NCBI RefSeq assembly: GCF_004103825.1
Contig: NZ_RYFI01000003.1
Coordinates: 23,297 to 84,628, forward strand
Direction of reading: 5' to 3'
Source of the DNA: Hansschlegelia zhihuaiae
GTDB lineage: Bacteria; Pseudomonadota; Alphaproteobacteria; Rhizobiales; Methylopilaceae
Length of the DNA stretch: 61,332 nucleotides
Below are positions 1 to 61,332 of the stretch, piece by piece; position 1 is the stretch's first letter; every line of letters begins with the position of its first letter. A model generated the notes under the pieces. It saw nothing but the letters and a program-made list of their open reading frames with translations. It searched no databases and was not told the origin of the DNA. The translations under genes were made by a program, and so were the position numbers.

Positions 1-1456
1 CGATCGTGAAGGGCGGCTCGTTCGCGACCCGGTCCTCCTTACCGTCGATCTCGAACCTGACGCTCCCGACCGGGCCGTCGGGAGACGCGACGACGTCGAG
101 GCGCGACGTCCTGAGCTTCGCCGGATCGAGCGTCGCGCCGTCGACCAGCGGATAGATCGGCCGGTCGCGCTCCGCATCGACCAGCATGAGCCCGCCGAGA
201 GACGGCCGCCCGTCGTCCCTGCCCTTCTGCCGCACCCGCCAGACGCGGTCGCCGACGTCATCCGAGACCAGCAGCGAACCCTCCCGCGCCATGATCACGC
301 AGACCGGGCGGCCGTTCGCGGTCAGGTCGTTGCGGTCGGAGAGGAAGCCCGTGAGGAAGGGCTGCGCAGGACCGGCGACGTTGCCGTTCGGGTCGAAAGG
401 CACGAAGGCGACCCGGTAGCCCGCGGCCCTGGAGCGGTTCCACGAGCCGTGCTGGGCGATGAACAGCCCGTTGCGGTAGCGCTCGGGAAAGGCGCTCCCC
501 GTATAGAAGGCGAGGCCGAGCGTCGCCGTGTGGGCGCCGACCGCCAGGTCCGGAACGAGCGACTTTTTTGCGAGGTCCGGCCGCTCGCCGGCCTTCCGTG
601 GGTCCGGATAGTCGCCGAAATAATAATAGGGCCAGCCGTAGAACCCGCCCCGCTTCAGGCTCGTGACGAAGTCCGGCACGAGGTCGTCGCCCAGCCTGTC
701 GCGCTCATTGACCGCGGCCCAGAGCTTACCCGTGACCGGGTTCCAGTCGAGCCCGTTCGGGTTGCGGAGGCCGCTCGCGAAGACGCGGCTCTTACGCGTC
801 GCAATATCGAATTCGAGGACGGCGGCGCGGCGCGGGTCCTTCTCGTCCAGCCGCTCCTCGTCGACATTGGTCGACGAGCCGACCGTCACGTAGAGCCGGC
901 GCCTGTCCCGGCTCGGGAAGACGTTGCGGGTGTAGTGATTGTTGTAGCCGTCGGCCGGCAGGTCGAGGACCTTTTCGCCGCTGCGCGGGTCGACCGAGGT
1001 CGCGCCCCGGCGATAGGGATAGCGCCACACGCCGTCGGTCGCGGCCACGTAGAGATCGCGCCCGAGAAGCGCCATGCCGAAGGGCTGGTTCAGCGTGCCC
1101 GCCTCGTTGGTGAGGAAGACCTCCTTCGTCTCCGCCAGGCCGTCGCCGTCCTGGTCGCGCAGCAGCATGACCCGGCCCACGCCCGGCTCGTTGCTGCGGG
1201 CCTCGCTCGCCAGCACGTCGCCGTTCGGCAGCTCGAGCAGCCAGCGGGGATGGTCGAGCCCATCGGCGAACAGCGTCACCTCGAACGGCCCGTCGGCCTT
1301 CGGCGTCCGGCCGTCCGGCCAGGGGACCTTCTCGGAGAAATTGCTGACCGAACGGGTCGCGAAGGGCGCGGGAAGGGGCGGCTGGGGCGGATCGGCGCGC
1401 GCGGGCGCTGCGGCGGCGGACGCCAAGAGCAGGGCGGAGGCGAGGAACCGTCTCAT
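1..1456 (-). CDS. PQQ-type sugar (L-sorbosone) dehydrogenase family protein, 3' end outside window
   Basis: An open frame reads from an ATG at 1456 to the window edge (485 codons, no stop). The N-terminus is a signal peptide (MRRFLASALLLA...APARA), so the protein is exported. The body is the soluble six-bladed beta-propeller of the sorbosone/glucose dehydrogenase family, with hallmark strings GLRNPNGLDWNP, YGWPYYYFG and LLVSDDVGDRVWRV. After about residue 430 a second module begins (LVDGATLDPAKL..., GSVRFEIDGKEDR) that resembles the Ig-like domain often appended to these proteins. Such enzymes oxidise aldoses or aldehydes with PQQ, but many members have no proven substrate. Family call is firm; substrate unknown; truncated only by the window edge. 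Confidence 0.85.
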   Translation of the reverse strand, partial: MRRFLASALLLASAAAAPARADPPQPPLPAPFATRSVSNFSEKVPWPDGRTPKADGPFEVTLFADGLDHPRWLLELPNGDVLASEARSNEPGVGRVMLLRDQDGDGLAETKEVFLTNEAGTLNQPFGMALLGRDLYVAATDGVWRYPYRRGATSVDPRSGEKVLDLPADGYNNHYTRNVFPSRDRRRLYVTVGSSTNVDEERLDEKDPRRAAVLEFDIATRKSRVFASGLRNPNGLDWNPVTGKLWAAVNERDRLGDDLVPDFVTSLKRGGFYGWPYYYFGDYPDPRKAGERPDLAKKSLVPDLAVGAHTATLGLAFYTGSAFPERYRNGLFIAQHGSWNRSRAAGYRVAFVPFDPNGNVAGPAQPFLTGFLSDRNDLTANGRPVCVIMAREGSLLVSDDVGDRVWRVRQKGRDDGRPSLGGLMLVDAERDRPIYPLVDGATLDPAKLRTSRLDVVASPDGPVGSVRFEIDGKEDRVANEPPFTI

Positions 1457-1541
1457 GGAGCGTCCGTCTCGGCGCGGTCAGGCGCCTTCCCGGAGGAGTA
1501 TATGGGAGGCCCCGGCGGCTTCCACCGCCGGGCCGTCATAC

Positions 1542-2339
1542 TCAGTCCCGGTCCTTGTTCCAGGCCGAGACGTAGTCGTCGGCCTTGGCCTGCACCTCTG
1601 CGGAAGCGTTTGCCCTCGCCTCGTCGTAGAGGTCGCGGATCCATTTGTCGCCGGAGCCCGCCGCCGCGTTGGCGAGGGTCAGCCACATCAGCCCGCGGGC
1701 CGACTGTTTCGGCACCTCGATGCCGTTGAACAGCATGTGGCCGAGCACGGCCTGGGCCTCGCGCTGGCCCTTATTGGCCGCGAGCCCGAGCCAGCGGGCG
1801 GCCTGTCGGGCGTCCTTGTTGCTCGGTCCGTCCAGATACATGCGGGCGAGATTGTATTGGGCGTCCGGGTCGCCGAAATAGGAGGCGGCGTAGGAGAACA
1901 TCTCCCTGGCGCGCGCCTGGTCGGCCCGGATCGGGCTGCCCGCGATCCCGTCGAGATAGTAGTTGCCGAGCGCCACGAAGGCGTTGGCGACGAAACGCGA
2001 CTGCACCGTGTCGGGCGAGTCGTCGGCATGGGCGTTCGCGACTTGGCTGAAGTAGTCGAACGCCTTGACGTCGTCCTTCTCGACGCCGTCGCCTTCGGCG
2101 TACATCCGGCCGAGCTTCCACTGCGCCATGGCGTGGCCGCGCTTGGCGGCGTCGAGCAGCGAGGTGACGGCCGTCGCCTTGTCGCCCGCCATATAGGCGC
2201 GGGCGCCGGTCTGGAACGCCTGGAACGGCGAGGGCTGCTCCTTCTTGGTCGAGCCCTCGAAGGCGCAGGCGGCGGTCGCGGCCGCGAAGGCCGCGAAGCC
2301 CGCCAGCGCGAACGCCGCTATGGGGTTACACATCCGCAT
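1542..2339 (-). CDS. exoR: ExoR-like periplasmic Sel1-repeat regulator
   Basis: 265 aa. A hydrophobic signal sequence (residues 3-26, ending ACA-FEG) is followed by Sel1/TPR-like repeats, for example MAQWKLGRMYAEGDGV, ANAFVALGNYYLDGIAGSP, AQYNLARMYLDG and AQAVLGHMLFNG. Length and repeat order match ExoR of rhizobia, a periplasmic inhibitor of the ExoS/ChvI system that controls exopolysaccharide, motility and stress genes. The ATG at 2339 lies inside the last codons of ilvD (14-base overlap), so the two are probably co-transcribed; a start at 2333 is also possible. No exoS/chvI lies in the window. Assignment rests on family resemblance; other Sel1 proteins cannot be excluded. Confidence 0.72.
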   Translation of the reverse strand: MRMCNPIAAFALAGFAAFAAATAACAFEGSTKKEQPSPFQAFQTGARAYMAGDKATAVTSLLDAAKRGHAMAQWKLGRMYAEGDGVEKDDVKAFDYFSQVANAHADDSPDTVQSRFVANAFVALGNYYLDGIAGSPIRADQARAREMFSYAASYFGDPDAQYNLARMYLDGPSNKDARQAARWLGLAANKGQREAQAVLGHMLFNGIEVPKQSARGLMWLTLANAAAGSGDKWIRDLYDEARANASAEVQAKADDYVSAWNKDRD

Positions 2340-4050
2340 AGGCGCGCCGTTCGGACTTCGCCCCGGGATGGGTGACGGCGCCCTGACGGGCCGGTCCCAC
2401 CCCTTGCGCATATTTCCAGAGAGCCCCCGAGCCGAAGCCATGGTCGCGGGGCGTCCAGGCCTGGCGGCGGGCGTCGAGCTCCTCGTCCGAGAGCTCGACC
2501 TCGATGGTCCCGGCGACCGCGTCGATCGCGATGACGTCGCCGTCCTTGAGCAGGCCGATCGGACCGCCGACCGCGGCCTCCGGCCCGACATGGCCGATGC
2601 AGAAGCCGCGCGTCGCGCCCGAGAACCGGCCGTCGGTGATGAGCGCGACCTTGTCGCCCATCCCCTGGCCGTAGAGCGCCGCGGTGGTCGCCAGCATCTC
2701 GCGCATGCCGGGGCCGCCTCGCGGCCCCTCATAGCGGATGACCAGGACCTCGCCTTCCTTGTAGTCGCGCCTGGAGACCGCCTCGAAGCACGCCTCCTCA
2801 TTGTCGAAGCAGCGGGCCGGGCCACGGAACTGCTGATTCTTCAGCCCCGCGACCTTCACGATCGCGCCGTCCGGCGCGAGATTGCCCTTGAGCCCGACGA
2901 CGCCGCCGGTCAACGTCAGCGGCTTGTCCGCAGGCAGCACGACGTCCTGATGCGGGTTCCAGCGCACCGACTGGAGGTTCTCGGCGATCGTGCGGCCCGT
3001 GACGGTGACGCAGTCGCCATGCAGATAGCCGTGGTCGAGCAGCGTCTTCATGAGCAGCGGCACGCCGCCGACCTCGAACAGGTCCTTGGCGACGTAGCGG
3101 CCGCCGGGCTTCAGGTCCGCGACATAGGGCGTGCGCCGGAAGATCTCGGCGACGTCGAACAGGTCGAACTCGATGCCGGCCTCGTGGGCCATGGCGGGCA
3201 GATGGAGCGCAGCGTTGGTCGAGCCGCCCGAGGCCGCCACCACAGTCGCGGCGTTCTCAAGCGCTTTGCGGGTGACGATGTCGCGTGGCCGGAGGTTCCG
3301 GGCGATGAGCTCCATCACCTTCTCGCCCGCCGTCATGCAGAACCTGTCGCGGATCTCGTAGGGCGCGGGCGCGCCGGCCGAATAGGGCAGCGCGAGGCCG
3401 ATCGCCTCGGACACCGTCGCCATGGTGTTGGCGGTGAACTGCGCGCCACAGGCCCCGGCCGAGGGGCACGCGACCTGCTCGATCTCGTCGAGGTCCTCGT
3501 CGGACATCTGGCCGACCGAGTGCTTCCCGACCGCCTCGAACATGTCCTGCACGGTGACCTGCTGACCGCGGAACGTGCCGGGCAGGATCGAGCCGCCATA
3601 GATGAAGATCGACGGCACGTTGAGGCGGATCATCGCCATCATCATGCCGGGCAGCGACTTGTCGCAGCCCGCGAGGCCGACCAGCGCGTCGTAGCAATGG
3701 CCGCGCATGGTCAGCTCGACGCTGTCGGCGATCACCTCGCGGGAGGCGAGCGAGGACTTCATGCCCTCGTGGCCCATCGCGATGCCGTCCGTCACCGTGA
3801 TGGTGCAGAACTCGCGCGGCGTGCCGTTGGCCGCCGCGACGCCCTTCTTCACCGCCTGCGCCTGGCGCATCAGCGAGATGTTGCAGGGAGCGGCCTCGTT
3901 CCAGCAGGACGCGACGCCGACCAGCGGCTGGTGGATCTGGGACTTGGTCAGCCCCATCGCGTAGAGATAGGAGCGGTGCGGCGCGCGGGCCGGCCCCTCC
4001 GTGACGTGCCGGCTCGGCAATTTCGACTTATCGATCGATCTGGCGTCCAT
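2326..4050 (-). CDS. ilvD: dihydroxy-acid dehydratase
   Basis: 574 aa, a normal IlvD length. It dehydrates 2,3-dihydroxy-isovalerate and its methylvalerate homologue to the 2-oxoacids in valine/isoleucine synthesis, in the cytoplasm with an Fe-S cluster. Visible family motifs are VGVASCWNEAAPCN (residues ~44-57), AGCDKSLPGMMMAM and PSAGACGAQFTANTM, which carry the cluster cysteines, and the C-terminal region TDGRFSGATRGFCIGH. The open frame extends 38 codons upstream of 4050, but that extension is Ala/Arg-rich and unlike the family; the start MDARSIDKSKLPSRHVT fits. It overlaps the downstream exoR-like gene. Confidence 0.96.
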   Translation of the reverse strand: MDARSIDKSKLPSRHVTEGPARAPHRSYLYAMGLTKSQIHQPLVGVASCWNEAAPCNISLMRQAQAVKKGVAAANGTPREFCTITVTDGIAMGHEGMKSSLASREVIADSVELTMRGHCYDALVGLAGCDKSLPGMMMAMIRLNVPSIFIYGGSILPGTFRGQQVTVQDMFEAVGKHSVGQMSDEDLDEIEQVACPSAGACGAQFTANTMATVSEAIGLALPYSAGAPAPYEIRDRFCMTAGEKVMELIARNLRPRDIVTRKALENAATVVAASGGSTNAALHLPAMAHEAGIEFDLFDVAEIFRRTPYVADLKPGGRYVAKDLFEVGGVPLLMKTLLDHGYLHGDCVTVTGRTIAENLQSVRWNPHQDVVLPADKPLTLTGGVVGLKGNLAPDGAIVKVAGLKNQQFRGPARCFDNEEACFEAVSRRDYKEGEVLVIRYEGPRGGPGMREMLATTAALYGQGMGDKVALITDGRFSGATRGFCIGHVGPEAAVGGPIGLLKDGDVIAIDAVAGTIEVELSDEELDARRQAWTPRDHGFGSGALWKYAQGVGPARQGAVTHPGAKSERRAYADV

Positions 4051-4549
4051 TTCCGATACGCACCCCTCGGAGGCGAACAGCCTCCTGCGACGCTCCCAAC
4101 GGGGCGCTCCGGAAGCTGCGGCTGCGACCTCCCCCGAGGCCGCCGCGGCGACGCCTGAACGCACTCGTTCCTGCTGATTTAGGAACGCCCCGGCCCCCCG
4201 ACCGGCATTAACTAAGATCGCGTAGTCTTTCAGCAGGTTACAGACGTTCTAGCCTCTCCTTTGTGGCGCAATGGCGGCGAATTGACCCGTTTGGGTGAGG
4301 AGCCCCGTGACCGTCACGCGCTGTTGCGCCGGCGCCACTGGTCTGGACCGACCAAGCGCGTCGAGAGGGACTGCAGGGATGTGCTGCGTGCTTCGAGACA
4401 CGTCCCTTCGGGCCGCTCCTCAGCATGAGGAATATATGTGCTTTGGCATCCTCCCCCGCTCCTCATGCTGAGGAGCCCGCCGTCGGCGGGCGTCTCGAAG
4501 CACGCAGAGCCGTCGGCCCTCAAGCGCCGTTTTGATGCGGCCGGCCGGA
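4051..4549. other. intergenic stretch between ilvD and a glycosyltransferase gene
   Basis: About 500 bases without a convincing gene. Reading frames here are Arg/Pro-rich shadows. The left part (4165-4260) is comparatively AT-rich and should hold the promoter of ilvD, though I could not pick clear -35/-10 boxes. The right part is a pair of inverted repeat arms at 4383-4507, listed separately. Confidence 0.6.
4383..4507. repeat. inverted pair of interspersed palindromic repeats
   Basis: Arm 1 (4383-4431) starts GCTGCGTGCTTCGAGACACG and ends CTCCTCAGCATGAGGA. Arm 2 (4460-4507) is its reverse complement type, starting TCCTCATGCTGAGGAGCCCG and ending TCTCGAAGCACGCAG. Each arm also has a short inner palindrome (CCCTTCGGG; CCGCCGTCGGCGG). 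This is a recognisable type of extragenic repeat in Hyphomicrobiales genomes. The two arms could fold into one long hairpin downstream of the minus-strand ilvD promoter region. Confidence 0.8.
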
Positions 4550-5809
4550 TCAGGCCGGCTGGGGCGCGGGCCTGGCGCGGGCGGCGCCGAGCAGGCCGTC
4601 GAAGATCGCCATCTGGCGCGGCAGGCAGACCCGGCCGAGGTCGTAATTGGCCACCGCAAATTCGCGGGCGGCGCGGCGGATTGCGCCGAGGCTCTCCCGT
4701 TCGGCGAGGGTCTGGACGACAAGCTCCGAAAGACCGTCGACGTCGAAGAAGTCGAACAGCCGGCCCGTCACCCCGTCCTCGATAACCTCGCGCACCGGCG
4801 GCGTGCCCGACGCGACGATCAGGCATTCGGCCGCCATCGCCTCGAGCAGCGACCAGGACAGCACGAAGGGATAGGTCAGGTAGACGTGGGCCGACGAGAC
4901 CTGCAGCATCGAGATGAAGTCGGATTTCGGGATCTGGCCGAGGAAATGCACGCGGCTCATGTCGAGCCGGTCCTTCACCTCGTTGAGATAGATCTCCTTC
5001 CAGCTCTGGCCGTCCGGCGCCTTCCGGCCGTACGACACCCCGTCGCCGCCGACGATCAGCACATGCGCTTCGGGCCGCCGCTTCAGGATCTCGGGCAGCG
5101 CCCGCATGAAGACGTGGTAGCCGCGATAGGGCTCGAGCTGGCGGTTGACGAAGGTGATGACCTCGTCGCGCGGCCGCAGGACGAGCTTGGTCCCCGGCAC
5201 CTCGAAGCGGGCGTTCGGCTTGGGCGCGGCCGCGACGGTGTCGATCCCGTCATGCACCACCTTGATGCGATCCCACAGGAATTCGGGGTGCTGGCGCTTC
5301 TGCCATTCGGTCGGCGACAGGCCGAGGTCTGAGGCTGCGAGCGCGGTCAGCATCCCGGCGTTCTTGGCGCGGACGCGAAGCGCCGTCCGCAGTCCGGCTT
5401 CGGGAAACTCCGGGTCGAAGCCGACGTCGGAGCCCTTCGCGTTGTAGAAGAACTCGCAGAAGGTCACGTGCTTGGCGTTGGGAAACAGGTCGCGCGCGAA
5501 CAGCGTCTCGCCCCAGCCCGAATGGCCGACCACGAGCGCCGGGTCGCAGCCCGTCTCCTTCTTCAGCCGCTGCATCGCGCCGGCCGCGAGTTCGCCGCGG
5601 ATGACGTCGCTGTTGAAGCGCTCGGTGAGCGGATGGCCGGCCTTCGGCAGGTTCTCGGGGATGCGGTAGGCCGCGAGCGCGACCTTGGGCCGGACCTTGG
5701 CCGTCGGACCTCCGACCGCGAGGACCCGCACGCCCGGGCGGCGCGCGAAGGCCTGGCTCACATGGACGAACTGGCCGGGGAAGTTGTTGTGAATGAAGAG
5801 AACGTCCAA
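4550..5809 (-). CDS. GT4-type glycosyltransferase
   Basis: 419 aa from the TTG at 5809, which follows GAGGG by about six bases and puts the first Rossmann strand (DVLFIHNNFPGQF) at the N-terminus as usual for the family; a GTG at 5833 would add eight residues. Family features are an N-terminal donor/acceptor domain with VVGHSGWGETLF, a second Rossmann domain (ITFVNRQLEPYRGYHVFMRALP, HVLIVGGDGVSYG) and the nucleotide-sugar site with E(x7)E-like spacing near LSWSLLEAMAAECLIVAS. It would transfer a sugar from an activated donor, perhaps to a surface polysaccharide. Substrates are unknown. It lies next to an OpgD/OpgG gene and near an exoR-like gene, consistent with envelope polysaccharide work. 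Confidence 0.82.
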   Translation of the reverse strand: MDVLFIHNNFPGQFVHVSQAFARRPGVRVLAVGGPTAKVRPKVALAAYRIPENLPKAGHPLTERFNSDVIRGELAAGAMQRLKKETGCDPALVVGHSGWGETLFARDLFPNAKHVTFCEFFYNAKGSDVGFDPEFPEAGLRTALRVRAKNAGMLTALAASDLGLSPTEWQKRQHPEFLWDRIKVVHDGIDTVAAAPKPNARFEVPGTKLVLRPRDEVITFVNRQLEPYRGYHVFMRALPEILKRRPEAHVLIVGGDGVSYGRKAPDGQSWKEIYLNEVKDRLDMSRVHFLGQIPKSDFISMLQVSSAHVYLTYPFVLSWSLLEAMAAECLIVASGTPPVREVIEDGVTGRLFDFFDVDGLSELVVQTLAERESLGAIRRAAREFAVANYDLGRVCLPRQMAIFDGLLGAARARPAPQPA

Positions 5810-5882
5810 CGCGGCCCTCGCCCGGCTTCTCACTCAGCGGCGGGCCAAGATCGATGGACGCCGGGCGGTTGTCAAAGCGCCC

Positions 5883-7484
5883 TCACCCCTCGCGCTTCCA
5901 CGGAAACACCCAGGTCTCGGTCAGCGTCCTGCCGCCGGCCTTCAGCACCGCGCGAAGCTGGGCCTCGGCGCCGGGCTGGTCGAGCGCGTGGTCGACGAAC
6001 AGGCGGAAGCCGCCGATCTCGGGATTGGGCACCACATAGGCCGCGTCGATCCGGCCGGCGGTGGCGCCGGTCTCGGTGACGACGCGCTTCGGCTCGCCGA
6101 GCCAGTAGTCGAGCTCGCCGCCCGCGAAATCGACGATGAAGCGCCGGACATGGGCGGGTCCGGGATTGGGGTCGCCCGAGGCGCGGGCCTCGGTCACGAA
6201 AGTGTGGATCGCCCTCGCCTTCGGGGTCAGCCGCTCGGCGAGCTTCAGCGAGCGGATGAGATAGGAGTAGCGCAGCGTTTCGCCGGCCTTCGGCGCGGCG
6301 TCGGGACGCCAGAAGGCCACGACGTTGTCGAAGGTCTCGTTGTCGGTCGGGATCTCCACGAGCTGGACGCCGCCGGCGCCCCAATCGCCCTGCCGCTCGA
6401 TCCAGTAGCTCGGCCTGAGGTCATAGCGGACCTCGAGGTCCTGATAGTGCTCGAACAGCCGGTCGCGCTGCAGCAGGCCGAAGGCCTGGACGGCGGGCTC
6501 CGGAAAGGCGCTGCGCTTCAGCGCCGGCGGGTTGACGAGCGGCCGCCAGGTCCATTCGCCCGAACTGGTCTTGATCAGCAGGCCGTCGGAATCGTGCACC
6601 TCGGGGCGGAAGCCGCGGTAATTTGCGCGGTCGTTCTCGCCGTAGAAGAACATCGAGGTGAGCGGCGCGACGCCGAGCGCGGGGATGTCGACGCGCGGGA
6701 ACAGCGTCGAGCCGACCGCGACACTGGTCTCGTCGCCCGGCGTGATCACCATCCGGTAGGCGCCGGTGAGCGACGGCCCGTCGAGCAGGGCGTGGACGAC
6801 GATCTCGGCGGCGTCCGCCGCCGGCTCCTCGATCCAGAGCTCGCGGAAGTCCGGGAACTCCTCCGGCTGGTCGCCGCCGGTGCCGACCGAGATCCCGCGC
6901 GCCGAGATGCCGTAATGCTGGCCCTGGCTGAGAAAGCGAAAATAGCTCGCGCCGAGATAGACCGCGAGCTCGTCCATCACGGTCGGCTTGTTGAGCGGAT
7001 AGAGCAGCCGGATGCCCGCGAAGCCGAAATCGACCGGCAGCCGGCCCTCGAGCTTGGTCTCACCGAAGTCGAACAGCGAGGCGTCATAGGGGATCGGCGC
7101 CGGCACGCCCTCGCGCACAAGATTCACGACGACCGGCGTCTTGTAGAGGAAGCCGCGGTGGAACAGCTCCATCCGGAAGCCGCTCTTCGAACCGCCGAAG
7201 AACGCCTTGTCGCGCTTGAAGCGAATCGCGCGGAAGGCGTCGAAGGAGAGCTGGTCGAGGGCGGGCGGCAGCGGCTGCCGGGCGGCGTCGTGGGGCTGCA
7301 GCGACAGCTGGCGGGCGCGCTCGATCACCACGCCGTGGTCGAACACCTTGCGGCCTTCGCGGGCAGGGTCGGCGGCCGGCGGCGCATCGGGCTTCGGCCC
7401 GTCCTGCGCCTGGACAAGCGACGGCGCCAGCGCGCCTCCGGCGCCGGTCCCGATCAGCGCCACGGCGTCTCGGCGAGTAAGCAT
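5883..7484 (-). CDS. periplasmic glucan biosynthesis protein, OpgD/OpgG (MdoG) family
   Basis: 533 aa. The N-terminus MLTRRDAVALIGTGAGGALAPSL looks like a twin-arginine-type signal, as in OpgD. The rest is the MdoG fold: a large beta-sandwich region with HRGFLYKTPVVVNLV, LDELAVYLGASYFRFLSQGQ-like text (residues ~160-200), then DNETFDNVVAFWRPD and the C-terminal Ig-like part with DRRIV-type strands (RFIVDFAGGELDYW). The family shapes osmoregulated periplasmic glucans. No opgH-type synthase is adjacent. OpgD versus OpgG cannot be separated from sequence alone, though the RR signal favours OpgD. Confidence 0.88.
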   Translation of the reverse strand: MLTRRDAVALIGTGAGGALAPSLVQAQDGPKPDAPPAADPAREGRKVFDHGVVIERARQLSLQPHDAARQPLPPALDQLSFDAFRAIRFKRDKAFFGGSKSGFRMELFHRGFLYKTPVVVNLVREGVPAPIPYDASLFDFGETKLEGRLPVDFGFAGIRLLYPLNKPTVMDELAVYLGASYFRFLSQGQHYGISARGISVGTGGDQPEEFPDFRELWIEEPAADAAEIVVHALLDGPSLTGAYRMVITPGDETSVAVGSTLFPRVDIPALGVAPLTSMFFYGENDRANYRGFRPEVHDSDGLLIKTSSGEWTWRPLVNPPALKRSAFPEPAVQAFGLLQRDRLFEHYQDLEVRYDLRPSYWIERQGDWGAGGVQLVEIPTDNETFDNVVAFWRPDAAPKAGETLRYSYLIRSLKLAERLTPKARAIHTFVTEARASGDPNPGPAHVRRFIVDFAGGELDYWLGEPKRVVTETGATAGRIDAAYVVPNPEIGGFRLFVDHALDQPGAEAQLRAVLKAGGRTLTETWVFPWKREG

Positions 7485-7581
7485 CTTTACGGTGAAACTC
7501 CGACTGGCCCTCTGCGACGAAGGTAGCGCGCCGGGCGGCGGATGCGATGGGACACGTGGTCCGGCGCGCCGACGCCCGGTC

Positions 7582-10284
7582 TCAGCCGAGCTGCCTTAGC
7601 GCCGCGTCGACCTTCGCGAGCCGCGACTCATAGGCCGCGCGCTTCTCCCGCTCGCCCTCGACGACCTCCTCGGGCGCGCGCGCCACGAAGCTCTCGTTCG
7701 ACAGCTTACCGTCGATGCGGCGGATCTCGCCCACAGTCTTGTCGCGCTCGCGCGACAGCCGCTCCCTCTCGGCCGCGATGTCGACCACGCCTTCGAGCGG
7801 CACGGCGACAACCTGGCCGCGCACGATAAGCTGGATCGCGCCCCTGGGCGGATGGTCGGCGAAGGAGACGTCCGGCACGCGGGCGATGCGGGCGAGCGTC
7901 GGGGCGGCGCGCGCGGCGCGTGCGCGCAGCGCAGCGTCCTCGGTCACGACCACGAGCGGCAGGCTGGCCGCGACCGGCACGCCCATCTCGGCGCGCGCCG
8001 AGCGCAGCTCGGTGACGAGGTCGACCAGCCAGCCGATCTCGCTCTCGGCGTCGGGGTCGCCGAGACCTTCGAGGGCCGGCCAGGACGACAGGATGAGAAG
8101 CTCGTCGCGCCCCCCCTCGCCCGCCCGCGCGGCCCACAGCTCCTCGGTGACGAAGGGCATGAACGGGTGCAGCAGCTTGGCCGAGACGTCGAGGACGAAA
8201 GCGAGCGTCGCGCGGGTCTCCTCGGCCTCGGCGGGATCGCCCTCCCCCTGAAGCACGGGTTTCGCCAGCTCGACATACCAGTCGCAGACGACGTTCCAGA
8301 CGAAGCGGTAGACGGCGGCGGCGGCGTCGTTGAAGCGGTACGCTTCGAGCGCCGTCGTGGTCTCGGCCGCGGCCTTGGCGGCCTCGCCCAGGATCCAGCG
8401 GTTGAGCGTCGCCTTGGCGGACTTCGGATCGAATCCGGCGACCGGCGTCGCGCCGTTCATTTCGGCGAAGCGCGAGGCGTTCCAAAGCTTGGTCGCGAAG
8501 TTGCGGTAGCCCTCGACGCGCGCGGTCGCGAGCTTGATGTCGCGGCCCTGCGCGGCCATCGCCGCGAGCGTGAAGCGCAACGCGTCGGCGCCGTACTGGT
8601 CGACGAGGTCGATCGGGTCGATGACGTTGCCCTTCGACTTCGACATCTTGGCGCCCTTCTCGTCGCGGACGAGGGCGTGGATGTAGACGTCGGCGAAGGG
8701 AACCTCCTTCGTCACATAAAGACCCATCATCATCATCCTGGCGACCCAGAAGAAAATGATGTCGAAGCCGGTGATCAGCACGGAGGTCGGATAATATCTG
8801 GCGAGCTCGGGCGTCTCGTCCGGCCAGCCCATGGTCGAGAACGGCCAGAGCGCGGACGAGAACCAGGTGTCAAGCACGTCCTCGTCGCGGGTCAGCGCCG
8901 TCGGCGCGCCGTAATGACGCTCGGCGGCGGCGCGTGCTTCCGCCTCGCTCTCCTCGACGAAGATCTCGCCGTCCGGCCCGAACCATGCCGGGATCTGGTG
9001 GCCCCACCAGAGCTGGCGCGACACGCACCAGGGCTGGATGTTCTCCATCCAGTCGAAGTAGGTCTTGGACCAGTTCTGCGGCGTGAACTTGGTGCGGCCG
9101 TCGCGCACCGCGGCCATCGCCTCGACCGCGAGCGTCTTGGCGTCGACATACCACTGGTCGGTCAGGAACGGCTCGATCACGACGCCCGAGCGGTCGCCAT
9201 GCGGCACCTGGTGGAGATGCGGCTCGGCCTCCAGCATCAGGCCGCGCTCCTCGAGCAGCGCCAGCACCTGCTTGCGGGCCTCCGCGCGGTCGATCCCGTC
9301 CATCTCAAGAACGAGGTCGAGATCGGACGACGCCGGCACGCCGTCGAGGAAGGCCTCGTTGCCGACGACGGCAAGCGTCCCTTCAGGGCTCAGCACGTTG
9401 ATCAGCGGCAGGCCGTGCCGCTTGCCAACCTCGAAATCGTTGAAGTCGTGGGCCGGCGTGATCTTGACCGCGCCCGTGCCCTTCTCGGGATCGGAATATT
9501 CGTCAGCGACGATCGGGATGCGCCGACCGACCAGCGGCAGGATGACGTGCCTGCCGACGAGATGGCGATAGCGCTCGTCTTCCGGATGAACCGCCACGCC
9601 CGCGTCGCCGAGCATCGTCTCGGGCCGCGTGGTGGCGACCACGATCGACTCGTCGGAGCCCTCGATCGGGTAGCGAAGATGCCAGAGATGTCCCTTGGTC
9701 TCGACCGACTGCACCTCGATGTCCGAGATCGCGGTCTGCAGCTTCGGGTCCCAGTTCACCAGCCGCTTGTCGCGGTAGATCAGCCCGTCGCGATGCAGCC
9801 GGACGAACAGCTTCACCACGGCGCGCGACAGCCCCTCGTCCATGGTGAAGCGCTCGCGCGACCAGTCGGCGGAGGCGCCGAGACGCTTGAGCTGCGAGAA
9901 GATGCGGCCGCCCGACTCGGCCTTCCACTCCCAGACGCGTTCGACGAATTTCTCGCGGCCCATGTCGCGGCGGCCAGGCTCCTGGCGCTCCATCAGCTGG
10001 CGCTCGACGACCATCTGCGTCGCGATGCCGGCATGGTCCATGCCGGGCTGCCACAGCACGTCGCGGCCGCGCATGCGCTCGAAGCGCGCGAGCACGTCCT
10101 GCAGCGTGTTGTTGAGCGCGTGCCCCATATGGAGCGAGCCGGTGACGTTCGGCGGCGGGATGACGATCGAGAACGGCTTCGCGCCGGGCTTTGCGCCCGC
10201 GCCCGCGCGAAACGCTCCCGCCTCGTCCCAGCGGGCCGCGATCCGGGCCTCGATGTCGGCCGGCGAATAGGTCTTGTCGAGCAT
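7582..10284 (-). CDS. valS: valyl-tRNA synthetase
   Basis: 900 aa class I aminoacyl-tRNA synthetase that charges tRNA-Val in the cytoplasm. The HIGH box is HMGH at residues 52-55 (PPPNVTGSLHMGH), and the KMSKS box is KMSKS near residue 547. Between them lie the editing domain (VVATTRPETMLGD) and WCVSRQLWWGHQIP. The C-terminus (from about residue 820) is the charged helical tRNA-contacting arm typical of ValRS. Length is normal for alphaproteobacteria. The start MLDKTYSPADIEARI agrees with the family. Confidence 0.97.
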   Translation of the reverse strand: MLDKTYSPADIEARIAARWDEAGAFRAGAGAKPGAKPFSIVIPPPNVTGSLHMGHALNNTLQDVLARFERMRGRDVLWQPGMDHAGIATQMVVERQLMERQEPGRRDMGREKFVERVWEWKAESGGRIFSQLKRLGASADWSRERFTMDEGLSRAVVKLFVRLHRDGLIYRDKRLVNWDPKLQTAISDIEVQSVETKGHLWHLRYPIEGSDESIVVATTRPETMLGDAGVAVHPEDERYRHLVGRHVILPLVGRRIPIVADEYSDPEKGTGAVKITPAHDFNDFEVGKRHGLPLINVLSPEGTLAVVGNEAFLDGVPASSDLDLVLEMDGIDRAEARKQVLALLEERGLMLEAEPHLHQVPHGDRSGVVIEPFLTDQWYVDAKTLAVEAMAAVRDGRTKFTPQNWSKTYFDWMENIQPWCVSRQLWWGHQIPAWFGPDGEIFVEESEAEARAAAERHYGAPTALTRDEDVLDTWFSSALWPFSTMGWPDETPELARYYPTSVLITGFDIIFFWVARMMMMGLYVTKEVPFADVYIHALVRDEKGAKMSKSKGNVIDPIDLVDQYGADALRFTLAAMAAQGRDIKLATARVEGYRNFATKLWNASRFAEMNGATPVAGFDPKSAKATLNRWILGEAAKAAAETTTALEAYRFNDAAAAVYRFVWNVVCDWYVELAKPVLQGEGDPAEAEETRATLAFVLDVSAKLLHPFMPFVTEELWAARAGEGGRDELLILSSWPALEGLGDPDAESEIGWLVDLVTELRSARAEMGVPVAASLPLVVVTEDAALRARAARAAPTLARIARVPDVSFADHPPRGAIQLIVRGQVVAVPLEGVVDIAAERERLSRERDKTVGEIRRIDGKLSNESFVARAPEEVVEGEREKRAAYESRLAKVDAALRQLG

Positions 10285-10383
10285 GGGCGTTCAGGCTGTC
10301 CGGGCGGCGAGACGCCAGCCTCTCAGGCGTCAGGGCCGCCCATCAAGCGAAGCGCGCCGCGGGCGTCAAGGGCGGGACATAAG

Positions 10384-10488
10384 CGTCATCCCGGCCGAGC
10401 GTAAGCGAGAGCCGGGATCGTCCGCAGATTCTAGCGCTGGTTCGGCGGCGATCCCGGCTCGGCGGCCGCCGCCCCATCAGAGATGACG
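10384..10488. repeat. interspersed palindromic repeat bounded by CGTCAT...ATGACG
   Basis: The element opens CGTCATCCCGGCCGAGCG, contains a hairpin of the type CCCGGC...GCCGGGATC, repeats the GATCCCGGCTC half, and closes with GATGACGG. It lies between valS and popZ. The same outer borders bound the repeat at 23979-24055, so both probably belong to one family of non-coding mobile-type repeats. Confidence 0.7.
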
Positions 10489-10502
10489 GTTCTATGAAGG
10501 CT

Positions 10503-11114
10503 TCAGCGGCCGCCGCGCGCGACCCGCTCAATCTCCTGACGCACCAGCCGCTCGACCAGCGGCGGCAGGTTGTCGTCGAGCCAGGCGCGCAGCATCGGGC
10601 GCAGCATCTCGCGCACGATGTCGTCGAGCGTGCGGGCGTTGCCGGCGAGAATCGTGTGCGCGAGGTTCCCGAAGGCGTTCTGCACCGCCTCGTCGGCGTT
10701 GGGCGAGAGCAGCCGGTCCGCCGCGACCGGCAGTGAGGAGGCGAAGGACGGCGCGGCCTGCTGCGGCGGCGGAGGGGGCGGCGGCGGCGCGGCCCTGAGA
10801 GGCTCGGGCTGAGGCGCCGGGGCCTCGACCACCTCGTCGGTCAGTTCGAGCACGTCGAGGTCGTCCTCGATGCCTACGGCCTCTTTCGGCTCGGGAGCCG
10901 GCTGCGGGGCGGCGTCCATCGCCGCGAACATCGCGTCGATGTCGTCCTGACCGAGGTCCTGGGCGGGCTCCGGCGCCGGTTCCGGCGCAGGCTTCGCGGC
11001 GGCGCCTTTGGCGCTCCCCTTGGCTGCGGCTGGATCGTCGTCGGAGATGATTCGGCGGATCGACGCCAAGATCTCCTCCATGGTGGGTTCTTGAGCCTTG
11101 GCCGTGGCGCTCAT
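10503..11114 (-). CDS. popZ: polar organizing protein PopZ (DUF2497)
   Basis: 203 aa. The domain order is that of PopZ: an N-terminal helix EPTMEEILASIRRIISDD that binds client proteins, a long disordered acidic/proline-rich middle (residues ~25-125, including runs of Pro and Gln), and a C-terminal helical oligomerisation region (DIVREMLRPMLRAWLDDNLP, then VERLVRQEIERVA). PopZ forms a polar matrix that anchors ParB/parS in alphaproteobacteria. The start at 11114 has GGGGAG upstream. It lies just upstream of valS in transcription order, a common neighbour arrangement in this group. Confidence 0.93.
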   Translation of the reverse strand: MSATAKAQEPTMEEILASIRRIISDDDPAAAKGSAKGAAAKPAPEPAPEPAQDLGQDDIDAMFAAMDAAPQPAPEPKEAVGIEDDLDVLELTDEVVEAPAPQPEPLRAAPPPPPPPPQQAAPSFASSLPVAADRLLSPNADEAVQNAFGNLAHTILAGNARTLDDIVREMLRPMLRAWLDDNLPPLVERLVRQEIERVARGGR

Positions 11115-11281
11115 CCGCTCCCCGCGCTTTTTCCGAGGACCGCCGCAAGCGCGAACCCGTCGGTCGGGCTCACGAATCGCTCGAGGACGCCGGCCCCTCG
11201 TGGCGGGGAGTATTGCACCGGAACGCCATGGGACAAGCGCGGCGCCGCGATCTCCCACAGACGCTTGAGGTCAGAAACCGC

Positions 11282-12766
11282 TCAGCGGCCGTCCGGCGTG
11301 CGCAGGCCGATCCATTTGTCGCGGACCTGCTCGTAATGCACGTTGGCGTCGTAGCGCGCGACGCCGAGGCCGAGCTTCTCGGCCGTGAGCCAGCCGACGG
11401 CGGAGAGCAGCGCGAAGGACGCCACCACCCGGTCGCGCTGAGCAACGATCAGCGTCTGGCGCGAATCGAGCACCGCCTGCTGGGCGTTCAGCACGTCGAG
11501 CGTGGTGCGCTGGCCAACCTTGGCCTCTTCGCGAACGCCGTTGAGCGCCACCTGGTTGGCCTCGATCTGGGCCTGAGCGGAGGCGATCTGCGCCGTCGCC
11601 GCCTGCACGTTGCCCCAGGCCGAAACGACCGCCTGACGCACCTGGTCGCGCGAGATGTCGGCCTCGAGCCTGCGCTGGCCCGCGGTCTCCTTGGCCTGCC
11701 GGACGCGCGAATATTCCGAGCCGCCCTGATAGATCGGGATCGTGAGCCGGCCGACGATCGAGCTGGAGGTGGTGCGCCCTTCCTGCTGGACGCTGTCGTC
11801 CCAGCGCCGCTGGAACGCCGCTTCGAGCCCGACCTGCGGATAGAGATCCGCCTCGAACACGCGGATCTGCAGGGTCGCTGCGTCGACGCCGTGGAACGCC
11901 GCGAGGATCGCCGGGTGCTGGGCCTGGCTGAGATTGATGGCGGCGCCGAGATTCTTCGGCAGCAGCCGGTCGATCGAGCGGGCGGCGCGCGGCCGGCCGA
12001 TGTCCATGCCCACCACCTGGCGATAGGTGGCGCGGCTGGTGTTGAGCGTCGCTTCCGCCTCGCTGACCTCGGTGTTCGCGCCTTCGACCGCGGCCTCGGC
12101 CTGGGCGGTGTCGGTGCGCGTCACCTCGCCGACCTGGAAGCGCTCGCGCGCGGCGCGGAGCTCCTCCTTCAGCACCTCGACGTTGTTCTTGCGCACGTCG
12201 AGGATCGCGTAGTCGCGCAGCACGTCCATATAGGCCTGGGCGGCGTCGAACAGCACGTTCTGCTCGGTGTTGCGGAGCTGCTCGCGGGCGCCGAGGATGT
12301 TGGACTCCGCCGAGCGGACCGAGTTGTAGGTGCGAAACCCGTCGAACAGGGTCTGCTGCGCGCTGACGCCGACGCCGCGGGGGTGGACCGTGCCCGAGCC
12401 CGTGCTGCCGCCGACGCCCTGGAGGAGCTGGGCGATCTGCCCCTGCTGGACGGGATTGAATCCGCTGAGGTCGGCTTGGGCCCCTCCGCTCTGCTTCAAC
12501 TTGGTCGACTGCTTCAGCGCTCCGATGTCGGCAGTCGCCGAGATGACCGGCCGGTAGCCCGACAGCGCCTGCGGAACCTGTTCGTCGATCGCCCTGACGG
12601 AGGCGCGCTGGGAGTTCAGCGTAGGGTTGGCCGAATATGCCCGCGCAAGCGACTGTTCGAGCGACTGGGCGCGTGCGGACGCCAGCGGCGTCAAGGCCGA
12701 CGTGAACCCTATCGCAGCGGCGACAAGCGCCCGTCCCCCGCGACGAAAATATACGCTCGTCGGCAT
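11282..12766 (-). CDS. TolC-family outer-membrane efflux/secretion channel
   Basis: 494 aa. A signal peptide runs to about residue 34 (LASARA-QSL). The mature protein opens with SLEQSLARAYSANPTLNSQRA, the usual first helix of TolC proteins, and holds two repeated long helical coiled-coil halves (for example FDAAQAYMDVLRDYAIL and AVVSAWGNVQAATAQIASAQ). It is a trimeric outer-membrane duct used by type I secretion or RND/ABC efflux systems. No partner inner-membrane pump is adjacent, so substrate is unknown. The upstream ATG options in the open frame are rejected because they precede the signal sequence. Confidence 0.92.
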   Translation of the reverse strand: MPTSVYFRRGGRALVAAAIGFTSALTPLASARAQSLEQSLARAYSANPTLNSQRASVRAIDEQVPQALSGYRPVISATADIGALKQSTKLKQSGGAQADLSGFNPVQQGQIAQLLQGVGGSTGSGTVHPRGVGVSAQQTLFDGFRTYNSVRSAESNILGAREQLRNTEQNVLFDAAQAYMDVLRDYAILDVRKNNVEVLKEELRAARERFQVGEVTRTDTAQAEAAVEGANTEVSEAEATLNTSRATYRQVVGMDIGRPRAARSIDRLLPKNLGAAINLSQAQHPAILAAFHGVDAATLQIRVFEADLYPQVGLEAAFQRRWDDSVQQEGRTTSSSIVGRLTIPIYQGGSEYSRVRQAKETAGQRRLEADISRDQVRQAVVSAWGNVQAATAQIASAQAQIEANQVALNGVREEAKVGQRTTLDVLNAQQAVLDSRQTLIVAQRDRVVASFALLSAVGWLTAEKLGLGVARYDANVHYEQVRDKWIGLRTPDGR

Positions 12767-12945
12767 GAAATCTTCACCGGATTCCCGTCGCCGCTCGGGA
12801 GACCCCGGTACGGCGCGGCGTGACGCGACCCCGCGACACGCTAGCCCCGCCGGCGTTCCGGGGGAACGGGCCGAGGCCCCGTTCGTCAAAAGTCATAGCC
12901 AGTGGGGCAAAGCGGCCACAGGCGCGAAAACGTGATCCGCGCCGA

Positions 12946-13596
12946 TCAGAACGCGAAGGCCTCGGCGCGCTCGAAGCCCGGAAGCGCCGGGCCGTAGGCG
13001 TCGAAATAGCTCGCGGCGGAGAGGCCTGCCCCGGCCTTGCGGAACACCGTCGCCTTGGTGGCGCGCCCGACGCCCGCCGGCGCGACGATGCGGCCTTCTG
13101 GGGCGAGCTGGCCTGCGAGCTTGCCGAGCCCGTCCGCCACGGCGCCGTCGCAGAAGATCAGGTCGAAGGGCGCCTGCGCCGGCGCTCCCTCGGCGAGCGG
13201 CCCCTCGACGATCTCGATCCCCGGCCGGCCGGCGAGGCGCTCCCGCGCCGCCGCTGCGAGGCCGGAATCCTGCTCGAGCCCGACCACATGGCCGGCGAGC
13301 TCGCGGAACAGCGCGACCACGTAGCCATAGCCGCAGCCGACCACGAGGACGCGCTCATGCTCGCGCGCGCCGGCGAGCTGGACGAGCCGCGCGAGCGTCA
13401 TCGGCTCGAGCGTCGCGCGCCCGGCCGGCCCGAGCGGCACGCGCGCGTCGAGATAGGCGAGGCCGCGGCGCGCCTCCGGCACGAACTCCTCGCGCGGCAC
13501 GGCGAGGAAGGCCGACAGCACGCGATGGTCGGTCACGTCGGCGGTGCGGATCTGGCCGTCCACCATGCCGAGCCTCAGCCGCGCGAAATCCGTCAT
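12946..13596 (-). CDS. protein-L-isoaspartate O-methyltransferase family protein
   Basis: 216 aa from the ATG at 13596, chosen because AGGGTGG precedes it; a GTG at 13605 is also open. The PCMT pattern is visible: MVDGQIRTADVTDHRVLSAF at the N-terminus, VPREEFVP, MTLARLVQLA, and a Rossmann SAM site VLVVGCGYGYVVA in place of the classical EIGTGSGY. In Hyphomicrobiales this shorter PCMT paralogue is found beside tolC, as here. Whether it repairs isoaspartate is not shown by the sequence; the altered SAM loop leaves room for another substrate. Confidence 0.85.
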   Translation of the reverse strand: MTDFARLRLGMVDGQIRTADVTDHRVLSAFLAVPREEFVPEARRGLAYLDARVPLGPAGRATLEPMTLARLVQLAGAREHERVLVVGCGYGYVVALFRELAGHVVGLEQDSGLAAAARERLAGRPGIEIVEGPLAEGAPAQAPFDLIFCDGAVADGLGKLAGQLAPEGRIVAPAGVGRATKATVFRKAGAGLSAASYFDAYGPALPGFERAEAFAF

Positions 13597-13694
13597 CTCG
13601 TCCACCCTGGCGCAGGCGGAAAGCCGCCCTCGGGGCGAGTTGTGCGCGACGGGCGGCGCGCTGGCAAGCCGGCCGCGGCGTCGTCATCGGGATG

Positions 13695-13723
13695 TTGCGG
13701 GCCGTCGGAGCGCGGGCTATGGA
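13695..13723 (+). promoter_or_regulatory. possible sigma-70-type promoter for tRNA-Cys
   Basis: TTGCGG (13695-13700) and TATGGA (13718-13723) are separated by 17 bases and lie about 60 bases upstream of the tRNA. The match is partial and the call is tentative. Confidence 0.3.
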
Positions 13724-13783
13724 GAGCCGCCAATTCCGCATCTTCGACAACGTGACGGCTTCGGCCTGAAGCGCGTCGCACGG

Positions 13784-13857
13784 GGCCACGTGGCGGAGTG
13801 GTTACGCAGAGGACTGCAAATCCTTGTATCCCGGTTCGATTCCGGGCGTGGCCTCCA
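13784..13857 (+). tRNA. tRNA-Cys (anticodon GCA)
   Basis: The 7-bp acceptor stem GGCCACG pairs with CGTGGCC, followed by discriminator T and an encoded CCA. The anticodon loop in AGGACTGCAAATCCT gives GCA, decoding UGC/UGU. The T arm CCCGGTTCGATTCCGGG is canonical. Confidence 0.97.
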
Positions 13858-14062
13858 GCTTTTCTTCTCAGCTGCTTAGCGCCAGTTCTTCCAACGAAAA
13901 TTGCGCTGATAGAAGCTCACAGAGCCCGCTCTAGATGCCTTGCTGAGAGAATGAATAAGTGAAGCCGGGAAAATCGCCGCGGACCCGTCGCGCCTCGCGA
14001 AAGCGCCGGCTTGTGCGCCTGCATCGTGGATAGCGGCCAAGGGCAAGGCCGAGGAAAATGGT

Positions 14063-14383
14063 TTGAGCGCGGGCCGTCCATACTGCCTTGTTCCGGATGG
14101 CGTCCGCCTGGCGGTGAAACTCACCCCTCGCTCAAGCAGGACCGTCCGCGGCGGCATTGCGAACCTCGCCGAGGGACGGGCTGCGCTGCAGATCAAGGTG
14201 ACCGCCCCTCCGGTGGACGGCGAGGCCAACAAGGCGGTGATAGCGTTTCTGGCGCGAGAACTGCGGCTTCGGCCGTCAGACATCTCGATTGAGTCCGGAC
14301 AGTCGGCCCGCTGGAAGATGATCCATCTAAGCGGAGATGGACCGGAGCTGATCGCTCGCGTGGAGGCGTGGATAGCGGATTAG
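14063..14383 (+). CDS. DUF167 (YggU) family protein
   Basis: 106 aa. The DUF167 signature is clear: LAVKLTPRSSRT at the N-terminus, LQIKVTAPPVDGEANKAVIAFLA in the middle, and ISIESGQSARWKMIHL. The start is TTG at 14063, with GAGG eight bases upstream; no ATG or GTG gives a full-length domain. This family is widespread and of unknown function. It stands between tRNA-Cys and a convergent MFS gene. The 205 bases before it (13858-14062) hold no gene I can support. Confidence 0.85.
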   Translation: MSAGRPYCLVPDGVRLAVKLTPRSSRTVRGGIANLAEGRAALQIKVTAPPVDGEANKAVIAFLARELRLRPSDISIESGQSARWKMIHLSGDGPELIARVEAWIAD

Positions 14384-14430
14384 GCCGCGCCTTGGGCGCC
14401 CACGGCGGCGGCCACGACCAGCGAACCCCC

Positions 14431-15618
14431 TCACTCGGCCGGCGCCGTCCGCACGCGGCCGAGGCTCCAGACGACGAGCGCCGCGCCGAAGATCGCCGCC
14501 CCGAATGCGCTTGCGGCCGCGAAGACCGTCGCGAATCCGCCGATGCCATGCAGCGCCGCGATGAGCGGCGCGGCGAAGCCGGCGGCCGTGAAGCCGAGGA
14601 AATATCGGACCCCGAACACCTTGGCCTGCAGATGCGGCGGGGCGTAGCGCGCGACCATGGCGTCGTTCACCACGACCTGGCCGTAGATCGCCGCCATGGC
14701 GAGCGCGAGGCCGAGCAGCATCGGCGCGCCGGTCGCGGCCGCCGCGAGGCCGAGGCCCAGCGGCTGCAGGACCGACAGGCCCACGAAGATCTGCGGCAGG
14801 CTGAAGCGGTCGACCAGTCGTCCGACGAGAAGCTGGGTCAGCGCGCCGAACACGAAGATCGCGGTGGCGAGCGAGCCCACCAGCGCGAGCGGGACGGCGA
14901 GCCCGAGCCGCTCGTCGATCGCCTTGGGCGCGCCGATCGTCGTGATGTTGAAGGTGAGGCCGCCGGCCGCGATCGCGACCGCGAACACCGCGAGCATGAC
15001 CCCCGGCCGCGCCAGCGTCGCGGCGGCCGCCGACGCCTTCTTGGCCGAAGCCGTGGCGTCGCGCTCCGACGGCACGAGCAGCAGGAACGCGACGCCGACG
15101 GCGAGGCAGACGAGGCCCGGCGCGACGAAGGCGACGCGCCAGCCGGCCTGGGCCGCGATCAGCGCCGTGACGCCCGAGGCCGCAGCCGCGCCCATGTTGC
15201 CCCACACGCCGTTCCAGCCGAGCGCGCGGCCGAGACGCGTGGCGTTCGCGACCAGCATCGCCGAGCCGATCGGATGGTAGATCGCGGAGAACACGCCAAG
15301 CACGAGCAGCCACAGCGCGAAGGCGAGCGGCGTCGCGGCGGTCGAGACGCCGAGGCAGGCCGCGCCGCAGCCGAGAAAGAAGATTGCGAGCAGATTGCGC
15401 CGTCCGACCCGGTCGGCGATCCAGCCGAAAGGCAGCGAGAACAGCCCGAAAGCGACGAACGCGCTGGTCGAGAGCCCGATCAGCGCGCCATAGTCCAGCG
15501 CCTGCTCGCGCGCGATGGCGATCACCGCCGTCGGATAGATCAGCAGCACGAAATGGTCGAGCGCGTGGGCGGCGTTGACGAACAGGATCGCGCGTCGTGA
15601 GGCGGGTTGGTCGGTCAT
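14431..15618 (-). CDS. major facilitator superfamily transporter
   Basis: 395 aa with about 12 hydrophobic segments and a 12-TM MFS pattern. The loop 2-3 motif reads GWIDRVGRRN-like (FGWIADRVGRRNLLA), and a related half-motif, VGRLVDRFSLPQ, occurs in the second half. The N-terminus MTDQPASRRAILFVNAAHAL leads straight into TM1. It resembles the large group of alphaproteobacterial inner-membrane MFS proteins with no known substrate. No regulator or enzyme gene is next to it that would suggest cargo. Confidence 0.85.
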   Translation of the reverse strand: MTDQPASRRAILFVNAAHALDHFVLLIYPTAVIAIAREQALDYGALIGLSTSAFVAFGLFSLPFGWIADRVGRRNLLAIFFLGCGAACLGVSTAATPLAFALWLLVLGVFSAIYHPIGSAMLVANATRLGRALGWNGVWGNMGAAAASGVTALIAAQAGWRVAFVAPGLVCLAVGVAFLLLVPSERDATASAKKASAAAATLARPGVMLAVFAVAIAAGGLTFNITTIGAPKAIDERLGLAVPLALVGSLATAIFVFGALTQLLVGRLVDRFSLPQIFVGLSVLQPLGLGLAAAATGAPMLLGLALAMAAIYGQVVVNDAMVARYAPPHLQAKVFGVRYFLGFTAAGFAAPLIAALHGIGGFATVFAAASAFGAAIFGAALVVWSLGRVRTAPAE

Positions 15619-15704
15619 GGCGCTTCCGGGACAACGGCGCAGGAAGCGTTAGCGCATCGCGGCGCTGTTGTCCGCGGGAACGCGCAGATACCCCGCGACG
15701 CGGC

Positions 15705-15734
15705 TTGGCATGCGGAAGCGGCATCTGCTATACG
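15705..15734 (+). promoter_or_regulatory. sigma-70-type promoter for tRNA-Asn
   Basis: TTGGCA (15705-15710) and TATACG (15729-15734) are 18 bases apart and about 40 bases upstream of the tRNA. This is the best-matching promoter pair I found in the window. Confidence 0.6.
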
Positions 15735-15773
15735 CCCGCGGATCGGGCGTCGCGCGCCGTCGCGCCTCCCCGT

Positions 15774-15848
15774 TCCTCGGTAGCTCAGCGGTAGAGCCCT
15801 CGACTGTTAATCGAGTTGTCGCAGGTTCGAATCCTGCCCGAGGAGCCA
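15774..15848 (+). tRNA. tRNA-Asn (anticodon GTT)
   Basis: Acceptor stem TCCTCGG pairs with CCGAGGA, followed by discriminator G and encoded CCA. The anticodon arm CTCGACTGTTAATCGAG has loop CTGTTAA, giving anticodon GTT. The T arm GCAGGTTCGAATCCTGC is canonical. Confidence 0.97.
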
Positions 15849-15854
15849 GTTTCG

Positions 15855-15886
15855 AAGGGCCGGTCCGGCGACGGACCGGCCCTTTT
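15855..15886 (+). terminator. rho-independent terminator after tRNA-Asn
   Basis: A perfect 11-bp stem, GGGCCGGTCCG / CGGACCGGCCC with loop GCGA, is followed by TTTT. It starts nine bases after the tRNA CCA end. Confidence 0.9.
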
Positions 15887-16018
15887 CGCGCGCGCCTCTA
15901 ATGGTCGCTGAAACCGTCCGCGCGTCGCGCCCGTTCTTGCGGGTGAGCCCCCAATTCTCCGGGCGGCCCATCCACCCGCGTCGCGGCGCCTGTCTCGAAG
16001 TTCGCATCCCGAAGCCCG

Positions 16019-17488
16019 ATGACATCCAGCACCGCACGCCCCTCCGGCGTCCTTCTCTGGTTCCGCGAAGACCTCCGGCTGGCCGACAATCCGGCGCTGA
16101 ACGCCGCCGTCTCGTCCGGCGAGCCCGTCACGGCGCTTTACGTGCTCGACGAGGAGACCCGCGGCCCGCGCCGGCTGGGCGGCGCGTCGCGCTGGTGGCT
16201 CGCGCAATCGCTCAGGAGCCTGAAGGCGGACTGCGACCGGGTCGGGCTGCAGCTCGCGATTCGGGTCGGAAAGTCGCGGGACGTCGTGACGAAGGCCGTC
16301 GAGGAAGCGGGCGTCGGCCGCGTGGCGTGGAACCGGCGCTACGCCGAGGCCGAGACGAAGATCGACGCGGAGCTGAAGGACAGGCTGCGCAAGGACGGGC
16401 TGGAGGTCGAGAGCTTCAACGGCCGCCTGCTGCACGAGCCATGGGAGGTCAGGTCGAAATCCGGCGGCGCGCTGAAGGTCTTTTCACCGTTCTGGCGCGC
16501 CGCGACGGCGCGTGGCGAGCCGCGCGCGCCCTTGCCGAAGCCAACGAAGGCCAAACTCAAGGCCGGGAAGGCGCTGAATGGAAACAGCATCGACGAGCTT
16601 GGCCTCGAACCGACGAAGCCTGACTGGGCGGACGGGCTCCGCGAAACCTGGGAGCCCGGCGAGGCCGGCGCGCGCAAGGCGCTCACGACTTTCATCGACG
16701 AGGGGCTCAAGGGCTACGCCGAAAACCGCGACCGCCCGGACCTTCCCGCGACCTCGCGCATGTCGCCGCATTTGCGATTCGGGGAGGTCAGCCCGCACCA
16801 GCTCTGGCACGCGGTCGAGCAGGCCCGGAGCGAAGGCTCGGCGAGCGCGAGGGACGTCGAAAAGTTCCGCGCGGAGCTCGGCTGGCGGGAGTTCTCCTAC
16901 CACCTGCTGCACCACTTCCCCGAGCTCGCGACGAAGAACTTGCAGGAGCGGTTCGACGATTTCCCGTGGCCGACGCCCGACCCTGCCCACCGGCGGGCCT
17001 GGCGGAAGGGCCTCACCGGCTATCCCATCGTCGACGCCGGCATGCGCCAGCTCTGGACCACCGGCTGGATCCACAACCGGGTCCGCATGATCGTCGCCTC
17101 CTTCCTGATCAAGGACCTGCTGATCGACTGGCGGGACGGCGAGGACTGGTTCTGGGACACGCTGGTCGACGCCGATCCCGCCAACAACGCCGCGAGCTGG
17201 CAGTGGATCGCGGGATCCGGCGCGGACGCCGCGCCTTACTTCCGCGTCTTCAATCCCTCGCTGCAGGGCGCGAAGTTCGATCCGGACGGGACTTACGTCC
17301 GCGCCTTCGTGCCGGAGCTCGAAAAGCTCTCCGCGCGCTGGATTCACGCGCCCTGGGAGGCGTCGAGAGAGGCGCTGGAGGAGGCCGGAATCGAGCTCGG
17401 GAAGGACTACCCGAAGCCGATCGTCGACCACCGCGCGGCGCGCGACCGGGCGCTCGCGGCGTTCGAGACGTTGAAGGCGAAGGGCTGA
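16019..17488 (+). CDS. phrB: deoxyribodipyrimidine photolyase (class I CPD type)
   Basis: 489 aa. The N-terminal antenna-cofactor domain starts VLLWFREDLRLADNPAL. The C-terminal FAD domain contains TSRMSPHLRFGEVSPHQLW, WREFSYHLLHHFP, YPIVDAGMRQLWTTGWIHNR and DADPANNAASWQW, which carry the FAD-binding Arg/Asp/Asn residues and the conserved tryptophans. The enzyme uses blue light to split cyclobutane pyrimidine dimers. Length is that of bacterial class I enzymes. The start at 16019 leaves only eight residues before the first strand. No linked light-response gene is visible. Confidence 0.95.
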   Translation: MTSSTARPSGVLLWFREDLRLADNPALNAAVSSGEPVTALYVLDEETRGPRRLGGASRWWLAQSLRSLKADCDRVGLQLAIRVGKSRDVVTKAVEEAGVGRVAWNRRYAEAETKIDAELKDRLRKDGLEVESFNGRLLHEPWEVRSKSGGALKVFSPFWRAATARGEPRAPLPKPTKAKLKAGKALNGNSIDELGLEPTKPDWADGLRETWEPGEAGARKALTTFIDEGLKGYAENRDRPDLPATSRMSPHLRFGEVSPHQLWHAVEQARSEGSASARDVEKFRAELGWREFSYHLLHHFPELATKNLQERFDDFPWPTPDPAHRRAWRKGLTGYPIVDAGMRQLWTTGWIHNRVRMIVASFLIKDLLIDWRDGEDWFWDTLVDADPANNAASWQWIAGSGADAAPYFRVFNPSLQGAKFDPDGTYVRAFVPELEKLSARWIHAPWEASREALEEAGIELGKDYPKPIVDHRAARDRALAAFETLKAKG

Positions 17489-17604
17489 CTGACGGGACGT
17501 GAGGCGGCCGGGCGGCGTCGAAGAACGCCGCTCGGCGCTCGCTATCAGGCCTGGCGCCCACCGCAGACCTCGACATCGGCCCGTGTCGACGCAAAAATGT
17601 CGAC

Positions 17605-18852
17605 ATGAGCGCGATCGACCTGCCTCATGCCGCGCAGCCCGTAACGACCGACACCGTGGCGGCCGTCACGAGCGGTTTGCCGCTGGAAGTCCGGATCGCT
17701 CTCCAGATCGCCTCCCGCCTCGCCGCCGGCCAGCTCATCGTCATTCTCCCGGACGACCGCAGGCTGCTGTTCCGCGGCTCCGAGCCCGGACCCGAGGCGA
17801 CGTTCATCGTGAACGATCACCGGTTCGCCCGCCGCATCCTGACTGACGGCGACATCGGGGTCGCCGAAGGCTATCTGCGCGGCGAGTGGACGACCCCCGA
17901 CCTGCCCGGCTTTCTCGAGCTGTTCTGCGCCAACGCCGACCACGTCAACGCCTACCTGATGGGCAAGCCGCTGTTCCGGGCCTGGCAGAACGCCCGGCAC
18001 TGGCTGCGCCGCAACACCAGGTCGGGCGCCAAGCGCAACATCGAGGCCCATTACGACCTCGGCAACGCCTTCTACGAGCAGTGGCTCGACCCTTCGATGA
18101 CCTATTCGGCCGCGCTGTTCGAGGGCGACGCCGCGCGGAGCCTCGAGGCCGCACAGGCCAGAAAGTACGAGGCCCTCGCCCAGGCGACGGGCATGCGCGA
18201 GGGCGAGCACGTGCTCGAAATCGGCAGCGGCTGGGGCGGCTTCGCGGCCTTCGCGGCGAGCCGGATCGGCTGCCGCGTCACCGGCCTGACGATCAGCCCG
18301 GCCCAGCTCGACTTCGCGCGCCGGCGGATCTTCGAACAGGGCCTCGCGGACAGGGTCTCGTTCAAGCTGCAGGACTATCGCGACGAGCGCGGCGCCTATG
18401 ACCGGATCGTCTCGATCGAGATGTTCGAGGCGGTGGGCGAGACATGGTGGCCGGCCTATTTCGGCCAGCTGCGCGACCGCCTGAAGCCAGCCGGGAGCGC
18501 GGGCGTGCAGGTCATCACCATCCAGGACCGCTTCTTCGAGGCCTATCGGCGCGATATCGACTTTATCCAGAGCTACATCTTCCCGGGCGGCATGCTGCCC
18601 TCGCCCGGCGCGCTGAGGCGGCTCGCCGACGCATCGGGCCTGATCACCGCGGCCGAACGGATCTTCGGGCTCGATTACGCCGCCACGCTTTCGGAATGGC
18701 GCAGGCGCTTCCTCGGCGCATGGCCGTCCATCCAGCCACTCGGCTTCGACGAGCGCTTCCGAAGGCTCTGGGAATACTACCTCGCCTATTGCGAGGCGGG
18801 GTTCCGGTCCGGCAACATCGACGTCCGCCAGATCGTGTATGCGCGCGAATGA
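17605..18852 (+). CDS. cfa: cyclopropane-fatty-acyl-phospholipid synthase family methyltransferase
   Basis: 415 aa. The N-terminal ~120 residues match the CFA-synthase accessory region (ILTDGDIGVAEGYLRGEWTTPDL). The SAM-dependent methyltransferase core begins at NIEAHYDLGNAFYEQWLDPSMTYS, with SAM loop VLEIGSGWGGFAAFAA, then YDRIVSIEMFEAVGETWW and IDFIQSYIFPGGMLPS. The family adds a methylene to membrane acyl chains. In this group several paralogues exist and may make other modified lipids. The ATG at 17605 is preceded by a 116-base gap after the photolyase gene. Confidence 0.9.
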   Translation: MSAIDLPHAAQPVTTDTVAAVTSGLPLEVRIALQIASRLAAGQLIVILPDDRRLLFRGSEPGPEATFIVNDHRFARRILTDGDIGVAEGYLRGEWTTPDLPGFLELFCANADHVNAYLMGKPLFRAWQNARHWLRRNTRSGAKRNIEAHYDLGNAFYEQWLDPSMTYSAALFEGDAARSLEAAQARKYEALAQATGMREGEHVLEIGSGWGGFAAFAASRIGCRVTGLTISPAQLDFARRRIFEQGLADRVSFKLQDYRDERGAYDRIVSIEMFEAVGETWWPAYFGQLRDRLKPAGSAGVQVITIQDRFFEAYRRDIDFIQSYIFPGGMLPSPGALRRLADASGLITAAERIFGLDYAATLSEWRRRFLGAWPSIQPLGFDERFRRLWEYYLAYCEAGFRSGNIDVRQIVYARE

Positions 18853-18920
18853 CCACGGCGCAGAAAGGCGGCCACGGATTTCTTGCGCGCAGATCATGCG
18901 TCGCCCGCGTGTTCATCCCG

Positions 18921-18947
18921 GAAATTCCGTCTGCCGGACGGGATTTC
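18921..18947 (+). other. hairpin in the cfa-cysK gap
   Basis: GAAATTCCGTC and GACGGGATTTC pair over 11 positions with one G-T pair and a 5-base loop. No T run follows, so it is not a standard terminator. It may be an RNA structure in the cysK leader. I saw no SAM or other known riboswitch pattern here. Confidence 0.35.
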
Positions 18948-19032
18948 GTCAGGCCCCCGCTTCCCACGGCGCAGGCGTGTTCCTAAGTTGCCGGCCCATC
19001 GCCTCGCGGCCCTCCAGACCGGGACCTTCTCC

Positions 19033-20070
19033 ATGCGCATCCGCAGCGGCCTCGTCGACGCCATCGGCCGCACGCCGCTCATCCGCCTGGTCCGCGCGTC
19101 GGAGGCGACCGGCTGCGAGATCCTCGGCAAGGCCGAGTTCATGAATCCCGGCCAGTCCGTGAAGGACCGCGCGGCGCTCTTCATCATCGAGGACGCGGTG
19201 CGGCGCGGCGCGCTGAAGCCCGGCGGCGTGATCGTCGAGGGCACGGCGGGCAACACCGGCATCGGGCTCGCGCTGGTCGCGAACGCGCTCGGCTATCGCA
19301 CCGTGATCGTGATCCCCGACACCCAGTCGGACGAGAAGAAGACGATGCTGCGGCTCGCCGGCGCGGAGCTCGTCGAGGTGCCGGCCGTGCCTTACAAGGA
19401 CCCGAACAACTATGTGAAGGTCTCGGGCCGGATCGCCGAGGAGCTGGCGAAGACTGAAGCCGCCGGCGCGGTCTGGGCCAACCAGTTCGACAATGTCGCG
19501 AACCGCCAGGCCCATGTGGAGACCACCGGCCCCGAGATCTGGAACGACCTCGACGGCAAGGTCGACGGCTTCGTGTCCGCCGTCGGCACCGGCGGCACGC
19601 TCGCGGGCGTTGCGATGGCGCTGAAGGAGCGCTCCGCCGACGTCAAGATCGCGCTCGCCGATCCGCCCGGCGCCGCGCTCTACAGCTATTACACGACCGG
19701 CGAGCTGAAGTCGGAAGGCTCCTCGATCACCGAGGGCATCGGACAGGGCCGGATCACCGCCAATCTCGAAGGGCTCGAGGTCGACCACGCCTACCAGATC
19801 CCGGACGCCGTGGCCGTGCAGGTCGTGTTCGACCTGCTGGAGCATGAAGGTCTGTGCCTCGGCGGATCGTCGGGCGTGAACGTCGCCGGCGCGATCCGCC
19901 TCGCGCGCGACCTCGGGCCCGGCAAGACCATCGTGACGATCCTGTGCGACTACGGCACGCGCTACCAGTCCAAGCTGTTCGACCCCGCCTTCCTGCGCTC
20001 CAAGAACCTGCCCGTCCCGGCCTGGCTCGAGCGCAAGGGCGCGGTCGACCTCGCGAGGGTGATGCAGTGA
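19033..20070 (+). CDS. cysK: cysteine synthase (O-acetylserine sulfhydrylase)
   Basis: 345 aa fold-type II PLP enzyme. The PLP lysine is K44 in NPGQSVKDRAA, and the substrate loop is EGTAGNTGIGLALVA. VGTGGTLAGV binds the cofactor phosphate, and GLCLGGSSGVNVAGAI is the C-terminal PLP site. It makes cysteine from O-acetylserine and sulfide. It is about 30 residues longer than the E. coli enzyme, typical of one alphaproteobacterial CysK clade. The open frame continues 50 codons upstream, but that part is Arg/Pro-rich. Its stop overlaps the sulfurtransferase start (GTGA), indicating translational coupling and a shared sulfur role. Confidence 0.93.
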   Translation: MRIRSGLVDAIGRTPLIRLVRASEATGCEILGKAEFMNPGQSVKDRAALFIIEDAVRRGALKPGGVIVEGTAGNTGIGLALVANALGYRTVIVIPDTQSDEKKTMLRLAGAELVEVPAVPYKDPNNYVKVSGRIAEELAKTEAAGAVWANQFDNVANRQAHVETTGPEIWNDLDGKVDGFVSAVGTGGTLAGVAMALKERSADVKIALADPPGAALYSYYTTGELKSEGSSITEGIGQGRITANLEGLEVDHAYQIPDAVAVQVVFDLLEHEGLCLGGSSGVNVAGAIRLARDLGPGKTIVTILCDYGTRYQSKLFDPAFLRSKNLPVPAWLERKGAVDLARVMQ

Positions 20071-20921
20071 CCAACCCCTCTCTCGTCTCGACCGACTGGC
20101 TCGCCGACCGGCTCGGCGACGAGACCGTCGTGCCGGTCGACGGCTCCTGGCACCTGCCCGACGCGAAGCGCGACGGCGAGGCCGAATATCTCGAGCGCCA
20201 CATCCCGGGCGCCGTGTTCTTCGACATCAACGCGGTCGCCGACACGTCCTCCGGCCTGCCCCACATGCTGCCCTCCCCCGAGCTGTTCTCCGACGCCGTG
20301 GGCAAGCTCGGAATCGGCGACGGCATGACGGTCGTGGCCTATGACGGCGCCGGCCTGTTCTCCGCGGCGCGGGTGTGGTGGACGTTCCGGGCGATGGGCG
20401 TCGGACAGGTCTTCGTCCTCGACGGCGGCTTCCCCAGATGGCTCGCCGAAGGCCGGCCGACCGAGAGCGGCCCGTCGGCGCGCCCGCGAAAGAGCTTTAC
20501 GGCCCGCGTCGACGTCGGCGCCGCCAAGTCCGCGGACGACGTCGCGGCGACGCTCGCGAACGGCTCGGCGCAGGTGCTCGACGCCCGCCCGGCCGCCCGC
20601 TTCCGCGGAGAGGCGCCGGAGCCGCGGCCGGGCCTCGCCTCCGGGCACATTCCCGGTTCGCTCAACCTGCCTTCCGGCGCGATCGTCGGTCCGGACGGGC
20701 GGCTGGCCGAGGAGGAGGAGTTGCGGCGCGCCTTTGAGGCCGCCGGCGTCGACCTCTCGAAACCGGTCGTCACGACCTGCGGCTCGGGCGTCACGGCCTC
20801 GATCCTGGCGCTCGCGCTCGAAAGCGTGGGCGGCAAGCTGGACGGCGTCTATGACGGATCCTGGGCCGAATGGGGCGCGGGCGGCCGCCCCGTCGCGACG
20901 GGACCGGCGACGAAGTCCTGA
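20067..20921 (+). CDS. sseA: 3-mercaptopyruvate-type sulfurtransferase (two rhodanese domains)
   Basis: 284 aa from a GTG that overlaps the cysK stop. Two rhodanese domains are present: residues ~1-130 (VPVDGSWHLPDAKRDG, EYLERHIPGAVFFDINAVAD) and ~150-284 (QVLDARPAARFRGEAPEPR, GHIPGSLNLP). The active-site loop is TTCGSGVTAS with Cys at about residue 238; the CGSGVT form is typical of mercaptopyruvate sulfurtransferases rather than thiosulfate rhodaneses. It moves sulfane sulfur to thiol acceptors or cyanide. Coupling to cysK supports a role in cysteine or sulfide balance. Confidence 0.93.
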   Translation: MTNPSLVSTDWLADRLGDETVVPVDGSWHLPDAKRDGEAEYLERHIPGAVFFDINAVADTSSGLPHMLPSPELFSDAVGKLGIGDGMTVVAYDGAGLFSAARVWWTFRAMGVGQVFVLDGGFPRWLAEGRPTESGPSARPRKSFTARVDVGAAKSADDVAATLANGSAQVLDARPAARFRGEAPEPRPGLASGHIPGSLNLPSGAIVGPDGRLAEEEELRRAFEAAGVDLSKPVVTTCGSGVTASILALALESVGGKLDGVYDGSWAEWGAGGRPVATGPATKS

Positions 20922-21087
20922 GGGCCGGGCGACGTCCGAGCCCATCGCCCGCGACTTGCGGACGCGCCGTTAAGCGTCTGCATGGAAACACGTATGTGCC
21001 CACGCGTGCGTTGATATAATTTTGTGTGGAAGTTCCATACGCGCCGCCATGATTCGGTCATGCGGCGCATGTGCGGGGCAGGCGCAC

Positions 21088-21855
21088 ATGGCCGGGATCG
21101 CGACCACAAACCTCAAGCCCGCGAAGCCGAAGCGCGGCTTCGTCTACCGGACGGGCAAGAAGCTCCGTCCCTGGTTCGACGGCGTCCTGGCGCGCTCGTC
21201 GGCGGTCGGGAACCCGCCGATCTTCGACGCCGCGACGTTTCTCTGGACGGCCGATCTCGAAGCCAATTGGGAGGCGATCCGCGCGGAAGCCTTCAAGGTG
21301 CTCGAGAGCGAGGAGATACCGATCCTCCCCGACATCTCGCCGGACCATGGTCGTCTCGGCGCCGACCGCAAGTGGAAGTCGTTCTTCCTGTTCGGCTACG
21401 GCTACAAGGTCGAGGCCAATTGCGAGAAATGCCCGGTGACGGCGGCGCTGGTCTCGAAAACGCCGGGGCTCAACAGCGCGTTCTTCTCGATCCTCGCGCC
21501 GGGCGCGCGCATCCCGCGGCACCGCGGCGTGACCAAGAGCCTGATCACCTGCCATCTGGGCATCGCGGTGCCAAAGGACTGGAAGAGCGTGCGCATGGCC
21601 GTGCACGACCAGACGGCGCATTGGCGCGAAGGCAAATGCCTCGTCTTCGACGACACCTATTTCCACGAGGTCTGGAACGAGACGGACGAGACCCGCGTGG
21701 TGCTGCTTGTCCAGTTCGAGCGCCCGATGCGCCAGCCCGGCCGTGCGATCGGCCGCGCCTTCATGCGCGCGGTGCGCAGCAGCCCGTTCGTGCAGGAGGC
21801 GCGCAGGAATTTCCTGGCCTGGCAAGGCGCGCAGAACGAGATCGACCGGCACTGA
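21088..21855 (+). CDS. aspartyl/asparaginyl beta-hydroxylase family protein
   Basis: 255 aa from the ATG at 21088; an upstream ATG at 21022 would add 22 residues with no domain match. The AspH-type jelly-roll is recognisable: FFSILAPGARIPRHRGVTKSLITCHLGI, then CLVFDDTYFHEVWNETDETRVVLLVQFERP. The His of PRHRG and of YFHEV are the likely Fe(II) ligands, and the Arg in DETRVVL the 2-oxoglutarate ligand. The family includes lipid A and protein hydroxylases; the substrate here is unknown. It has no operon partner; the next gene converges. Confidence 0.85.
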   Translation: MAGIATTNLKPAKPKRGFVYRTGKKLRPWFDGVLARSSAVGNPPIFDAATFLWTADLEANWEAIRAEAFKVLESEEIPILPDISPDHGRLGADRKWKSFFLFGYGYKVEANCEKCPVTAALVSKTPGLNSAFFSILAPGARIPRHRGVTKSLITCHLGIAVPKDWKSVRMAVHDQTAHWREGKCLVFDDTYFHEVWNETDETRVVLLVQFERPMRQPGRAIGRAFMRAVRSSPFVQEARRNFLAWQGAQNEIDRH

Positions 21856-21876
21856 GGGGCCGGCCGCCCCAGTCGC

Positions 21877-22263
21877 TCACAGCGCCGATCTGATCAGCGC
21901 CTCGATCCGCTCCTCGGCGGTGTCGCCGGTGGAGCGCGCCGCCTCCCCGCCGTTCCTGAACATGATGATGGTCGAGCGGTCCGGCGCGCTGATCTCGCGC
22001 ATGAAGGCCTTCTCCGTGTCGTAGTCGACCGCGAACGCCCTGACGCCCGCGAAGTCCCTTTGCGAGAGCAGCTTCGCCAGGATCGGCTTCTGGGCCCGGC
22101 AGGTCGGGCACCAGCTTGCGTCGATGTGGACGAGAACCGGCCCGCCGGCCTCGAGCGCGGCGCGGAAGTTCGCCGTGCCGAAGGGCGAATAGCCTGCCGA
22201 TGCTGGCGCGGAGAGCGAGGCGATCCCCGCGGCGAGCAGCAGCGTCATGCGGCGTGAGATCAT
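21877..22263 (-). CDS. exported thioredoxin-fold protein (CPTC)
   Basis: 128 aa. A signal peptide of about 22 residues ends at APASA-GYS. The thioredoxin core has VLVHIDASWCPTCRAQKPIL, with the redox pair C-P-T-C in place of CGPC, then FAVDYDTEKAFMREI and STIIMFRNGGE, where the usual cis-Pro region is replaced by RST. It is likely a periplasmic thiol-disulfide protein. Partner unknown. It ends 21 bases from the convergent beta-hydroxylase-like gene. Confidence 0.8.
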   Translation of the reverse strand: MISRRMTLLLAAGIASLSAPASAGYSPFGTANFRAALEAGGPVLVHIDASWCPTCRAQKPILAKLLSQRDFAGVRAFAVDYDTEKAFMREISAPDRSTIIMFRNGGEAARSTGDTAEERIEALIRSAL

Positions 22264-22452
22264 CGGAGTCCCTCCTTCCGGCCTGTCGTGACAGATACGC
22301 CTTGGAACGTGGATCGGCTCTACGGCTCAAACGACCAACTCCGCGGATCGCCGCCGCTCCCTATGCGCTGGATGCGGCGCTCGTTATCTTCCTGCCCCAT
22401 AACAACGTCGGCGTCGCCTTGGGGCGGCGGAGCCGAATATGGGAGCGCCCGC

Positions 22453-23970
22453 TTGAGCAACTGGCTGATCGCCGCGATCCGGAGCGGAGCGACCGACGCA
22501 GCGCCGTTCCTCGAAACCTCCGACGGCCGGCGCTGGACCTATGGCGAATTCTTCAGCCGCGCCGGCGGACTCGCGCGGGCCCTGGTCGGGCTCGGCCTGA
22601 CGCCCGGCGACCGCGTCGCCGCTCAGGTCGACAAAAGTCCCGAGGCGCTCCTGCTCTACATCGCGACCGTGCAGGCCGGCGGTGTGTTCCTGCCGCTGAA
22701 TGTCGGCTACACGCCGGCCGAGATCGACTATTTCGTCGGCGACGCGGAGCCCGCGCTGCTGGTGGTCTCGCTGGCGGCCGAGGCCGCGCTCCGCCCCGTC
22801 GTCGAGCGCCACGGCGCGCGGATCGAGACGCTCGACGACAAGGGCGGCGGCTCGCTGATGTCGCTCGCCGCGGACGCCGGCGAAGCGCCCTTCGACGACG
22901 TCGCGCGCGGCGCCGACGATCTCGCGGCCATCCTCTACACCTCCGGCACCACGGGGCGCTCCAAGGGCGCCATGCTCACCCACGACAACCTGTTGTCGAA
23001 TGCGCGCGCATTGAAGGAGTGCTGGCGCTATTCGAGCGCCGACCGGCTGATCCACGCGCTGCCGATCTTCCACACCCATGGCCTGTTCGTCGCGACCAAT
23101 GTGACGCTGGTCTCCGGCGCCTCGATGATCTTCCAGCCGCGCTTCGACCCGGCCGAAGTGATGCGCGCGATGCCGTCGGCCACCGTGCTGATGGGCGTGC
23201 CGACCTTCTATGTCCGGCTCGTCCAGCACGACGGCCTCACCCGCGAGGCGACCGCGCATATGCGGCTCTTCGTGTCGGGCTCCGCGCCGCTGCTGGCCGA
23301 GACCCATCGCGCCTTTTCGGAGAAGACCGGCCACGCGATCCTCGAGCGCTACGGCATGACCGAGACCAACATGATCACCTCGAACCCCTACGAGGGCGAC
23401 CGCATTCCGGGCGCGGTCGGCTTTCCGCTGCCGGGCGTCGAGCTTCGGATCGCCGACGCCGAGACCGGCGCCGCGCTGGCTCAAGGCGAAGTCGGCATGA
23501 TCGAGGTGCGGGGGCCGAACGTCTTCAAGGGCTATTGGCGGATGCCGGAGAAGACCAAGGCCGAATTCCGCGCCGACGGGTTCTTCGTCACTGGCGACCT
23601 CGGCCGGATCGACGAGCGCGGCTATGTCTGGATCGTCGGCCGCGGCAAGGACCTCGTGATCTCTGGCGGCTACAACGTCTATCCGAAGGAGGTCGAGGAA
23701 GAGATCGACCTGCTTCCGGGCGTCGCGGAGAGCGCGGTGATCGGCGTGCCGCATCCGGATTTCGGCGAGGGCGTCACGGCCGTGGTCGTGCCCGACGGCT
23801 CAGCCAGGATCGACGAGGCGGCGGTGCTCGCGGCGCTCAAGGACAGGCTCGCCCGCTTCAAGCAGCCGAAGCGCGTGATCCTGGTCGACGAGCTGCCGCG
23901 CAACGCCATGGGCAAGGTCCAGAAGGCGGCGCTGCGCGAAACCTATTCGGACCTTTACGCGGAGCGGTGA
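22453..23970 (+). CDS. matB: malonyl-CoA synthetase (MatB-type acyl-CoA ligase)
   Basis: 505 aa from a TTG at 22453 (SNWLIAAIRSG), eight bases after GGGAG; this gives the usual MatB length, whereas the 55-codon upstream extension is low-complexity and off-family. ANL-superfamily motifs are ILYTSGTTGRSKGAMLTHDNL, YGMTETNMITSNPYEGDR, VTGDLGRIDERGYVWIVGR and the C-terminal lysine loop LPRNAMGKVQKAAL. It would activate malonate or methylmalonate to the CoA ester with ATP. No matA decarboxylase or malonate transporter is adjacent, so its metabolic context is unclear. Confidence 0.88.
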   Translation: MSNWLIAAIRSGATDAAPFLETSDGRRWTYGEFFSRAGGLARALVGLGLTPGDRVAAQVDKSPEALLLYIATVQAGGVFLPLNVGYTPAEIDYFVGDAEPALLVVSLAAEAALRPVVERHGARIETLDDKGGGSLMSLAADAGEAPFDDVARGADDLAAILYTSGTTGRSKGAMLTHDNLLSNARALKECWRYSSADRLIHALPIFHTHGLFVATNVTLVSGASMIFQPRFDPAEVMRAMPSATVLMGVPTFYVRLVQHDGLTREATAHMRLFVSGSAPLLAETHRAFSEKTGHAILERYGMTETNMITSNPYEGDRIPGAVGFPLPGVELRIADAETGAALAQGEVGMIEVRGPNVFKGYWRMPEKTKAEFRADGFFVTGDLGRIDERGYVWIVGRGKDLVISGGYNVYPKEVEEEIDLLPGVAESAVIGVPHPDFGEGVTAVVVPDGSARIDEAAVLAALKDRLARFKQPKRVILVDELPRNAMGKVQKAALRETYSDLYAER

Positions 23971-23978
23971 GGCCAGAG

Positions 23979-24055
23979 CGTCATTGCCGGGCTTGACCCG
24001 GCAATCCATCCCCTTGGCGAAGAGATGGGCGCCTGGATCAAGTCCCAGCATGACG
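23979..24055. repeat. interspersed palindromic repeat bounded by CGTCAT...ATGACG
   Basis: Opens CGTCATTGCCGGGCTTGACC with inner hairpin TTGCCGGG CTTGA CCCGGCAA, and closes GGATCAAGTCCCAGCATGACGG. It lies just after the matB stop and runs to within ten bases of the convergent DUF6064 gene. Same borders as the repeat at 10384-10488. Confidence 0.75.
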
Positions 24056-24063
24056 GACGTCTC

Positions 24064-24753
24064 TCAGTGCCCGAATGTTCGGCGTTTCCCGAGCATCCGC
24101 GCCGCGGCAGCGGCGAGGAACAGCGCGATCCCGCCCGCCATCGGCCAGGCTTCGGCCGCGCCGAGCGTCCGGAGCGTCATGGCCGCATAGAGCGACCACA
24201 GCAGGGGAACCGGCGTCAGGGCGAGCACGGCGGCGCGGCTCCGGACGAGCGCAACAAGCCCGAGCGTCGCGAGCGCCGAGGGGTCCGGCATCACGCCCGC
24301 GACCTCGGAGGCGCGCCAGGGCTGGCCGGTCAGCGGCGCGGCCAGCGGATAGGCGAAGGCGGCGAACAGGACGAGCACGGCTGCAAGAATGGACGCCGGC
24401 TCCCTGCGGAGCGGCAGCAGCGGCTCCTTCGACAAAACTGCAAGCGCGACGAGCCCCAGCCCCTCGATCAGGAAGGCCGGGGCGGCGTAGGCCGCGACCC
24501 AGTTGATCCCGGCGTAGCGGCCCCAGAGGAACGACCAAGCGACCCAGACGAGGCCGAGGCCGAAGCCCGCCAGCGCATAGCGGCCGTCCGCCGGCCGCTT
24601 CGCCCAGGCGAGCCCGAGCGCGGCCAGCACGACGCCCAGCGCGACGAGCTGCCAAGGCCAGAGCGCCATGTTGTGGGTCTCGATCAGCCGCTCATAGACG
24701 CGCGGCGAGAACATCAGAAAGTCCGAGGGGCGATAAGTCCACCACTCCGACAT
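24064..24753 (-). CDS. DUF6064 family membrane protein
   Basis: 229 aa with six or seven hydrophobic segments (for example WQLVALGVVLAALGLAWA, GFGLGLVWVAWSFLW, ILAAVLVLFAAFAYPLAAPL). The opening MSEWWTYRPSDFLMFSPRVYERL is the recognisable start of DUF6064. Function is unknown. Its start overlaps the stop of the aldo/keto reductase gene by one base (TGATG), so the two are co-translated. Confidence 0.8.
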   Translation of the reverse strand: MSEWWTYRPSDFLMFSPRVYERLIETHNMALWPWQLVALGVVLAALGLAWAKRPADGRYALAGFGLGLVWVAWSFLWGRYAGINWVAAYAAPAFLIEGLGLVALAVLSKEPLLPLRREPASILAAVLVLFAAFAYPLAAPLTGQPWRASEVAGVMPDPSALATLGLVALVRSRAAVLALTPVPLLWSLYAAMTLRTLGAAEAWPMAGGIALFLAAAAARMLGKRRTFGH

Positions 24754-25667
24754 CAGGCGTCGGCGAGCCGCTCTGCGATCTTTTCCCGCATCGCCTCGTC
24801 CGGCATCGCCCCGGAGACGGCGGCGAGGTTCTCGCGGACATGGTCGACGCTCGTCGTCGCCGGGATCGCGCAGGTGACGGCCGGGTGCGAGACGATGAAT
24901 TTCAGAATGAGCTGCGCCCAGCTCTTCGCCCCGATCTCGGCCGCAAAACCCGGCAAATCTTCCCCTTCGAGCGCCTGCGTGAGGTCGCCCTGGCGGAACG
25001 GCCGGTTCACGATCACCGCGACGCCGCGCTCCTTCGCGAGCGGCAGCAGGCGCTGTTCGGCTTCGCGGTCGACCGGATTGTAGGTGAGTTGCAGGAAGTC
25101 GAGCGGCCGCTCGACGACGATCTTCTCGATGTCGCGGTGACGCCGCCCCTCCGAAGTGGTGATCCCGATATAGCGCGCCCTGCCCGACTGCTTCATGGCC
25201 TGAAGCGTCTCGAGATGCTTCTCCCAGCTCAGGAGATTGTGGACCTGCAGCAGGTCGAAACGCCGGACGCCCCAGCGGCGGCGGGTCTCCTCGATCTGAG
25301 CCGGCCCGTCGGACGAGGTCCAGACCTTTTCGGCGGAGAACACAGGCGCGCCCGGGCCCAGCGCCTTCAGGCCGTGGCCGACCACCGCCTGGGCCGAGCC
25401 GTACATCGGCGACGAATCGATCATCCGGCCGCCGGCCTCAAAAAAGGCCCGCATCACGCCGACGCAGTCCTCGCGCAGGCCTGCGTCCTCGCCGACATTG
25501 AAGGTGATCCATGTGCCGAGCCCGACGGCGGGGATCTTCTCGCCGGACGACGGGATCGTCTTCGCCATCGGGTCCGGCCCCTGGGCCAATCCGCGGGGCG
25601 ACGCGACGAGGGCGGCGCTCGCTGCGGCTCCCCCGAGGACCATGCGTCGGTCGGGTCGGAGCGACAT
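24753..25667 (-). CDS. Tat-exported aldo/keto reductase
   Basis: 304 aa. The N-terminus PDRRMVLGGAAASAALVASPRGLA is a twin-arginine-like signal, unusual for this mostly cytoplasmic family. The catalytic tetrad of AKRs can be read: Asp in GRMIDSSPMYGS, Tyr four residues later, Lys in VFSAEKVWTS and His in LLQVHNLLSW. It would reduce an aldehyde or ketone with NAD(P)H, but a folded, cofactor-loaded enzyme exported by Tat would need a periplasmic electron source. Co-translated with DUF6064. Confidence 0.85.
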   Translation of the reverse strand: MSLRPDRRMVLGGAAASAALVASPRGLAQGPDPMAKTIPSSGEKIPAVGLGTWITFNVGEDAGLREDCVGVMRAFFEAGGRMIDSSPMYGSAQAVVGHGLKALGPGAPVFSAEKVWTSSDGPAQIEETRRRWGVRRFDLLQVHNLLSWEKHLETLQAMKQSGRARYIGITTSEGRRHRDIEKIVVERPLDFLQLTYNPVDREAEQRLLPLAKERGVAVIVNRPFRQGDLTQALEGEDLPGFAAEIGAKSWAQLILKFIVSHPAVTCAIPATTSVDHVRENLAAVSGAMPDEAMREKIAERLADA

Positions 25668-25710
25668 GCGCGGCCTCCTTTCGGCGAAACCGACCGGCCG
25701 CGCGCTCCGA

Positions 25711-25745
25711 GAAAAGCCTCCGGCGCGCGGCGCCGGAGGCTGGAG
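25711..25745 (-). terminator. rho-independent terminator after the 101-aa secreted protein gene
   Basis: On the minus strand a 12-bp perfect stem AGCCTCCGGCGC / GCGCCGGAGGCT (arms 25730-25741 and 25715-25726, 3-base loop) is followed by TTTTC. It sits about 55 bases downstream of the stop at 25800 and upstream of the aldo/keto reductase start, so the two genes are separate transcripts. Confidence 0.85.
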
Positions 25746-25799
25746 ACTAGGGCGCGCGCGTCGTCGCAGACACCGCGCTCACGCAGGGATGAACGCCCC

Positions 25800-26105
25800 T
25801 TACTTGGACGCCTTGGCCGCGTCGGCGTGCTTCAACATGCCGTCCTTGATCACGAGCTTCGCGCCGGTCTTCGCCGCGACGCCGTAGCTGTTGAGCGCCT
25901 CGACCCGGATCTCGCAGCCTTCGGGGCAGTCGAGCTTCGCAGACTTGCCCGGCTCGATCTTGGTCTTCGGCTCCTGCGCGCCGAGATCGGCGGTGACCTC
26001 GAGCGCCTTGTCGGTCTCGTTAGCGACCGTGACGGCGAGGGCGGGACCCGCGGCCAGCAGCGTGGCGCCCACCGCCAGGGCGACCGTCGCTCCGTATCTC
26101 TTCAT
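25800..26105 (-). CDS. small secreted protein of unknown function
   Basis: 101 aa. A signal peptide of about 23 residues (ending GPALA-VTV) is followed by a short beta-rich domain: VANETDKALEVTADLG, then KIEPGKSAKLDCPEGCEIRVEAL. Two cysteines in CPEGC could form a tight disulfide or bind a metal. The Lys-rich tail is HADAAKASK. I do not recognise a named family. It is monocistronic, with a strong terminator after it and an unusually AT-rich stretch before it, suggesting independent and possibly strong or stress-regulated expression. Confidence 0.65.
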   Translation of the reverse strand: MKRYGATVALAVGATLLAAGPALAVTVANETDKALEVTADLGAQEPKTKIEPGKSAKLDCPEGCEIRVEALNSYGVAAKTGAKLVIKDGMLKHADAAKASK

Positions 26106-26518
26106 GTCTTTCTCCCTTTTCTCCGGCCTATTCTTTCAGGAAGGCGCACGGATCCGATCGCCGGACCGTTCGCCCTTGCGCCTGACGTCTTGCTGATGAC
26201 GTGAGAGAGATTTTACGATAGAGGAAGAGCAATCCAATAAGGCAACGACAATGTTATTATTACTGACGTACGGCTGACGAGCGCGTGATTATTGCTCTGT
26301 GAGAAACTCGCAAAGATGTGAGCGGATACGTCACCAGCGTACGGAATAACGAACGTAGCCAGGAATGGCTGATTTGACTCCTATTCTAGGCTAACGATCC
26401 CATCACGGTCTAGGATTTTGCGCCTACCGCTTCACCGAGTCGGCTCCTTCTCCAGAAATCGTGGCCGCTCCCGGCCCCTTCCAGCTAGGATGCCCGACTT
26501 TCCCCGCCTGAGTCCGCC
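26106..26518. other. AT-rich intergenic stretch
   Basis: About 410 bases with no supportable gene. The part 26190-26400 is much richer in A+T than the surroundings (for example ACAATGTTATTATTACTGAC). It should include the promoter of the small secreted protein on the minus strand and perhaps one for the hydroxypyruvate-isomerase-like gene on the plus strand. I could not assign boxes with confidence. Confidence 0.5.
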
Positions 26519-27313
26519 GTGCCCCGCTTCGCCGCGAACCTCTCCTTCCTGTTCACCGAACGGCCGTTTCGGGAGCGTTTCGCCGCCGCCTCCGCGGCAG
26601 GTTTTCGCGCGGTCGAGATCCTGTTTCCCTACGACCACGCCGCCGAGACCGTCGCCGGGCAGCTGGCCGCGTCGAAGCTGGAACTCGCGCTGTTCAACCT
26701 TCCCCCGGGCGACTGGGCGGCGGGCGAGCGAGGCCTCGCCGCCCTGCCCTCTCGCGCCGCGGAGTTCCGCGCCTCCGTGGATCGCGCGCTCGGCTACGCA
26801 CAAGCGACGCGGACCACCCGGCTCCACGCGCTCGCCGGGCTCGCAGCTCCCGGCGACAAGGCGGCCGTCAGCGCCTATCGCGACGCCCTCGCCTATGCTT
26901 GCGAGCGCGCGGGGCCGCTCGGGGTCGACGTCCTGATCGAGCCGATCAACGGCCGCGACATGCCGGGCTATTTCCTCGACAGCTTCGAGCGCGCCGCCGA
27001 GCTGATCGAGGCCATGAGGCTGCCGAACCTCCGGCTGCAGTTCGACATCTACCATCGGCAAATTCTCAGAGGCGACGTGATCCGCGGCCTAGAGGCCCTC
27101 ATGCCGCTGATCGGCCACGTCCAGGTCGCGAGCGTCCCCGACCGCCGCGAACCAGGCTCCGGCGAACTCGACGACGCAGCGGCGTTCGCGGCGCTGGACA
27201 GGCTCGGCTATCAGGGGTTTGTCGGCTGCGAGTATCACCCCTCCGGCCGCAGCGAGGACGGGCTCGGCTGGTTCGCGCCCTACCGGGCTGAGCAAATCGC
27301 GGATTCGCGCTAG
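26519..27313 (+). CDS. hyi: hydroxypyruvate isomerase / 2-oxo-tetronate isomerase family protein
   Basis: 264 aa TIM-barrel of the AP-endonuclease-2-like sugar isomerase family. Family strings include FAANLSFLFTERPFRERFAA, AAGFRAVEILFPYDH, LFNLPPGDWAAGERG, LIEPINGRDMPGYFL (metal-binding Glu), LRLQFDIYHRQI and VGCEYHPSG. Hyi interconverts hydroxypyruvate and tartronate semialdehyde, which would suit serine-cycle C2 metabolism, but OtnI paralogues look very alike. The start is GTG, with the first strand immediately after. It is followed 36 bases later by an unrelated helicase gene. Confidence 0.85.
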   Translation: MPRFAANLSFLFTERPFRERFAAASAAGFRAVEILFPYDHAAETVAGQLAASKLELALFNLPPGDWAAGERGLAALPSRAAEFRASVDRALGYAQATRTTRLHALAGLAAPGDKAAVSAYRDALAYACERAGPLGVDVLIEPINGRDMPGYFLDSFERAAELIEAMRLPNLRLQFDIYHRQILRGDVIRGLEALMPLIGHVQVASVPDRREPGSGELDDAAAFAALDRLGYQGFVGCEYHPSGRSEDGLGWFAPYRAEQIADSR

Positions 27314-27349
27314 AAGCCCCTCCCCTCCGACTGAAGGATCTCCGCCCCG

Positions 27350-28441
27350 ATGCGCTGGTCGCCCCAGCAGGACGACGCACTGAAGGCCGTGGCCGACTGG
27401 CTCGCGCGGCCGCGCGCGCAGGTCTTCCGCCTGTTCGGCTACGCCGGCACGGGCAAGACCACCCTCGCCCGGCACCTCGCCGAGGACATCGACGGCGACG
27501 TCGCCTTCGGGGCCTATACGGGCAAGGCCGCGCTCGTCATGCGCTCCAAGGGCTGCGCCGGCGCGACCACGATCCACGCGATGATCTACCGTCCGCGCGG
27601 CGGCGACGAAGAAGGCCCCTCCTTCGCCATCAACCGCCAGGGCGCGGCCGCCGAGGCCGACCTCATCGTCATCGACGAATGCTCGATGGTCGACGAGGAG
27701 CTCGGCCGCGACCTGCTGTCCTTCGGCAAGAAGGTGCTGGTGCTGGGCGACCCCGCCCAGCTGCCGCCGGTCAAGGGCGGCGGGTTCTTCACCGACGCGG
27801 AGCCCGACGCGATGCTCACGGAAGTCCACCGCCAGGCCGCCGACGACCCGATCATCCGGATGTCGCTCGCGGTGCGCGAGGGCCGCGAGCTCGAGCGGGG
27901 AGACTATGGCGAGAGCCGCGTCGTCTCGCGGCGAGAGATCGCGACCGAGGACGTCACCTCGGCCGATCAGGTGCTGGTCGGCACCAACCGCACCCGCCGG
28001 CTCTACAATGGGCGGCTGCGTGAGCTGAAGGGGCTGATCGACCCCACCCCCGCCGTCGGCGACAAGCTGGTTTGCCTCCGCAACGACAAGAGCAAGGGCC
28101 TGTTCAACGGCGGCGTCTGGATCGTGCAGCGCCTGAAAAGCGCCGACGGGCCGAAGATCCGCATGGACCTGCTGGCCGACGAAGAGGGCGCCAAACGCTC
28201 CGTCCCGGTGTCGGTGCTGCGCGCCTTCTTCGAGGGCGAGGCGGAGGCCATTCCCTTCGCCCAGCGCAGGCGCTCCGACGAGTTCGACTATGGCTACGCG
28301 CTGACCGTCCACAAGGCGCAAGGCTCGCAATGGGACGACGTCGTGCTGTTCGACGAGAGCTTCGCGTTCCGCGAGCACCGCGACAGATGGCTCTACACAG
28401 GCCTGACCCGGGCCGCCAAGCGCATCATCGTCGTCCGCTGA
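27350..28441 (+). CDS. RecD/Dda-like SF1 DNA helicase
   Basis: 363 aa. Helicase motifs occur in order: QQDDALKAV (Q motif), Walker A GYAGTGKTTLARHLA, Ia AYTGKAALVM, Walker B LIVIDECSMVD, III VLVLGDPAQLPPV, then the C-terminal UvrD-like domain DYGYALTVHKAQGSQWDDVVLF and WLYTGLTRAAKRIIVV. It is shorter than RecD2 and similar to phage-T4 Dda-type 5'-3' helicases found as stand-alone bacterial genes. Likely role is DNA repair or replication restart. No recombination partner is adjacent. Confidence 0.88.
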   Translation: MRWSPQQDDALKAVADWLARPRAQVFRLFGYAGTGKTTLARHLAEDIDGDVAFGAYTGKAALVMRSKGCAGATTIHAMIYRPRGGDEEGPSFAINRQGAAAEADLIVIDECSMVDEELGRDLLSFGKKVLVLGDPAQLPPVKGGGFFTDAEPDAMLTEVHRQAADDPIIRMSLAVREGRELERGDYGESRVVSRREIATEDVTSADQVLVGTNRTRRLYNGRLRELKGLIDPTPAVGDKLVCLRNDKSKGLFNGGVWIVQRLKSADGPKIRMDLLADEEGAKRSVPVSVLRAFFEGEAEAIPFAQRRRSDEFDYGYALTVHKAQGSQWDDVVLFDESFAFREHRDRWLYTGLTRAAKRIIVVR

Positions 28442-28554
28442 GGGATCGCCCGCATTGCGCGGGGTCGGTTGCGCGCCATATACTGAAGACACAAGGCCGC
28501 CTCCGGCGGCCGCTTGCACGCGCCGGTAAGAGCGCGGCTTCGGGAGACATCCTC

Positions 28555-29424
28555 ATGACCCAACGGCAGTCCAAGCTCTTGGCGCTGCGATCGACGGCGC
28601 TTGCCGCGCTCGTCGGCTGCGCCTTCGCGGCCGCGCCGGCCTTCGCGCAGCAGCCCCAGCAGCTCAACACCGACAAGACCTTCGCGACCTTCAAGGAAGA
28701 GGCGTTCGGCGCGAAGCCGATCAAGGCCGAGGCGCCGTTCATCAGGATGAGCGCTCCGATCCGCGCGGAGGACGCCGCAGTCGTGCCCATCGACGTCGAC
28801 GTCGTCCTGCCGCCGGGCGACGAGCGCACCATCTCCAAGGTCACGCTGGTGGTCGACGAGAATCCCTCGCCGGTCGCCGCCGCCTTCACGCTCGGACAGA
28901 AGCGCAAAGAGTTCGCGATCTCGACGCGGCTGCGCGTCAACGCCTATTCGACGGTGCGCGCGGTGGTCGAGACCAGCGACGGCGAGCTCGCGATGAACGG
29001 CCGCTTCGTGAAGGCGAGCGGGGGCTGCTCGGCGCCTGCGCTCAAGGACCAGGACGAGGCGATGGCGCGCATCGGCCAGACGCGGTTCCGAAACCTCGCC
29101 GCCAAGGACGGCGCCCCTGCGGAAGCGACCCCCTTCGACCGCGCGCAGCTGATGATCCGGCACCCGAACTATTCGGGCCTGCAGATGAATGTGGTCGACC
29201 GTACCTACATCCCGGCGTGGTTCGTCAACCACATCGAGGTCCAGCAGGGCGACGAGACGGTGTTCGCGATGGACGGCGGGATCTCGCTCTCCGAGGACCC
29301 GATGATCCAGTTCAGCTACCACAAGAAGCCCGGCGCCAAGCTCGCCATGACGGGCACCGACACGCAGGGCAAGGCGTTTTCGGCCGACCTGCAGCAGGAC
29401 GCGGCCCAAGCCGAGACGAAGTAG
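28555..29424 (+). CDS. quinoprotein dehydrogenase-associated SoxYZ-like carrier
   Basis: 289 aa. A signal peptide ends near residue 31 (PAFA-QQP). Residues ~35-160 form a SoxY-like domain ending in the swinging-arm motif ASGGCSAPA (Cys158). Residues ~175-285 form a SoxZ-like domain (MIRHPNYSGLQMN, IPAWFVNHIEV, SYHKKPGAKLAM). This fused SoxYZ family is known to co-occur with PQQ alcohol dehydrogenases and a zinc hydrolase (present here at 48.6 kb). It is thought to carry a covalent thiol-bound intermediate in the periplasm, but the reaction is not established. The long upstream open frame is ignored in favour of the start with a clean signal peptide. Confidence 0.88.
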   Translation: MTQRQSKLLALRSTALAALVGCAFAAAPAFAQQPQQLNTDKTFATFKEEAFGAKPIKAEAPFIRMSAPIRAEDAAVVPIDVDVVLPPGDERTISKVTLVVDENPSPVAAAFTLGQKRKEFAISTRLRVNAYSTVRAVVETSDGELAMNGRFVKASGGCSAPALKDQDEAMARIGQTRFRNLAAKDGAPAEATPFDRAQLMIRHPNYSGLQMNVVDRTYIPAWFVNHIEVQQGDETVFAMDGGISLSEDPMIQFSYHKKPGAKLAMTGTDTQGKAFSADLQQDAAQAETK

Positions 29425-29446
29425 GTCCGGTTTCGTCCCGAAACGA

Positions 29447-29480
29447 AGAAAGGCCGCCCCCGCGGGGCGGCCTTTCTGTT
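29447..29480. terminator. strong hairpin terminator after the SoxYZ-like gene
   Basis: A perfect 14-bp stem AGAAAGGCCGCCCC / GGGGCGGCCTTTCT with a 3-base loop, then GTTTCC. The A/T flanks suit termination from both sides, and it separates the SoxYZ-like gene from the convergent 114-aa gene. Confidence 0.85.
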
Positions 29481-29521
29481 TCCTGAGCCGGAACCAAGCC
29501 CGGGAGTTCAGCCACCACCTC

Positions 29522-29866
29522 TCAGAAGCACTTGACCTCGGCTTCGGCCTGCGCGCGGCGCATGTTCGCGACCTTGTCCTTCAGATCGGCGCTGGTGCGG
29601 AACAGCTCCGAGGCCTGGCCGGCGACCCTGTCCATGCGCAGCACGGTCTCGGCTTCCTCGTACTCCGTGTAGGGCAGAATCGTCGCGATCGTGTCGATCG
29701 AGCAGGAGCAGCGCTCGAGCGATTCGCGCGTCTGTCCGTTCGCGGCCATGCAGGCGAAGATGTAGTCGGCCTTCTCGGCGGTCGGATAGTCGTCGTCGAC
29801 GCCTGCGCTCGCCGCGCCGGCGGAAGCCGCCAGCAGGGCGGCCGCGATCAGCGCGCGGACGATCAT
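29522..29866 (-). CDS. small secreted protein with Cys pattern C-x16-C-x-C
   Basis: 114 aa. A signal peptide of about 21 residues (ending ASA-GVD) precedes an acidic helical domain. Four cysteines remain in the mature form: FACMAANGQTRESLERCSCSID and the C-terminal KCF. I do not know a characterised family, though the arrangement suggests two disulfides in a periplasmic helical protein. Its ATG overlaps the stop of the upstream 236-aa gene (ATGA), so both are one operon. The setting beside a quinoprotein-associated carrier hints at a periplasmic methanol-oxidation accessory role; this is inference. Confidence 0.75.
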   Translation of the reverse strand: MIVRALIAAALLAASAGAASAGVDDDYPTAEKADYIFACMAANGQTRESLERCSCSIDTIATILPYTEYEEAETVLRMDRVAGQASELFRTSADLKDKVANMRRAQAEAEVKCF

Positions 29867-30573
29867 TTCGGCGCCTCCCCCGAAGCGGCCGCGACCGGTT
29901 GCGCCTTCACGGTCAGCTCCTCGACGAGGATCGCGCCCGCGCCGCCGGCCTTCGGCGTCACGGTCTTCAGCGTATAGAGGCCGCCCGGCACCGCCTCGGA
30001 GAAGGTGAGCTCGTAGGTCCGCTCGGCGAACTCCCCGAGCTTGCCGCGGTTCTTCAGGTCGTCGCCGAACGGCTTCAGCGTGACCTTCCAGCCGTCGACG
30101 ATCTTGCCGTCATATTCGAGCTTGATCGGCTCCGCCGGCGTCTCCCCGGACATCGCCTGCCGCATGCGGTTGCGGAAGTAGAACGGGCTGCCGCCCAGCA
30201 GCTTGTGCATCTCGGTGACGTCCTGCTCCATCAGGGCGACGATCACGGGATTGCCGGTCTTCGACATGTTCGGCATCGAGAGCGCCCGGGCGCCCGTAAA
30301 GGCGTTGATGATCACGGAGTTCTCGGCGCCCTCCGGGCCGACCTTCACCTTGACCTCGTCCTCGAAGGACGGCTCGAGCTTGGGATCCTCGGCGCGCCGC
30401 ACGAAGTGGTAGGTGATGGTGCTGCCGTTCTCGACCTTGGCGAAATGCGGCGCGTAGAAAACGAGGTCGACGATGGCCGGCGCCGCGGCCGCGGCGCCCG
30501 TTCCGGACAAGGCGAGCGCCACGAGAGACGCCGCGACGGGCGCCGCCCGCAGACGGCTGAAGCTGAGAGACAT
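29863..30573 (-). CDS. exported protein of unknown function, operon with the 114-aa protein
   Basis: 236 aa. The start at 30573 gives a standard signal peptide (residues 1-32, ending AAAA-APA); the longer open frame above it is Arg-rich and rejected. The mature part is beta-rich: IVDLVFYAPHFAKVENGSTITYHF, then YELTFSEAVPGGLYTLKTVTPKAGG near the end, with no cysteine. It may be a periplasmic lipid- or ligand-binding protein; no family recognised. Translational overlap with the downstream gene suggests that the two act together. Confidence 0.75.
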   Translation of the reverse strand: MSLSFSRLRAAPVAASLVALALSGTGAAAAAPAIVDLVFYAPHFAKVENGSTITYHFVRRAEDPKLEPSFEDEVKVKVGPEGAENSVIINAFTGARALSMPNMSKTGNPVIVALMEQDVTEMHKLLGGSPFYFRNRMRQAMSGETPAEPIKLEYDGKIVDGWKVTLKPFGDDLKNRGKLGEFAERTYELTFSEAVPGGLYTLKTVTPKAGGAGAILVEELTVKAQPVAAASGEAPK

Positions 30574-30717
30574 GAAAGACGCCTTCCTCGATGACACGGG
30601 GCGCTTGCGCTCGCGCCTGACGCGTCTCGCGCCGGCGGGCCGCAGCCCTTTTTCTATCGCCCCATTATGCACCTTCGAGGATGGCCGCGCCAAGGCCGCG
30701 ACCAAAGTCACATCCGC

Positions 30718-31401
30718 TCAGCCCGGCTGGAACATGAAGCCGCGCCCCCGGACCGTGACGATCAGCCGGCCGCCGTCCGGGGCGGCTTCTCCGAGCTTGT
30801 GGCGCAGATAGCCGATATAGACGTCGACGACGTTGAGCGACGCGCCGCCATGCCCCGCCCAGAGGGCGGAGAAGATGTCCGCCCGGCTCAAGGGTTCGCC
30901 GGCGTGGCGCATGAGGAGGGCGAGCAGGTCGACCTCGCGCTCGGTGAGCCGCGTCGAGCCGTTGTCGGTGGTGACGACCCGCGTCTCGAGGTCGAGGCTG
31001 AGCGGCGCGACGACGAGATGCCGCTGGCTCTCGCCGCTGTTCTCGCGCCGCATCTCCTGCACCTTGACGCGCGCCAGCAGCTCCTCGAAGTCGAACGGCT
31101 TGACGAGATAGTCGTCGGCGCCGGCCAGCAGGCCCTCGGTGCGCTCCGACACCGAGGACTTCGCCGACAGCATAATGATCGGCGCGGTCTGGCCGGCGGC
31201 GCGGAGCGCCCGGCACACCTCGATCCCGGAGCGGCCCGGCAGCATCACGTCGAGGATGATGGCGCAGAGCGGCTTGCCGGTCGCCACCACCAGCGCCTGC
31301 TCGCCGTCGCCCACCAGTTCGACATCGTAGGATTCCGCCGAAAAGCCGCGCCTCAGCACAGAGCCGATGTCGGCGTCGTCTTCGACGATCAGGATGGTCA
31401 T
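30718..31401 (-). CDS. OmpR-family response regulator
   Basis: 227 aa. Receiver domain residues 1-115: acidic pair ED at 7-8, phospho-acceptor D51 in IILDVMLPGRSG, and Lys in DDYLVKPF. The C-terminal winged helix has LTEREVDLLALLMRHAGEPLSRADIF and VDVYIGYLRHKLGE. It overlaps the histidine kinase stop/start by four bases, a classical pair. The setting between quinoprotein-associated genes suggests control of methanol oxidation, as MxbM (also OmpR-type) does in Methylorubrum, but identity with MxbM is not proven. Confidence 0.93.
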   Translation of the reverse strand: MTILIVEDDADIGSVLRRGFSAESYDVELVGDGEQALVVATGKPLCAIILDVMLPGRSGIEVCRALRAAGQTAPIIMLSAKSSVSERTEGLLAGADDYLVKPFDFEELLARVKVQEMRRENSGESQRHLVVAPLSLDLETRVVTTDNGSTRLTEREVDLLALLMRHAGEPLSRADIFSALWAGHGGASLNVVDVYIGYLRHKLGEAAPDGGRLIVTVRGRGFMFQPG

Positions 31402-33020
31402 GAGCCGGCTCCGATGGCGACGCGCGGGGTCAGCGAAGGAAGAATGATGGAGACGGTGGTGCCGGAGCGTCGCCCAGGCGCGGCGGTGCGGCTGTCGATC
31501 GCGATGCGTCCGCCGTGCCGCTCGACGATCCAGCGCGCGAGCGCGAGGCCGATGCCGAAGCCCGATCCTTCCTTCTCGCCGCCGCCGCGGTAGAAGCGCT
31601 CGAACACATGAGGCAGGTCGGCGGCCGGGATGCCTTCGCCGTCGTCATCGACCGAGAGCGTCGCGCCTTGGGGCCCGGAGGCGACCGACAGCCTGATCTC
31701 GCTTCCGGGAGACGAATGCCGCACTGCGTTCGAAATCAGTCCTTCCACCACCTGTCTCATCCATTCGGCGTCCGCCTCGACCATCTCGTCGGCGAGAGCG
31801 TCGGCCACGATCTCGATCTGCCGCGCCTTGGCCGCGGGGGCGACGCCCTCCCGCGCCTGGGAGGCGATCTCGGCCAGAGACATGGGCTCGAACTCGAGAT
31901 CAAGTTGGCCGTTCTCGGAGCGCGCGACCCGCAGCAGGTCCTCGACGCGCCGGTGCAGCCTGCGCGCACGGACCCGGATCGTCGCTAGCGCTGCGGCGAG
32001 ATCCTCGCGGTCCGGCTTGCCCCGCAGCGTCACGTCCGCCTCGCCGAGAATGACGGTGAGCGGCGTCCTCAATTCGTGGCTCACATCCGTGAAGAAGCGT
32101 CGCCGCGCGCGATCGGTGTCGGACAGCCGCTCATTGGCCCGGCGAAGCTCGGCGGTGCGGGCGTCGACGATCTCCTGCAGCCGCGACTGGGCGGACAGCA
32201 GGCGCGCCTCGCGCCGCGACAGATGAAGCGCCATGCGGTTGAAGCGGGTCGTCAGCAGGCTGAGTTCGTCATGGCCGCGTACGGCGAGGCGGATGTCTGT
32301 GCGGCCGCGGGCGATGTCGGCGGCCGCGGCCGCGACCTCCGACAGACGCAGCAGAAGGGGGCTGGCGACCGCGCGGTAGAGCAGGAAGGCGAGCAGCGCC
32401 GCGGCGACGACCGCGAGAGTCGCGATCGGGGCGAGCCGCGCCCTCAGCTGCGCCATCGCGGCCTCGGCGTCGCGCGCCGCCACCCGCTCGCCTTCGATCG
32501 CCTGGCTGAGCGACGGGCCGAAGCTTCCCGCGAACATGTCGAGCGCGATCCGGACCGAATCGGCCGCCTGCGGCTGGCCTTCCCGCGCGTCGCGGATAAG
32601 CTGCATCACCTGACGGTCGAGCACGTCGAAGCTCGCCTTCATGTGGGCGAGCATCCGCCCGCGCGAGGCGGCGATGATCGCGCCGTCGCGCTCCCCGCGA
32701 CGGCTCACTTCGCCCGCCACGTTCTGGCTGAAGCGCGCCATCGTTTCCTGCACGCGCTTGCGCGGCAGCGACAGGCGATCGGTCTGGAGTTCGCGCGACT
32801 GCGTCGTCTGGAGCGCCGCGAGCGCGTAGTCGCCGACCCGGCTCGAGATCGCCGACAGATCCTCGAGCCGGCGCTGGGCGGAGGACAGCTCGCTCACATG
32901 GTCGTCGGCGAGCGCGAGCGTCCAGACCAGCGCGGCGGCCGCGGCGCCGGTCGTCAGCACGACGGCCGCCACCAGCACGGCGAGCCGGAACCGCAAAGAT
33001 CTGAGCGAGTGGCGCCACAT
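31398..33020 (-). CDS. membrane sensor histidine kinase
   Basis: 540 aa from the ATG at 33020 (a TTG at 33038 is also open). TM1 is near residues 13-36, then a ~160-residue mostly helical periplasmic sensor region, TM2 near 198-219, and HAMP at about 220-272. The HisKA box is FFTDVSHELRTPLTVI with H315. The ATPase domain has N box ISNAVRHSS, G1 DDGEGIP, F box FERFYRG and G2 GFGIGLALARWIVE. The four-helix-like sensor resembles MCP/NarX-type ligand domains and has no cysteine. Likely partner of the next gene; signal unknown. Confidence 0.92.
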   Translation of the reverse strand: MWRHSLRSLRFRLAVLVAAVVLTTGAAAAALVWTLALADDHVSELSSAQRRLEDLSAISSRVGDYALAALQTTQSRELQTDRLSLPRKRVQETMARFSQNVAGEVSRRGERDGAIIAASRGRMLAHMKASFDVLDRQVMQLIRDAREGQPQAADSVRIALDMFAGSFGPSLSQAIEGERVAARDAEAAMAQLRARLAPIATLAVVAAALLAFLLYRAVASPLLLRLSEVAAAAADIARGRTDIRLAVRGHDELSLLTTRFNRMALHLSRREARLLSAQSRLQEIVDARTAELRRANERLSDTDRARRRFFTDVSHELRTPLTVILGEADVTLRGKPDREDLAAALATIRVRARRLHRRVEDLLRVARSENGQLDLEFEPMSLAEIASQAREGVAPAAKARQIEIVADALADEMVEADAEWMRQVVEGLISNAVRHSSPGSEIRLSVASGPQGATLSVDDDGEGIPAADLPHVFERFYRGGGEKEGSGFGIGLALARWIVERHGGRIAIDSRTAAPGRRSGTTVSIILPSLTPRVAIGAGS

Positions 33021-33126
33021 CACGTGTGCCTTCGGCAAGCGAGGTCGAATCTGCGGCGCGTTCGGTTCGCAATCATCGGGGCCGTCTCGTACGGCGCGCC
33101 GCCGCGTGGACGCGACCCGCGCGCCG

Positions 33127-33414
33127 TCACTTTTTCTTCAGAGCCTTCCGTGCGTCTTCGACCGCGTCGAGGCACTCGTCATATTCCTGCTCTCCCTTCT
33201 CGCGTTTGGCGACCCGGAGCGCGGTCTTGAGGGCGTCGGCCACCGGCCCGGGCTGCTCCTTGGCCGATTCCGCCGTGATCATCGCGATGCCCGAGTCGCA
33301 ATCGGCGGCGGCGTCCGCGCGCGCCTCAGGGCACGCCAGGGCGGCGGCCGCCACGAGACCGAGCGCGAGCAGGCGTCCGGCCGGGCCTTTCAAGTTGCTG
33401 CGCGGATGCGTCAT
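33127..33414 (-). CDS. small secreted helical protein, operon with cupredoxin-like gene
   Basis: 95 aa. The signal peptide is about residues 1-34 (ALACPEARA-DAA). The mature domain is short and helical with two cysteines (AADCDSGIAMI and EYDECLDAVED) and a Lys-rich tail RKALKKK. The start at 33414 overlaps the upstream gene stop (ATGA). No family recognised. Confidence 0.72.
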   Translation of the reverse strand: MTHPRSNLKGPAGRLLALGLVAAAALACPEARADAAADCDSGIAMITAESAKEQPGPVADALKTALRVAKREKGEQEYDECLDAVEDARKALKKK

Positions 33415-33857
33415 TTCGCGACGATCGCTCCCGTCATGCCCTTCGACTCGAGGCCGTCGATCCACCATTTGAACGAGCCCGGACGGATCACCACGAACTC
33501 CAGGCGGATTGCGCCCTCGTCGTCCCATTCGAGATGGTGGGGCGCGCCGGGTCCGTGGATCTCCAGATGATTGATCACGATCTGGTTGATCCAGATATTG
33601 CGGAAGAACTCGGGCGCGAAGAACTTGTATTCTTTGCCGCCCTTGGAGATGATGTCGAGCTGATAGGCCTTGCCGGATTCAAGCTCGAAGTCCTTCTGGC
33701 TCACGGCGTAGTCGTCACCGTTGTCGCCGCCGAGCACGAGGTCCGGCAGCGTCTGCCGACCTTTGGCGAGATCGACCGCAGCAGCCGGGGCGCTTGCCAT
33801 GAGAGCGGCCGCGACCGGGACTGCGAGCGCCGCCATCCGGACAAATCCTGACATCAT
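33411..33857 (-). CDS. cupredoxin-fold-like exported protein lacking copper ligands
   Basis: 148 aa. The signal peptide ends near residue 27 (APAAA-VDL). The mature part has a cupredoxin-like layout: FELESGKAYQLDIISKGGKEYKFFAPEFF, then a C-terminal PGSFKWWIDGLESKGMTGAIVAK that follows the pattern of blue-copper C-termini (G-T-Y-x-x-x-C-x-x-x-x-H-x-x-x-G-M-x-G-x-I). The Cys and His positions are Ile/Asp and Glu here, and the protein has no cysteine at all. It is therefore unlikely to hold a type 1 copper. Candidate periplasmic binding or structural partner, perhaps for the sensor kinase just downstream. Confidence 0.72.
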   Translation of the reverse strand: MMSGFVRMAALAVPVAAALMASAPAAAVDLAKGRQTLPDLVLGGDNGDDYAVSQKDFELESGKAYQLDIISKGGKEYKFFAPEFFRNIWINQIVINHLEIHGPGAPHHLEWDDEGAIRLEFVVIRPGSFKWWIDGLESKGMTGAIVAK

Positions 33858-34071
33858 TCCCTGGGAACTCCCTCACCGAGGCCCTGTCCGGACCTTCTGT
33901 TATTTGTCGAGCGCAAGACTGGCGCGTGGGCCCTCGGCGCCCGGCATGCGTCTCCCGCAGCGCGCTGCGCGCCGCGACGCCGAAGATTAATTCGCGGAAA
34001 GTTTCCCGTCTATATTCGAGGAAATTATTCTTTCCTTATAATTGCGCTCTTAGTTTGCGGGCCTTCCTCGA

Positions 34072-34287
34072 CTAGCCAAAGTTTCGGGTCAGACGAGATC
34101 CGAGCGGAGCGCCGCATTTCCAGCGCGACACCTGCCATTCGGGATGGCCTTCCGTCCATTCCGCGATGGTCGGCACGGCCCCAGCCATGCACATGCGCGG
34201 ATCGGTCTGTTCGTAGCTGACGAGAAGGCGTTCCTCGCGGCAGGTTTGCGGCGAGGAGACGAGACACACAAGCAGGACAAGGTCCAT
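34072..34287 (-). CDS. conserved small protein, 71 aa
   Basis: 71 aa. The start at 34287 has an excellent ribosome site (AGGAG six bases upstream). The sequence begins with a short hydrophobic stretch MDLVLLVCLVSSPQTC and has the conserved-looking pattern MCMAGAVPTIAEWTEGHPEW followed by WKCG. Similar small proteins with TIAEWTxxHPEW are familiar as unannotated genes in alphaproteobacteria. Four cysteines; function unknown. Overlapping alternative frames (34025-34267, 34089-34388) have no such features. Confidence 0.7.
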   Translation of the reverse strand: MDLVLLVCLVSSPQTCREERLLVSYEQTDPRMCMAGAVPTIAEWTEGHPEWQVSRWKCGAPLGSRLTRNFG

Positions 34288-34664
34288 TGAAGGCTCCTGA
34301 GCGAACGGCGGCGCGGACGGCGTCGCGTGTGCGACCCCCGCGCCTCGGGCTCGGAGGCGAATCTTAGGTTACGCTCAAGATTGTGCATCGCAACATGATT
34401 ATGCCGCGCCGCACGAGTTGCACGCGGAGCGTTGCCGGCAGGCCACGCAGCCCCTCGCCGCAGGCACGTCCTCGCCCTAAGAACCGCTTGCGATGCGAAG
34501 CGGGTCGCGACTAGTGTGCGCCCGCATGTCCTTGCAAGGCGCTATCCGGCCAACCGGTTCGGCCCCCAACCGAACGCAGACGCAAAGATAGAGTTGGGCA
34601 TCGGTCGAGCGGCGCGTCCGCGTTCTCGGCGACACCATGGAACAACCTGGGAGGATGCTTCTTT
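34288..34664. other. intergenic region upstream of fae
   Basis: About 375 bases with no supportable gene. It must hold the fae promoter and leader. A short palindrome GTTCGG...CCGAAC lies near 34557-34575, and the ribosome site GGGAGG precedes the fae ATG. No clear -35/-10 pair was found. Confidence 0.5.
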
Positions 34665-35177
34665 ATGGCGAAGATCACCAAGACCCTCATCGGCGAATCG
34701 CTTGTCGGCGACGGCAACGAAGTCGCCCACATCGACCTGATCATCGGTCCGCGCGGCTCGACGGCTGAGTCTGCGTTCGTCAACGCGCTGACCAACAACA
34801 AGGACGGCTTCACCTCGCTGCTCGCGGTGGTGAGCCCGAACCTGCTCGCCAAGCCGAACACGATCCTGTTCAACAAGGTCACCATCAAGGACGCCCGCCA
34901 GGCCGTCCAGATGTTCGGCCCGGCGCAGTACGGCGTCGCCAAGGCGGTCGTCGACTGCGTGGCGGACGGCACCATTCCCGAGGACGAGGCCGACGACCTG
35001 TTCATCTGCGTCGGCGTGTTCATCCACTGGGAAGCGGCCGACGACGCCAAGATCCAGCAGTACAACTACGAGGCGACCAAGGAATCCATCAAGCGCGCCA
35101 TCGCCGGCGAGCCGAAGGCTCGGGACGTCGTGACGCAGTCGGCGACCGCGAAGCACCCCTTCGCCGCCAACGCCTAG
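34665..35177 (+). CDS. fae: formaldehyde-activating enzyme
   Basis: 170 aa, the standard Fae length. It condenses formaldehyde with tetrahydromethanopterin to methylene-H4MPT in the cytoplasm, protecting the cell and feeding oxidation. The catalytic His is H22 in [14 protein letters not shown]. Other hallmark text: [57 protein letters not shown]. The start follows GGGAGG by nine bases. It is a single-gene unit followed by a strong hairpin, which fits its very high expression in methylotrophs. Its H4MPT partners (mtdB, fhc) lie 20-26 kb away. Confidence 0.98.
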
Positions 35178-35275
35178 AGCGGAAACCACCCTGGACAGAC
35201 CCCGCCTGCAGCGAAGCCTCCAGGCCTGCTCCAGCGGTTGGCCGCCATAATTTTCGGGAAGTGAGACTGCCGGCG

Positions 35276-35303
35276 ACGGCCCGAAGCGAAAGCTTCGGGC
35301 CGT
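35276..35303. terminator. hairpin terminator between fae and convergent ABC operon
   Basis: A perfect 12-bp stem ACGGCCCGAAGC / GCTTCGGGCCGT with a GAAA tetraloop, followed by ATCCATTTC. It lies between the fae stop and the end of the minus-strand ABC genes and could serve both. Confidence 0.75.
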
Positions 35304-35317
35304 ATCCATTTCAGAGC

Positions 35318-36037
35318 CTAGCCAGCGACCCTGACGACGTGGTCGCGCACGCGCTCGACATCGCCGGCCTCGCGACGTTTCTCGGGCGTGAGTTCGACGC
35401 GCACGTCGCGCTCGATCCGCACCGGCGGCCCCGCCAGCACCACGACACGGTCGGCGAGCCGGACCGCCTCGCGGCTGTCATGGGTCACGAACAGCACCGT
35501 GGTCGGACGGCGCTGGATGAGGTCCGCCAGCAGGTCGCGCAGCTTCTCCGCGGTCTGTTCGTCGAGCGACACGAAGGGCTCGTCCATCAGCAGCAGGTCG
35601 GGCTCCAGCGCGAAGGCGCGCGCGAGCGCGACGCGGCGCTGCATGCCAAGCGACAGGCGCTCGGGAAAGACCCTCTCGGCGTCGCCGAGGCCCATTTCGC
35701 CAAGCACAGCCCTGGCGCGCTCGACATGCTCCCGGCCCTTGGGCAGCGCGAGCAGGACATTGTCCAGCACCGTACGCCAGGGCAGCAGCCGCGGGCTCTG
35801 GAACGCGTAGCCGATGCGCGGCTTCTCGGACGTGAATGCGACCTTGCCGCGGAAGTCCTTGTCGACGCCCGCCACGATGTTCAGCAGCGTGGTCTTGCCG
35901 AGGCCCGATGGCCCGAGCAGCGCGACGAAGCTGCGGTCCGCGACCTCGAGGCGGAAGTCGCGATAGAGCGCGCGCTCCGGCGCTCCGTCGGAGGCCGGAA
36001 AGGTCTTGTCGGCGATCTCGACGGTGAGCCCGCTCAT
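35318..36037 (-). CDS. ABC transporter ATP-binding protein (NitT/TauT-like)
   Basis: 239 aa. Walker A is LLGPSGLGKTTLLNIVAG, Q-loop IGYAFQSPRLLPWRTV, signature RLSLGMQRRVALARAF (LSLGM instead of LSGGQ), Walker B LLLMDEPFVSLDE and H-loop VLFVTHDSREA. It overlaps the permease stop by four bases (ATGA). The Q-loop string is typical of nitrate/taurine/aliphatic-sulfonate ATPases. As the last gene of a four-gene operon it would energise the adjacent importer. Substrate unknown. Confidence 0.92.
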   Translation of the reverse strand: MSGLTVEIADKTFPASDGAPERALYRDFRLEVADRSFVALLGPSGLGKTTLLNIVAGVDKDFRGKVAFTSEKPRIGYAFQSPRLLPWRTVLDNVLLALPKGREHVERARAVLGEMGLGDAERVFPERLSLGMQRRVALARAFALEPDLLLMDEPFVSLDEQTAEKLRDLLADLIQRRPTTVLFVTHDSREAVRLADRVVVLAGPPVRIERDVRVELTPEKRREAGDVERVRDHVVRVAG

Positions 36038-36786
36038 CGCCGCCACCTGTTGACCGCCTGTTCCCAGGGTTGGATCACGCCGAGTTCGATCGCCTGCACG
36101 ATGAGGCCGAAGGCGAGCGCGTAAGCGAGAATCGTGGCGACGTCCCAAAGCTGGAACGCCGTCTGGAGCTCGAAGCCCACCCCGTTGGGACGGCCGAGCA
36201 GTTCGACCACCAGCACGATCTTCCAGACCAGCGCGAGCCCGGAACGCGCGGCCGCGGCGAAATAGGGCGCGAGCTGCGGCAGAATGACATGGCGCAGCGT
36301 CTTCCATCGGCTGAAGCGATAGATCGCGGCCATTTCGGCAAGGTCGCGGCTGAGCGCCGCAGCGCCCTCGCGCAGCGTCACGGCGACGTTCGGGATCTTG
36401 TTGATCGCGACCGCCGCGACCGCCGCCGCCTCGATCAGGCCGAACCAGACGTAGCACAGCATGATGATAACGAGCGCCGGCAGGTTCAGGAACAGCACGA
36501 CCCACGGGCCGAGCAGCCGGTCGGCGGTCATCGACATGCCCATCAGGATGCCGAGCGCCGAGCCGATCGACATGGCGAGCAGGAAAGCGGCCGCGACCCG
36601 CGCCAGCGTGATGGCGAGATTGGAGAACAGCGCGCCGCTCTTGGCGAGCACGAGCAGCGCGTCGAGCACGTGCGGCGGCGTCGGGAGCAGCTTGGGCTCG
36701 GCGTAGATCAGCGCCGCCAGCCACCACACGGCGACGAACGCGCCGAGCGAAATCGCCCACCAGCCAAGCCGCGACGCCGCTCCCAC
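36034..36786 (-). CDS. ABC transporter permease (NitT/TauT-like)
   Basis: 250 aa from a GTG at 36786 with GAGG upstream. Six hydrophobic segments are visible, starting WWAISLGAFVAVWWLAALIY. The EAA-type coupling loop is present as EGAAALSRDLAEMAAIYRFS, followed by VILPQLAPYFAAAARSGLALVW. It begins ten bases after the substrate-binding gene and overlaps the ATPase gene. It forms the inner-membrane channel of this importer. Confidence 0.92.
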   Translation of the reverse strand: MGAASRLGWWAISLGAFVAVWWLAALIYAEPKLLPTPPHVLDALLVLAKSGALFSNLAITLARVAAAFLLAMSIGSALGILMGMSMTADRLLGPWVVLFLNLPALVIIMLCYVWFGLIEAAAVAAVAINKIPNVAVTLREGAAALSRDLAEMAAIYRFSRWKTLRHVILPQLAPYFAAAARSGLALVWKIVLVVELLGRPNGVGFELQTAFQLWDVATILAYALAFGLIVQAIELGVIQPWEQAVNRWRR

Positions 36787-36796
36787 GAAGAACGCC

Positions 36797-37798
36797 TCAG
36801 ACTTTCGGTGACCAGAAGAGACCGGGGTCGAAGCGCGGGTTCGGGCCGACGAACTCTGCCCCGCCGAGTTCGGACAGCAGCCCATAGAGCTTCTGGGACG
36901 AGGCGAGCTCCGCCTGTCCCCAAGGTCCCGGCACGCCTGCCCGGAAGTAGTCCCGCAGACGCGTGAACTCGGCGTCGGACTGCACATGCATGCTGGGCTT
37001 CAGCCTCGACCAGGCCTCGTCGGACGTCCTGAGGGTCTCGTTGGCGGCCTTGACCCCCTGGAAAAAGGCTTCGAGCTCGCCGCCCGCGGTCTCGAACAGG
37101 GTTTCACGCCAGACAAAGCCGACCATCGGCGGCTGAGGCTTCAGGCCAAGGTCCGCCATCACGTCCGCGACGTCGATCATCCGTCTGAAGCCCTCGGCGT
37201 CGAGCCGGGCGGCGAAATTCCAAAAAGTCAGGACCGCGTCGATGCGCCCGAGCCGAAGCTGCTCGTTGAGCAGCGGCGGGGCGCCGAACACCGGCTCCAC
37301 CATGGCGGCGATGTCGCCCTCGACTTCCTTGTGGGCCCAGGCGCGGAACAGCAGCCAGCTCTTGTCGATCGGACCGCCCGCGACGCCGACCTTCTTGCCC
37401 TTGAGGTCCTTGACGCTCGCGATCTTCGAATCTTTGCCCAGCATCACCGCGCCGAGCGCGGACGAATAGGGCGCGAAGCGGAAAGGCTCGCCTTCGATGC
37501 GCCGGCGCATCGCCCAGGGCCAGTCGCTGACGGTGAGGTCGCACTGGCCGGCCTGGAGCGCGACGGTGAGAGCCTGCGTCGACGCGAGTTCGAGCCGCTC
37601 GAAGGGCGCGGGCTTTCCGGCCTTCTCGCTTTCGGCCTTCATGGTGTCGAGCAGCCAGTTGACCGTGCCGAATTTCAGCGTGGCGATCTTCAGGGGCCTG
37701 GCCGCGCGCGCCGGCCACGCCGGCAGGGCTGCGGCGAGGGCCGCCGCCGAACCCGCGACGACGACCTGGCGTCTGGTCAGGCGCGTCAGATCCGCCAT
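36797..37798 (-). CDS. ABC transporter substrate-binding protein (NMT1/SsuA-like)
   Basis: 333 aa. The N-terminus LTRRQVVVAGSAAALAAALPAWPARA is a signal with a twin Arg. The mature domain has the type-II binding fold: PLKIATLKFGTVNWLLDTM, LASTQALTVALQAGQCDLTVSDWPW, VKDLKGKKVGVAGGPIDKSW and INDAVLTFWN-like text (RIDAVLTFWNFAARL). The pocket-lining SDWPWAMRRR would place Trp and Arg residues near ligand, suggesting an anionic or aromatic compound. Its start overlaps the stop of the preceding DUF2380-type gene (TGATG). Ligand unknown. Confidence 0.88.
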   Translation of the reverse strand: MADLTRLTRRQVVVAGSAAALAAALPAWPARAARPLKIATLKFGTVNWLLDTMKAESEKAGKPAPFERLELASTQALTVALQAGQCDLTVSDWPWAMRRRIEGEPFRFAPYSSALGAVMLGKDSKIASVKDLKGKKVGVAGGPIDKSWLLFRAWAHKEVEGDIAAMVEPVFGAPPLLNEQLRLGRIDAVLTFWNFAARLDAEGFRRMIDVADVMADLGLKPQPPMVGFVWRETLFETAGGELEAFFQGVKAANETLRTSDEAWSRLKPSMHVQSDAEFTRLRDYFRAGVPGPWGQAELASSQKLYGLLSELGGAEFVGPNPRFDPGLFWSPKV

Positions 37799-38325
37799 CA
37801 CTGCGCTCCGCTCTCCGGAAGCGGGTCCTTCAGGATGTTCCGCGTCATCAGATATTTCGCGCCATGGGCCCAGGTCTCGTCGGTGTTGCCGCGGATGTCG
37901 GCGCTGCCGCCACGCACCAGCCTGCCGGTCTTCACGTCGACGATCTGGACGTTGATGTTGAGGATGAGGTTCGAGACCTTCTGGATATGGCCCACCACCG
38001 CGAGATCGGCGCCGACCTTGCCGGCCGCGTCCCGCGCGCAGGGCAGGCATTCGCGCAGCGATTTCACGTCCTTGACCTCGTCCCGAGCCGGAGCGACGTC
38101 GACGAGCTCTACATGCGCGCCCTTCAGGAAGTCCTTCACCTGTTCTTCCGTGCGCACGACCCGCTTGGTCTGGTCATCCCGCACGCCGTTGATATCGCCT
38201 TCCGCGCTTGAATCGATGAACTCGAAATCGAACACCGCCGCCTTCAACGGCGCCGCGTGGGCGGGATGGATGATGAACGGCGTCGCCAGCACGGCGGCGA
38301 GCGCCCAGGCGGCAGTGGCGCGCAT
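37798..38325 (-). CDS. exported DUF2380/DUF3280-type protein, first gene of ABC operon
   Basis: 175 aa. The signal peptide ends at IHPAHA-APL. The mature part reads KAAVFDFEFIDSSAEGD, VVDVAP-type strands (HVELVDVAPARDEV), then a CLPCARDAAGKVGADLAVVGHIQKVSNLILNINVQIVD segment that fits the DUF2380/DUF3280 pattern (an alpha/beta fold like TolB N-terminal or CsgG-related proteins). The two cysteines in CLPC could be redox-active or bind metal. The start has GGGAG upstream. Coupled to the binding-protein gene, so probably a periplasmic accessory of the importer. Confidence 0.8.
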   Translation of the reverse strand: MRATAAWALAAVLATPFIIHPAHAAPLKAAVFDFEFIDSSAEGDINGVRDDQTKRVVRTEEQVKDFLKGAHVELVDVAPARDEVKDVKSLRECLPCARDAAGKVGADLAVVGHIQKVSNLILNINVQIVDVKTGRLVRGGSADIRGNTDETWAHGAKYLMTRNILKDPLPESGAQ

Positions 38326-38662
38326 GTATTCTCCCTTAGCCGCATTGTTGTCGTTGAGGACGTGCGCGAGCCATGCGACTTTCGCTCACCACGCATATCC
38401 AGGAACATTTTGCAATCAAGTTGGGATCAATCAAGCAAACGTCACGACTTATTATTTTCTTATGCATTGCTTTCAACGTAGAGGCGCTATGAATTCGGAC
38501 TGCCTTGGAAGGTTCGCTGCCCGTGCCACTGATTGGTCCCGTTCTGATCCTCCACGGACTCGCTTTCAGAGGGCTGCCCTATAAAACCCGCGCAGCGACG
38601 TCGCGGCCATGGAAGGAACGCGTGATGGCGAAATCGTCCGGCGAAACGCAGGGCGCTGACTG
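38326..38662. other. divergent intergenic region between two ABC gene clusters
   Basis: About 337 bases with no gene. It must carry back-to-back promoters for the minus-strand DUF2380-ABC operon and the plus-strand PQQ-associated ABC operon. The segment 38400-38480 is AT-rich (for example CTTATTATTTTCTTATGCAT). I could not identify an operator with confidence. Confidence 0.55.
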
Positions 38663-39922
38663 GTGAAGACCGTCTCCATAGGCCTCACCCTCATGGCGGC
38701 GGTGCTGGCCACAGCCGTTTGTCCTGCGGCGGCTCAGGTGCCGGTAGATTCGGCCGCCGGGGCGCCGAAGGTTCCCGGCCCGCCTCCGAAGAACGCCCCA
38801 GCGCCGGTCGAGTTCACGTTCGGCGTGCTTCGCCAGTTTCCGGCGAACCCGCCTTGGTGGAACAACGTCGTCACGATCCCGCCCAAGGACGACGGCGTCG
38901 CGGGAGCCGAACTCGGCATCGCGGACAACAACACGACCGGCCAGTTCCTGCGCCAGTCCTACAAGCTCGTCGCCTCCGAGCAGGTCGCCTTCGAGGACGA
39001 CCCGATGCCGGCCTTCAACCGCATCCTGGAGAGCGGCGCGAAGTTCATCGTCCTGATGGTGCCCGCCGACGCGCTGCTCAAGATGGCGGACGCGGCGAAG
39101 GACAAGGACGTCATCCTGTTCAACGCGGCGGCGACGGACGACCGGCTGCGCCAGAAGGACTGCCGCTACAACGTGCTCCACGTCGCCCCGAACCGCGCGA
39201 TGCTGACGGACTCGCTCGCCCAGTATCTGGTGTCGAAGCGCTGGTCGAACTGGTTCATGATCGTCGGCCGCCAGCCGGAGGACAGGCTCTACGCCGACGC
39301 GGTCCGGCGCTCGGCGAAGAAGTTCGGCGCCAAGATCATCGAGGAGAAGACCTGGAACTTCGGCCCCGACGTGCGCGAGACCGGCAACGACGTCATCCCG
39401 GTGTTCACGCAAGGCGCCGACGAGGCCGACATCATCATGGTCGCGGATGAACTCGACGAGTTCGGCGACCTGATCGGCTGGCGCTCCTGGGACCCCCGGC
39501 TCACCGCCGGCACCGCCGGCCTGTCGCCCGCGACCTGGCACGTCACCGTCGACAGCTGGGGCGCGGCCCAGCTGCAGAACCGCTTCTTCAGGCACGCCAA
39601 GCGCGGCATGCGGCCGCTCGACTTCCAGGCCTGGCTCGCAATGCGCACGATCGGCGAGACTGCGGCGCGGGTGAGGTCGAACGACACGAGGCAGCTGCGC
39701 GACTACATCTTCGGCCCGCGCTTCGAACTCGCGGGCTTCAAGGGCCAATCCTTCTCCTACCGGCCGTGGGACCACCAGCTGCGGCAGCCGATCGTGCTGG
39801 CGCAGGCCGCAGCCCTCGTCGCGACCGCCCCGCAGGAGGGCTTCCTGCACCAGACCAATCCGCTCGACTCGATCGGCTTCGACAAGCCGGAGAGCCAATG
39901 CCGCTTCCCTGCGACGCAGTGA
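38663..39922 (+). CDS. PQQ-associated ABC substrate-binding protein (LutA-like)
   Basis: 419 aa from a GTG. The signal peptide ends at AAAQ-VPV. The mature protein has a periplasmic-binding fold of the branched-chain amino-acid type: FGVLRQFPANPPWWNNV, GAELGIADNNTTGQFL, MPAFNRILESGAKFIVLMV, KDVILFNAAATDDRLRQKDC, WFMIVGRQPEDRLYADAVRR. This matches the substrate-binding member of the PQQ-alcohol-dehydrogenase ABC set, which in Methylorubrum (lutA) is needed for lanthanide transport. Ligand here is inferred (lanthanide or chelate) from family and from the xoxF cluster nearby. Confidence 0.87.
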   Translation: MKTVSIGLTLMAAVLATAVCPAAAQVPVDSAAGAPKVPGPPPKNAPAPVEFTFGVLRQFPANPPWWNNVVTIPPKDDGVAGAELGIADNNTTGQFLRQSYKLVASEQVAFEDDPMPAFNRILESGAKFIVLMVPADALLKMADAAKDKDVILFNAAATDDRLRQKDCRYNVLHVAPNRAMLTDSLAQYLVSKRWSNWFMIVGRQPEDRLYADAVRRSAKKFGAKIIEEKTWNFGPDVRETGNDVIPVFTQGADEADIIMVADELDEFGDLIGWRSWDPRLTAGTAGLSPATWHVTVDSWGAAQLQNRFFRHAKRGMRPLDFQAWLAMRTIGETAARVRSNDTRQLRDYIFGPRFELAGFKGQSFSYRPWDHQLRQPIVLAQAAALVATAPQEGFLHQTNPLDSIGFDKPESQCRFPATQ

Positions 39923-39993
39923 TCCATCGCCGCGCCGCGGCCCTAGACGCAAGACGCGGCGTTGAAGCCGCGCGCCTTCCGGGAGACCGTTCA

Positions 39994-40992
39994 ATGACCG
40001 TTCGCAATCGCCTCCGCGCGCCGTTCGCGGCGCTCGCCGTCGGCGCCGCCCTGTCGGTTCTGACCGGCGCCGCGACGCCGGCCGCGGCGGGTAAGATCTT
40101 CGTCACCAACGAGCGCGACCACACCATGACGGTGCTCGACAGCGAGAGCCTCAAGGTGACGGACACAATCAAGACCGGCCGCCGCCCGCGCGGCGTCATC
40201 GCGAGCCCGGACAACAAGCTGATCTATGTCTGCGCGAGCGACGACAACCGCGTCGAGGTCTACGACGCGCAGACCGGCAAGATGATCAAGACCCTGCCCT
40301 CGGGGCCCGATCCCGAGCTGTTCATCCTGCATCCCTCAGGCAATCCGCTTTACATCGCCAACGAGGACGACGCGCTGGTCACGATCGTCGACACCGCAAA
40401 AGGCAGCGTCGTCGCCGAGATTCCGGTCGGCGTGGAGCCCGAAGGCATGGGCGTGAGCCCGGACGGCAAGACGCTGGTCACGACCTCCGAGACCACCAAC
40501 ATGGCGCATTTCATCGACACCGACACGAAGCAGATCGTGGAGAACGTGCTGGTCGACAGCCGCCCGCGCTTCGCCGAGTTCACGCCGGACGGCAAGTTCG
40601 TGTGGGTGTCGGCCGAGGTCGGCGGGACCGTCTCGGTGATCGAGAACGGCACCCATGAGGTCGTGAAGCGGATCGAGTTCAAGATCCCGGGCGTCACCGC
40701 CGAGGCCATCCAGCCGGTCGGCGTGCGCATCACCAAGGACGGCGCGCGCGCCTTCATCGCGCTCGGACCCTCGAACCGCGTCGCCATCGTCGACACCAAG
40801 ACCTACGAGGTGAAGAGCTACCTGCTGGTGGGCCAGCGCGTCTGGCAGCTCGGCTTCTCGCCGGACGAGAAGAAGCTCTACTCGACGAACGGCAACTCGA
40901 ACGACATCTCGGTGATCGACGTCGAGAGCGGAAAGGTGACGAAGTCCGTCACCGTCGGCCGCTCGCCCTGGGGCGTCGTGGCGATCCCGTAG
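39994..40992 (+). CDS. PQQ-associated seven-bladed YVTN beta-propeller protein
   Basis: 332 aa. Signal peptide to about residue 32 (PAAAG-KIF). At least six repeats of about 42 residues with YVTN/DGK signatures follow, for example KIFVTNERDHTMTVLD, GVIASPDNKLIYVCAS, GMGVSPDGKTLVTTS, FAEFTPDGKFVWVSAE, LGFSPDEKKLYSTNGN and the closing GRSPWGVVAIP. This is the exported propeller that accompanies the PQQ-linked ABC transporter in methylotrophs and pseudomonads. Binding partner or ligand is unknown; it may assist metal or cofactor delivery. It lies 71 bases after the binding-protein gene. Confidence 0.9.
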   Translation: MTVRNRLRAPFAALAVGAALSVLTGAATPAAAGKIFVTNERDHTMTVLDSESLKVTDTIKTGRRPRGVIASPDNKLIYVCASDDNRVEVYDAQTGKMIKTLPSGPDPELFILHPSGNPLYIANEDDALVTIVDTAKGSVVAEIPVGVEPEGMGVSPDGKTLVTTSETTNMAHFIDTDTKQIVENVLVDSRPRFAEFTPDGKFVWVSAEVGGTVSVIENGTHEVVKRIEFKIPGVTAEAIQPVGVRITKDGARAFIALGPSNRVAIVDTKTYEVKSYLLVGQRVWQLGFSPDEKKLYSTNGNSNDISVIDVESGKVTKSVTVGRSPWGVVAIP

Positions 40993-41088
40993 GAACGTCG
41001 CGCTCGACGCGCGCGCGAAAAGGCTTAAGTCAACGGTCGACGGCCGCGCCCTCGCCGGAACGGCCGCTCATCGCGTCGGACAAGCAAT

Positions 41089-41877
41089 GTGACTGTCACC
41101 AGCCAAATTCCTCCCCCTGCTTCCGCGGCGCTCAAGGTGAGCGGCGTGACGCATTCCTTTGGCTCCAAGACGGCGCTGGACGACGTCTCGCTCGAGGCGC
41201 CGGCCGGCGCCTTCACGGCGCTGGTCGGCCAGAACGGCGCCGGCAAGACCACGCTGTTCTCGCTGATCACCCGGCTCTACAACAACACCAGCGGCTCGAT
41301 CGAGGTGCTGGGCGAGGATGTGCGGCGTTCGCCCGCGCGGGCGCTGGCGCGGCTCGGCGTCGTGTTTCAGGCGCGCACGCTCGACCTCGAACTGACCGTC
41401 ATGCAGAACCTGCTCTATCACGCGGCGCTGCACGGCATCGGCCGCCGCGAGGCCAAGCGCCTCGCCGCCGCGGCGCTTGGCCGCGTCAGCCTCGAATCGC
41501 GCGCCTCCGACAAGGTGAGGGCGCTCTCCGGCGGCCAGATGCGGCGCGTCGAGATCGCCCGCGCGCTGCTGCACGGCCCGGCCTTCCTGCTGCTCGACGA
41601 GCCGACCGTCGGCCTCGACATCGGCTCGCGCCGCACGCTGATCGACGAGGTGCGCCGGCTCATCACGGAAGACGGCATCGGCGTGTTGTGGGCGACGCAT
41701 CTAACCGATGAGATTGCCGCGGCCGACCGCGTCGTCGTGCTGCACCAGGGCAAGGTGATGGCCAAGGGAACGCCGCGGGAGCTCTGCGCGCGCGCCAAGA
41801 CGGACGACGTCGGAGCGGCCTTCATGACGATCGTCGGCGAGGGCGAGCGCCCCGCCCCTCAGAAGGCCTCGGCATGA
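41089..41877 (+). CDS. PQQ-associated ABC transporter ATP-binding protein (LutE-like)
   Basis: 262 aa from a GTG at 41089. Walker A LVGQNGAGKTTLFSLI, Q-loop VVFQARTLDLELTV, signature LSGGQMRRVEIARAL, Walker B FLLLDEPTVGLD and H-loop WATHLTDEI are all intact. The family is the ATPase of the PQQ-alcohol-dehydrogenase/lanthanide ABC transporter (ABC-2 type, DrrA-like). It overlaps the permease gene by four bases (ATGA). Confidence 0.92.
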   Translation: MTVTSQIPPPASAALKVSGVTHSFGSKTALDDVSLEAPAGAFTALVGQNGAGKTTLFSLITRLYNNTSGSIEVLGEDVRRSPARALARLGVVFQARTLDLELTVMQNLLYHAALHGIGRREAKRLAAAALGRVSLESRASDKVRALSGGQMRRVEIARALLHGPAFLLLDEPTVGLDIGSRRTLIDEVRRLITEDGIGVLWATHLTDEIAAADRVVVLHQGKVMAKGTPRELCARAKTDDVGAAFMTIVGEGERPAPQKASA

Positions 41878-42734
41878 GCGCGATCGCCGACGTCACGGCC
41901 CGCCCGCAGCGCGAGGTCACGGCAAAAGGCTATCTGGTCTGCCTCACGGGCATCGTTTGGCGTGAGGGGCTGCGCTTCCTGCACCAGCGCGGACGCTTCC
42001 TGTCGGCGCTGGTGCGGCCGCTGGTCTGGCTCTTCATCTTCGCGGCGGGCTTCCGGGCGACGCTAGGCGTCTCCATCATCCCGCCTTACGAGACCTACAT
42101 CCTCTACGAGGTCTACATCGCGCCCGGCCTGATGGCGATGATCCAGCTGTTCAACGGGCTGCAGTCCTCGCTGTCGATGGTCTATGACCGCGAGGTCGGA
42201 GCGATGCGCATCCTGCTCGTCAGCCCGTATCCGCGCTGGTTCCTGCTGGTGTCGAAGCTCACCGCCGGCATCGCGGTCTCGCTGCTGCAGGTCTACGCCT
42301 TCCTGTTCGTCGCCTATTTCTGGGACGTCGCGCCCGACAGCCACTGGGGCTACGTCACCGTGCTGCCGGCGCTCCTGCTGACCGGCTTCATGCTGGGCGC
42401 GATGGGCCTCGCCATGTCCTCTGTGTTCAAGCAGCTCGAGAACTTCGCGAGCGTGATGAACTTCGTGATCTTCCCGATGTTCTTCGCCTCCTCGGCGCTC
42501 TACCCGCTGTGGCGGGTCCAGCAGTCGAGCGAGCTGCTGTTCGCGATCTGCCGGTGGAACCCCTTCACCCATGCGGTCGAGCTGATCCGCTTCGCGCTCT
42601 ACGGCCAGATCGAGTGGACGGCGCTCGCCGTGGTGTCGGGCTGCTCGATCGTGTTCCTGCTTGCGGCCGTCTTCGCCTACGACCCCTCGACCGGCCTCAC
42701 GGCCCGCCGCGGCGGTCCGGACGCGGCGAAGTGA
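41874..42734 (+). CDS. PQQ-associated ABC transporter permease (PedC/LutF-like)
   Basis: 286 aa ABC-2 type membrane protein. After a cytoplasmic N-terminus with VWREGLRFLHQRGRFLSALVRP come six hydrophobic segments (for example LVWLFIFAAGFRATLG, LTGFMLGAMGLAMSSVF, FVIFPMFFASSALYPLW). The conserved RWNPFTHAVELIRFALYG near the C-terminus is typical of PedC/NodJ-type permeases. It forms a transporter with the preceding ATPase. ABC-2 membrane proteins are usually exporters, so transport direction in lanthanide uptake systems is an open point. Confidence 0.92.
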   Translation: MSAIADVTARPQREVTAKGYLVCLTGIVWREGLRFLHQRGRFLSALVRPLVWLFIFAAGFRATLGVSIIPPYETYILYEVYIAPGLMAMIQLFNGLQSSLSMVYDREVGAMRILLVSPYPRWFLLVSKLTAGIAVSLLQVYAFLFVAYFWDVAPDSHWGYVTVLPALLLTGFMLGAMGLAMSSVFKQLENFASVMNFVIFPMFFASSALYPLWRVQQSSELLFAICRWNPFTHAVELIRFALYGQIEWTALAVVSGCSIVFLLAAVFAYDPSTGLTARRGGPDAAK

Positions 42735-42810
42735 GACGCGGCCGCGCGACAGACAAAGACGGCTCCCGCGCCGAACGGCCGGGCAAGGCCGCGACGCTTC
42801 GGGAGACGAC

Positions 42811-43731
42811 ATGATGACGACGTCCCTTCGCAGGACTGACAGGGCCCTTTGGGCGCGCCTCGCGCCGGCCGTGAGCCTCGCCGTGTTGGTCACGGTCTCG
42901 CACGCCACGGCGCAGGGCGGCGCCGGCGGGCCAGGCGGCGGCGGCCAGGGTGGCCTGAGCCCAGACACGCCTGTGCTCGCGCCGACGCAGCCCGGGGTGA
43001 ACGGCCCGCAGGGGCCGGCCGCCGACGCGCCGAAGCCCAAGACCCCCCTGCCCCCGCGCGACACGCCCCGCGCCCAGCAACCCGGACAGGAGGCCGGAGG
43101 CGCCGGCCCGAAGACCCCCCTGCCCTCGCGCGATACGCCGCGCGCGCCGCAGCCGGGCCAGAACAGCTACGCGGCCCAGAACCCCGACTGGCCTTGCGTG
43201 CAGGTCAAGGTCGCGTCGCTGAGCTACGGCCAGATGTGGGGCGGCCCGCCGCTGGAGGACGCGCTGAAGACGTGGCGGGACGACAAGGAGGTCGCCGACC
43301 TCGTCTCGACGCTCGCCGCGCGCCGGACCTCGATGGAGGACGCCAAGGCCGCGATCGACAAATTCGCGAAGCGCGCCGGCGATGACGCCGACGCCGAGCT
43401 TTCCAAGCTGTTCGCCGGCGTGTTCGACGAGATCAACCAGCACCGCTCCCAGATCGTCGCCGGCATCGAACGCTACGCCCGCAAACAGCGCGACCTTTCG
43501 GAGCGGATCAAGCAGCGCAGTCTCAAGATGGCCGAGACCCAGAAGGACATGGCCGCGCAGATGAGCCCCGAGGGTCAAAAGGAGCAGGAGGCGCTCAACT
43601 GGGACACCCGCATCTATGAGGAGCGCTCGCAGGCGCTGACCTATGTCTGCGAGAGCCCCGTGCTGCTCGAGCAGCGCGCCTTCGACATCGGGCGGGAGAT
43701 CCAGTCCCGCCTGTCCCAGAAATCGCAGTGA
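42811..43731 (+). CDS. Pro-rich exported protein of the lut-like cluster
   Basis: 306 aa. Signal peptide to about residue 34 (HATAQ-GGA). Residues ~35-115 are disordered and Gly/Pro-rich and contain two near-identical copies of KTPLPxRDTPRAxQPGQ in tandem. The rest is mostly helical: VQVKVASLSYGQMWGGPPLEDALKTW, then a long charged coiled coil (residues ~190-300). Cysteines occur at WPCVQV and YVCESP. I know no functional assignment; an exported gene occupies this place in related clusters. A periplasm-spanning tether is one possibility. Confidence 0.8.
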   Translation: MMTTSLRRTDRALWARLAPAVSLAVLVTVSHATAQGGAGGPGGGGQGGLSPDTPVLAPTQPGVNGPQGPAADAPKPKTPLPPRDTPRAQQPGQEAGGAGPKTPLPSRDTPRAPQPGQNSYAAQNPDWPCVQVKVASLSYGQMWGGPPLEDALKTWRDDKEVADLVSTLAARRTSMEDAKAAIDKFAKRAGDDADAELSKLFAGVFDEINQHRSQIVAGIERYARKQRDLSERIKQRSLKMAETQKDMAAQMSPEGQKEQEALNWDTRIYEERSQALTYVCESPVLLEQRAFDIGREIQSRLSQKSQ

Positions 43732-44684
43732 CGGGCGCCGATCGGCGCTCCGTCAGTTCCGGCCTTGCGGCCGCGCTCGTCGCGGCCTCCGCTCCCGCCG
43801 CCGCGCAGACGGCGGCCGTCGAGGTGCTCGCGGCCGGCTCGGCCGGCGAAGGCGACGACCAACTCGCCCGAGCGGTCGCGGAAGGATTGAACGCCACGCG
43901 GCTCGTGCCGCGCGCGACGGCCGTGAACGTGCCCCGCGAGACCATGGCGATCTCGGATTTCATCGACGGCAGGCGGCCGCGCGCGAGCCTGATGGTGATC
44001 AGCCTGTCGACGGTCGGCGCGCTCGCGATCTCCGGCCACGACAAATATCTCAACAGCGTGCGCCCGATCGCGCGGCTCGTCGGCGAGCATCAGCCGATCG
44101 TCGTTCCCGCGGCGTCGCCGTTCGGCACTCTCGCGGATCTCATGGCCGCGCTGCGGCGGGACCCCTCCTCCGTCGGATGGACGGGGCGGCCATATGGCAG
44201 CGCCGATCACCAGCTCGCGCTGCTGCTGACGAGCGCGGCCGGGGCCGATCCGCGCGGCCTCGCCTACCGCCCTGTCGACACCTCGGCGCGCGCCGCCCTC
44301 GACGCCCTGACGGGCGCCGCGACGGTCGCGAGCGGCGCGCTCGGCGAGTTCCGCCACCAGATGCGGGGCGGAACGCTGAGGGCGCTCGCGCTCGCCTCGC
44401 CTGCGCGGGCGCCGGGCGTCGACGCGCCGACGCTGCGCGAGCAGGGCGTCGACATCACGATGATGAACTGGCGCGGGGTGGTCTCGCGCGGCGCGGTCGG
44501 ACCAACGCTGCTCGGCCGCTTCGACGAGGCGATCGACAGGCTCGTTCAGGTCTCGGGCTGGCGCCAGCTCCTCGCGCAGCGCAGCTGGGAGGATCTCTAC
44601 GAGCCGGCGGAACCGTTCAGGCGCTTCATCCAGGATGAGCGCGCGCGGGTCGGCGCGCTCATGGCGCGGCGGGGCCCGAGCTGA
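43728..44684 (+). CDS. TctC/Bug-family periplasmic binding protein, orphan
   Basis: 318 aa from a GTG overlapping the previous stop (GTGA). A short signal-like start (SSGLAAALVAASAPAAAQ) leads into the TctC fold: VEVLAAGSAGEGDDQLARAVAEGL, FIDGRRPRASLMVISLSTVGALA, PIARLVGEHQPIVVPAASPFGTL, WTGRPYGSADHQLALLLTSAAG and MMNWRGVVSRGAVGPTLLGRFDEA. Such proteins usually bind carboxylates for a TctAB permease, but no tctAB genes are present. Its place at the end of the lut-like operon suggests a chelator- or metal-linked ligand; this is inference. Confidence 0.83.
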   Translation: MTGADRRSVSSGLAAALVAASAPAAAQTAAVEVLAAGSAGEGDDQLARAVAEGLNATRLVPRATAVNVPRETMAISDFIDGRRPRASLMVISLSTVGALAISGHDKYLNSVRPIARLVGEHQPIVVPAASPFGTLADLMAALRRDPSSVGWTGRPYGSADHQLALLLTSAAGADPRGLAYRPVDTSARAALDALTGAATVASGALGEFRHQMRGGTLRALALASPARAPGVDAPTLREQGVDITMMNWRGVVSRGAVGPTLLGRFDEAIDRLVQVSGWRQLLAQRSWEDLYEPAEPFRRFIQDERARVGALMARRGPS

Positions 44685-44694
44685 CGGCTCGGCC

Positions 44695-45285
44695 TCATTG
44701 AGACGCCGGACGGGCAGGTAGCTTGTAGGGCTCAGCCTTCTCAAGCGGCAGCCCGGCCTTCTCCCAGCCGTCGGTCCCCTCCGGGTACCAGAGGACGTCG
44801 CGGTAGCCCCATTCCATGGCGCGCTTGCCGGCGTTCCACGACATCCAACAGTCGGCGCGGCAATAGAACAGCAGCGGGCGCGTCATGTCGCCGCCCGACA
44901 ACGTCGCGAGGCTGTCGCGGAAATAGGCCGTCATCTCAGCGCTGATGCCGCCATAGCCGACATTGGCGAGCCAGGAGCTGCCCGGCACATGCTCGCGCGG
45001 CTTATCGCGCCAGACGGTGCCGGGCGGAAGGTCCTTCGGCCGCTGGTCGCGCGGCATGGTGTCGACGAACACCGCGCCCTTGTCGCGCCATAGCCGCTCC
45101 GCCTCCTCGGTCGGGACCACCCGCGCGCCGGCGAGCGTCGCCGGCGTCGGCGAGCGGTAATCGTCCATCTTGTAGCCGGAGGGCTCCGGCGGCGGCGCGG
45201 CTCCCGCCGAGCCGACCGACAGCGCGACGACCGCGACCGCGGCGCCCATCAGGCCCGCCGTCCGCCGCGCCGCGCCCGCGATCAC
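44695..45285 (-). CDS. PQQ-dependent catabolism-associated CxxxCW rhodanese-like protein
   Basis: 196 aa from a GTG overlapping the xoxJ stop (GTGA). Signal peptide to about residue 32 (GSAGA-APP). The mature rhodanese-like domain has AVFVDTMPRDQRPKDLPPGT, then LLFYCRADCWMSWNAGKRAMEWGY and YPEGTDGWEKAGLPL. The motif here is C-R-A-D-C-W, followed by MSWN, as in the exported family tied to PQQ alcohol dehydrogenases. The two cysteines could act as a redox or sulfur-transfer pair. Role in quinoprotein maturation is suspected but not known. Confidence 0.9.
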   Translation of the reverse strand: MIAGAARRTAGLMGAAVAVVALSVGSAGAAPPPEPSGYKMDDYRSPTPATLAGARVVPTEEAERLWRDKGAVFVDTMPRDQRPKDLPPGTVWRDKPREHVPGSSWLANVGYGGISAEMTAYFRDSLATLSGGDMTRPLLFYCRADCWMSWNAGKRAMEWGYRDVLWYPEGTDGWEKAGLPLEKAEPYKLPARPASQ

Positions 45286-46142
45286 TGGGTGACCACGATC
45301 GGCTTGTCCTGCTCGTCGACCAGCGGAACGTGGAACGACGCCAGGATCTTGTTGATCTCTGCCTGGTTCTTCGAGATGAACTCGTTCAGCCGATGCTTCC
45401 AGTTCTCCTCGCCGGGCCGCACGCCGAAGGTCAGGCGGTAGGACATCGGCGGTCCGCCCTGTTCCTTGACCAGCGAAGTCATCGACAGGCCGCCGGCCTT
45501 GTCGGCGAAATAGCCGCCGATCGGTCCCCACAGCACGCCCGCGTCGATCTCGCCGGACTGCACGTCCTTGATCATGTCCTCGGCCGGCGAAAAATAGCGG
45601 CGGTCGATCGTCAGCGAATAAGGCTTCGCCTTGGCCATCAGGCCATATTTGTTGAGATGGCTCGCGGCCGGCGTGCCGGCGATGACGCCGACGCGCTTGT
45701 CCTTGAGCTTCTCGTCGGAGAGCCTGTCGACGCCATCCAGCGGTCCGCCCTCCTTGACGATCAGGATCGAGGTCGAGCGCATATAGGCGTTGGTGTTGAG
45801 ATAAGGGTCCGCGCCCTGCGCGACGCCCAGCACCACGTCGCAGCGCTTGATGCCGAGCGTCATGCGGTAGAAGCCGGTCGCCTGCGGGAACCAGGTGTAG
45901 ACCAGCGGGATTCCGAGATCCTTGGCGAGCAGCTCCGCGATCTTGTTCTCATAGCCCTCGCCCTTCTCGTTCGAGAGCGGCATGTCGGCCGGATCGGCGC
46001 ACACCCGAAGCGTCGCACGGTTGACGAGGTCGGAAGTCTGGGCGGCCGCGGGGCCGGTCGCGAGGCCGAGCGCCGCGGCGAGCGCGCCGAGCGCGAGCCT
46101 CCTCCGCGGCGATGCATGGATGGCGATCTTCTGCTTGGTCAT
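45282..46142 (-). CDS. xoxJ: XoxJ/MoxJ-type periplasmic binding protein of methanol dehydrogenase
   Basis: 286 aa from the ATG at 46142, which has GGAAGG upstream (a GTG two codons earlier is possible). Signal peptide to PAAAQ-TSD. Family 3 binding-protein fold: TLRVCADPADMPLSNEKGEGYENKIA, YTWFPQATGFYRMTLGIKRCDVVLGV, RVGVIAGTPAASHL, DVQSGEIDAGVLWGPIGGYFA. XoxJ/MxaJ is thought to help assemble or activate methanol dehydrogenase rather than import a solute. It lies downstream of xoxF, separated by 346 bases and two hairpins, and is coupled to the CxxxCW gene. Confidence 0.92.
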   Translation of the reverse strand: MTKQKIAIHASPRRRLALGALAAALGLATGPAAAQTSDLVNRATLRVCADPADMPLSNEKGEGYENKIAELLAKDLGIPLVYTWFPQATGFYRMTLGIKRCDVVLGVAQGADPYLNTNAYMRSTSILIVKEGGPLDGVDRLSDEKLKDKRVGVIAGTPAASHLNKYGLMAKAKPYSLTIDRRYFSPAEDMIKDVQSGEIDAGVLWGPIGGYFADKAGGLSMTSLVKEQGGPPMSYRLTFGVRPGEENWKHRLNEFISKNQAEINKILASFHVPLVDEQDKPIVVTQ

Positions 46143-46397
46143 GTCCACCTTCCGCCGCCCGCCGAGCCGCGGGCCTTTTGTCGTTGACCCGACGCTTGGG
46201 CGCGTCGAGGTGATTCCGCCTGTCGCGTTCGGGATGGCCGGGGACCGGCCGGGCGATCTGGGCGACCCGCTTTAGATAGGGCGTCGCGCCCGGCTGGAAG
46301 GGCCGGAAGACCGTGCATTCCGCCGGCCGCCAACCAGCCTTCGACGTTTCGTCCGGGGGTGATCCTCGGCTCAGCGCCTGCTCTCGGCCTCAGATAC

Positions 46398-46434
46398 GAA
46401 AAACCCGGCCTTCGGTTTGCGCCGAAGGCCGGGT
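46398..46434 (-). terminator. rho-independent terminator after xoxF (second hairpin)
   Basis: On the minus strand a 13-bp stem ACCCGGCCTTCGG / CCGAAGGCCGGGT with a 6-base loop is followed by TTTTCG (the adjacent T of the stem makes a run of five). Strong intrinsic terminator for xoxF. Confidence 0.9.
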
Positions 46435-46446
46435 GGAGGATGAAGC

Positions 46447-46473
46447 GGGCGTGGCCTTCTTTGGGCCACGCCC
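46447..46473 (-). terminator. first hairpin after xoxF
   Basis: A perfect 10-bp stem GGGCGTGGCC / GGCCACGCCC with a 7-base loop, 15 bases after the xoxF stop. It lacks a T run, so it may protect the xoxF mRNA 3' end or assist the second hairpin. Confidence 0.65.
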
Positions 46474-46488
46474 TTGGTCGTTTGACCG

Positions 46489-48297
46489 TCAGTTCGTCGG
46501 CAGCGTGAACACAGTCAGCTGGCCGCCGAGAGCGGTGTACTGCGACAGAGCCGCGTAGCCGCCGACCGCGCCGAGACCGTCGGTCGCGTTGGTCAGGCCG
46601 GCCGCAAGGCCGATGCCCGCCCAGCCGCCGACGCCCGAGAGCACCGCGACGTACTGCTTGCCCTTGTGCTCGTAGGTCATGACGTTGCCGATGATGCCCG
46701 ACGGGGTCTTGAACTTGTAGAGTTCCTTGCCCGTCTTGGCGTCGACCGCCTTCAGGTAGCCTTCGAGCGTGCCGTAGAACACGATGCCGCCCGAGGTCGC
46801 CAGAGCGCCGGACCACACGGAGAACTGCTCCTTGTTGGACCAGACGATCTTACCCTTCTTGCCGTCCCAGGCGATGAAGTTGCCCATGCCGCCATGCGAG
46901 TTGGGGGCCGGGAACATCGAGAGGGTCGCGCCGACATAGGGCTGGCCGGCGGTGTACGAGACACGGAACGGCTCGTAGTCCATGCAGACGTGGTTGGTCG
47001 GGACGTAGAACAGCTCGGTCTCCGGCGAGTAGGCCGCAGGCTGCTGGTCCTTGGTGCCGAGCGCCGCCGGGCAGATGCCCTGCGAGTTCACGTCTTCGCC
47101 GTTCTGCTCGGTCGAATACTTGGAGACGACGAGCGGACGGCCGTAGGTCTTGGACGACTTGTCCATGTCGACCTTGGTCGCCCAGTTCACGACCGGGTCG
47201 TACTTCTCGGCGACGAGAAGCTCGCCGGTGTCACGATCGAGCGTGTAGCCGAAGCCGTTACGATCGAAGTGCGTGAGGAGGTTGCGCTCCTTGCCGTCGA
47301 TCTTCTGCTCAGTGAGGATCATCTCGTTGATGCCGTCGAAGTCCCACTCGTCGTGGGGCGTCATCTGGTAGACCCACTTGGCCTTACCGGTGTCGACGTC
47401 ACGCGCGAAGATGGTCATCGACCACTTGTTGTCGCCCGGGCGCTGCTTCGGGTTCCACGTGGACGGGTTGCCCGTGCCGTAGAACATCAGGTTCGTCTTG
47501 GGATCGTAGGAGTACCAGCCCCAGGTCGAGCCGCCGCCGATCTTCCACTGATCGCCCTGCCAGGTCTTCAGGGAGGAGTCCTTGCCGACGGGCTTGCCGT
47601 GCTCGGTGGTCTTCTCGGGGTCGATCAGCATCTCGTCGTCCGGGCCGGTCGAGTAACCGCGCCAGACCATCTTGCCGTCGGCGATGTTGTAGGCCGTGAC
47701 ATGGCTGCGGACGCCGAACTCGGCGCCGGAGATGCCGACGATGACCTTGTCCTTGACCGGCAGAACGGTCGCGGTGTTGGTCTCGCCCTTCTTCGGGTCG
47801 CCGTTCACGACCGACCACTTCTTCTGGCCGGTCTTGGCGTCGAGCGCAACGACGGTGGTGTCGGCCTGATGCAGGAAGATGATGCCGTCGGCGTAAGCGA
47901 GACCGCGGTTGACGGTATCGCAGCACATCACCGGGATCACGTTCGGATCCTGCTTCGGCTCGTACTTCCAAACGATCTTGCCGCCCTCGTCGAGGTTGAG
48001 AGCGAAGACGTTGTTCGGGAACGGCGTATGAAGGTACATCATGTTGCCGATCACGATCGGCGAACCTTCGTGGCCGCGCAGCACGCCGGTCGAGAACGTC
48101 CAGGCCACCTGAAGCTTCTTGACGTTGTCCTTGTTGATTTCGTCAAGCTTCGAGTAACGGTGGTTGGCGTAGTCGCCCGTCTGAATGCCCCACTGCTTGG
48201 GGTCCTTCGTAATCTGCATGACGCTGTCGTTCGCCAAGGACGGCAACGCCATGCAAGCGGCGCCCATCAGGCCCGCTGCGATTGCGACTTTGCGCAT
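46489..48297 (-). CDS. xoxF: lanthanide-dependent methanol dehydrogenase XoxF
   Basis: 602 aa. Signal peptide of about 22 residues (ALPSLA-NDS). It is a periplasmic eight-bladed PQQ propeller that oxidises methanol to formaldehyde or formate. Visible active-site residues (precursor numbering) are the vicinal disulfide C125-C126 in [11 protein letters not shown], metal ligands E193 (GAEFGVRSH) and N277 (GTGNPST), catalytic D319 and the extra D321 in HDEWDFDG. Asp at 321, where calcium MxaF has Ala, is the hallmark of lanthanide enzymes. The tryptophan-docking blades (for example [15 protein letters not shown]) are intact. Sequence resembles the XoxF5 clade. No xoxG is adjacent. Confidence 0.98.
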
Positions 48298-48610
48298 TCG
48301 TTCTTTCTCCCTCTTTCACGCAGTCCTTAGTCAGCCTCTCTTGAGCGTTGCCCCTGTCGAGAGACGGAATCGTTATTGTTGGACTTGCGCCTTCAGCCTC
48401 GTGTCACGATTTGCCGGCAACCGATCGCCCATGAGCGATCCCCCATTTCCGACAAGCCTACGAACCGCGCCGGCTCCAAAGAGCCGTTGCGTAGCAGCGG
48501 AAGACTGTCCGGACCGTAGCCCGCTTCGTATGGGGGTGCAACAGGACTTTAAGATATAAGAGCGTTATTATGATTTTGCTGCAGTTGCTAGCTTATTATG
48601 TTGCAGCGCA
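48298..48610. other. xoxF upstream region
   Basis: 313 bases without a gene, between the zinc-hydrolase stop and the xoxF start. It must contain the xoxF promoter. The part 48545-48605 is AT-rich (for example GATATAAGAGCGTTATTATG). The ribosome site for xoxF lies just upstream (GGGAGAAAGAACG). Promoter boxes were not assigned. Confidence 0.5.
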
Positions 48611-49591
48611 CTAACGCCATTCGAGTTCTCTATAGACCGCGATGGCATTCCGCGCGTTGAACTCGTCGAACAGCGCCCAGGCCTCCCGCTCCGAAACGCC
48701 GGCCTTTTCGGACGCCTCCCGGAGCGACGCGCCGGCGTCGAGCAGCGTCTCGACGTCTTTCCGAAGCCGGTCGAAATAGCGCTGCTGGGGCGCGAGAGCG
48801 TCCGGCCATGACGCGGAGGCCGGGCCGTGGCCCGGAACGACCCGCGCCGCGGACTGTTCCCTGAGCCGCGCCATCAGCCGCACCCAGCCCTCGAAGGAGC
48901 CGTCGACGCTCGGCAGATGGCCCATGAACAGAAGGTCGCCAAGAAACCAGGTGCCGCTGGTCTGGTCGAACACTGTCAGGTCGTTGTCGGTGTGCGCCGT
49001 CGGCCAGGCTTCGAGCTCGAGGGACCTTCCGCCGAGGTCGAGCGTCAGCTTGTCCGTGACCTGGACGTCCGGCGTCACGATGTCACCGAGGTCTTCGTCG
49101 AAGCGTTCGCCGAGCGCGCGCTTGGCCCCGTCGACATAGGACTGCGCGCGGGCATCGAGCGCGCGCTTGAACTTGGCGTGCGCCACGAACTGCGCGCCCG
49201 TCCCGCGGAACGCGGCGTCGCCCAGCGCGTGGTCCGGGTGCATGTGGGTGTTGACGACATATCTGACCGGCAGGTCCGTGCGCGCCTTGACGCTCGCAAG
49301 CAGCCTCTCGCCAGCCTCCTTCGTGTTGCCCGTATCGATCACCGCGACGCCGTCGCGCCCGACCACGAAGCCGACATTGGCGATCGCGCCCATATTCGAG
49401 GGCGCGAGCAGCGCATAGGGCGCCTGATAGACGAAGACGCCGGGGGCCACTTCGGTCGTCGGCAGAGGCTCGGCCGCGCGGGCCTCCGTCGCGCAGAGGG
49501 CGGCCAGCGCCACGAGCCACGCCGCCGCGATCCGCGACGCCCGTCCGGTCATCTCGCCGGGCAGGCCGGCGGACGATGAAGCACGCCTCAT
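48611..49591 (-). CDS. quinoprotein relay system zinc metallohydrolase (MBL fold)
   Basis: 326 aa. The start at 49591 has GAGGGAGA upstream; the inner ATG at 49552 has a weaker site. Signal peptide ends near TEARA-AEP. Metallo-beta-lactamase zinc motifs are NTHMHPDHALGD, HTDNDLTVFD and VPGHGPAS. The family accompanies PQQ dehydrogenases and the SoxYZ-like carrier and is proposed to hydrolyse a thiol-linked intermediate; reaction unproven. The C-terminal ~60 residues form a helical tail (ASLREASEKAGVSEREAW). It lies upstream of xoxF on the same strand. Confidence 0.88.
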   Translation of the reverse strand: MRRASSSAGLPGEMTGRASRIAAAWLVALAALCATEARAAEPLPTTEVAPGVFVYQAPYALLAPSNMGAIANVGFVVGRDGVAVIDTGNTKEAGERLLASVKARTDLPVRYVVNTHMHPDHALGDAAFRGTGAQFVAHAKFKRALDARAQSYVDGAKRALGERFDEDLGDIVTPDVQVTDKLTLDLGGRSLELEAWPTAHTDNDLTVFDQTSGTWFLGDLLFMGHLPSVDGSFEGWVRLMARLREQSAARVVPGHGPASASWPDALAPQQRYFDRLRKDVETLLDAGASLREASEKAGVSEREAWALFDEFNARNAIAVYRELEWR

Positions 49592-49825
49592 GCGTCGTCT
49601 CCCTCAGCCGGCTCTTCGGGCCGGTCCGGAGACAGCCATAACGGCTTGCGCCTCCGCCGTCGAACCTCCGGGAAGACCGTCGCCGGGATTCCGTCGCCGC
49701 GCGAGGCTCGGATCCGGCGCGCGGGCGCGGTCCGGTTGCGGTCGAGGGCGAGTTGGAATGACGCCCCGGCGCTGGTAGCTTCCGCGCCCCGATGATCGAG
49801 ACGACGGCGGTAGGACCCCGGCGAC

Positions 49826-50422
49826 GTGACCAGACCCGTGGTGGTGAAATTCGGCGGCAGCCTGCTGGGCTCGCCCGAGCGGAACGGCCTGCTCGCCGTC
49901 GCGGCCCGTCGCGGCGCGGTGGTCGCGCCCGGCGGCGGGCCGGTCGCGGGCGCGGTGCGCGACGCCCAGGCGCGGCACGGCGCCAGCGACCGGGCGGCCC
50001 ACGCGATGGCGATCCTCGCGATGGACCAGGTCGCCATGATGCTCGCCGATATCGCGCCCGGGCTCGCCTTGTGCGCGACGCCGGCGGACTTTTCGGTCGC
50101 CGCTGCGGCGAGACGGGGGGCGCTGTGGCGCCCCTCCCCCATGGCGCTTGGCACCGACGACCTTCCGGCGAGTTGGGACGTGACGTCCGACAGTCTCGCG
50201 CTGTGGCTCGCCGTCGCGCTCGGCGCCGGGCGCCTGATCCTCCTGAAGTCCGCGGCTGCTCCCGAGGCGGGCGGCCCCGATGCGTGGGCGGCCAGCGGCC
50301 TCGTGGACGCCCATCTGCCGCGCCTCGCGAAGCGGTTCGACGGGGAGATCGCGCTGCTCGGCCCCGCCTCCGCCGCGGCGCTCCACCGCGCGCTCGAGAC
50401 GCCGCTGCGGCGCGCAGCGTGA
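49826..50422 (+). CDS. MfnE-like amino-acid-kinase-family protein (methylofuran synthesis)
   Basis: 198 aa from a GTG. The amino-acid kinase fold shows in VVVKFGGSLLGSP at the N-terminus, AVVAPGGGPVAGAVRDAQ, HAMAILAMDQVAMMLAD and LALGAGRLILLKSA-like text. In methanogens MfnE of this family phosphorylates the furan phosphate intermediate of methanofuran. The operon with a DHPS-like, a DUF447 and an MfnB gene supports the same role for methylofuran in this methylotroph. Shorter than most kinases of the fold. Exact substrate is inferred. Confidence 0.82.
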   Translation: MTRPVVVKFGGSLLGSPERNGLLAVAARRGAVVAPGGGPVAGAVRDAQARHGASDRAAHAMAILAMDQVAMMLADIAPGLALCATPADFSVAAAARRGALWRPSPMALGTDDLPASWDVTSDSLALWLAVALGAGRLILLKSAAAPEAGGPDAWAASGLVDAHLPRLAKRFDGEIALLGPASAAALHRALETPLRRAA

Positions 50423-51852
50423 GCGCCGAGAAGGTCGCCCTGATCACCGGCTCGCTCGCAGAACCGCGGCTCGCGCGGCTCGCCGAGGAGCTGCGCAGCG
50501 ACGCGCTCGACCCGGTCGTGGTCAATGTCGGCGTCAAGGTCGCGGCTTTGATGACCACCGAGATCCTCGACCGCAGGCTGAAGCTGCCGGAGAGCGTCGG
50601 GCGCGCCATCCTGCCGGGCCGCTTCCGCGGCGACCTCGACCGGCTCGAGGGAAGATTCGGCGTGCCGTTCGAGCGCGGCCCGGAGGAGCTCGCGGACCTG
50701 CCGGCCTATTTTGGTCGCGGCGGACTGGAGCCCGACCTTTCGGCCCATGACTGCGCGATCTTCGCCGAGATCGTCGAGGCCACGACGCTCTCGGTCGACG
50801 AGATCGTGGCGCGCGCCCGGCATCTTTGCGGCGAAGGCGCCGACGTCATCGATCTCGGCTGCATGCCCGACACGCCCTTTCCTCATCTCGAGGACGCGAT
50901 CGCGGCGCTGACGCGCGCGGGGATCAAGGTGAGCGTCGATTCGGCCGACGACGAGGAGCTCTCGCGGTCCAACCGCGCCGGCGCGAACTATCTGCTGTCC
51001 CTGAGCGAGCGCAACCTCGCCATCGCCGACGAGGGCGACGCCGTCCCGATCCTCGTGCCCGCGACCCAGGGCGACATGCCGTCGCTGTTCCGCGCCGTCG
51101 ACGCCATGGAGGCGAAGGGCCGGGCCTATTTCGCCGATCCGATTCTCGACCCGATCCATTTCGGCTTCACCGACTCGATCGTGCGCTACGCCGAGTTCCG
51201 GCGCGCCCGGCCCGACGCGCCGATCTTGATGGGCATCGGCAACGTCACCGAGCTCACCGACGCCGACACCACGGGGATCAACGCGATCCTGATGGGGATC
51301 ATCTCGGAGCTCGGGATCACCGCCGTGCTCGCGGTCGAGGTCAGCCCGCACTGCCGCACTGCGGTCCGGGAGTTCGACCGCGCCCGCAGGGAGTTCTTCG
51401 CCGCTCGGCGCGACGGCGCGCTTCCCAAAGGCTACGGCGCAGGCCTCATGGCGCTTCGCGACCGGCGACCGGTGACCTCGACAGCCGCCGACATCGAGGC
51501 GCTGGCGCGCGAGATCCGCGACCGGAACTTCCGGATCGAGGTGAGCGAGGTCGGCGTCCACATCTACAACCGGGACGGCCACCGGGTCGCGGTGGACCCG
51601 TTCAAGCACTATCCCCATCTGAAGGTCGAGGACGACGGCGCGCACGCCTTTTATCTCGGCGTAGAGACCGCGCGCGCCGAGATCGCGTTCCGCCTCGGCA
51701 AGCGTTATTCGCAGGACGAGGGCGTGCGGTTCGGCGTGCTGGGCGGCACCGCCGAGAGCCTCGAGGAAGCCCATCGGCTCGACTTCAAGGCGGCGGGCGC
51801 CACGCTCGCCAAGAAGGGCCGCGAACGGAACGGCGAGGACGGCGAATCGTGA
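50419..51852 (+). CDS. dihydropteroate synthase-like protein (DUF6513) of the C1 cofactor operon
   Basis: 477 aa from a GTG overlapping the kinase stop (GTGA). Residues 1-115 form a DUF6513-type N-terminal domain (KVALITGSLAEPRLARLAEEL, GRAILPGRFRGDLDRLE). A TIM barrel related to dihydropteroate synthase follows (GADVIDLGCMPDTPFPHLED, IKVSVDSADDEELSRSNRAGANYLLSL, ILMGIGNVTELTDADTTGIN), and then a C-terminal domain. It is one of the conserved methylotrophy genes of unknown reaction linked to H4MPT/methylofuran. It probably acts in cofactor synthesis rather than folate synthesis. Confidence 0.87.
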   Translation: MSAEKVALITGSLAEPRLARLAEELRSDALDPVVVNVGVKVAALMTTEILDRRLKLPESVGRAILPGRFRGDLDRLEGRFGVPFERGPEELADLPAYFGRGGLEPDLSAHDCAIFAEIVEATTLSVDEIVARARHLCGEGADVIDLGCMPDTPFPHLEDAIAALTRAGIKVSVDSADDEELSRSNRAGANYLLSLSERNLAIADEGDAVPILVPATQGDMPSLFRAVDAMEAKGRAYFADPILDPIHFGFTDSIVRYAEFRRARPDAPILMGIGNVTELTDADTTGINAILMGIISELGITAVLAVEVSPHCRTAVREFDRARREFFAARRDGALPKGYGAGLMALRDRRPVTSTAADIEALAREIRDRNFRIEVSEVGVHIYNRDGHRVAVDPFKHYPHLKVEDDGAHAFYLGVETARAEIAFRLGKRYSQDEGVRFGVLGGTAESLEEAHRLDFKAAGATLAKKGRERNGEDGES

Positions 51853-52415
51853 TCCGCGAGACCATCGTGACCACCGTGTCGCCCGACGGCGTGCCCCATG
51901 TCGCCCCGATGGGCGCGACGCCGATCGGGGGCGGCTGGCTGCTGCAGCCTTTCCGGCCCTCCGCCACGCTCGACAATTTCCTCGCCACGCGCTGCGGCTC
52001 GGTGAACTTCACCGACGACGCGCGGGTGTTCGCCGGCTGCGTGACGAAGCGCAAGACCGACTGGCCGACGGTGAGGGCGGACCTCGTCGATTCGGTCCGT
52101 CTCGCCAACACGCTCGCGCATCACGAGATCAGGGTCGAGCGCATCGACGACGATCCACAACGGCCGAAGCTCAGCTGCGCGATCGTCCATCGGGCGAACC
52201 ACCGGCACTTCCCGGGCCTCAACAGAGCGATCGCCGCCGTGCTGGAGGGCGCGGTGCTGGTGAGCCGGCTCGGCATGCTCCCGGACGAAAAGATCGATGC
52301 GGAGTTCGGTTATCTTCAGATCGCGATCGACAAGACGGCCGGAGAGCACGAACTCGAGGCCTGGAGCTGGCTCACCGCCGCTGTCCGGGCGCATCGCGAG
52401 GGCGCAGGGTCATGA
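51849..52415 (+). CDS. DUF447 family protein of the C1 cofactor operon
   Basis: 188 aa from a GTG overlapping the previous stop (GTGA). The flavin-reductase-like split barrel of DUF447 is visible: IRETIVTTVSPDGVPHVAPMGA, FRPSATLDNFLATRCGSVNFTDDARVFA, then LVDSVRLANTLAHHEIRVE and a C-terminal helical region. It probably binds FMN. Archaeal and methylotroph members are linked to methanopterin or methanofuran pathways, but no reaction is known. It is coupled on both sides. Confidence 0.87.
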   Translation: MIRETIVTTVSPDGVPHVAPMGATPIGGGWLLQPFRPSATLDNFLATRCGSVNFTDDARVFAGCVTKRKTDWPTVRADLVDSVRLANTLAHHEIRVERIDDDPQRPKLSCAIVHRANHRHFPGLNRAIAAVLEGAVLVSRLGMLPDEKIDAEFGYLQIAIDKTAGEHELEAWSWLTAAVRAHREGAGS

Positions 52416-53110
52416 CCGGCTTCCTGGCGAGCGTCGCCACTCTGAACGAGATGGAGGTCGCGCGCGCCGGCGGAGCCGATATCGTCGACCTCAAGGACCC
52501 GGCCCACGGAGCGCTCGGCGCTTGGGACGTCGCGGCGCTCCAGAAGGCGGTCCCGCTCTGGTGGTCGTGGCCCGATCCCAAGCCGCGCCTGAGCGCGACG
52601 GTAGGCGACCGTCCGATGGAGCCCGAGGCGCTTCTCGCGGCGGTCGAGCGCGTCGCCTCGAAGGGCGCTCCGATGGTCAAGCTCGGGATCTTCCCCGGCG
52701 GCGATCCGGTCGCGTGCTTCTCGGCGCTTCGCAGCGTCGCGGAGGAGACGGACCTCGTCGCCGTGTTCTTCGCCGACGCCGCGCCGGATTTCGACCTCCT
52801 GCCGGAGATTGCGGCGGCCGGGTTCGCCGGCGCCATGGTCGACACCGCCGACAAGTCGTCCGGCGGATTGCGCCGCCATCTCGGGGACGCCGAGCTCGGC
52901 GCATTCGTCCGCCGGGCGCGGGCGCTCGGCCTGATGACTGGGCTTGCGGGCTCGCTGAAGCTCGAGGACATCGCGCCGCTCACCGCCCTACGGCCGGACT
53001 ATCTCGGCTTCCGCGGAGCCTTGTGCGCCGGCGCTCGGACCGGCCGGATGACCGAGGCCGCGGTCGCCCGCATCCGCAGCGCGGTCAACGCGCGCCGTCC
53101 GTCCGTCTGA
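52412..53110 (+). CDS. mfnB: (5-formylfuran-3-yl)methyl phosphate synthase
   Basis: 232 aa TIM barrel of the DUF556/MfnB family. It condenses two glyceraldehyde-3-phosphate molecules to the furan phosphate used for methylofuran. Family strings: FLASVATLNEMEVARAGGADIVDLKDPAHGALGA, LSATVGD, PMVKLGIFPGG, GAMVDTADKSSGGL and GLMTGLAGSLKLEDI. The Lys of VDLKDP and of VKLG match expected catalytic lysines. It ends the four-gene cofactor operon. The ATG overlaps the previous stop by four bases. Confidence 0.92.
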   Translation: MTGFLASVATLNEMEVARAGGADIVDLKDPAHGALGAWDVAALQKAVPLWWSWPDPKPRLSATVGDRPMEPEALLAAVERVASKGAPMVKLGIFPGGDPVACFSALRSVAEETDLVAVFFADAAPDFDLLPEIAAAGFAGAMVDTADKSSGGLRRHLGDAELGAFVRRARALGLMTGLAGSLKLEDIAPLTALRPDYLGFRGALCAGARTGRMTEAAVARIRSAVNARRPSV

Positions 53111-53179
53111 GCCGGAAGCGCCTGCTCGCGGTCAAGGATTGCGTGCTATCATTGTAGAAATAACGCCCGGACCGTCGAG

Positions 53180-53805
53180 ATGGTCGACCCCGCCCGCAAG
53201 CTCATGACGGTGGAAGAATTCTTCGCCTGGGAGGAGACCCAGGAGGAGAGCCACGAGCTGGTGGACGGCGTCCCGGTCCTACGCGGGGAGTGGATCCGCT
53301 ACGGCGACCAGTGGACCCTGATGTCCGGCGCGAGCCAGCGCCATGACCAGATCGTCGTCAATATGCGGGGCTGCGGAATCGGCTTCGAGGACAGCGCTGC
53401 CGGGCGTTCTCGCCCGACATGTCGGTTCGCACCTCGCCCCGCGGCATCCGTCGGCCTGACTCTGGCGTCGATTGCGGTCCGCGCAGGGACCGTTCGACCG
53501 AAGCAAGCGAACCCAAGGTTGTGATCGAGGTGCTGTCGCCGTCGACCCGAGACTTCGACATGTTCGCGAAGCTCGACGAATGCCGCGCCGTTGACAGCAT
53601 CGACCATGTCCTGCTGATCGATCCGAACGACCCCGCGGGACAGCTCTGGACCCGCGGGCCCGATGGCTGGACCGAGGAGGTCCTTCGTAGCCTTGAATCG
53701 ACCGCGGAGCTGACCGCGGTCGGCCTGACTCTCCCGCTTTCGGAGATCTACGAGGACGTCGCCTTCCCGGCGTGGCCGGAGGACGCCGAGGCCGTCACCG
53801 GATGA
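53180..53805 (+). pseudogene. Uma2-family (DUF820) restriction-endonuclease-like gene, frameshifted
   Basis: The N-terminal half reads from 53180 (KLMTVEEFFAWEETQEESHELVDG...HDQIVVN). It then must shift frame near 53364 to continue as GLRNRLRGQRCRAFSPDMSVRTS...PKVVIEVLSPSTRDFDMFAKL to the stop at 53805. One missing base in AATAT|GCGGGG accounts for the break; in frame one the protein otherwise ends at 53524 with unrelated text. The catalytic D...ExL-type residues (PDSGVDCG, VIEVLSPS) lie after the shift. Either a pseudogene or a sequencing error. The last bases overlap the fhcC stop region. Confidence 0.82.
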
Positions 53806-54583
53806 CTATCAGCGCCTCGCCCTTGCCGCCGATGTTGAGGTCGCCGGCGTAGCGGCGCGCCTTGCCCGCGTCCTCACCCAGAAAGGCCGCGAGTTCCTGC
53901 GAGCGGCGCACGAGGACCCGAAGCATGATGAGGTCGTGCTCGCCGGCGTCGCGGAAACCGGAGGCCAGTCCCTCCGCCGAGCGGAGGAACAGCGTGCCGC
54001 GCTTCATGCCGCGGCCCGCGTTTCTCCCGAGCTTGCCCGCGATTGCGAGCGTGCCGGCGATCAGGTCGCTGGCGGCGTTCTCGGCTGCGTCTCCGTCGAT
54101 CAGGATCACGCCGCCGCGCATGCGCTCGCCCGCTCGCGCGCCGGCAGAACCGCCCACCACCACGACGCCGCCGCTCATGCCGCGCTTGGAGCCGTCGCCT
54201 GCCGCGCCGAGCCGCGCGCCAACGTCGCCCGCGATCGCAACCTTGCCGCCCGAAAGCTCGCTCGCGGCGAAGTCGCCCGCCGAGCCCTTCACCACGATGG
54301 TTCCGCCGCTCGCCCTGAGGCCGACCCCCACGCCGACGTCGCCCTTGACGACGATCTCGCCGGCCGAGAGCCCGGCGCCGACCCGGTCGAGCTCCGCGCC
54401 GCCGCCCTCGATGGTCAGGCGTCCGTCGACGGTTCCGGAGACCTCGAACAGTTCGCCGAGCTCGGCGCGCCGCCCGCCGTAGCCGATCTTGAGCTTCGCG
54501 AGCCCTTCGTCGCCCGGCAGCGCGCCCGTCAGATCGACGCGCGCCTCAAAGGTCCCGCGCGGGGCAAGCACCAGCCCGGTCAC
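53795..54583 (-). CDS. fhcC: formyltransferase/hydrolase complex subunit C
   Basis: 262 aa from a GTG overlapping the fhcD stop (GTGA). It is a right-handed beta-helix like FwdC and the glutamate-synthase alpha C-terminal domain, with many G-rich turns: GEIVVKGDVGVGVGLRASGG, GGKVAIAGDVGARLG, GMSGGVVVVGGSAGARAGERM, GGVILIDGDAAENA and GRNAGRGMKRGTLFL. The subunit is structural in the Fhc complex that converts formyl-H4MPT to formate plus free H4MPT. Last gene of the fhc operon. Confidence 0.94.
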   Translation of the reverse strand: MTGLVLAPRGTFEARVDLTGALPGDEGLAKLKIGYGGRRAELGELFEVSGTVDGRLTIEGGGAELDRVGAGLSAGEIVVKGDVGVGVGLRASGGTIVVKGSAGDFAASELSGGKVAIAGDVGARLGAAGDGSKRGMSGGVVVVGGSAGARAGERMRGGVILIDGDAAENAASDLIAGTLAIAGKLGRNAGRGMKRGTLFLRSAEGLASGFRDAGEHDLIMLRVLVRRSQELAAFLGEDAGKARRYAGDLNIGGKGEALIVIR

Positions 54584-55476
54584 GACATGATCTCCCGGAG
54601 CTTGAAGTGGAACGGTCCGAGATTGCCGCCGTAATTGCCGGCGTCGATCGCCACCACGCCCTTGTCCCGGCCGAGCTTCACCACGGCCTCGATGCCGGCG
54701 CGGGTGCAGTCCGACACCGCCTTTTCCGAGACGCCGTCGATCACGATCTCCATCACCGAGGCGACCTCGGGCGGCAGCTGCGTCGGCCCCTGAGCGCGCA
54801 GCGTCGGGCAATAGGCGTTGTTGGAGGACGCGAACATGCCCTTGTATTTCGAGCCGACCTTCGAACCCGAGCGCACGATGCCGCCGGGGAACGGCAGAAT
54901 GCAGCCCTCGACCTTGTCCATGGCATCGACGGCGGCCTCGGCCGCCGCCAGCGCCTCGCCGCGGGAGGTCCCGAGGATCAGGATGTTGCCGCCGCCGACG
55001 CCCGTCACCGAGCCGGTCTCGTGGTCGCAAACGAACTCGCCCTCCATCACCGGCACTCGCCAGATGCGCCGGTCGTCGACATTCTTGGAGATCTGCCAGC
55101 CGTCGCCGAAATAACGTAGCGCCTTGCCGATAGAGACGGCGTCGCCGCCCTCGATCCCGGCGAAACACGCCGAGGTGGGAGACGTCAGCACGCATTGGCC
55201 GATGCGGTTCGGCACGACCGACTTCAGTCCTTTGATGTCCATCGCGAAGATCAGCACCGCGACGCCCGGCCTTCCGTCCGGCGTTTCGGCGGCCGGCACC
55301 TCTCGCTCGACCCCCGCCTCGCAGCCGCAGCCGATCACCGAGGTCGCGAAGCCCGTCATGGTCTTGGCCGCGATCATCGCCCATTTCGCCGTGTCGGCCG
55401 TGATGATCAGGCGCGTGCCGACCATCGGGAAGGCCTCCGCGAACGAGTCGCGGATTTCGACGCCGTTGAGGATCAT
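54580..55476 (-). CDS. fhcD: formylmethanofuran:tetrahydromethanopterin formyltransferase
   Basis: 298 aa, normal Ftr length. It moves the formyl group between formyl-H4MPT and methylofuran in the Fhc complex. Family strings: GVEIRDSFAEAFPMVGTRLIITADT, ATSVIGCGCEAGVE, RIGQCVLTSPTSACFAGI, LRYFGDGWQISK, GVGGGNILILGTSRGEAL, CILPFPGGIVRSGSKVGSKYKG. The start overlaps the fhcA stop (ATGA). Confidence 0.97.
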   Translation of the reverse strand: MILNGVEIRDSFAEAFPMVGTRLIITADTAKWAMIAAKTMTGFATSVIGCGCEAGVEREVPAAETPDGRPGVAVLIFAMDIKGLKSVVPNRIGQCVLTSPTSACFAGIEGGDAVSIGKALRYFGDGWQISKNVDDRRIWRVPVMEGEFVCDHETGSVTGVGGGNILILGTSRGEALAAAEAAVDAMDKVEGCILPFPGGIVRSGSKVGSKYKGMFASSNNAYCPTLRAQGPTQLPPEVASVMEIVIDGVSEKAVSDCTRAGIEAVVKLGRDKGVVAIDAGNYGGNLGPFHFKLREIMS

Positions 55477-57131
55477 GACGACCGCACCGTCTCGTGCTTC
55501 ACCGCGCCCTGCCCGCCCCGTATCTCGTCGTCGGAGAGCTTGAAGGTCCTGGCCTTGTAGCCGAGAGCCTCGTCGAACCAGCGGTCCATCCGGGCGTCCA
55601 TCGAGCCGTCGTAGTCCGGCGCGACCTGGTGGGTGCGGCCGTAGACCAGGTCGACGATCTCGCCGTCCTTCACGATCACGGTCCCGTCCTTGAGCACGTA
55701 GGACGCGCGCGAGAACATCGCCTCGCGATCGGGATCGTCGCGATAGACCACGACGTCGCCGACCGCGCCCGCGCCGAGATGGCCGCGGTCGGTCAGGCCG
55801 AGGATCTTTGCCGGCGCCGCGCGGGTGACGATCGCGATCTCCTCGAGCGTGTATTCGCGCCTGATCTCGAGCAGGTTCGAGTGCTTGCGCGCCGATTTCG
55901 CGAGCTTGGAGAACTGCTCCTCGCGGAAGCTGCGGTCCATCAGCAGCTTGATGAGATGCGGATAGGTCGTGAACGGACCGCCGTTCGGGTGGTCGGTCGT
56001 GAGGAAGATCCGCCACGGGTCTTCGACCAGCAGGAACAGCTCGAGCCCGATCGCCCATTGCAGGGCGTTCACGAAGGACTTGTCCTTGTAGTTGAACGGC
56101 AAGATCCCGCAGGCCGCGTCCATCTCGATATCCATGCCGATGAACCGACCGGGGCTCGCGATGCCGCGGTTGCGGTGCTGGGTCATGAAATCGGCTGAAG
56201 CCGTCACTGTCTGGCCGAACATCACCTGGCCGACATCGATCGAGATGTTCGGGTTCTTGTTCACCGCCTCGGCGATCGCGGCGGCGCCGGAGGAGAACTT
56301 GCGGTCGCCCTCGGTCCCGTAGCTGTGGAACTGCACATGCGTCATGTGCAGCGGCAGTCCCTCGGTCGCGCCGATCGTGTCGAGCGTCGTCTGCATGTTG
56401 CCCGGCACGCCGAGATTGCAGCCGTGGAGATGGATGGGATGCGCGAGGCCGAGGTCGGTCACCGCGCGGATCAGCGTCTGCAGGATCGTGCGCGGCGTGA
56501 CCTCGTAGCGCGGGTTCTTCTCGTCGAGGTTCATCCAGCGGGAATTGAACTTGAATGCGTTGATGCCGCCCGGATTGACGATCTTGATCGCCATCGTCTT
56601 CGTGGCGTTGAGCTGCCAGGCGACATAGTCGTTGACCGCCTGCTGCCCGGCGCCGGTCGCGATCAGGTCGAGCAGGAAGTCGTCATTGCCGAGGACGAGG
56701 TAGCCGCCCGTGTCGAGGAACGGGATGTCGGCCATCTCGGCGTGCATGTGGCGGGCGTTCGCCGCGATGACGGCGGGCTCGAACACGGCCGTGTAGCCCA
56801 TCTCGGCGTAGCGGCAGCCGGTGGCGTGCGCGGTCATGGTCGAGAGCCCGCCGCCGCAGGCGCAGAAGGGGCCTTGCGGCTCACGGATCGCGCGCTGCTC
56901 CTCGACCATCAGCATGCGCGCGATGTTCGACTTGCCGCCGGCGATGTGGCTGTGGATGTCGATGCCGCCGGCCATCACGATCCCGCCCTTGGCGTCGATC
57001 GTCTCGGCGGCGCCGTCGATGGCGTCCGCCGCAGCGATCCGGCCGTCGACCACGACCACGTCGCGCGCGACGCCGGCCTCGCCATTCGCGGGGTCGAGGA
57101 CCTTGCCGTTGGTGATCCGGACCGCGGTCAC
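55473..57131 (-). CDS. fhcA: formyltransferase/hydrolase complex subunit A
   Basis: 552 aa from a GTG overlapping the fhcB stop (GTGA). Amidohydrolase fold as in FwdA/FmdA: metal-binding IDIHSHIAGGK near residues 48-58, later HPIHLHGCNLG and FLTTDHPNGGPFTTYPHL with the conserved His/Asp. It hydrolyses formylmethylofuran to formate at a dinuclear zinc site. The unrelated long upstream open frame is an extension into fhcB in another frame and is not part of the protein. Confidence 0.97.
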   Translation of the reverse strand: MTAVRITNGKVLDPANGEAGVARDVVVVDGRIAAADAIDGAAETIDAKGGIVMAGGIDIHSHIAGGKSNIARMLMVEEQRAIREPQGPFCACGGGLSTMTAHATGCRYAEMGYTAVFEPAVIAANARHMHAEMADIPFLDTGGYLVLGNDDFLLDLIATGAGQQAVNDYVAWQLNATKTMAIKIVNPGGINAFKFNSRWMNLDEKNPRYEVTPRTILQTLIRAVTDLGLAHPIHLHGCNLGVPGNMQTTLDTIGATEGLPLHMTHVQFHSYGTEGDRKFSSGAAAIAEAVNKNPNISIDVGQVMFGQTVTASADFMTQHRNRGIASPGRFIGMDIEMDAACGILPFNYKDKSFVNALQWAIGLELFLLVEDPWRIFLTTDHPNGGPFTTYPHLIKLLMDRSFREEQFSKLAKSARKHSNLLEIRREYTLEEIAIVTRAAPAKILGLTDRGHLGAGAVGDVVVYRDDPDREAMFSRASYVLKDGTVIVKDGEIVDLVYGRTHQVAPDYDGSMDARMDRWFDEALGYKARTFKLSDDEIRGGQGAVKHETVRSS

Positions 57132-58387
57132 GACTGCGCTCCACCGATCCGGCTGAGCGCCTCGGCGACGCTGATCAGGCTTGAGTCTCTGTGCTTCTTC
57201 AAAGGCACGCTCACCACGGTGTCGGTGCGGAAGACGAGGCCGGCATGGTCGAGGCCCGGCTGTCCGACCGGAATGAAGACGTCGGGCTCGCGCTCGAACT
57301 CGGTCGCGGGATGCGCTAGCGCGATCAGGCGGCCGTCGCAGGCCGGCGGCCGCTCCGGCCTGAAGGCCGAGATCCAGACCACGATGTCGGCGTCCTTGAG
57401 GGCTTCCGCGGTCGCGTTCGCGGATTGGTCGTGATCCGCGACGCCGCCGCGGAAAGCTGTCCGGAGCGGAAAGCCGACATTCCACAGGAACGCCTGGTTG
57501 GCGCCGATCAGATTGTCGCGGCCGGCGAGCGGCAAGCAGGCGGCCCGGGTCTCGACGTTCAGCGTCTCGACCACCGCGACCGCGCGCTCGATGACGAGGT
57601 CGCCGTCCTCGCCGAGCGCCGCCGCGCTCCAGGCGAGCACGCCGTATTTCGCGGATTTCAGCGCCTCGGCGAGCGGGCGCATGTCGGGATCGCCCTCGAT
57701 CGGGGCGAGGCCGCCGACGATCGCCTGCAGCCGCGACAACGCGTCGACCAGCCCGCCTTCCGGAACCGCGACCGTCTCGACCACGACGCCGTCGAGCTGC
57801 GTCCTGGCCTCGGCCGAAGGTTCGCCGCCCAGGAACACGATCTTCCGCGGACCGTCGAGAAAGCGGCCGGTCTTCGGGGTGACGCGGGCGTAGAGCCGGT
57901 GGAACGCCTCCGACGGATCGGGTCCGACCACGACCATCAGGTCGCAATGGTTGCGGACCTCCGCGAGCGTTGTGGCGACCCAGCCCCTGCGCTGCGAGGT
58001 CGAGAGGTTCCGGAACAGGCCGGCCGAGGCGTAGTGGTCGACGCTGCCGCCGGTCCGGCACGCCAGCTTGATGACATGGCGCACGCCGTCGACGTCGGTC
58101 CCGAGGCCTGCATAGGCCGGCGACCTGGCGGCTTCCAGCAGCTCCGCCGCCGCGGCCAGAGCGGCCTCGAGCGGAACCTCGTATCCGTTCACGCGGGCGG
58201 CGGGCGGCGCCTCGCCGCCGCGGCGGAACAGCGCGGCCGCCCGGCCGCACGCGCCCTCGCCGGCTTCGACCGCGAGCCCCGAGACGGTCAGCGAAACATC
58301 GTCGCAGCCGAGGCCGCAAAACGGGCAGACGACGTCCGGACGAACGACTTTCTGCGGCGTCGCGCCGCCGCCCTGCGGCTCAGTCAT
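57128..58387 (-). CDS. fhcB: formyltransferase/hydrolase complex subunit B
   Basis: 419 aa. It is homologous to the tungsten/molybdenum subunit FwdB. An N-terminal Cys cluster C21-P-F-C24-G-L-G-C28 plus C47 could bind one 4Fe-4S centre. The region HYASAGLFRNLSTSQRRGW, where archaeal enzymes carry the metal-binding Cys or Sec, has no Cys, as expected for the non-redox Fhc complex. It follows phhB with an 8-base overlap. Probably structural, holding FhcA and FhcC. Confidence 0.95.
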   Translation of the reverse strand: MTEPQGGGATPQKVVRPDVVCPFCGLGCDDVSLTVSGLAVEAGEGACGRAAALFRRGGEAPPAARVNGYEVPLEAALAAAAELLEAARSPAYAGLGTDVDGVRHVIKLACRTGGSVDHYASAGLFRNLSTSQRRGWVATTLAEVRNHCDLMVVVGPDPSEAFHRLYARVTPKTGRFLDGPRKIVFLGGEPSAEARTQLDGVVVETVAVPEGGLVDALSRLQAIVGGLAPIEGDPDMRPLAEALKSAKYGVLAWSAAALGEDGDLVIERAVAVVETLNVETRAACLPLAGRDNLIGANQAFLWNVGFPLRTAFRGGVADHDQSANATAEALKDADIVVWISAFRPERPPACDGRLIALAHPATEFEREPDVFIPVGQPGLDHAGLVFRTDTVVSVPLKKHRDSSLISVAEALSRIGGAQS

Positions 58388-58760
58388 ATTTCACATAGGC
58401 GAAGCGCTGGTCGCCCTGCGGCGTGCCCTCGAGGCCGAGGCCTTCGGTCCCGGGCTGCCACTGGACGAAATCCTCGATCTTCCTCGCGAGCGCGAAGTCG
58501 CGGTCGGTGATTCCCTTCTTGTCGTGGCTCATCAGGCGAACCTCGACCCAGGCGTAGGACGCCGTGATGTCGGGATGGTGCCAGGCGGCCTCGGCCAGGT
58601 GGCCGACCGCGTTGATCACCATCAGCGTGCCCTTCCAGCTGTTGGTCTTGTAGGTGCGCCGGATCCAGCCGTCCTCCAGCCGCCACTTCGGCAGCTCGGA
58701 CGCCAAACGGGATTTGACCTCGTCCTCAGGGATCAGGTCGACGGCTTTCGCGCCTGCCAT
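58380..58760 (-). CDS. phhB: pterin-4a-carbinolamine dehydratase family protein
   Basis: 126 aa. The PCD motif is HHPDITASYAWVEVRLMSHDKKGITDRDFALA, with core WKGTLMVINAVGHLAEAAWHHP. The start has a very good ribosome site (GGAGGGG) at 58760. The classical enzyme dehydrates a hydroxylated pterin during aromatic hydroxylation. Here it is the first gene of the fhc operon, overlapping fhcB, so it more likely serves H4MPT metabolism. Exact substrate unknown. Confidence 0.92.
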   Translation of the reverse strand: MAGAKAVDLIPEDEVKSRLASELPKWRLEDGWIRRTYKTNSWKGTLMVINAVGHLAEAAWHHPDITASYAWVEVRLMSHDKKGITDRDFALARKIEDFVQWQPGTEGLGLEGTPQGDQRFAYVKYD

Positions 58761-58913
58761 GACATCCCCTCCTATCGTTGAATTCGGGCGAGGCTTACAC
58801 AGCGCGCTTCCGCGGCGCAACGCGGCGTGAGGAGCGCGTGAATAGGGAGTTAGGCTTATAGGCAGGCTTGGCGAGCCGCGGTACCTCGGCCTAATGTCCG
58901 GCCGGTCGAGATC
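58761..58913. promoter_or_regulatory. divergent promoter region of the phhB-fhc and mptG-mtdB operons
   Basis: 153 bases separating the two back-to-back C1 operons. It must carry both promoters. AATAGGGAGTTAGGCTTATA at about 58839-58858 is the most AT-rich patch and may include a -10 element. No operator was identified. Confidence 0.45.
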
Positions 58914-59954
58914 ATGAAGCACCTCCCTCGAGACGCGGCGTCGGGCCGACGCGTGCGGGCCCCGCGCGCGTTGCGCGTCGTCGCGCCCGGACGCCTGCAT
59001 ATCGGCTTCCTCGATCTCAACGGGTCGCTCGGCCGGCGCTTCGGCAGTCTCGGCCTCGCGCTGGAATCGCCGTCGTGCCGGGTGCTGCTGGAGACCGCGG
59101 ACGAGCCCTCTGCGGCGGGGCCCGACGCCGAGCGCGCCCTCGAGGCGCTGCGCAAGGTCTGCGCCGCGAACGACAGGCTCGACGACCGCGTCCGCATCGT
59201 CGTCGAACAGGCGCTGCCGGCCCATGCCGGCCTCGGCTCCGGCACCCAGCTCGCGCTCGCGGTCGGCGTCGGAGCGAGCGTGCTCGGCGGCCACGCGATG
59301 GCGCCGACGGAGGTCGCGAGGACGATCGGCCGCGGCGCGAGGTCCAGCATTGGGCTCGGAGCTTTCGAGGGCGGCGGCGTGCTGCTCGACGGTGGCCAGC
59401 CGGTCTCGCCCGACCCGAACGACCACCGACCACCGCCTCTGCTGTCTCGCGTCGCGATTCCAGAGACCTGGCGCATTCTGCTCATGTTCGACGCGAGCCG
59501 GACGGGGCTCAGCGGCTCGGCCGAGAGCGACGCCATGAAGGGGCTGCCGGAATTCCCTGAGCGGCTCGCGGAACGGCTCTGCCGGTTGACGCTGATGGGC
59601 GCGATGCCGGCGGCGGCGAATGGCGACGCCGACGCCTTCGGCCGCGCGATCGGCGAGATCCAGCGGCGGCTCGGCGACCATTTCGCGCGTTTCCAGGGCG
59701 GACGCTTCACGAGCCCGGACGTCGCCGAGGCGCTGAAGATCGTCGAGGCCGAGGGCGTGCCCGGCGTCGGGCAGAGCTCGTGGGGCCCGACGGGTTTCGC
59801 GATCTTCGGCGACGCCGTGGCGGCCGAGGACGCGGCGGCCGACATCTCGGGCCGCTTCGCGGACCGACCTCATGTCAGCTTCGACGTCGTGCGCGGCGAC
59901 AATCGCGGCGCGACCATCGCGGACGCGCCGCATTCCACCGAACGGCGGGGCTGA
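58914..59954 (+). CDS. mptG: beta-ribofuranosylaminobenzene 5'-phosphate synthase
   Basis: 346 aa GHMP-kinase-fold enzyme that makes the first committed intermediate of methanopterin from 4-hydroxy- or 4-aminobenzoate and PRPP. Family text: RVVAPGRLHIGFLDLNGSLGRRFGSLGLAL, the glycine loop LPAHAGLGSGTQLALAVG, ARSSIGLGAFEGGGVLLDGG, and GVGQSSWGPTGFAIFGD near the end. It precedes mtdB by 19 bases in one operon. Length is normal. Confidence 0.95.
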   Translation: MKHLPRDAASGRRVRAPRALRVVAPGRLHIGFLDLNGSLGRRFGSLGLALESPSCRVLLETADEPSAAGPDAERALEALRKVCAANDRLDDRVRIVVEQALPAHAGLGSGTQLALAVGVGASVLGGHAMAPTEVARTIGRGARSSIGLGAFEGGGVLLDGGQPVSPDPNDHRPPPLLSRVAIPETWRILLMFDASRTGLSGSAESDAMKGLPEFPERLAERLCRLTLMGAMPAAANGDADAFGRAIGEIQRRLGDHFARFQGGRFTSPDVAEALKIVEAEGVPGVGQSSWGPTGFAIFGDAVAAEDAAADISGRFADRPHVSFDVVRGDNRGATIADAPHSTERRG

Positions 59955-59973
59955 CCGAACCTCAGGAGCTTCC

Positions 59974-60867
59974 ATGTCCGACGCAGAACCTATCCTGCAC
60001 ATGATCACGCCACTCAGGAACACGAGCCCTTTCGACGTGAACATGGCTGTCGACGCGGGCTTCCGCTCGATCGCGACCTATTCGAAGATCCAGCTCGAGG
60101 ACGTGCGGGGCCTGACGCAGGACGCGATGTTCTCGCGCGCGCCGGACGCAGCGAAGCGCACGGTGATGTTCATCGGCGGCAAGGATGCAGGCCTCGCCCT
60201 CGACCAGATGGAGGCCGCGGCGAACGCGCTGTTCCCGCCCTTCGAGATCTCGATCTTCGCCGACCCCTCGGGCGCCTTCACGACCGCCGCCGCCATGATC
60301 GCGCTGGTCGAGAAGCACCTGCGCGGCAAGCGCGACGGAGGGCTGAAGGGCGTCAAGGTCCAGATCTACGGCGCGACCGGCATCATCGGCGGCATCGCGG
60401 CCGTGATCGCGGCCCAGGCCGGGGCCGAGGTCACGCTGGTCAGCCATCTCGTGATCGAGGACGTCGAGGCCAAGGCGGTCGACTTCAAGAAGCGTTTCGC
60501 GGTGCGGCTCGACTGCGCGGTCGCCAAGACCGACAAGCAGAAATCGGCGCTGGTGAAGGACGCCGAGGTGATCCTCAGTTGCGCCTCGCCGGGCGTCGAG
60601 GTGATCTCCGAGACGGTGCTGAAGTCCGCCAAGAACCTGCTGGTCGGAGCCGACATCAACGCCGTGCCGCCGAACGGGATCGCGGGCGTCGATTCGCACG
60701 CCGACGGCGTCGCGCTGCCGCATGGCGTGGGCGTCGGCGCGCTGGTGATCGGGCAGATCAAGTATCAGGTCCAGCACCAGATGCTGAAGCGCATCCGCGA
60801 GTCCGACACGGCGCTGCAGATCGGCGTCATCGAGGCCTTCGAGCTTGCCCGCCAGCTCGTCAAGTGA
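59974..60867 (+). CDS. mtdB: NAD(P)-dependent methylene-tetrahydromethanopterin dehydrogenase
   Basis: 297 aa. It oxidises methylene-H4MPT, the product of Fae, to methenyl-H4MPT. MtdB-type strings: ILHMITPLRNTSPFDVNMAVDAGF, GLTQDAMFSRAP, FIGGKDAGLALDQMEAA, FADPSGAFTTAAAMIA, then the nucleotide-binding VQIYGATGIIGGIAAVIAAQAGAEV and LLVGADINAVPPNGIAGV. The ILHMITPL start and length separate it from MtdA. The ATG follows CAGGAG. The downstream gene overlaps its end. Confidence 0.96.
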   Translation: MSDAEPILHMITPLRNTSPFDVNMAVDAGFRSIATYSKIQLEDVRGLTQDAMFSRAPDAAKRTVMFIGGKDAGLALDQMEAAANALFPPFEISIFADPSGAFTTAAAMIALVEKHLRGKRDGGLKGVKVQIYGATGIIGGIAAVIAAQAGAEVTLVSHLVIEDVEAKAVDFKKRFAVRLDCAVAKTDKQKSALVKDAEVILSCASPGVEVISETVLKSAKNLLVGADINAVPPNGIAGVDSHADGVALPHGVGVGALVIGQIKYQVQHQMLKRIRESDTALQIGVIEAFELARQLVK

Positions 60868-61332
60868 CGGCGCCGACGGGCTCGACCTCGCCGTCGTCGC
60901 CCTCTCGGCGCGGGCGCTCGCGCGCTCGGCGAAGCGCGCGGGCCTGAGGGCGCTCGCCGTCGACCTGTTCGTCGACGCCGACACGCGCGAGCACGCCGCG
61001 CGGGCCGTCAGGACGCCGGCGGCGCGCGGGGGCTTCGCGTTCGCCCGCGCAGCATTGCTCGAGACACTTCGCCGCAACGCGCCCGAAGGTCTGCCAGTCG
61101 TCCTCGGCGCCGGCTTCGAGCACGCGCCCAAGCTCATGCGGGCGATCGCGCGCCGCAACCCGATCCTGGGCGCTTCGCCGGATGTGGTCGCCCGGCTGAA
61201 AGACCCCGGAGCGTTCGCGGACCTGCTCGCGACCCTCGATATTTGGCATCCCGAAATCGTGCGAGGCGCCGGAACACGAAGCGCCGTTCTTCACCTCTCC
61301 CCGGCGGGGAGAGGTCGGCCCGCAGGGCCGGG
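60845..61332 (+). CDS. ATP-grasp family protein of the methylotrophy set, 3' end outside window
   Basis: The open frame runs to the window edge. The likely start is a TTG at 60845 inside the last codons of mtdB, with GAGG about 11 bases upstream. It reads LDLAVVALSARALARSAKRAGLRALAVDLFVDADTREH, GLPVVLGAGFEHAPKLMRAIARRNPILGASPDVVARLKDP, which matches the N-terminal (pre-ATP-grasp) domain of the ATP-grasp proteins found beside mtdB/mch in methylotrophs, probably a ligase in H4MPT or methylofuran side-chain synthesis. After about residue 140 the text changes to a palindromic repeat sequence, still in frame. Confidence 0.75.
   Translation, partial: MPASSSSDGADGLDLAVVALSARALARSAKRAGLRALAVDLFVDADTREHAARAVRTPAARGGFAFARAALLETLRRNAPEGLPVVLGAGFEHAPKLMRAIARRNPILGASPDVVARLKDPGAFADLLATLDIWHPEIVRGAGTRSAVLHLSPAGRGRPAGP
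61290..61332 (+). repeat. palindromic repeat at the window end, inside the ATP-grasp reading frame
   Basis: CACCTCTCCCCGGCGGGGAGAGGTC folds into a hairpin (CCTCTCCCC / GGGGAGAGG) and is followed by GGCCCGCAGGGCC, a second small palindrome. This CTCCCC-GGCGGGGAGAGG element is a familiar intergenic repeat in Hyphomicrobiales. Here it sits in an otherwise coding stretch. Confidence 0.6.

Follow-up and report, generated by a model that had tools for sequence, protein, structure and literature searches.

The lanthanide uptake and methanol oxidation machinery encoded in Hansschlegelia zhihuaiae is of a known kind; what appears to be different is the lack of XoxG in its genus, which, as judged from 13 genomes, keeps XoxF without a recognisable gene of the XoxG family. 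We describe here the locus that carries xoxF, within a window of 61,332 nucleotides of the H. zhihuaiae genome, together with its counterparts in the genus and in other Alphaproteobacteria.

Results

An ORF check confirmed the nine open reading frames that the initial annotation had placed at 38663-48297 and the 10-base gap (44685-44694) between the converging TctC and CxxxCW genes; all but the Pro-rich gene have NCBIfam or Pfam matches. The TIGR matches of lutA, lutB, lutE, lutF, the CxxxCW gene, xoxJ and xoxF in Table 1 all exceed the NCBIfam curated cut-offs. The start of lutB is taken as 39994; its ORF opens earlier, at 39766. Not mentioned in the initial annotation were lutC and lutD (33127-33857), the DUF3280 gene, the metallohydrolase gene (48611-49591) and the lack of xoxG.

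Table 1. Features of the lut/xox block and the adjoining lutC/lutD run, in window positions
Feature	Positions	Strand	Evidence or remark
Small exported protein, last gene of the lutC/lutD run	29522..29866	-	homologues near 43 of 78 lut loci outside the genus
Exported protein of unknown family	29863..30711	-	in the lutC/lutD run
OmpR-like response regulator	30718..31401	-	in the lutC/lutD run
Sensor histidine kinase with periplasmic-looking region, downstream of lutD	31398..33038	-	HisKA, HATPase_c, HAMP
lutD homologue, 95 aa	33127..33414	-	E 4e-9 and 61% identity over 46 aa against the 80-aa gene that precedes lutE in Leaf91
lutC homologue	33411..33857	-	61% over 127 aa to the Leaf91 gene between lutB and lutE, E 4e-52
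Presumed fae, formaldehyde-activating enzyme	34665..35177	+	named from its own sequence
Exported DUF3280 protein, divergent from lutA	37798..38325	-	PF11684 149.5 bits
lutA / pedA1, periplasmic substrate-binding protein	38663..39922	+	TIGR03863 463 bits; PF13458
lutB / pedA2, YVTN beta-propeller exported protein	39994..40992	+	TIGR03866 507 bits
lutE / pedB, ABC ATPase	41089..41877	+	TIGR03864 336 bits
lutF / pedC, ABC-2 type permease	41874..42734	+	TIGR03861 386 bits; 61-92% identity to relatives
lutG (assigned), exported helical protein, Pro-rich N-terminal part	42811..43731	+	place after lutF; identity outside the genus
TctC/Bug-type solute-binding protein	43728..44684	+	PF03401 65 bits
CxxxCW rhodanese-like exported protein	44695..45282	-	TIGR03865 CXXCW 227 bits
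xoxJ, periplasmic binding protein	45282..46148	-	TIGR03871 282 bits
Gap of 340 bases, site of xoxG in other Alphaproteobacteria	46149..46488	-	no CxxCH ORF of at least 25 aa
xoxF, predicted lanthanide-dependent methanol dehydrogenase	46489..48297	-	TIGR03075 774 bits; PDB 6oc5 1152 bits
Quinoprotein relay system zinc metallohydrolase 2	48611..49591	-	TIGR04559 382 bits

XoxF is predicted to be a lanthanide-dependent methanol dehydrogenase. Its metal ligands are E193, N277, D319 and D321, with the extra Asp present, and a ten-residue segment that begins at residue 314 of the 602 spans the last two, of which we take D319 as the Asp of the catalytic type and D321 as that of the lanthanide type. 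These roles agree with the ligand list of PedH. The best PDB match is the lanthanide-dependent XoxF 6oc5, and the initial assignment of D321 is upheld. The active-site residues are intact, and the protein is 85-95% identical across ten other genomes of the genus. With strict thresholds, a comparison of 9 sequences from the genus with 22 from outside found no genus-specific fixed change, so XoxF bears no trace of a switch of partner.

Four NCBIfam models recognise, in order, a substrate-binding protein, a beta-propeller protein, an ATPase and a permease of PQQ-associated subfamilies, and the ABC set is, by sequence, the known lutA-B-E-F-G / pedA1A2BC lanthanide module. The association of such genes with xoxF, claimed initially, holds across the order: among 297 genomes, LutF is found in 76 of the 76 that bear XoxF (up to 4 XoxF candidates being scored per genome), while 28 of the 221 without XoxF have it too. 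A failure of the transporter to co-occur with xoxF, named at the outset as what would speak against the association, was thus looked for and not seen. The Pro-rich gene that follows lutF has no match in the Pfam or NCBIfam libraries. Its product shares 44% identity with the protein encoded after lutF in Methylobacterium sp. Leaf91, and outside the genus identity amounts to 33-60% in the C-terminal part only, from about residue 100 on; we assign it as LutG. The model of its core is a long helical hairpin (pLDDT 92), which despite this confidence has no match in the PDB with E <= 0.001. The names LutC, LutD and LutG, homologues of all of which are present, rest on the gene order of Leaf91 matched to that of strain AM1.

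The lutC and lutD genes form a tight run with the two-component system, beside fae, and the start of lutD overlaps the stop of lutC (ATGA). The histidine kinase is 64-74% identical to its orthologues in the genus. The initial observation that no TonB receptor or lanmodulin gene is present stands for the window and fails for the genome, and genome-wide absence of lutH and lanM is rejected, since both genes were found on contig C2, some 9 kb from each other. The LutH homologue, a TonB receptor (L018:13397-16081), matches at 37% over 820 aa; among the 7 TonB receptors found in the genome the LutH query gave one other match (E 7e-5). The lanmodulin carries a signal peptide, and its four EF loops show, by eye, 12/13/12-residue spacing, which we take to be that of LanM. 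Its PDB matches are 8dq2, 9pi2 and 6mi5. The first of these is Hans-LanM of Hansschlegelia quercus (PMC10232371), a protein studied for rare-earth separation, which is matched across the full mature chain (E 8e-46, 158 bits); the C2 gene falls below the NCBIfam lanmodulin cut-off (103.5 vs 135 bits).

The element that is missing is xoxG. Here xoxJ adjoins xoxF, and the gap between them holds no candidate cytochrome (Table 1), whereas a CxxCH gene lies between the two in 23/23 loci outside the genus in which they are adjacent. As BLAST detects hardly any similarity between XoxG and MxaG (E 2e-4 or worse), MxaG could not settle the presence of XoxG as a query against the H. zhihuaiae genome and was dropped in favour of a profile of 14 XoxG sequences, which matches PDB 6onq, "Cytochrome c XoxG", with E 9e-74. 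With all candidates scored, this profile found in the 13 genomes of the genus a single partial match, in H. zhihuaiae itself (17 bits over 30 positions, E 0.007). Outside the genus XoxG is present in 64 of the 65 XoxF genomes, with up to 11 candidates scored per genome; the one genome without it (G204) has a contig end 420 bases beyond xoxF. We found no description of xoxG loss in this genus in the open-licence literature (text, not figures); Methylopila does appear in the strain list of a study of the XoxG tree, as given in PMC5723320.

Cytochrome cL of the MxaG type is encoded in 13/13 genomes of the genus, its PDB relatives being the cytochromes cL 2gc4, 2d0w and 2c8s. What looks like an mxa operon lies on contig C59. 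Seven of the 13 carry a second MxaG-like cytochrome, and six, H. zhihuaiae included, do not. The second copies group as a single clade (98/99 support); a duplication that predates the genus, with later loss in those six, would agree with this tree. The genes that flank these copies (glutamine synthetase and others, named from sequence) give no hint that the copies belong to methylamine dehydrogenase clusters.

The initial annotation had also proposed that the block is one functional unit, and gene order supports this in part. In favour is the co-occurrence of LutF and XoxF described above. On the other side, xoxFJ lies away from lut in 4/13 genomes of the genus, the CxxxCW gene was found beside lut in only 6/13, and the TctC gene was found at lut in this genus only, being inside the lut run in 11/13 genomes and at 0/78 of the lut loci examined elsewhere, so that we reject it as a part of the general lut system. 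It is a TctC/Bug protein by its PF03401 match and by fold (pLDDT 85; nearest PDB entries include 4x9t, 2qpq Bug27 and 6hke MatC), and might serve in the periplasm as a receptor for lanthanide chelates of the carboxylate type. A DUF3280 gene is near lutF at 44/78 outside loci and in only 2/13 genomes of the genus. Convergent placement of xoxJ downstream of lut is seen at 9/13 loci in the genus and 47/78 outside, 34 of the 78 being from Bradyrhizobium and hence not independent; because this arrangement is common in Alphaproteobacteria, the layout is not new.

Discussion

The closest known systems differ from this one in instructive places. With the lut cluster of Methylorubrum extorquens AM1, as described in PMC7391723, it shares lutA, B, E, F and G in the same order, and homologues of lutC, lutD, LutH and LanM are present in the H. 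zhihuaiae genome; here, by contrast, lutCD stands apart, next to fae and together with a two-component system, lutH and lanM are on another contig, a TctC gene is added, and the genes converge with xoxFJ, where xoxG was not found. In Pseudomonas putida KT2440 the pedA1A2BC genes for a substrate-binding protein, YVTN protein, ATPase and permease likewise adjoin a quinoprotein dehydrogenase, which is, however, the ethanol dehydrogenase PedH, and that study reports that it found no counterpart there of the TonB receptors of methylotrophs (PMC6839425). The xoxF-xoxG-xoxJ clusters of other Alphaproteobacteria share xoxF, xoxJ, the CxxxCW protein and the metallohydrolase, but carry xoxG, of the family of PDB 6onq. 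Mutants in lut and in pedA1A2BC are reported to be impaired in lanthanide-dependent growth (PMC7391723; PMC6839425).

We consider it probable, with some reserve, that lanthanide uptake by LutABEF and maturation by XoxJ and the CxxxCW protein here serve a XoxF that passes its electrons, without XoxG, to an MxaG-type cytochrome cL. The window would then hold the main chromosomal part of a system for lanthanide-dependent oxidation of methanol. LutABEF would take up lanthanide, probably in chelated form, together with the exported proteins LutC, LutD and LutG and with LutH and LanM, whose genes lie elsewhere; XoxJ and the CxxxCW protein may contribute to the maturation or activation of XoxF, the PQQ-lanthanide enzyme of the periplasm. 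The calcium and lanthanide enzymes most likely both pass their electrons to cytochrome cL; in H. zhihuaiae this would be MxaG itself, and in the seven relatives possibly the second paralogue. In M. extorquens in La medium, loss of xoxG is reported to reduce growth to 0.04 per h, as does loss of both xoxF genes, from 0.16 in the wild type. Since growth is slowed although mxaG is present, MxaG is no simple substitute there, which may be because La represses the mxa promoter (from 323 to 61 units in the published data).

It is unlikely, if conceivable, that another c-type cytochrome, of neither the XoxG nor the cL kind, takes the electrons of XoxF in this genus. The proposed XoxF cytochromes are described as varying widely among bacterial groups, from XoxG1 to XoxG4, and the cL search of the H. 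zhihuaiae genome gave three further weak matches (E 6e-5 to 0.04), but none of the predicted genes of the window contains a CxxCH motif, and cL is present in all 13 genomes of the genus. As to the direction of transport, ABC-2 permeases are usually exporters, and after their own families this permease and this ATPase come closest to the efflux subfamilies DrrB and DrrA, which counts against our reading, as does the absence of a partner-switch trace in XoxF. That the transporter moves a chelator or a folding factor out to the periplasm and does not import lanthanide is even so quite improbable: a substrate-binding protein is present, which is used as an argument for import in PMC6839425, and periplasmic La deposits are reported in lutA, lutE and lutF mutants of M. 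extorquens (PMC7391723). The missing xoxG would also fit a XoxF whose main role is to regulate the mxa operon or to sense lanthanides for it, with little methanol flux and a dispensable cytochrome, and XoxF1 and XoxF2 are reported to be needed for mxa expression in M. extorquens; we regard this as improbable given the intact active site, the conservation of XoxF in the genus, and the retention of LutABEF and XoxJ and, in this genome, LutH and LanM. Adjacency of lut and xox by chance, without joint function, is scarcely credible, as the orthologues recur together in the genus and outside it, even if xoxFJ is at times found elsewhere.

Returning to cL as the acceptor, a tentative but tenable extension is that the genus has been rewired: XoxG would have been lost and cL shared by the calcium and lanthanide dehydrogenases, first through the second paralogue and then, in some species, through MxaG alone. 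If this is true, expression of mxaG has to persist while lanthanides repress mxaF, and the lanthanide switch would have to be wired differently, possibly through the kinase and regulator in the lutC/lutD run. XoxG counts as the dedicated acceptor for the electrons of XoxF, and here it is apparently missing. A genus with XoxF, XoxJ and the Lut set but no recognisable XoxG offers a natural experiment on what XoxG is needed for, on whether cL is able to act for both dehydrogenases, and on how the switch can work with a common cytochrome.

The converging lut and xox genes

The open reading frames bear out the gene positions of the initial annotation, along with the 10-base gap between the converging genes and the lanthanide Asp of XoxF, whose DEWDFDG motif places Asp at 319 and 321. 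Seven of the nine cluster proteins exceed curated NCBIfam cut-offs, most of the models taking their names from PQQ-dependent dehydrogenase systems. In Pfam, the match of the sixth plus-strand gene is TctC, and the closest PDB structure to XoxF is the lanthanide-dependent XoxF 6oc5. The ABC set is the module known as lut in Methylorubrum and as ped in Pseudomonas, and from position and identity we assign the plus-strand genes as lutA, lutB, lutE, lutF, and lutG. Gene order identifies the YVTN propeller gene as lutB, which the M. extorquens paper terms an exported protein (PMC7391723). The Pro-rich protein is LutG carrying a Pro-rich N-terminal part, and its alignment with homologues outside the genus is restricted to the C-terminal part. 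The LutG core is modeled with high predicted confidence as a long helical hairpin, for which no significant match was found in the PDB.

The find of the initial annotation is real, and its reading as a unit for metal supply and XoxF maturation is mostly right; in the form described, the cluster was already known. In published work on relatives, Lut is reported to take up lanthanides, and XoxJ and XoxG to support XoxF. In M. extorquens, lutE and lutF mutants reportedly fail to grow on methanol when La is supplied, and periplasmic La deposits are described for lutA, lutE, and lutF mutants (PMC7391723); loss of pedA1A2BC in Pseudomonas reportedly raises the La requirement about 100-fold (PMC6839425).

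Beyond the genus, gene presence was scored by tblastn (E 1e-6) around 78 LutF loci, comprising the 77 named loci left once three duplicates had been dropped and one family member. These counts, which are not independent because 34 of the 78 loci are Bradyrhizobium by title and some are cut by contig ends, place lutA near LutF in 67, lutB in 70, lutE in 78, and lutG in 60 loci. An xoxJ gene is found within 11 kb at 57 loci, of which 47 have it downstream and convergent, 6 upstream and co-directional, and 4 in some other arrangement; xoxF is within 11 kb at 29. Within the genus, lutA-B-E-F-G is present in 13/13 genomes, convergent with xoxJ-xoxF in nine and apart in four; a CxxxCW gene is near lut in six and a metallohydrolase in eight. 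Across 297 genomes of the order, LutF occurs in 76/76 genomes with XoxF at ≥67% identity, and 28 genomes have LutF without XoxF at that identity.

In 11/13 genus genomes the TctC gene follows lutG; the 78 outside lut loci yielded no homologue. Its open frame was read in ten genomes, this one among them, and the eleventh copy (locus L147) is one unbroken 288-residue match. The window protein is 35–60% identical to the nine others aligned, and its model has a TctC/Bug fold; one might speculate that it binds a carboxylate chelate.

Two further neighbors lie beside lutA. Homologues of the permease of a second ABC transporter are near lut in 12/13 genus genomes and 50/78 outside loci, and a DUF3280 gene is near lutF in 44/78 outside loci versus 2/13 in the genus. 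A full-text literature search for DUF3280 with methanol dehydrogenase found no paper.

Features of the window and of locus L018 on contig C2 of the same genome
Feature	Coordinates	Strand	Observation
lutC–lutD–kinase–regulator–two exported proteins	29522-33857	minus	tight run
lutD homologue	33127-33414	minus	matches second small exported gene, lutB-lutE interval of Methylobacterium sp. Leaf91
lutC homologue	33411-33857	minus	matches small exported gene, same Leaf91 interval
Second ABC transporter	35318-38050	minus	adjoins lutA; NMT1/SsuA-like binding protein, permease, ATPase
DUF3280 exported protein	37798-38325	minus	divergent from lutA
Presumed methanofuran/tetrahydromethanopterin formaldehyde pathway genes	49792-61332		adjoin xox genes; named from sequence
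Second TonB receptor	L018:8877-11138	minus	opposite flank of third quinoprotein
Third quinoprotein	L018:11433-13247	minus	beside LutH homologue

Genes elsewhere in the genome

The reported absence of lutH and lanM holds for the window only, as homologues of both are on contig C2. The LutH homologue is 37% identical over 820 aa (E 9e-165); seven TonB receptors were found, of which one other matched LutH, at E 7e-5. A protein ∼9 kb away aligns with Hans-LanM along the entire mature chain at 158 bits, has a weaker match to Mex-LanM at 63 bits, and falls below the NCBIfam lanmodulin cut-off. Contig C59 carries an apparent mxa operon, including MxaF and MxaG.

The third quinoprotein is present in 12/13 genus genomes and adjoins lutH in eight of these 12. 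Each of the 11 intact copies that were aligned has Gly (WGYD) where the catalytic-type Asp would stand, and alignment with PedH puts Arg at the position of the Glu metal ligand in the copy of this genome. The protein is perhaps an inactive quinoprotein tied to uptake or sensing. The second TonB receptor is matched in fetched loci of three relatives (L168, L171, L174). Several quinoprotein genes of genome G009 are fragmented, which looks like assembly frameshift errors.

XoxF without a recognizable XoxG

The initial annotation overlooked the lack of xoxG. The 340-base xoxJ-xoxF gap contains no CxxCH ORF of ≥25 aa, and no CxxCH motif occurs among the genes predicted in the window. Both xoxJ and xoxF are present at 26 outside loci; they are adjacent in 23, every one of which has a CxxCH ORF between the two genes, and in the other three xoxF is 7–11 kb from xoxJ. 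Such an ORF is found between xoxJ and xoxF in 0/9 genus loci (the window and eight further loci, one of which carries xoxF in fragments). A profile built from 14 of the gap ORFs matches the solved XoxG 6onq (E 9e-74), and among 18 genomes of the family it detects two XoxG copies in G002, a genome without an MxaG match. Against the 13 genus genomes, three of which (G009, G012, G013) are assembled into one or two contigs each, the profile gives a single match, in this genome, of 17 bits over 30 positions, taken as a bare haem motif. Elsewhere in the order, XoxG is present in 64/65 XoxF genomes, and the one genome without it, G204, has a contig end 420 bases past xoxF. The reportable variant is an XoxF system without recognizable XoxG across the whole genus.

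A lutC-lutD run beside fae

Also overlooked were lutC and lutD homologues, whose names rest on gene order in Methylobacterium sp. Leaf91. The lutC stop overlaps the lutD start (ATGA), and a sensor kinase, an OmpR-like regulator, and two exported proteins follow on the same strand, with fae adjoining. The same run adjoins fae in seven genus genomes (this one, G006, G009, G010, G011, G012, G016), the kinase being in frame and 64–74% identical; it is absent from the fetched flank in G007, G008, G013, G014, and G017, and the G015 contig ends there. LutD is reported to bind lanthanide in the M. extorquens paper (PMC7391723). By position only, the kinase may be tied to lanthanide sensing. Kinase and regulator are a candidate pair for sensing lanthanide or C1 compounds.

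Electron route from XoxF

MxaG is present in 13/13 genus genomes, seven of which also carry another, unlinked cL gene. Glutamine synthetase adjoins several of these orphan paralogues (L175–L181). The second copies form one clade (98/99 support, midpoint root), and the simplest reading, with which the tree is compatible without proving it, is a cL duplication that predates the spread of the genus, with the second copy later lost from six genomes, this one among them. No genus-fixed XoxF substitutions emerge at the thresholds applied.

The comparison shows which genes are present and how they are conserved. We infer that a cL cytochrome takes XoxF electrons in this genus. Alternatively, another cytochrome may accept them, or XoxF may be mainly regulatory. 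The growth of M. extorquens xoxG mutants counts against a cL acceptor, as in La medium they reportedly show the same poor growth as xoxF1 xoxF2 mutants even though mxaG is present. La repression of mxa could account for that defect; if so, regulation must differ in this genus, where a cL cytochrome would serve as the XoxF acceptor.
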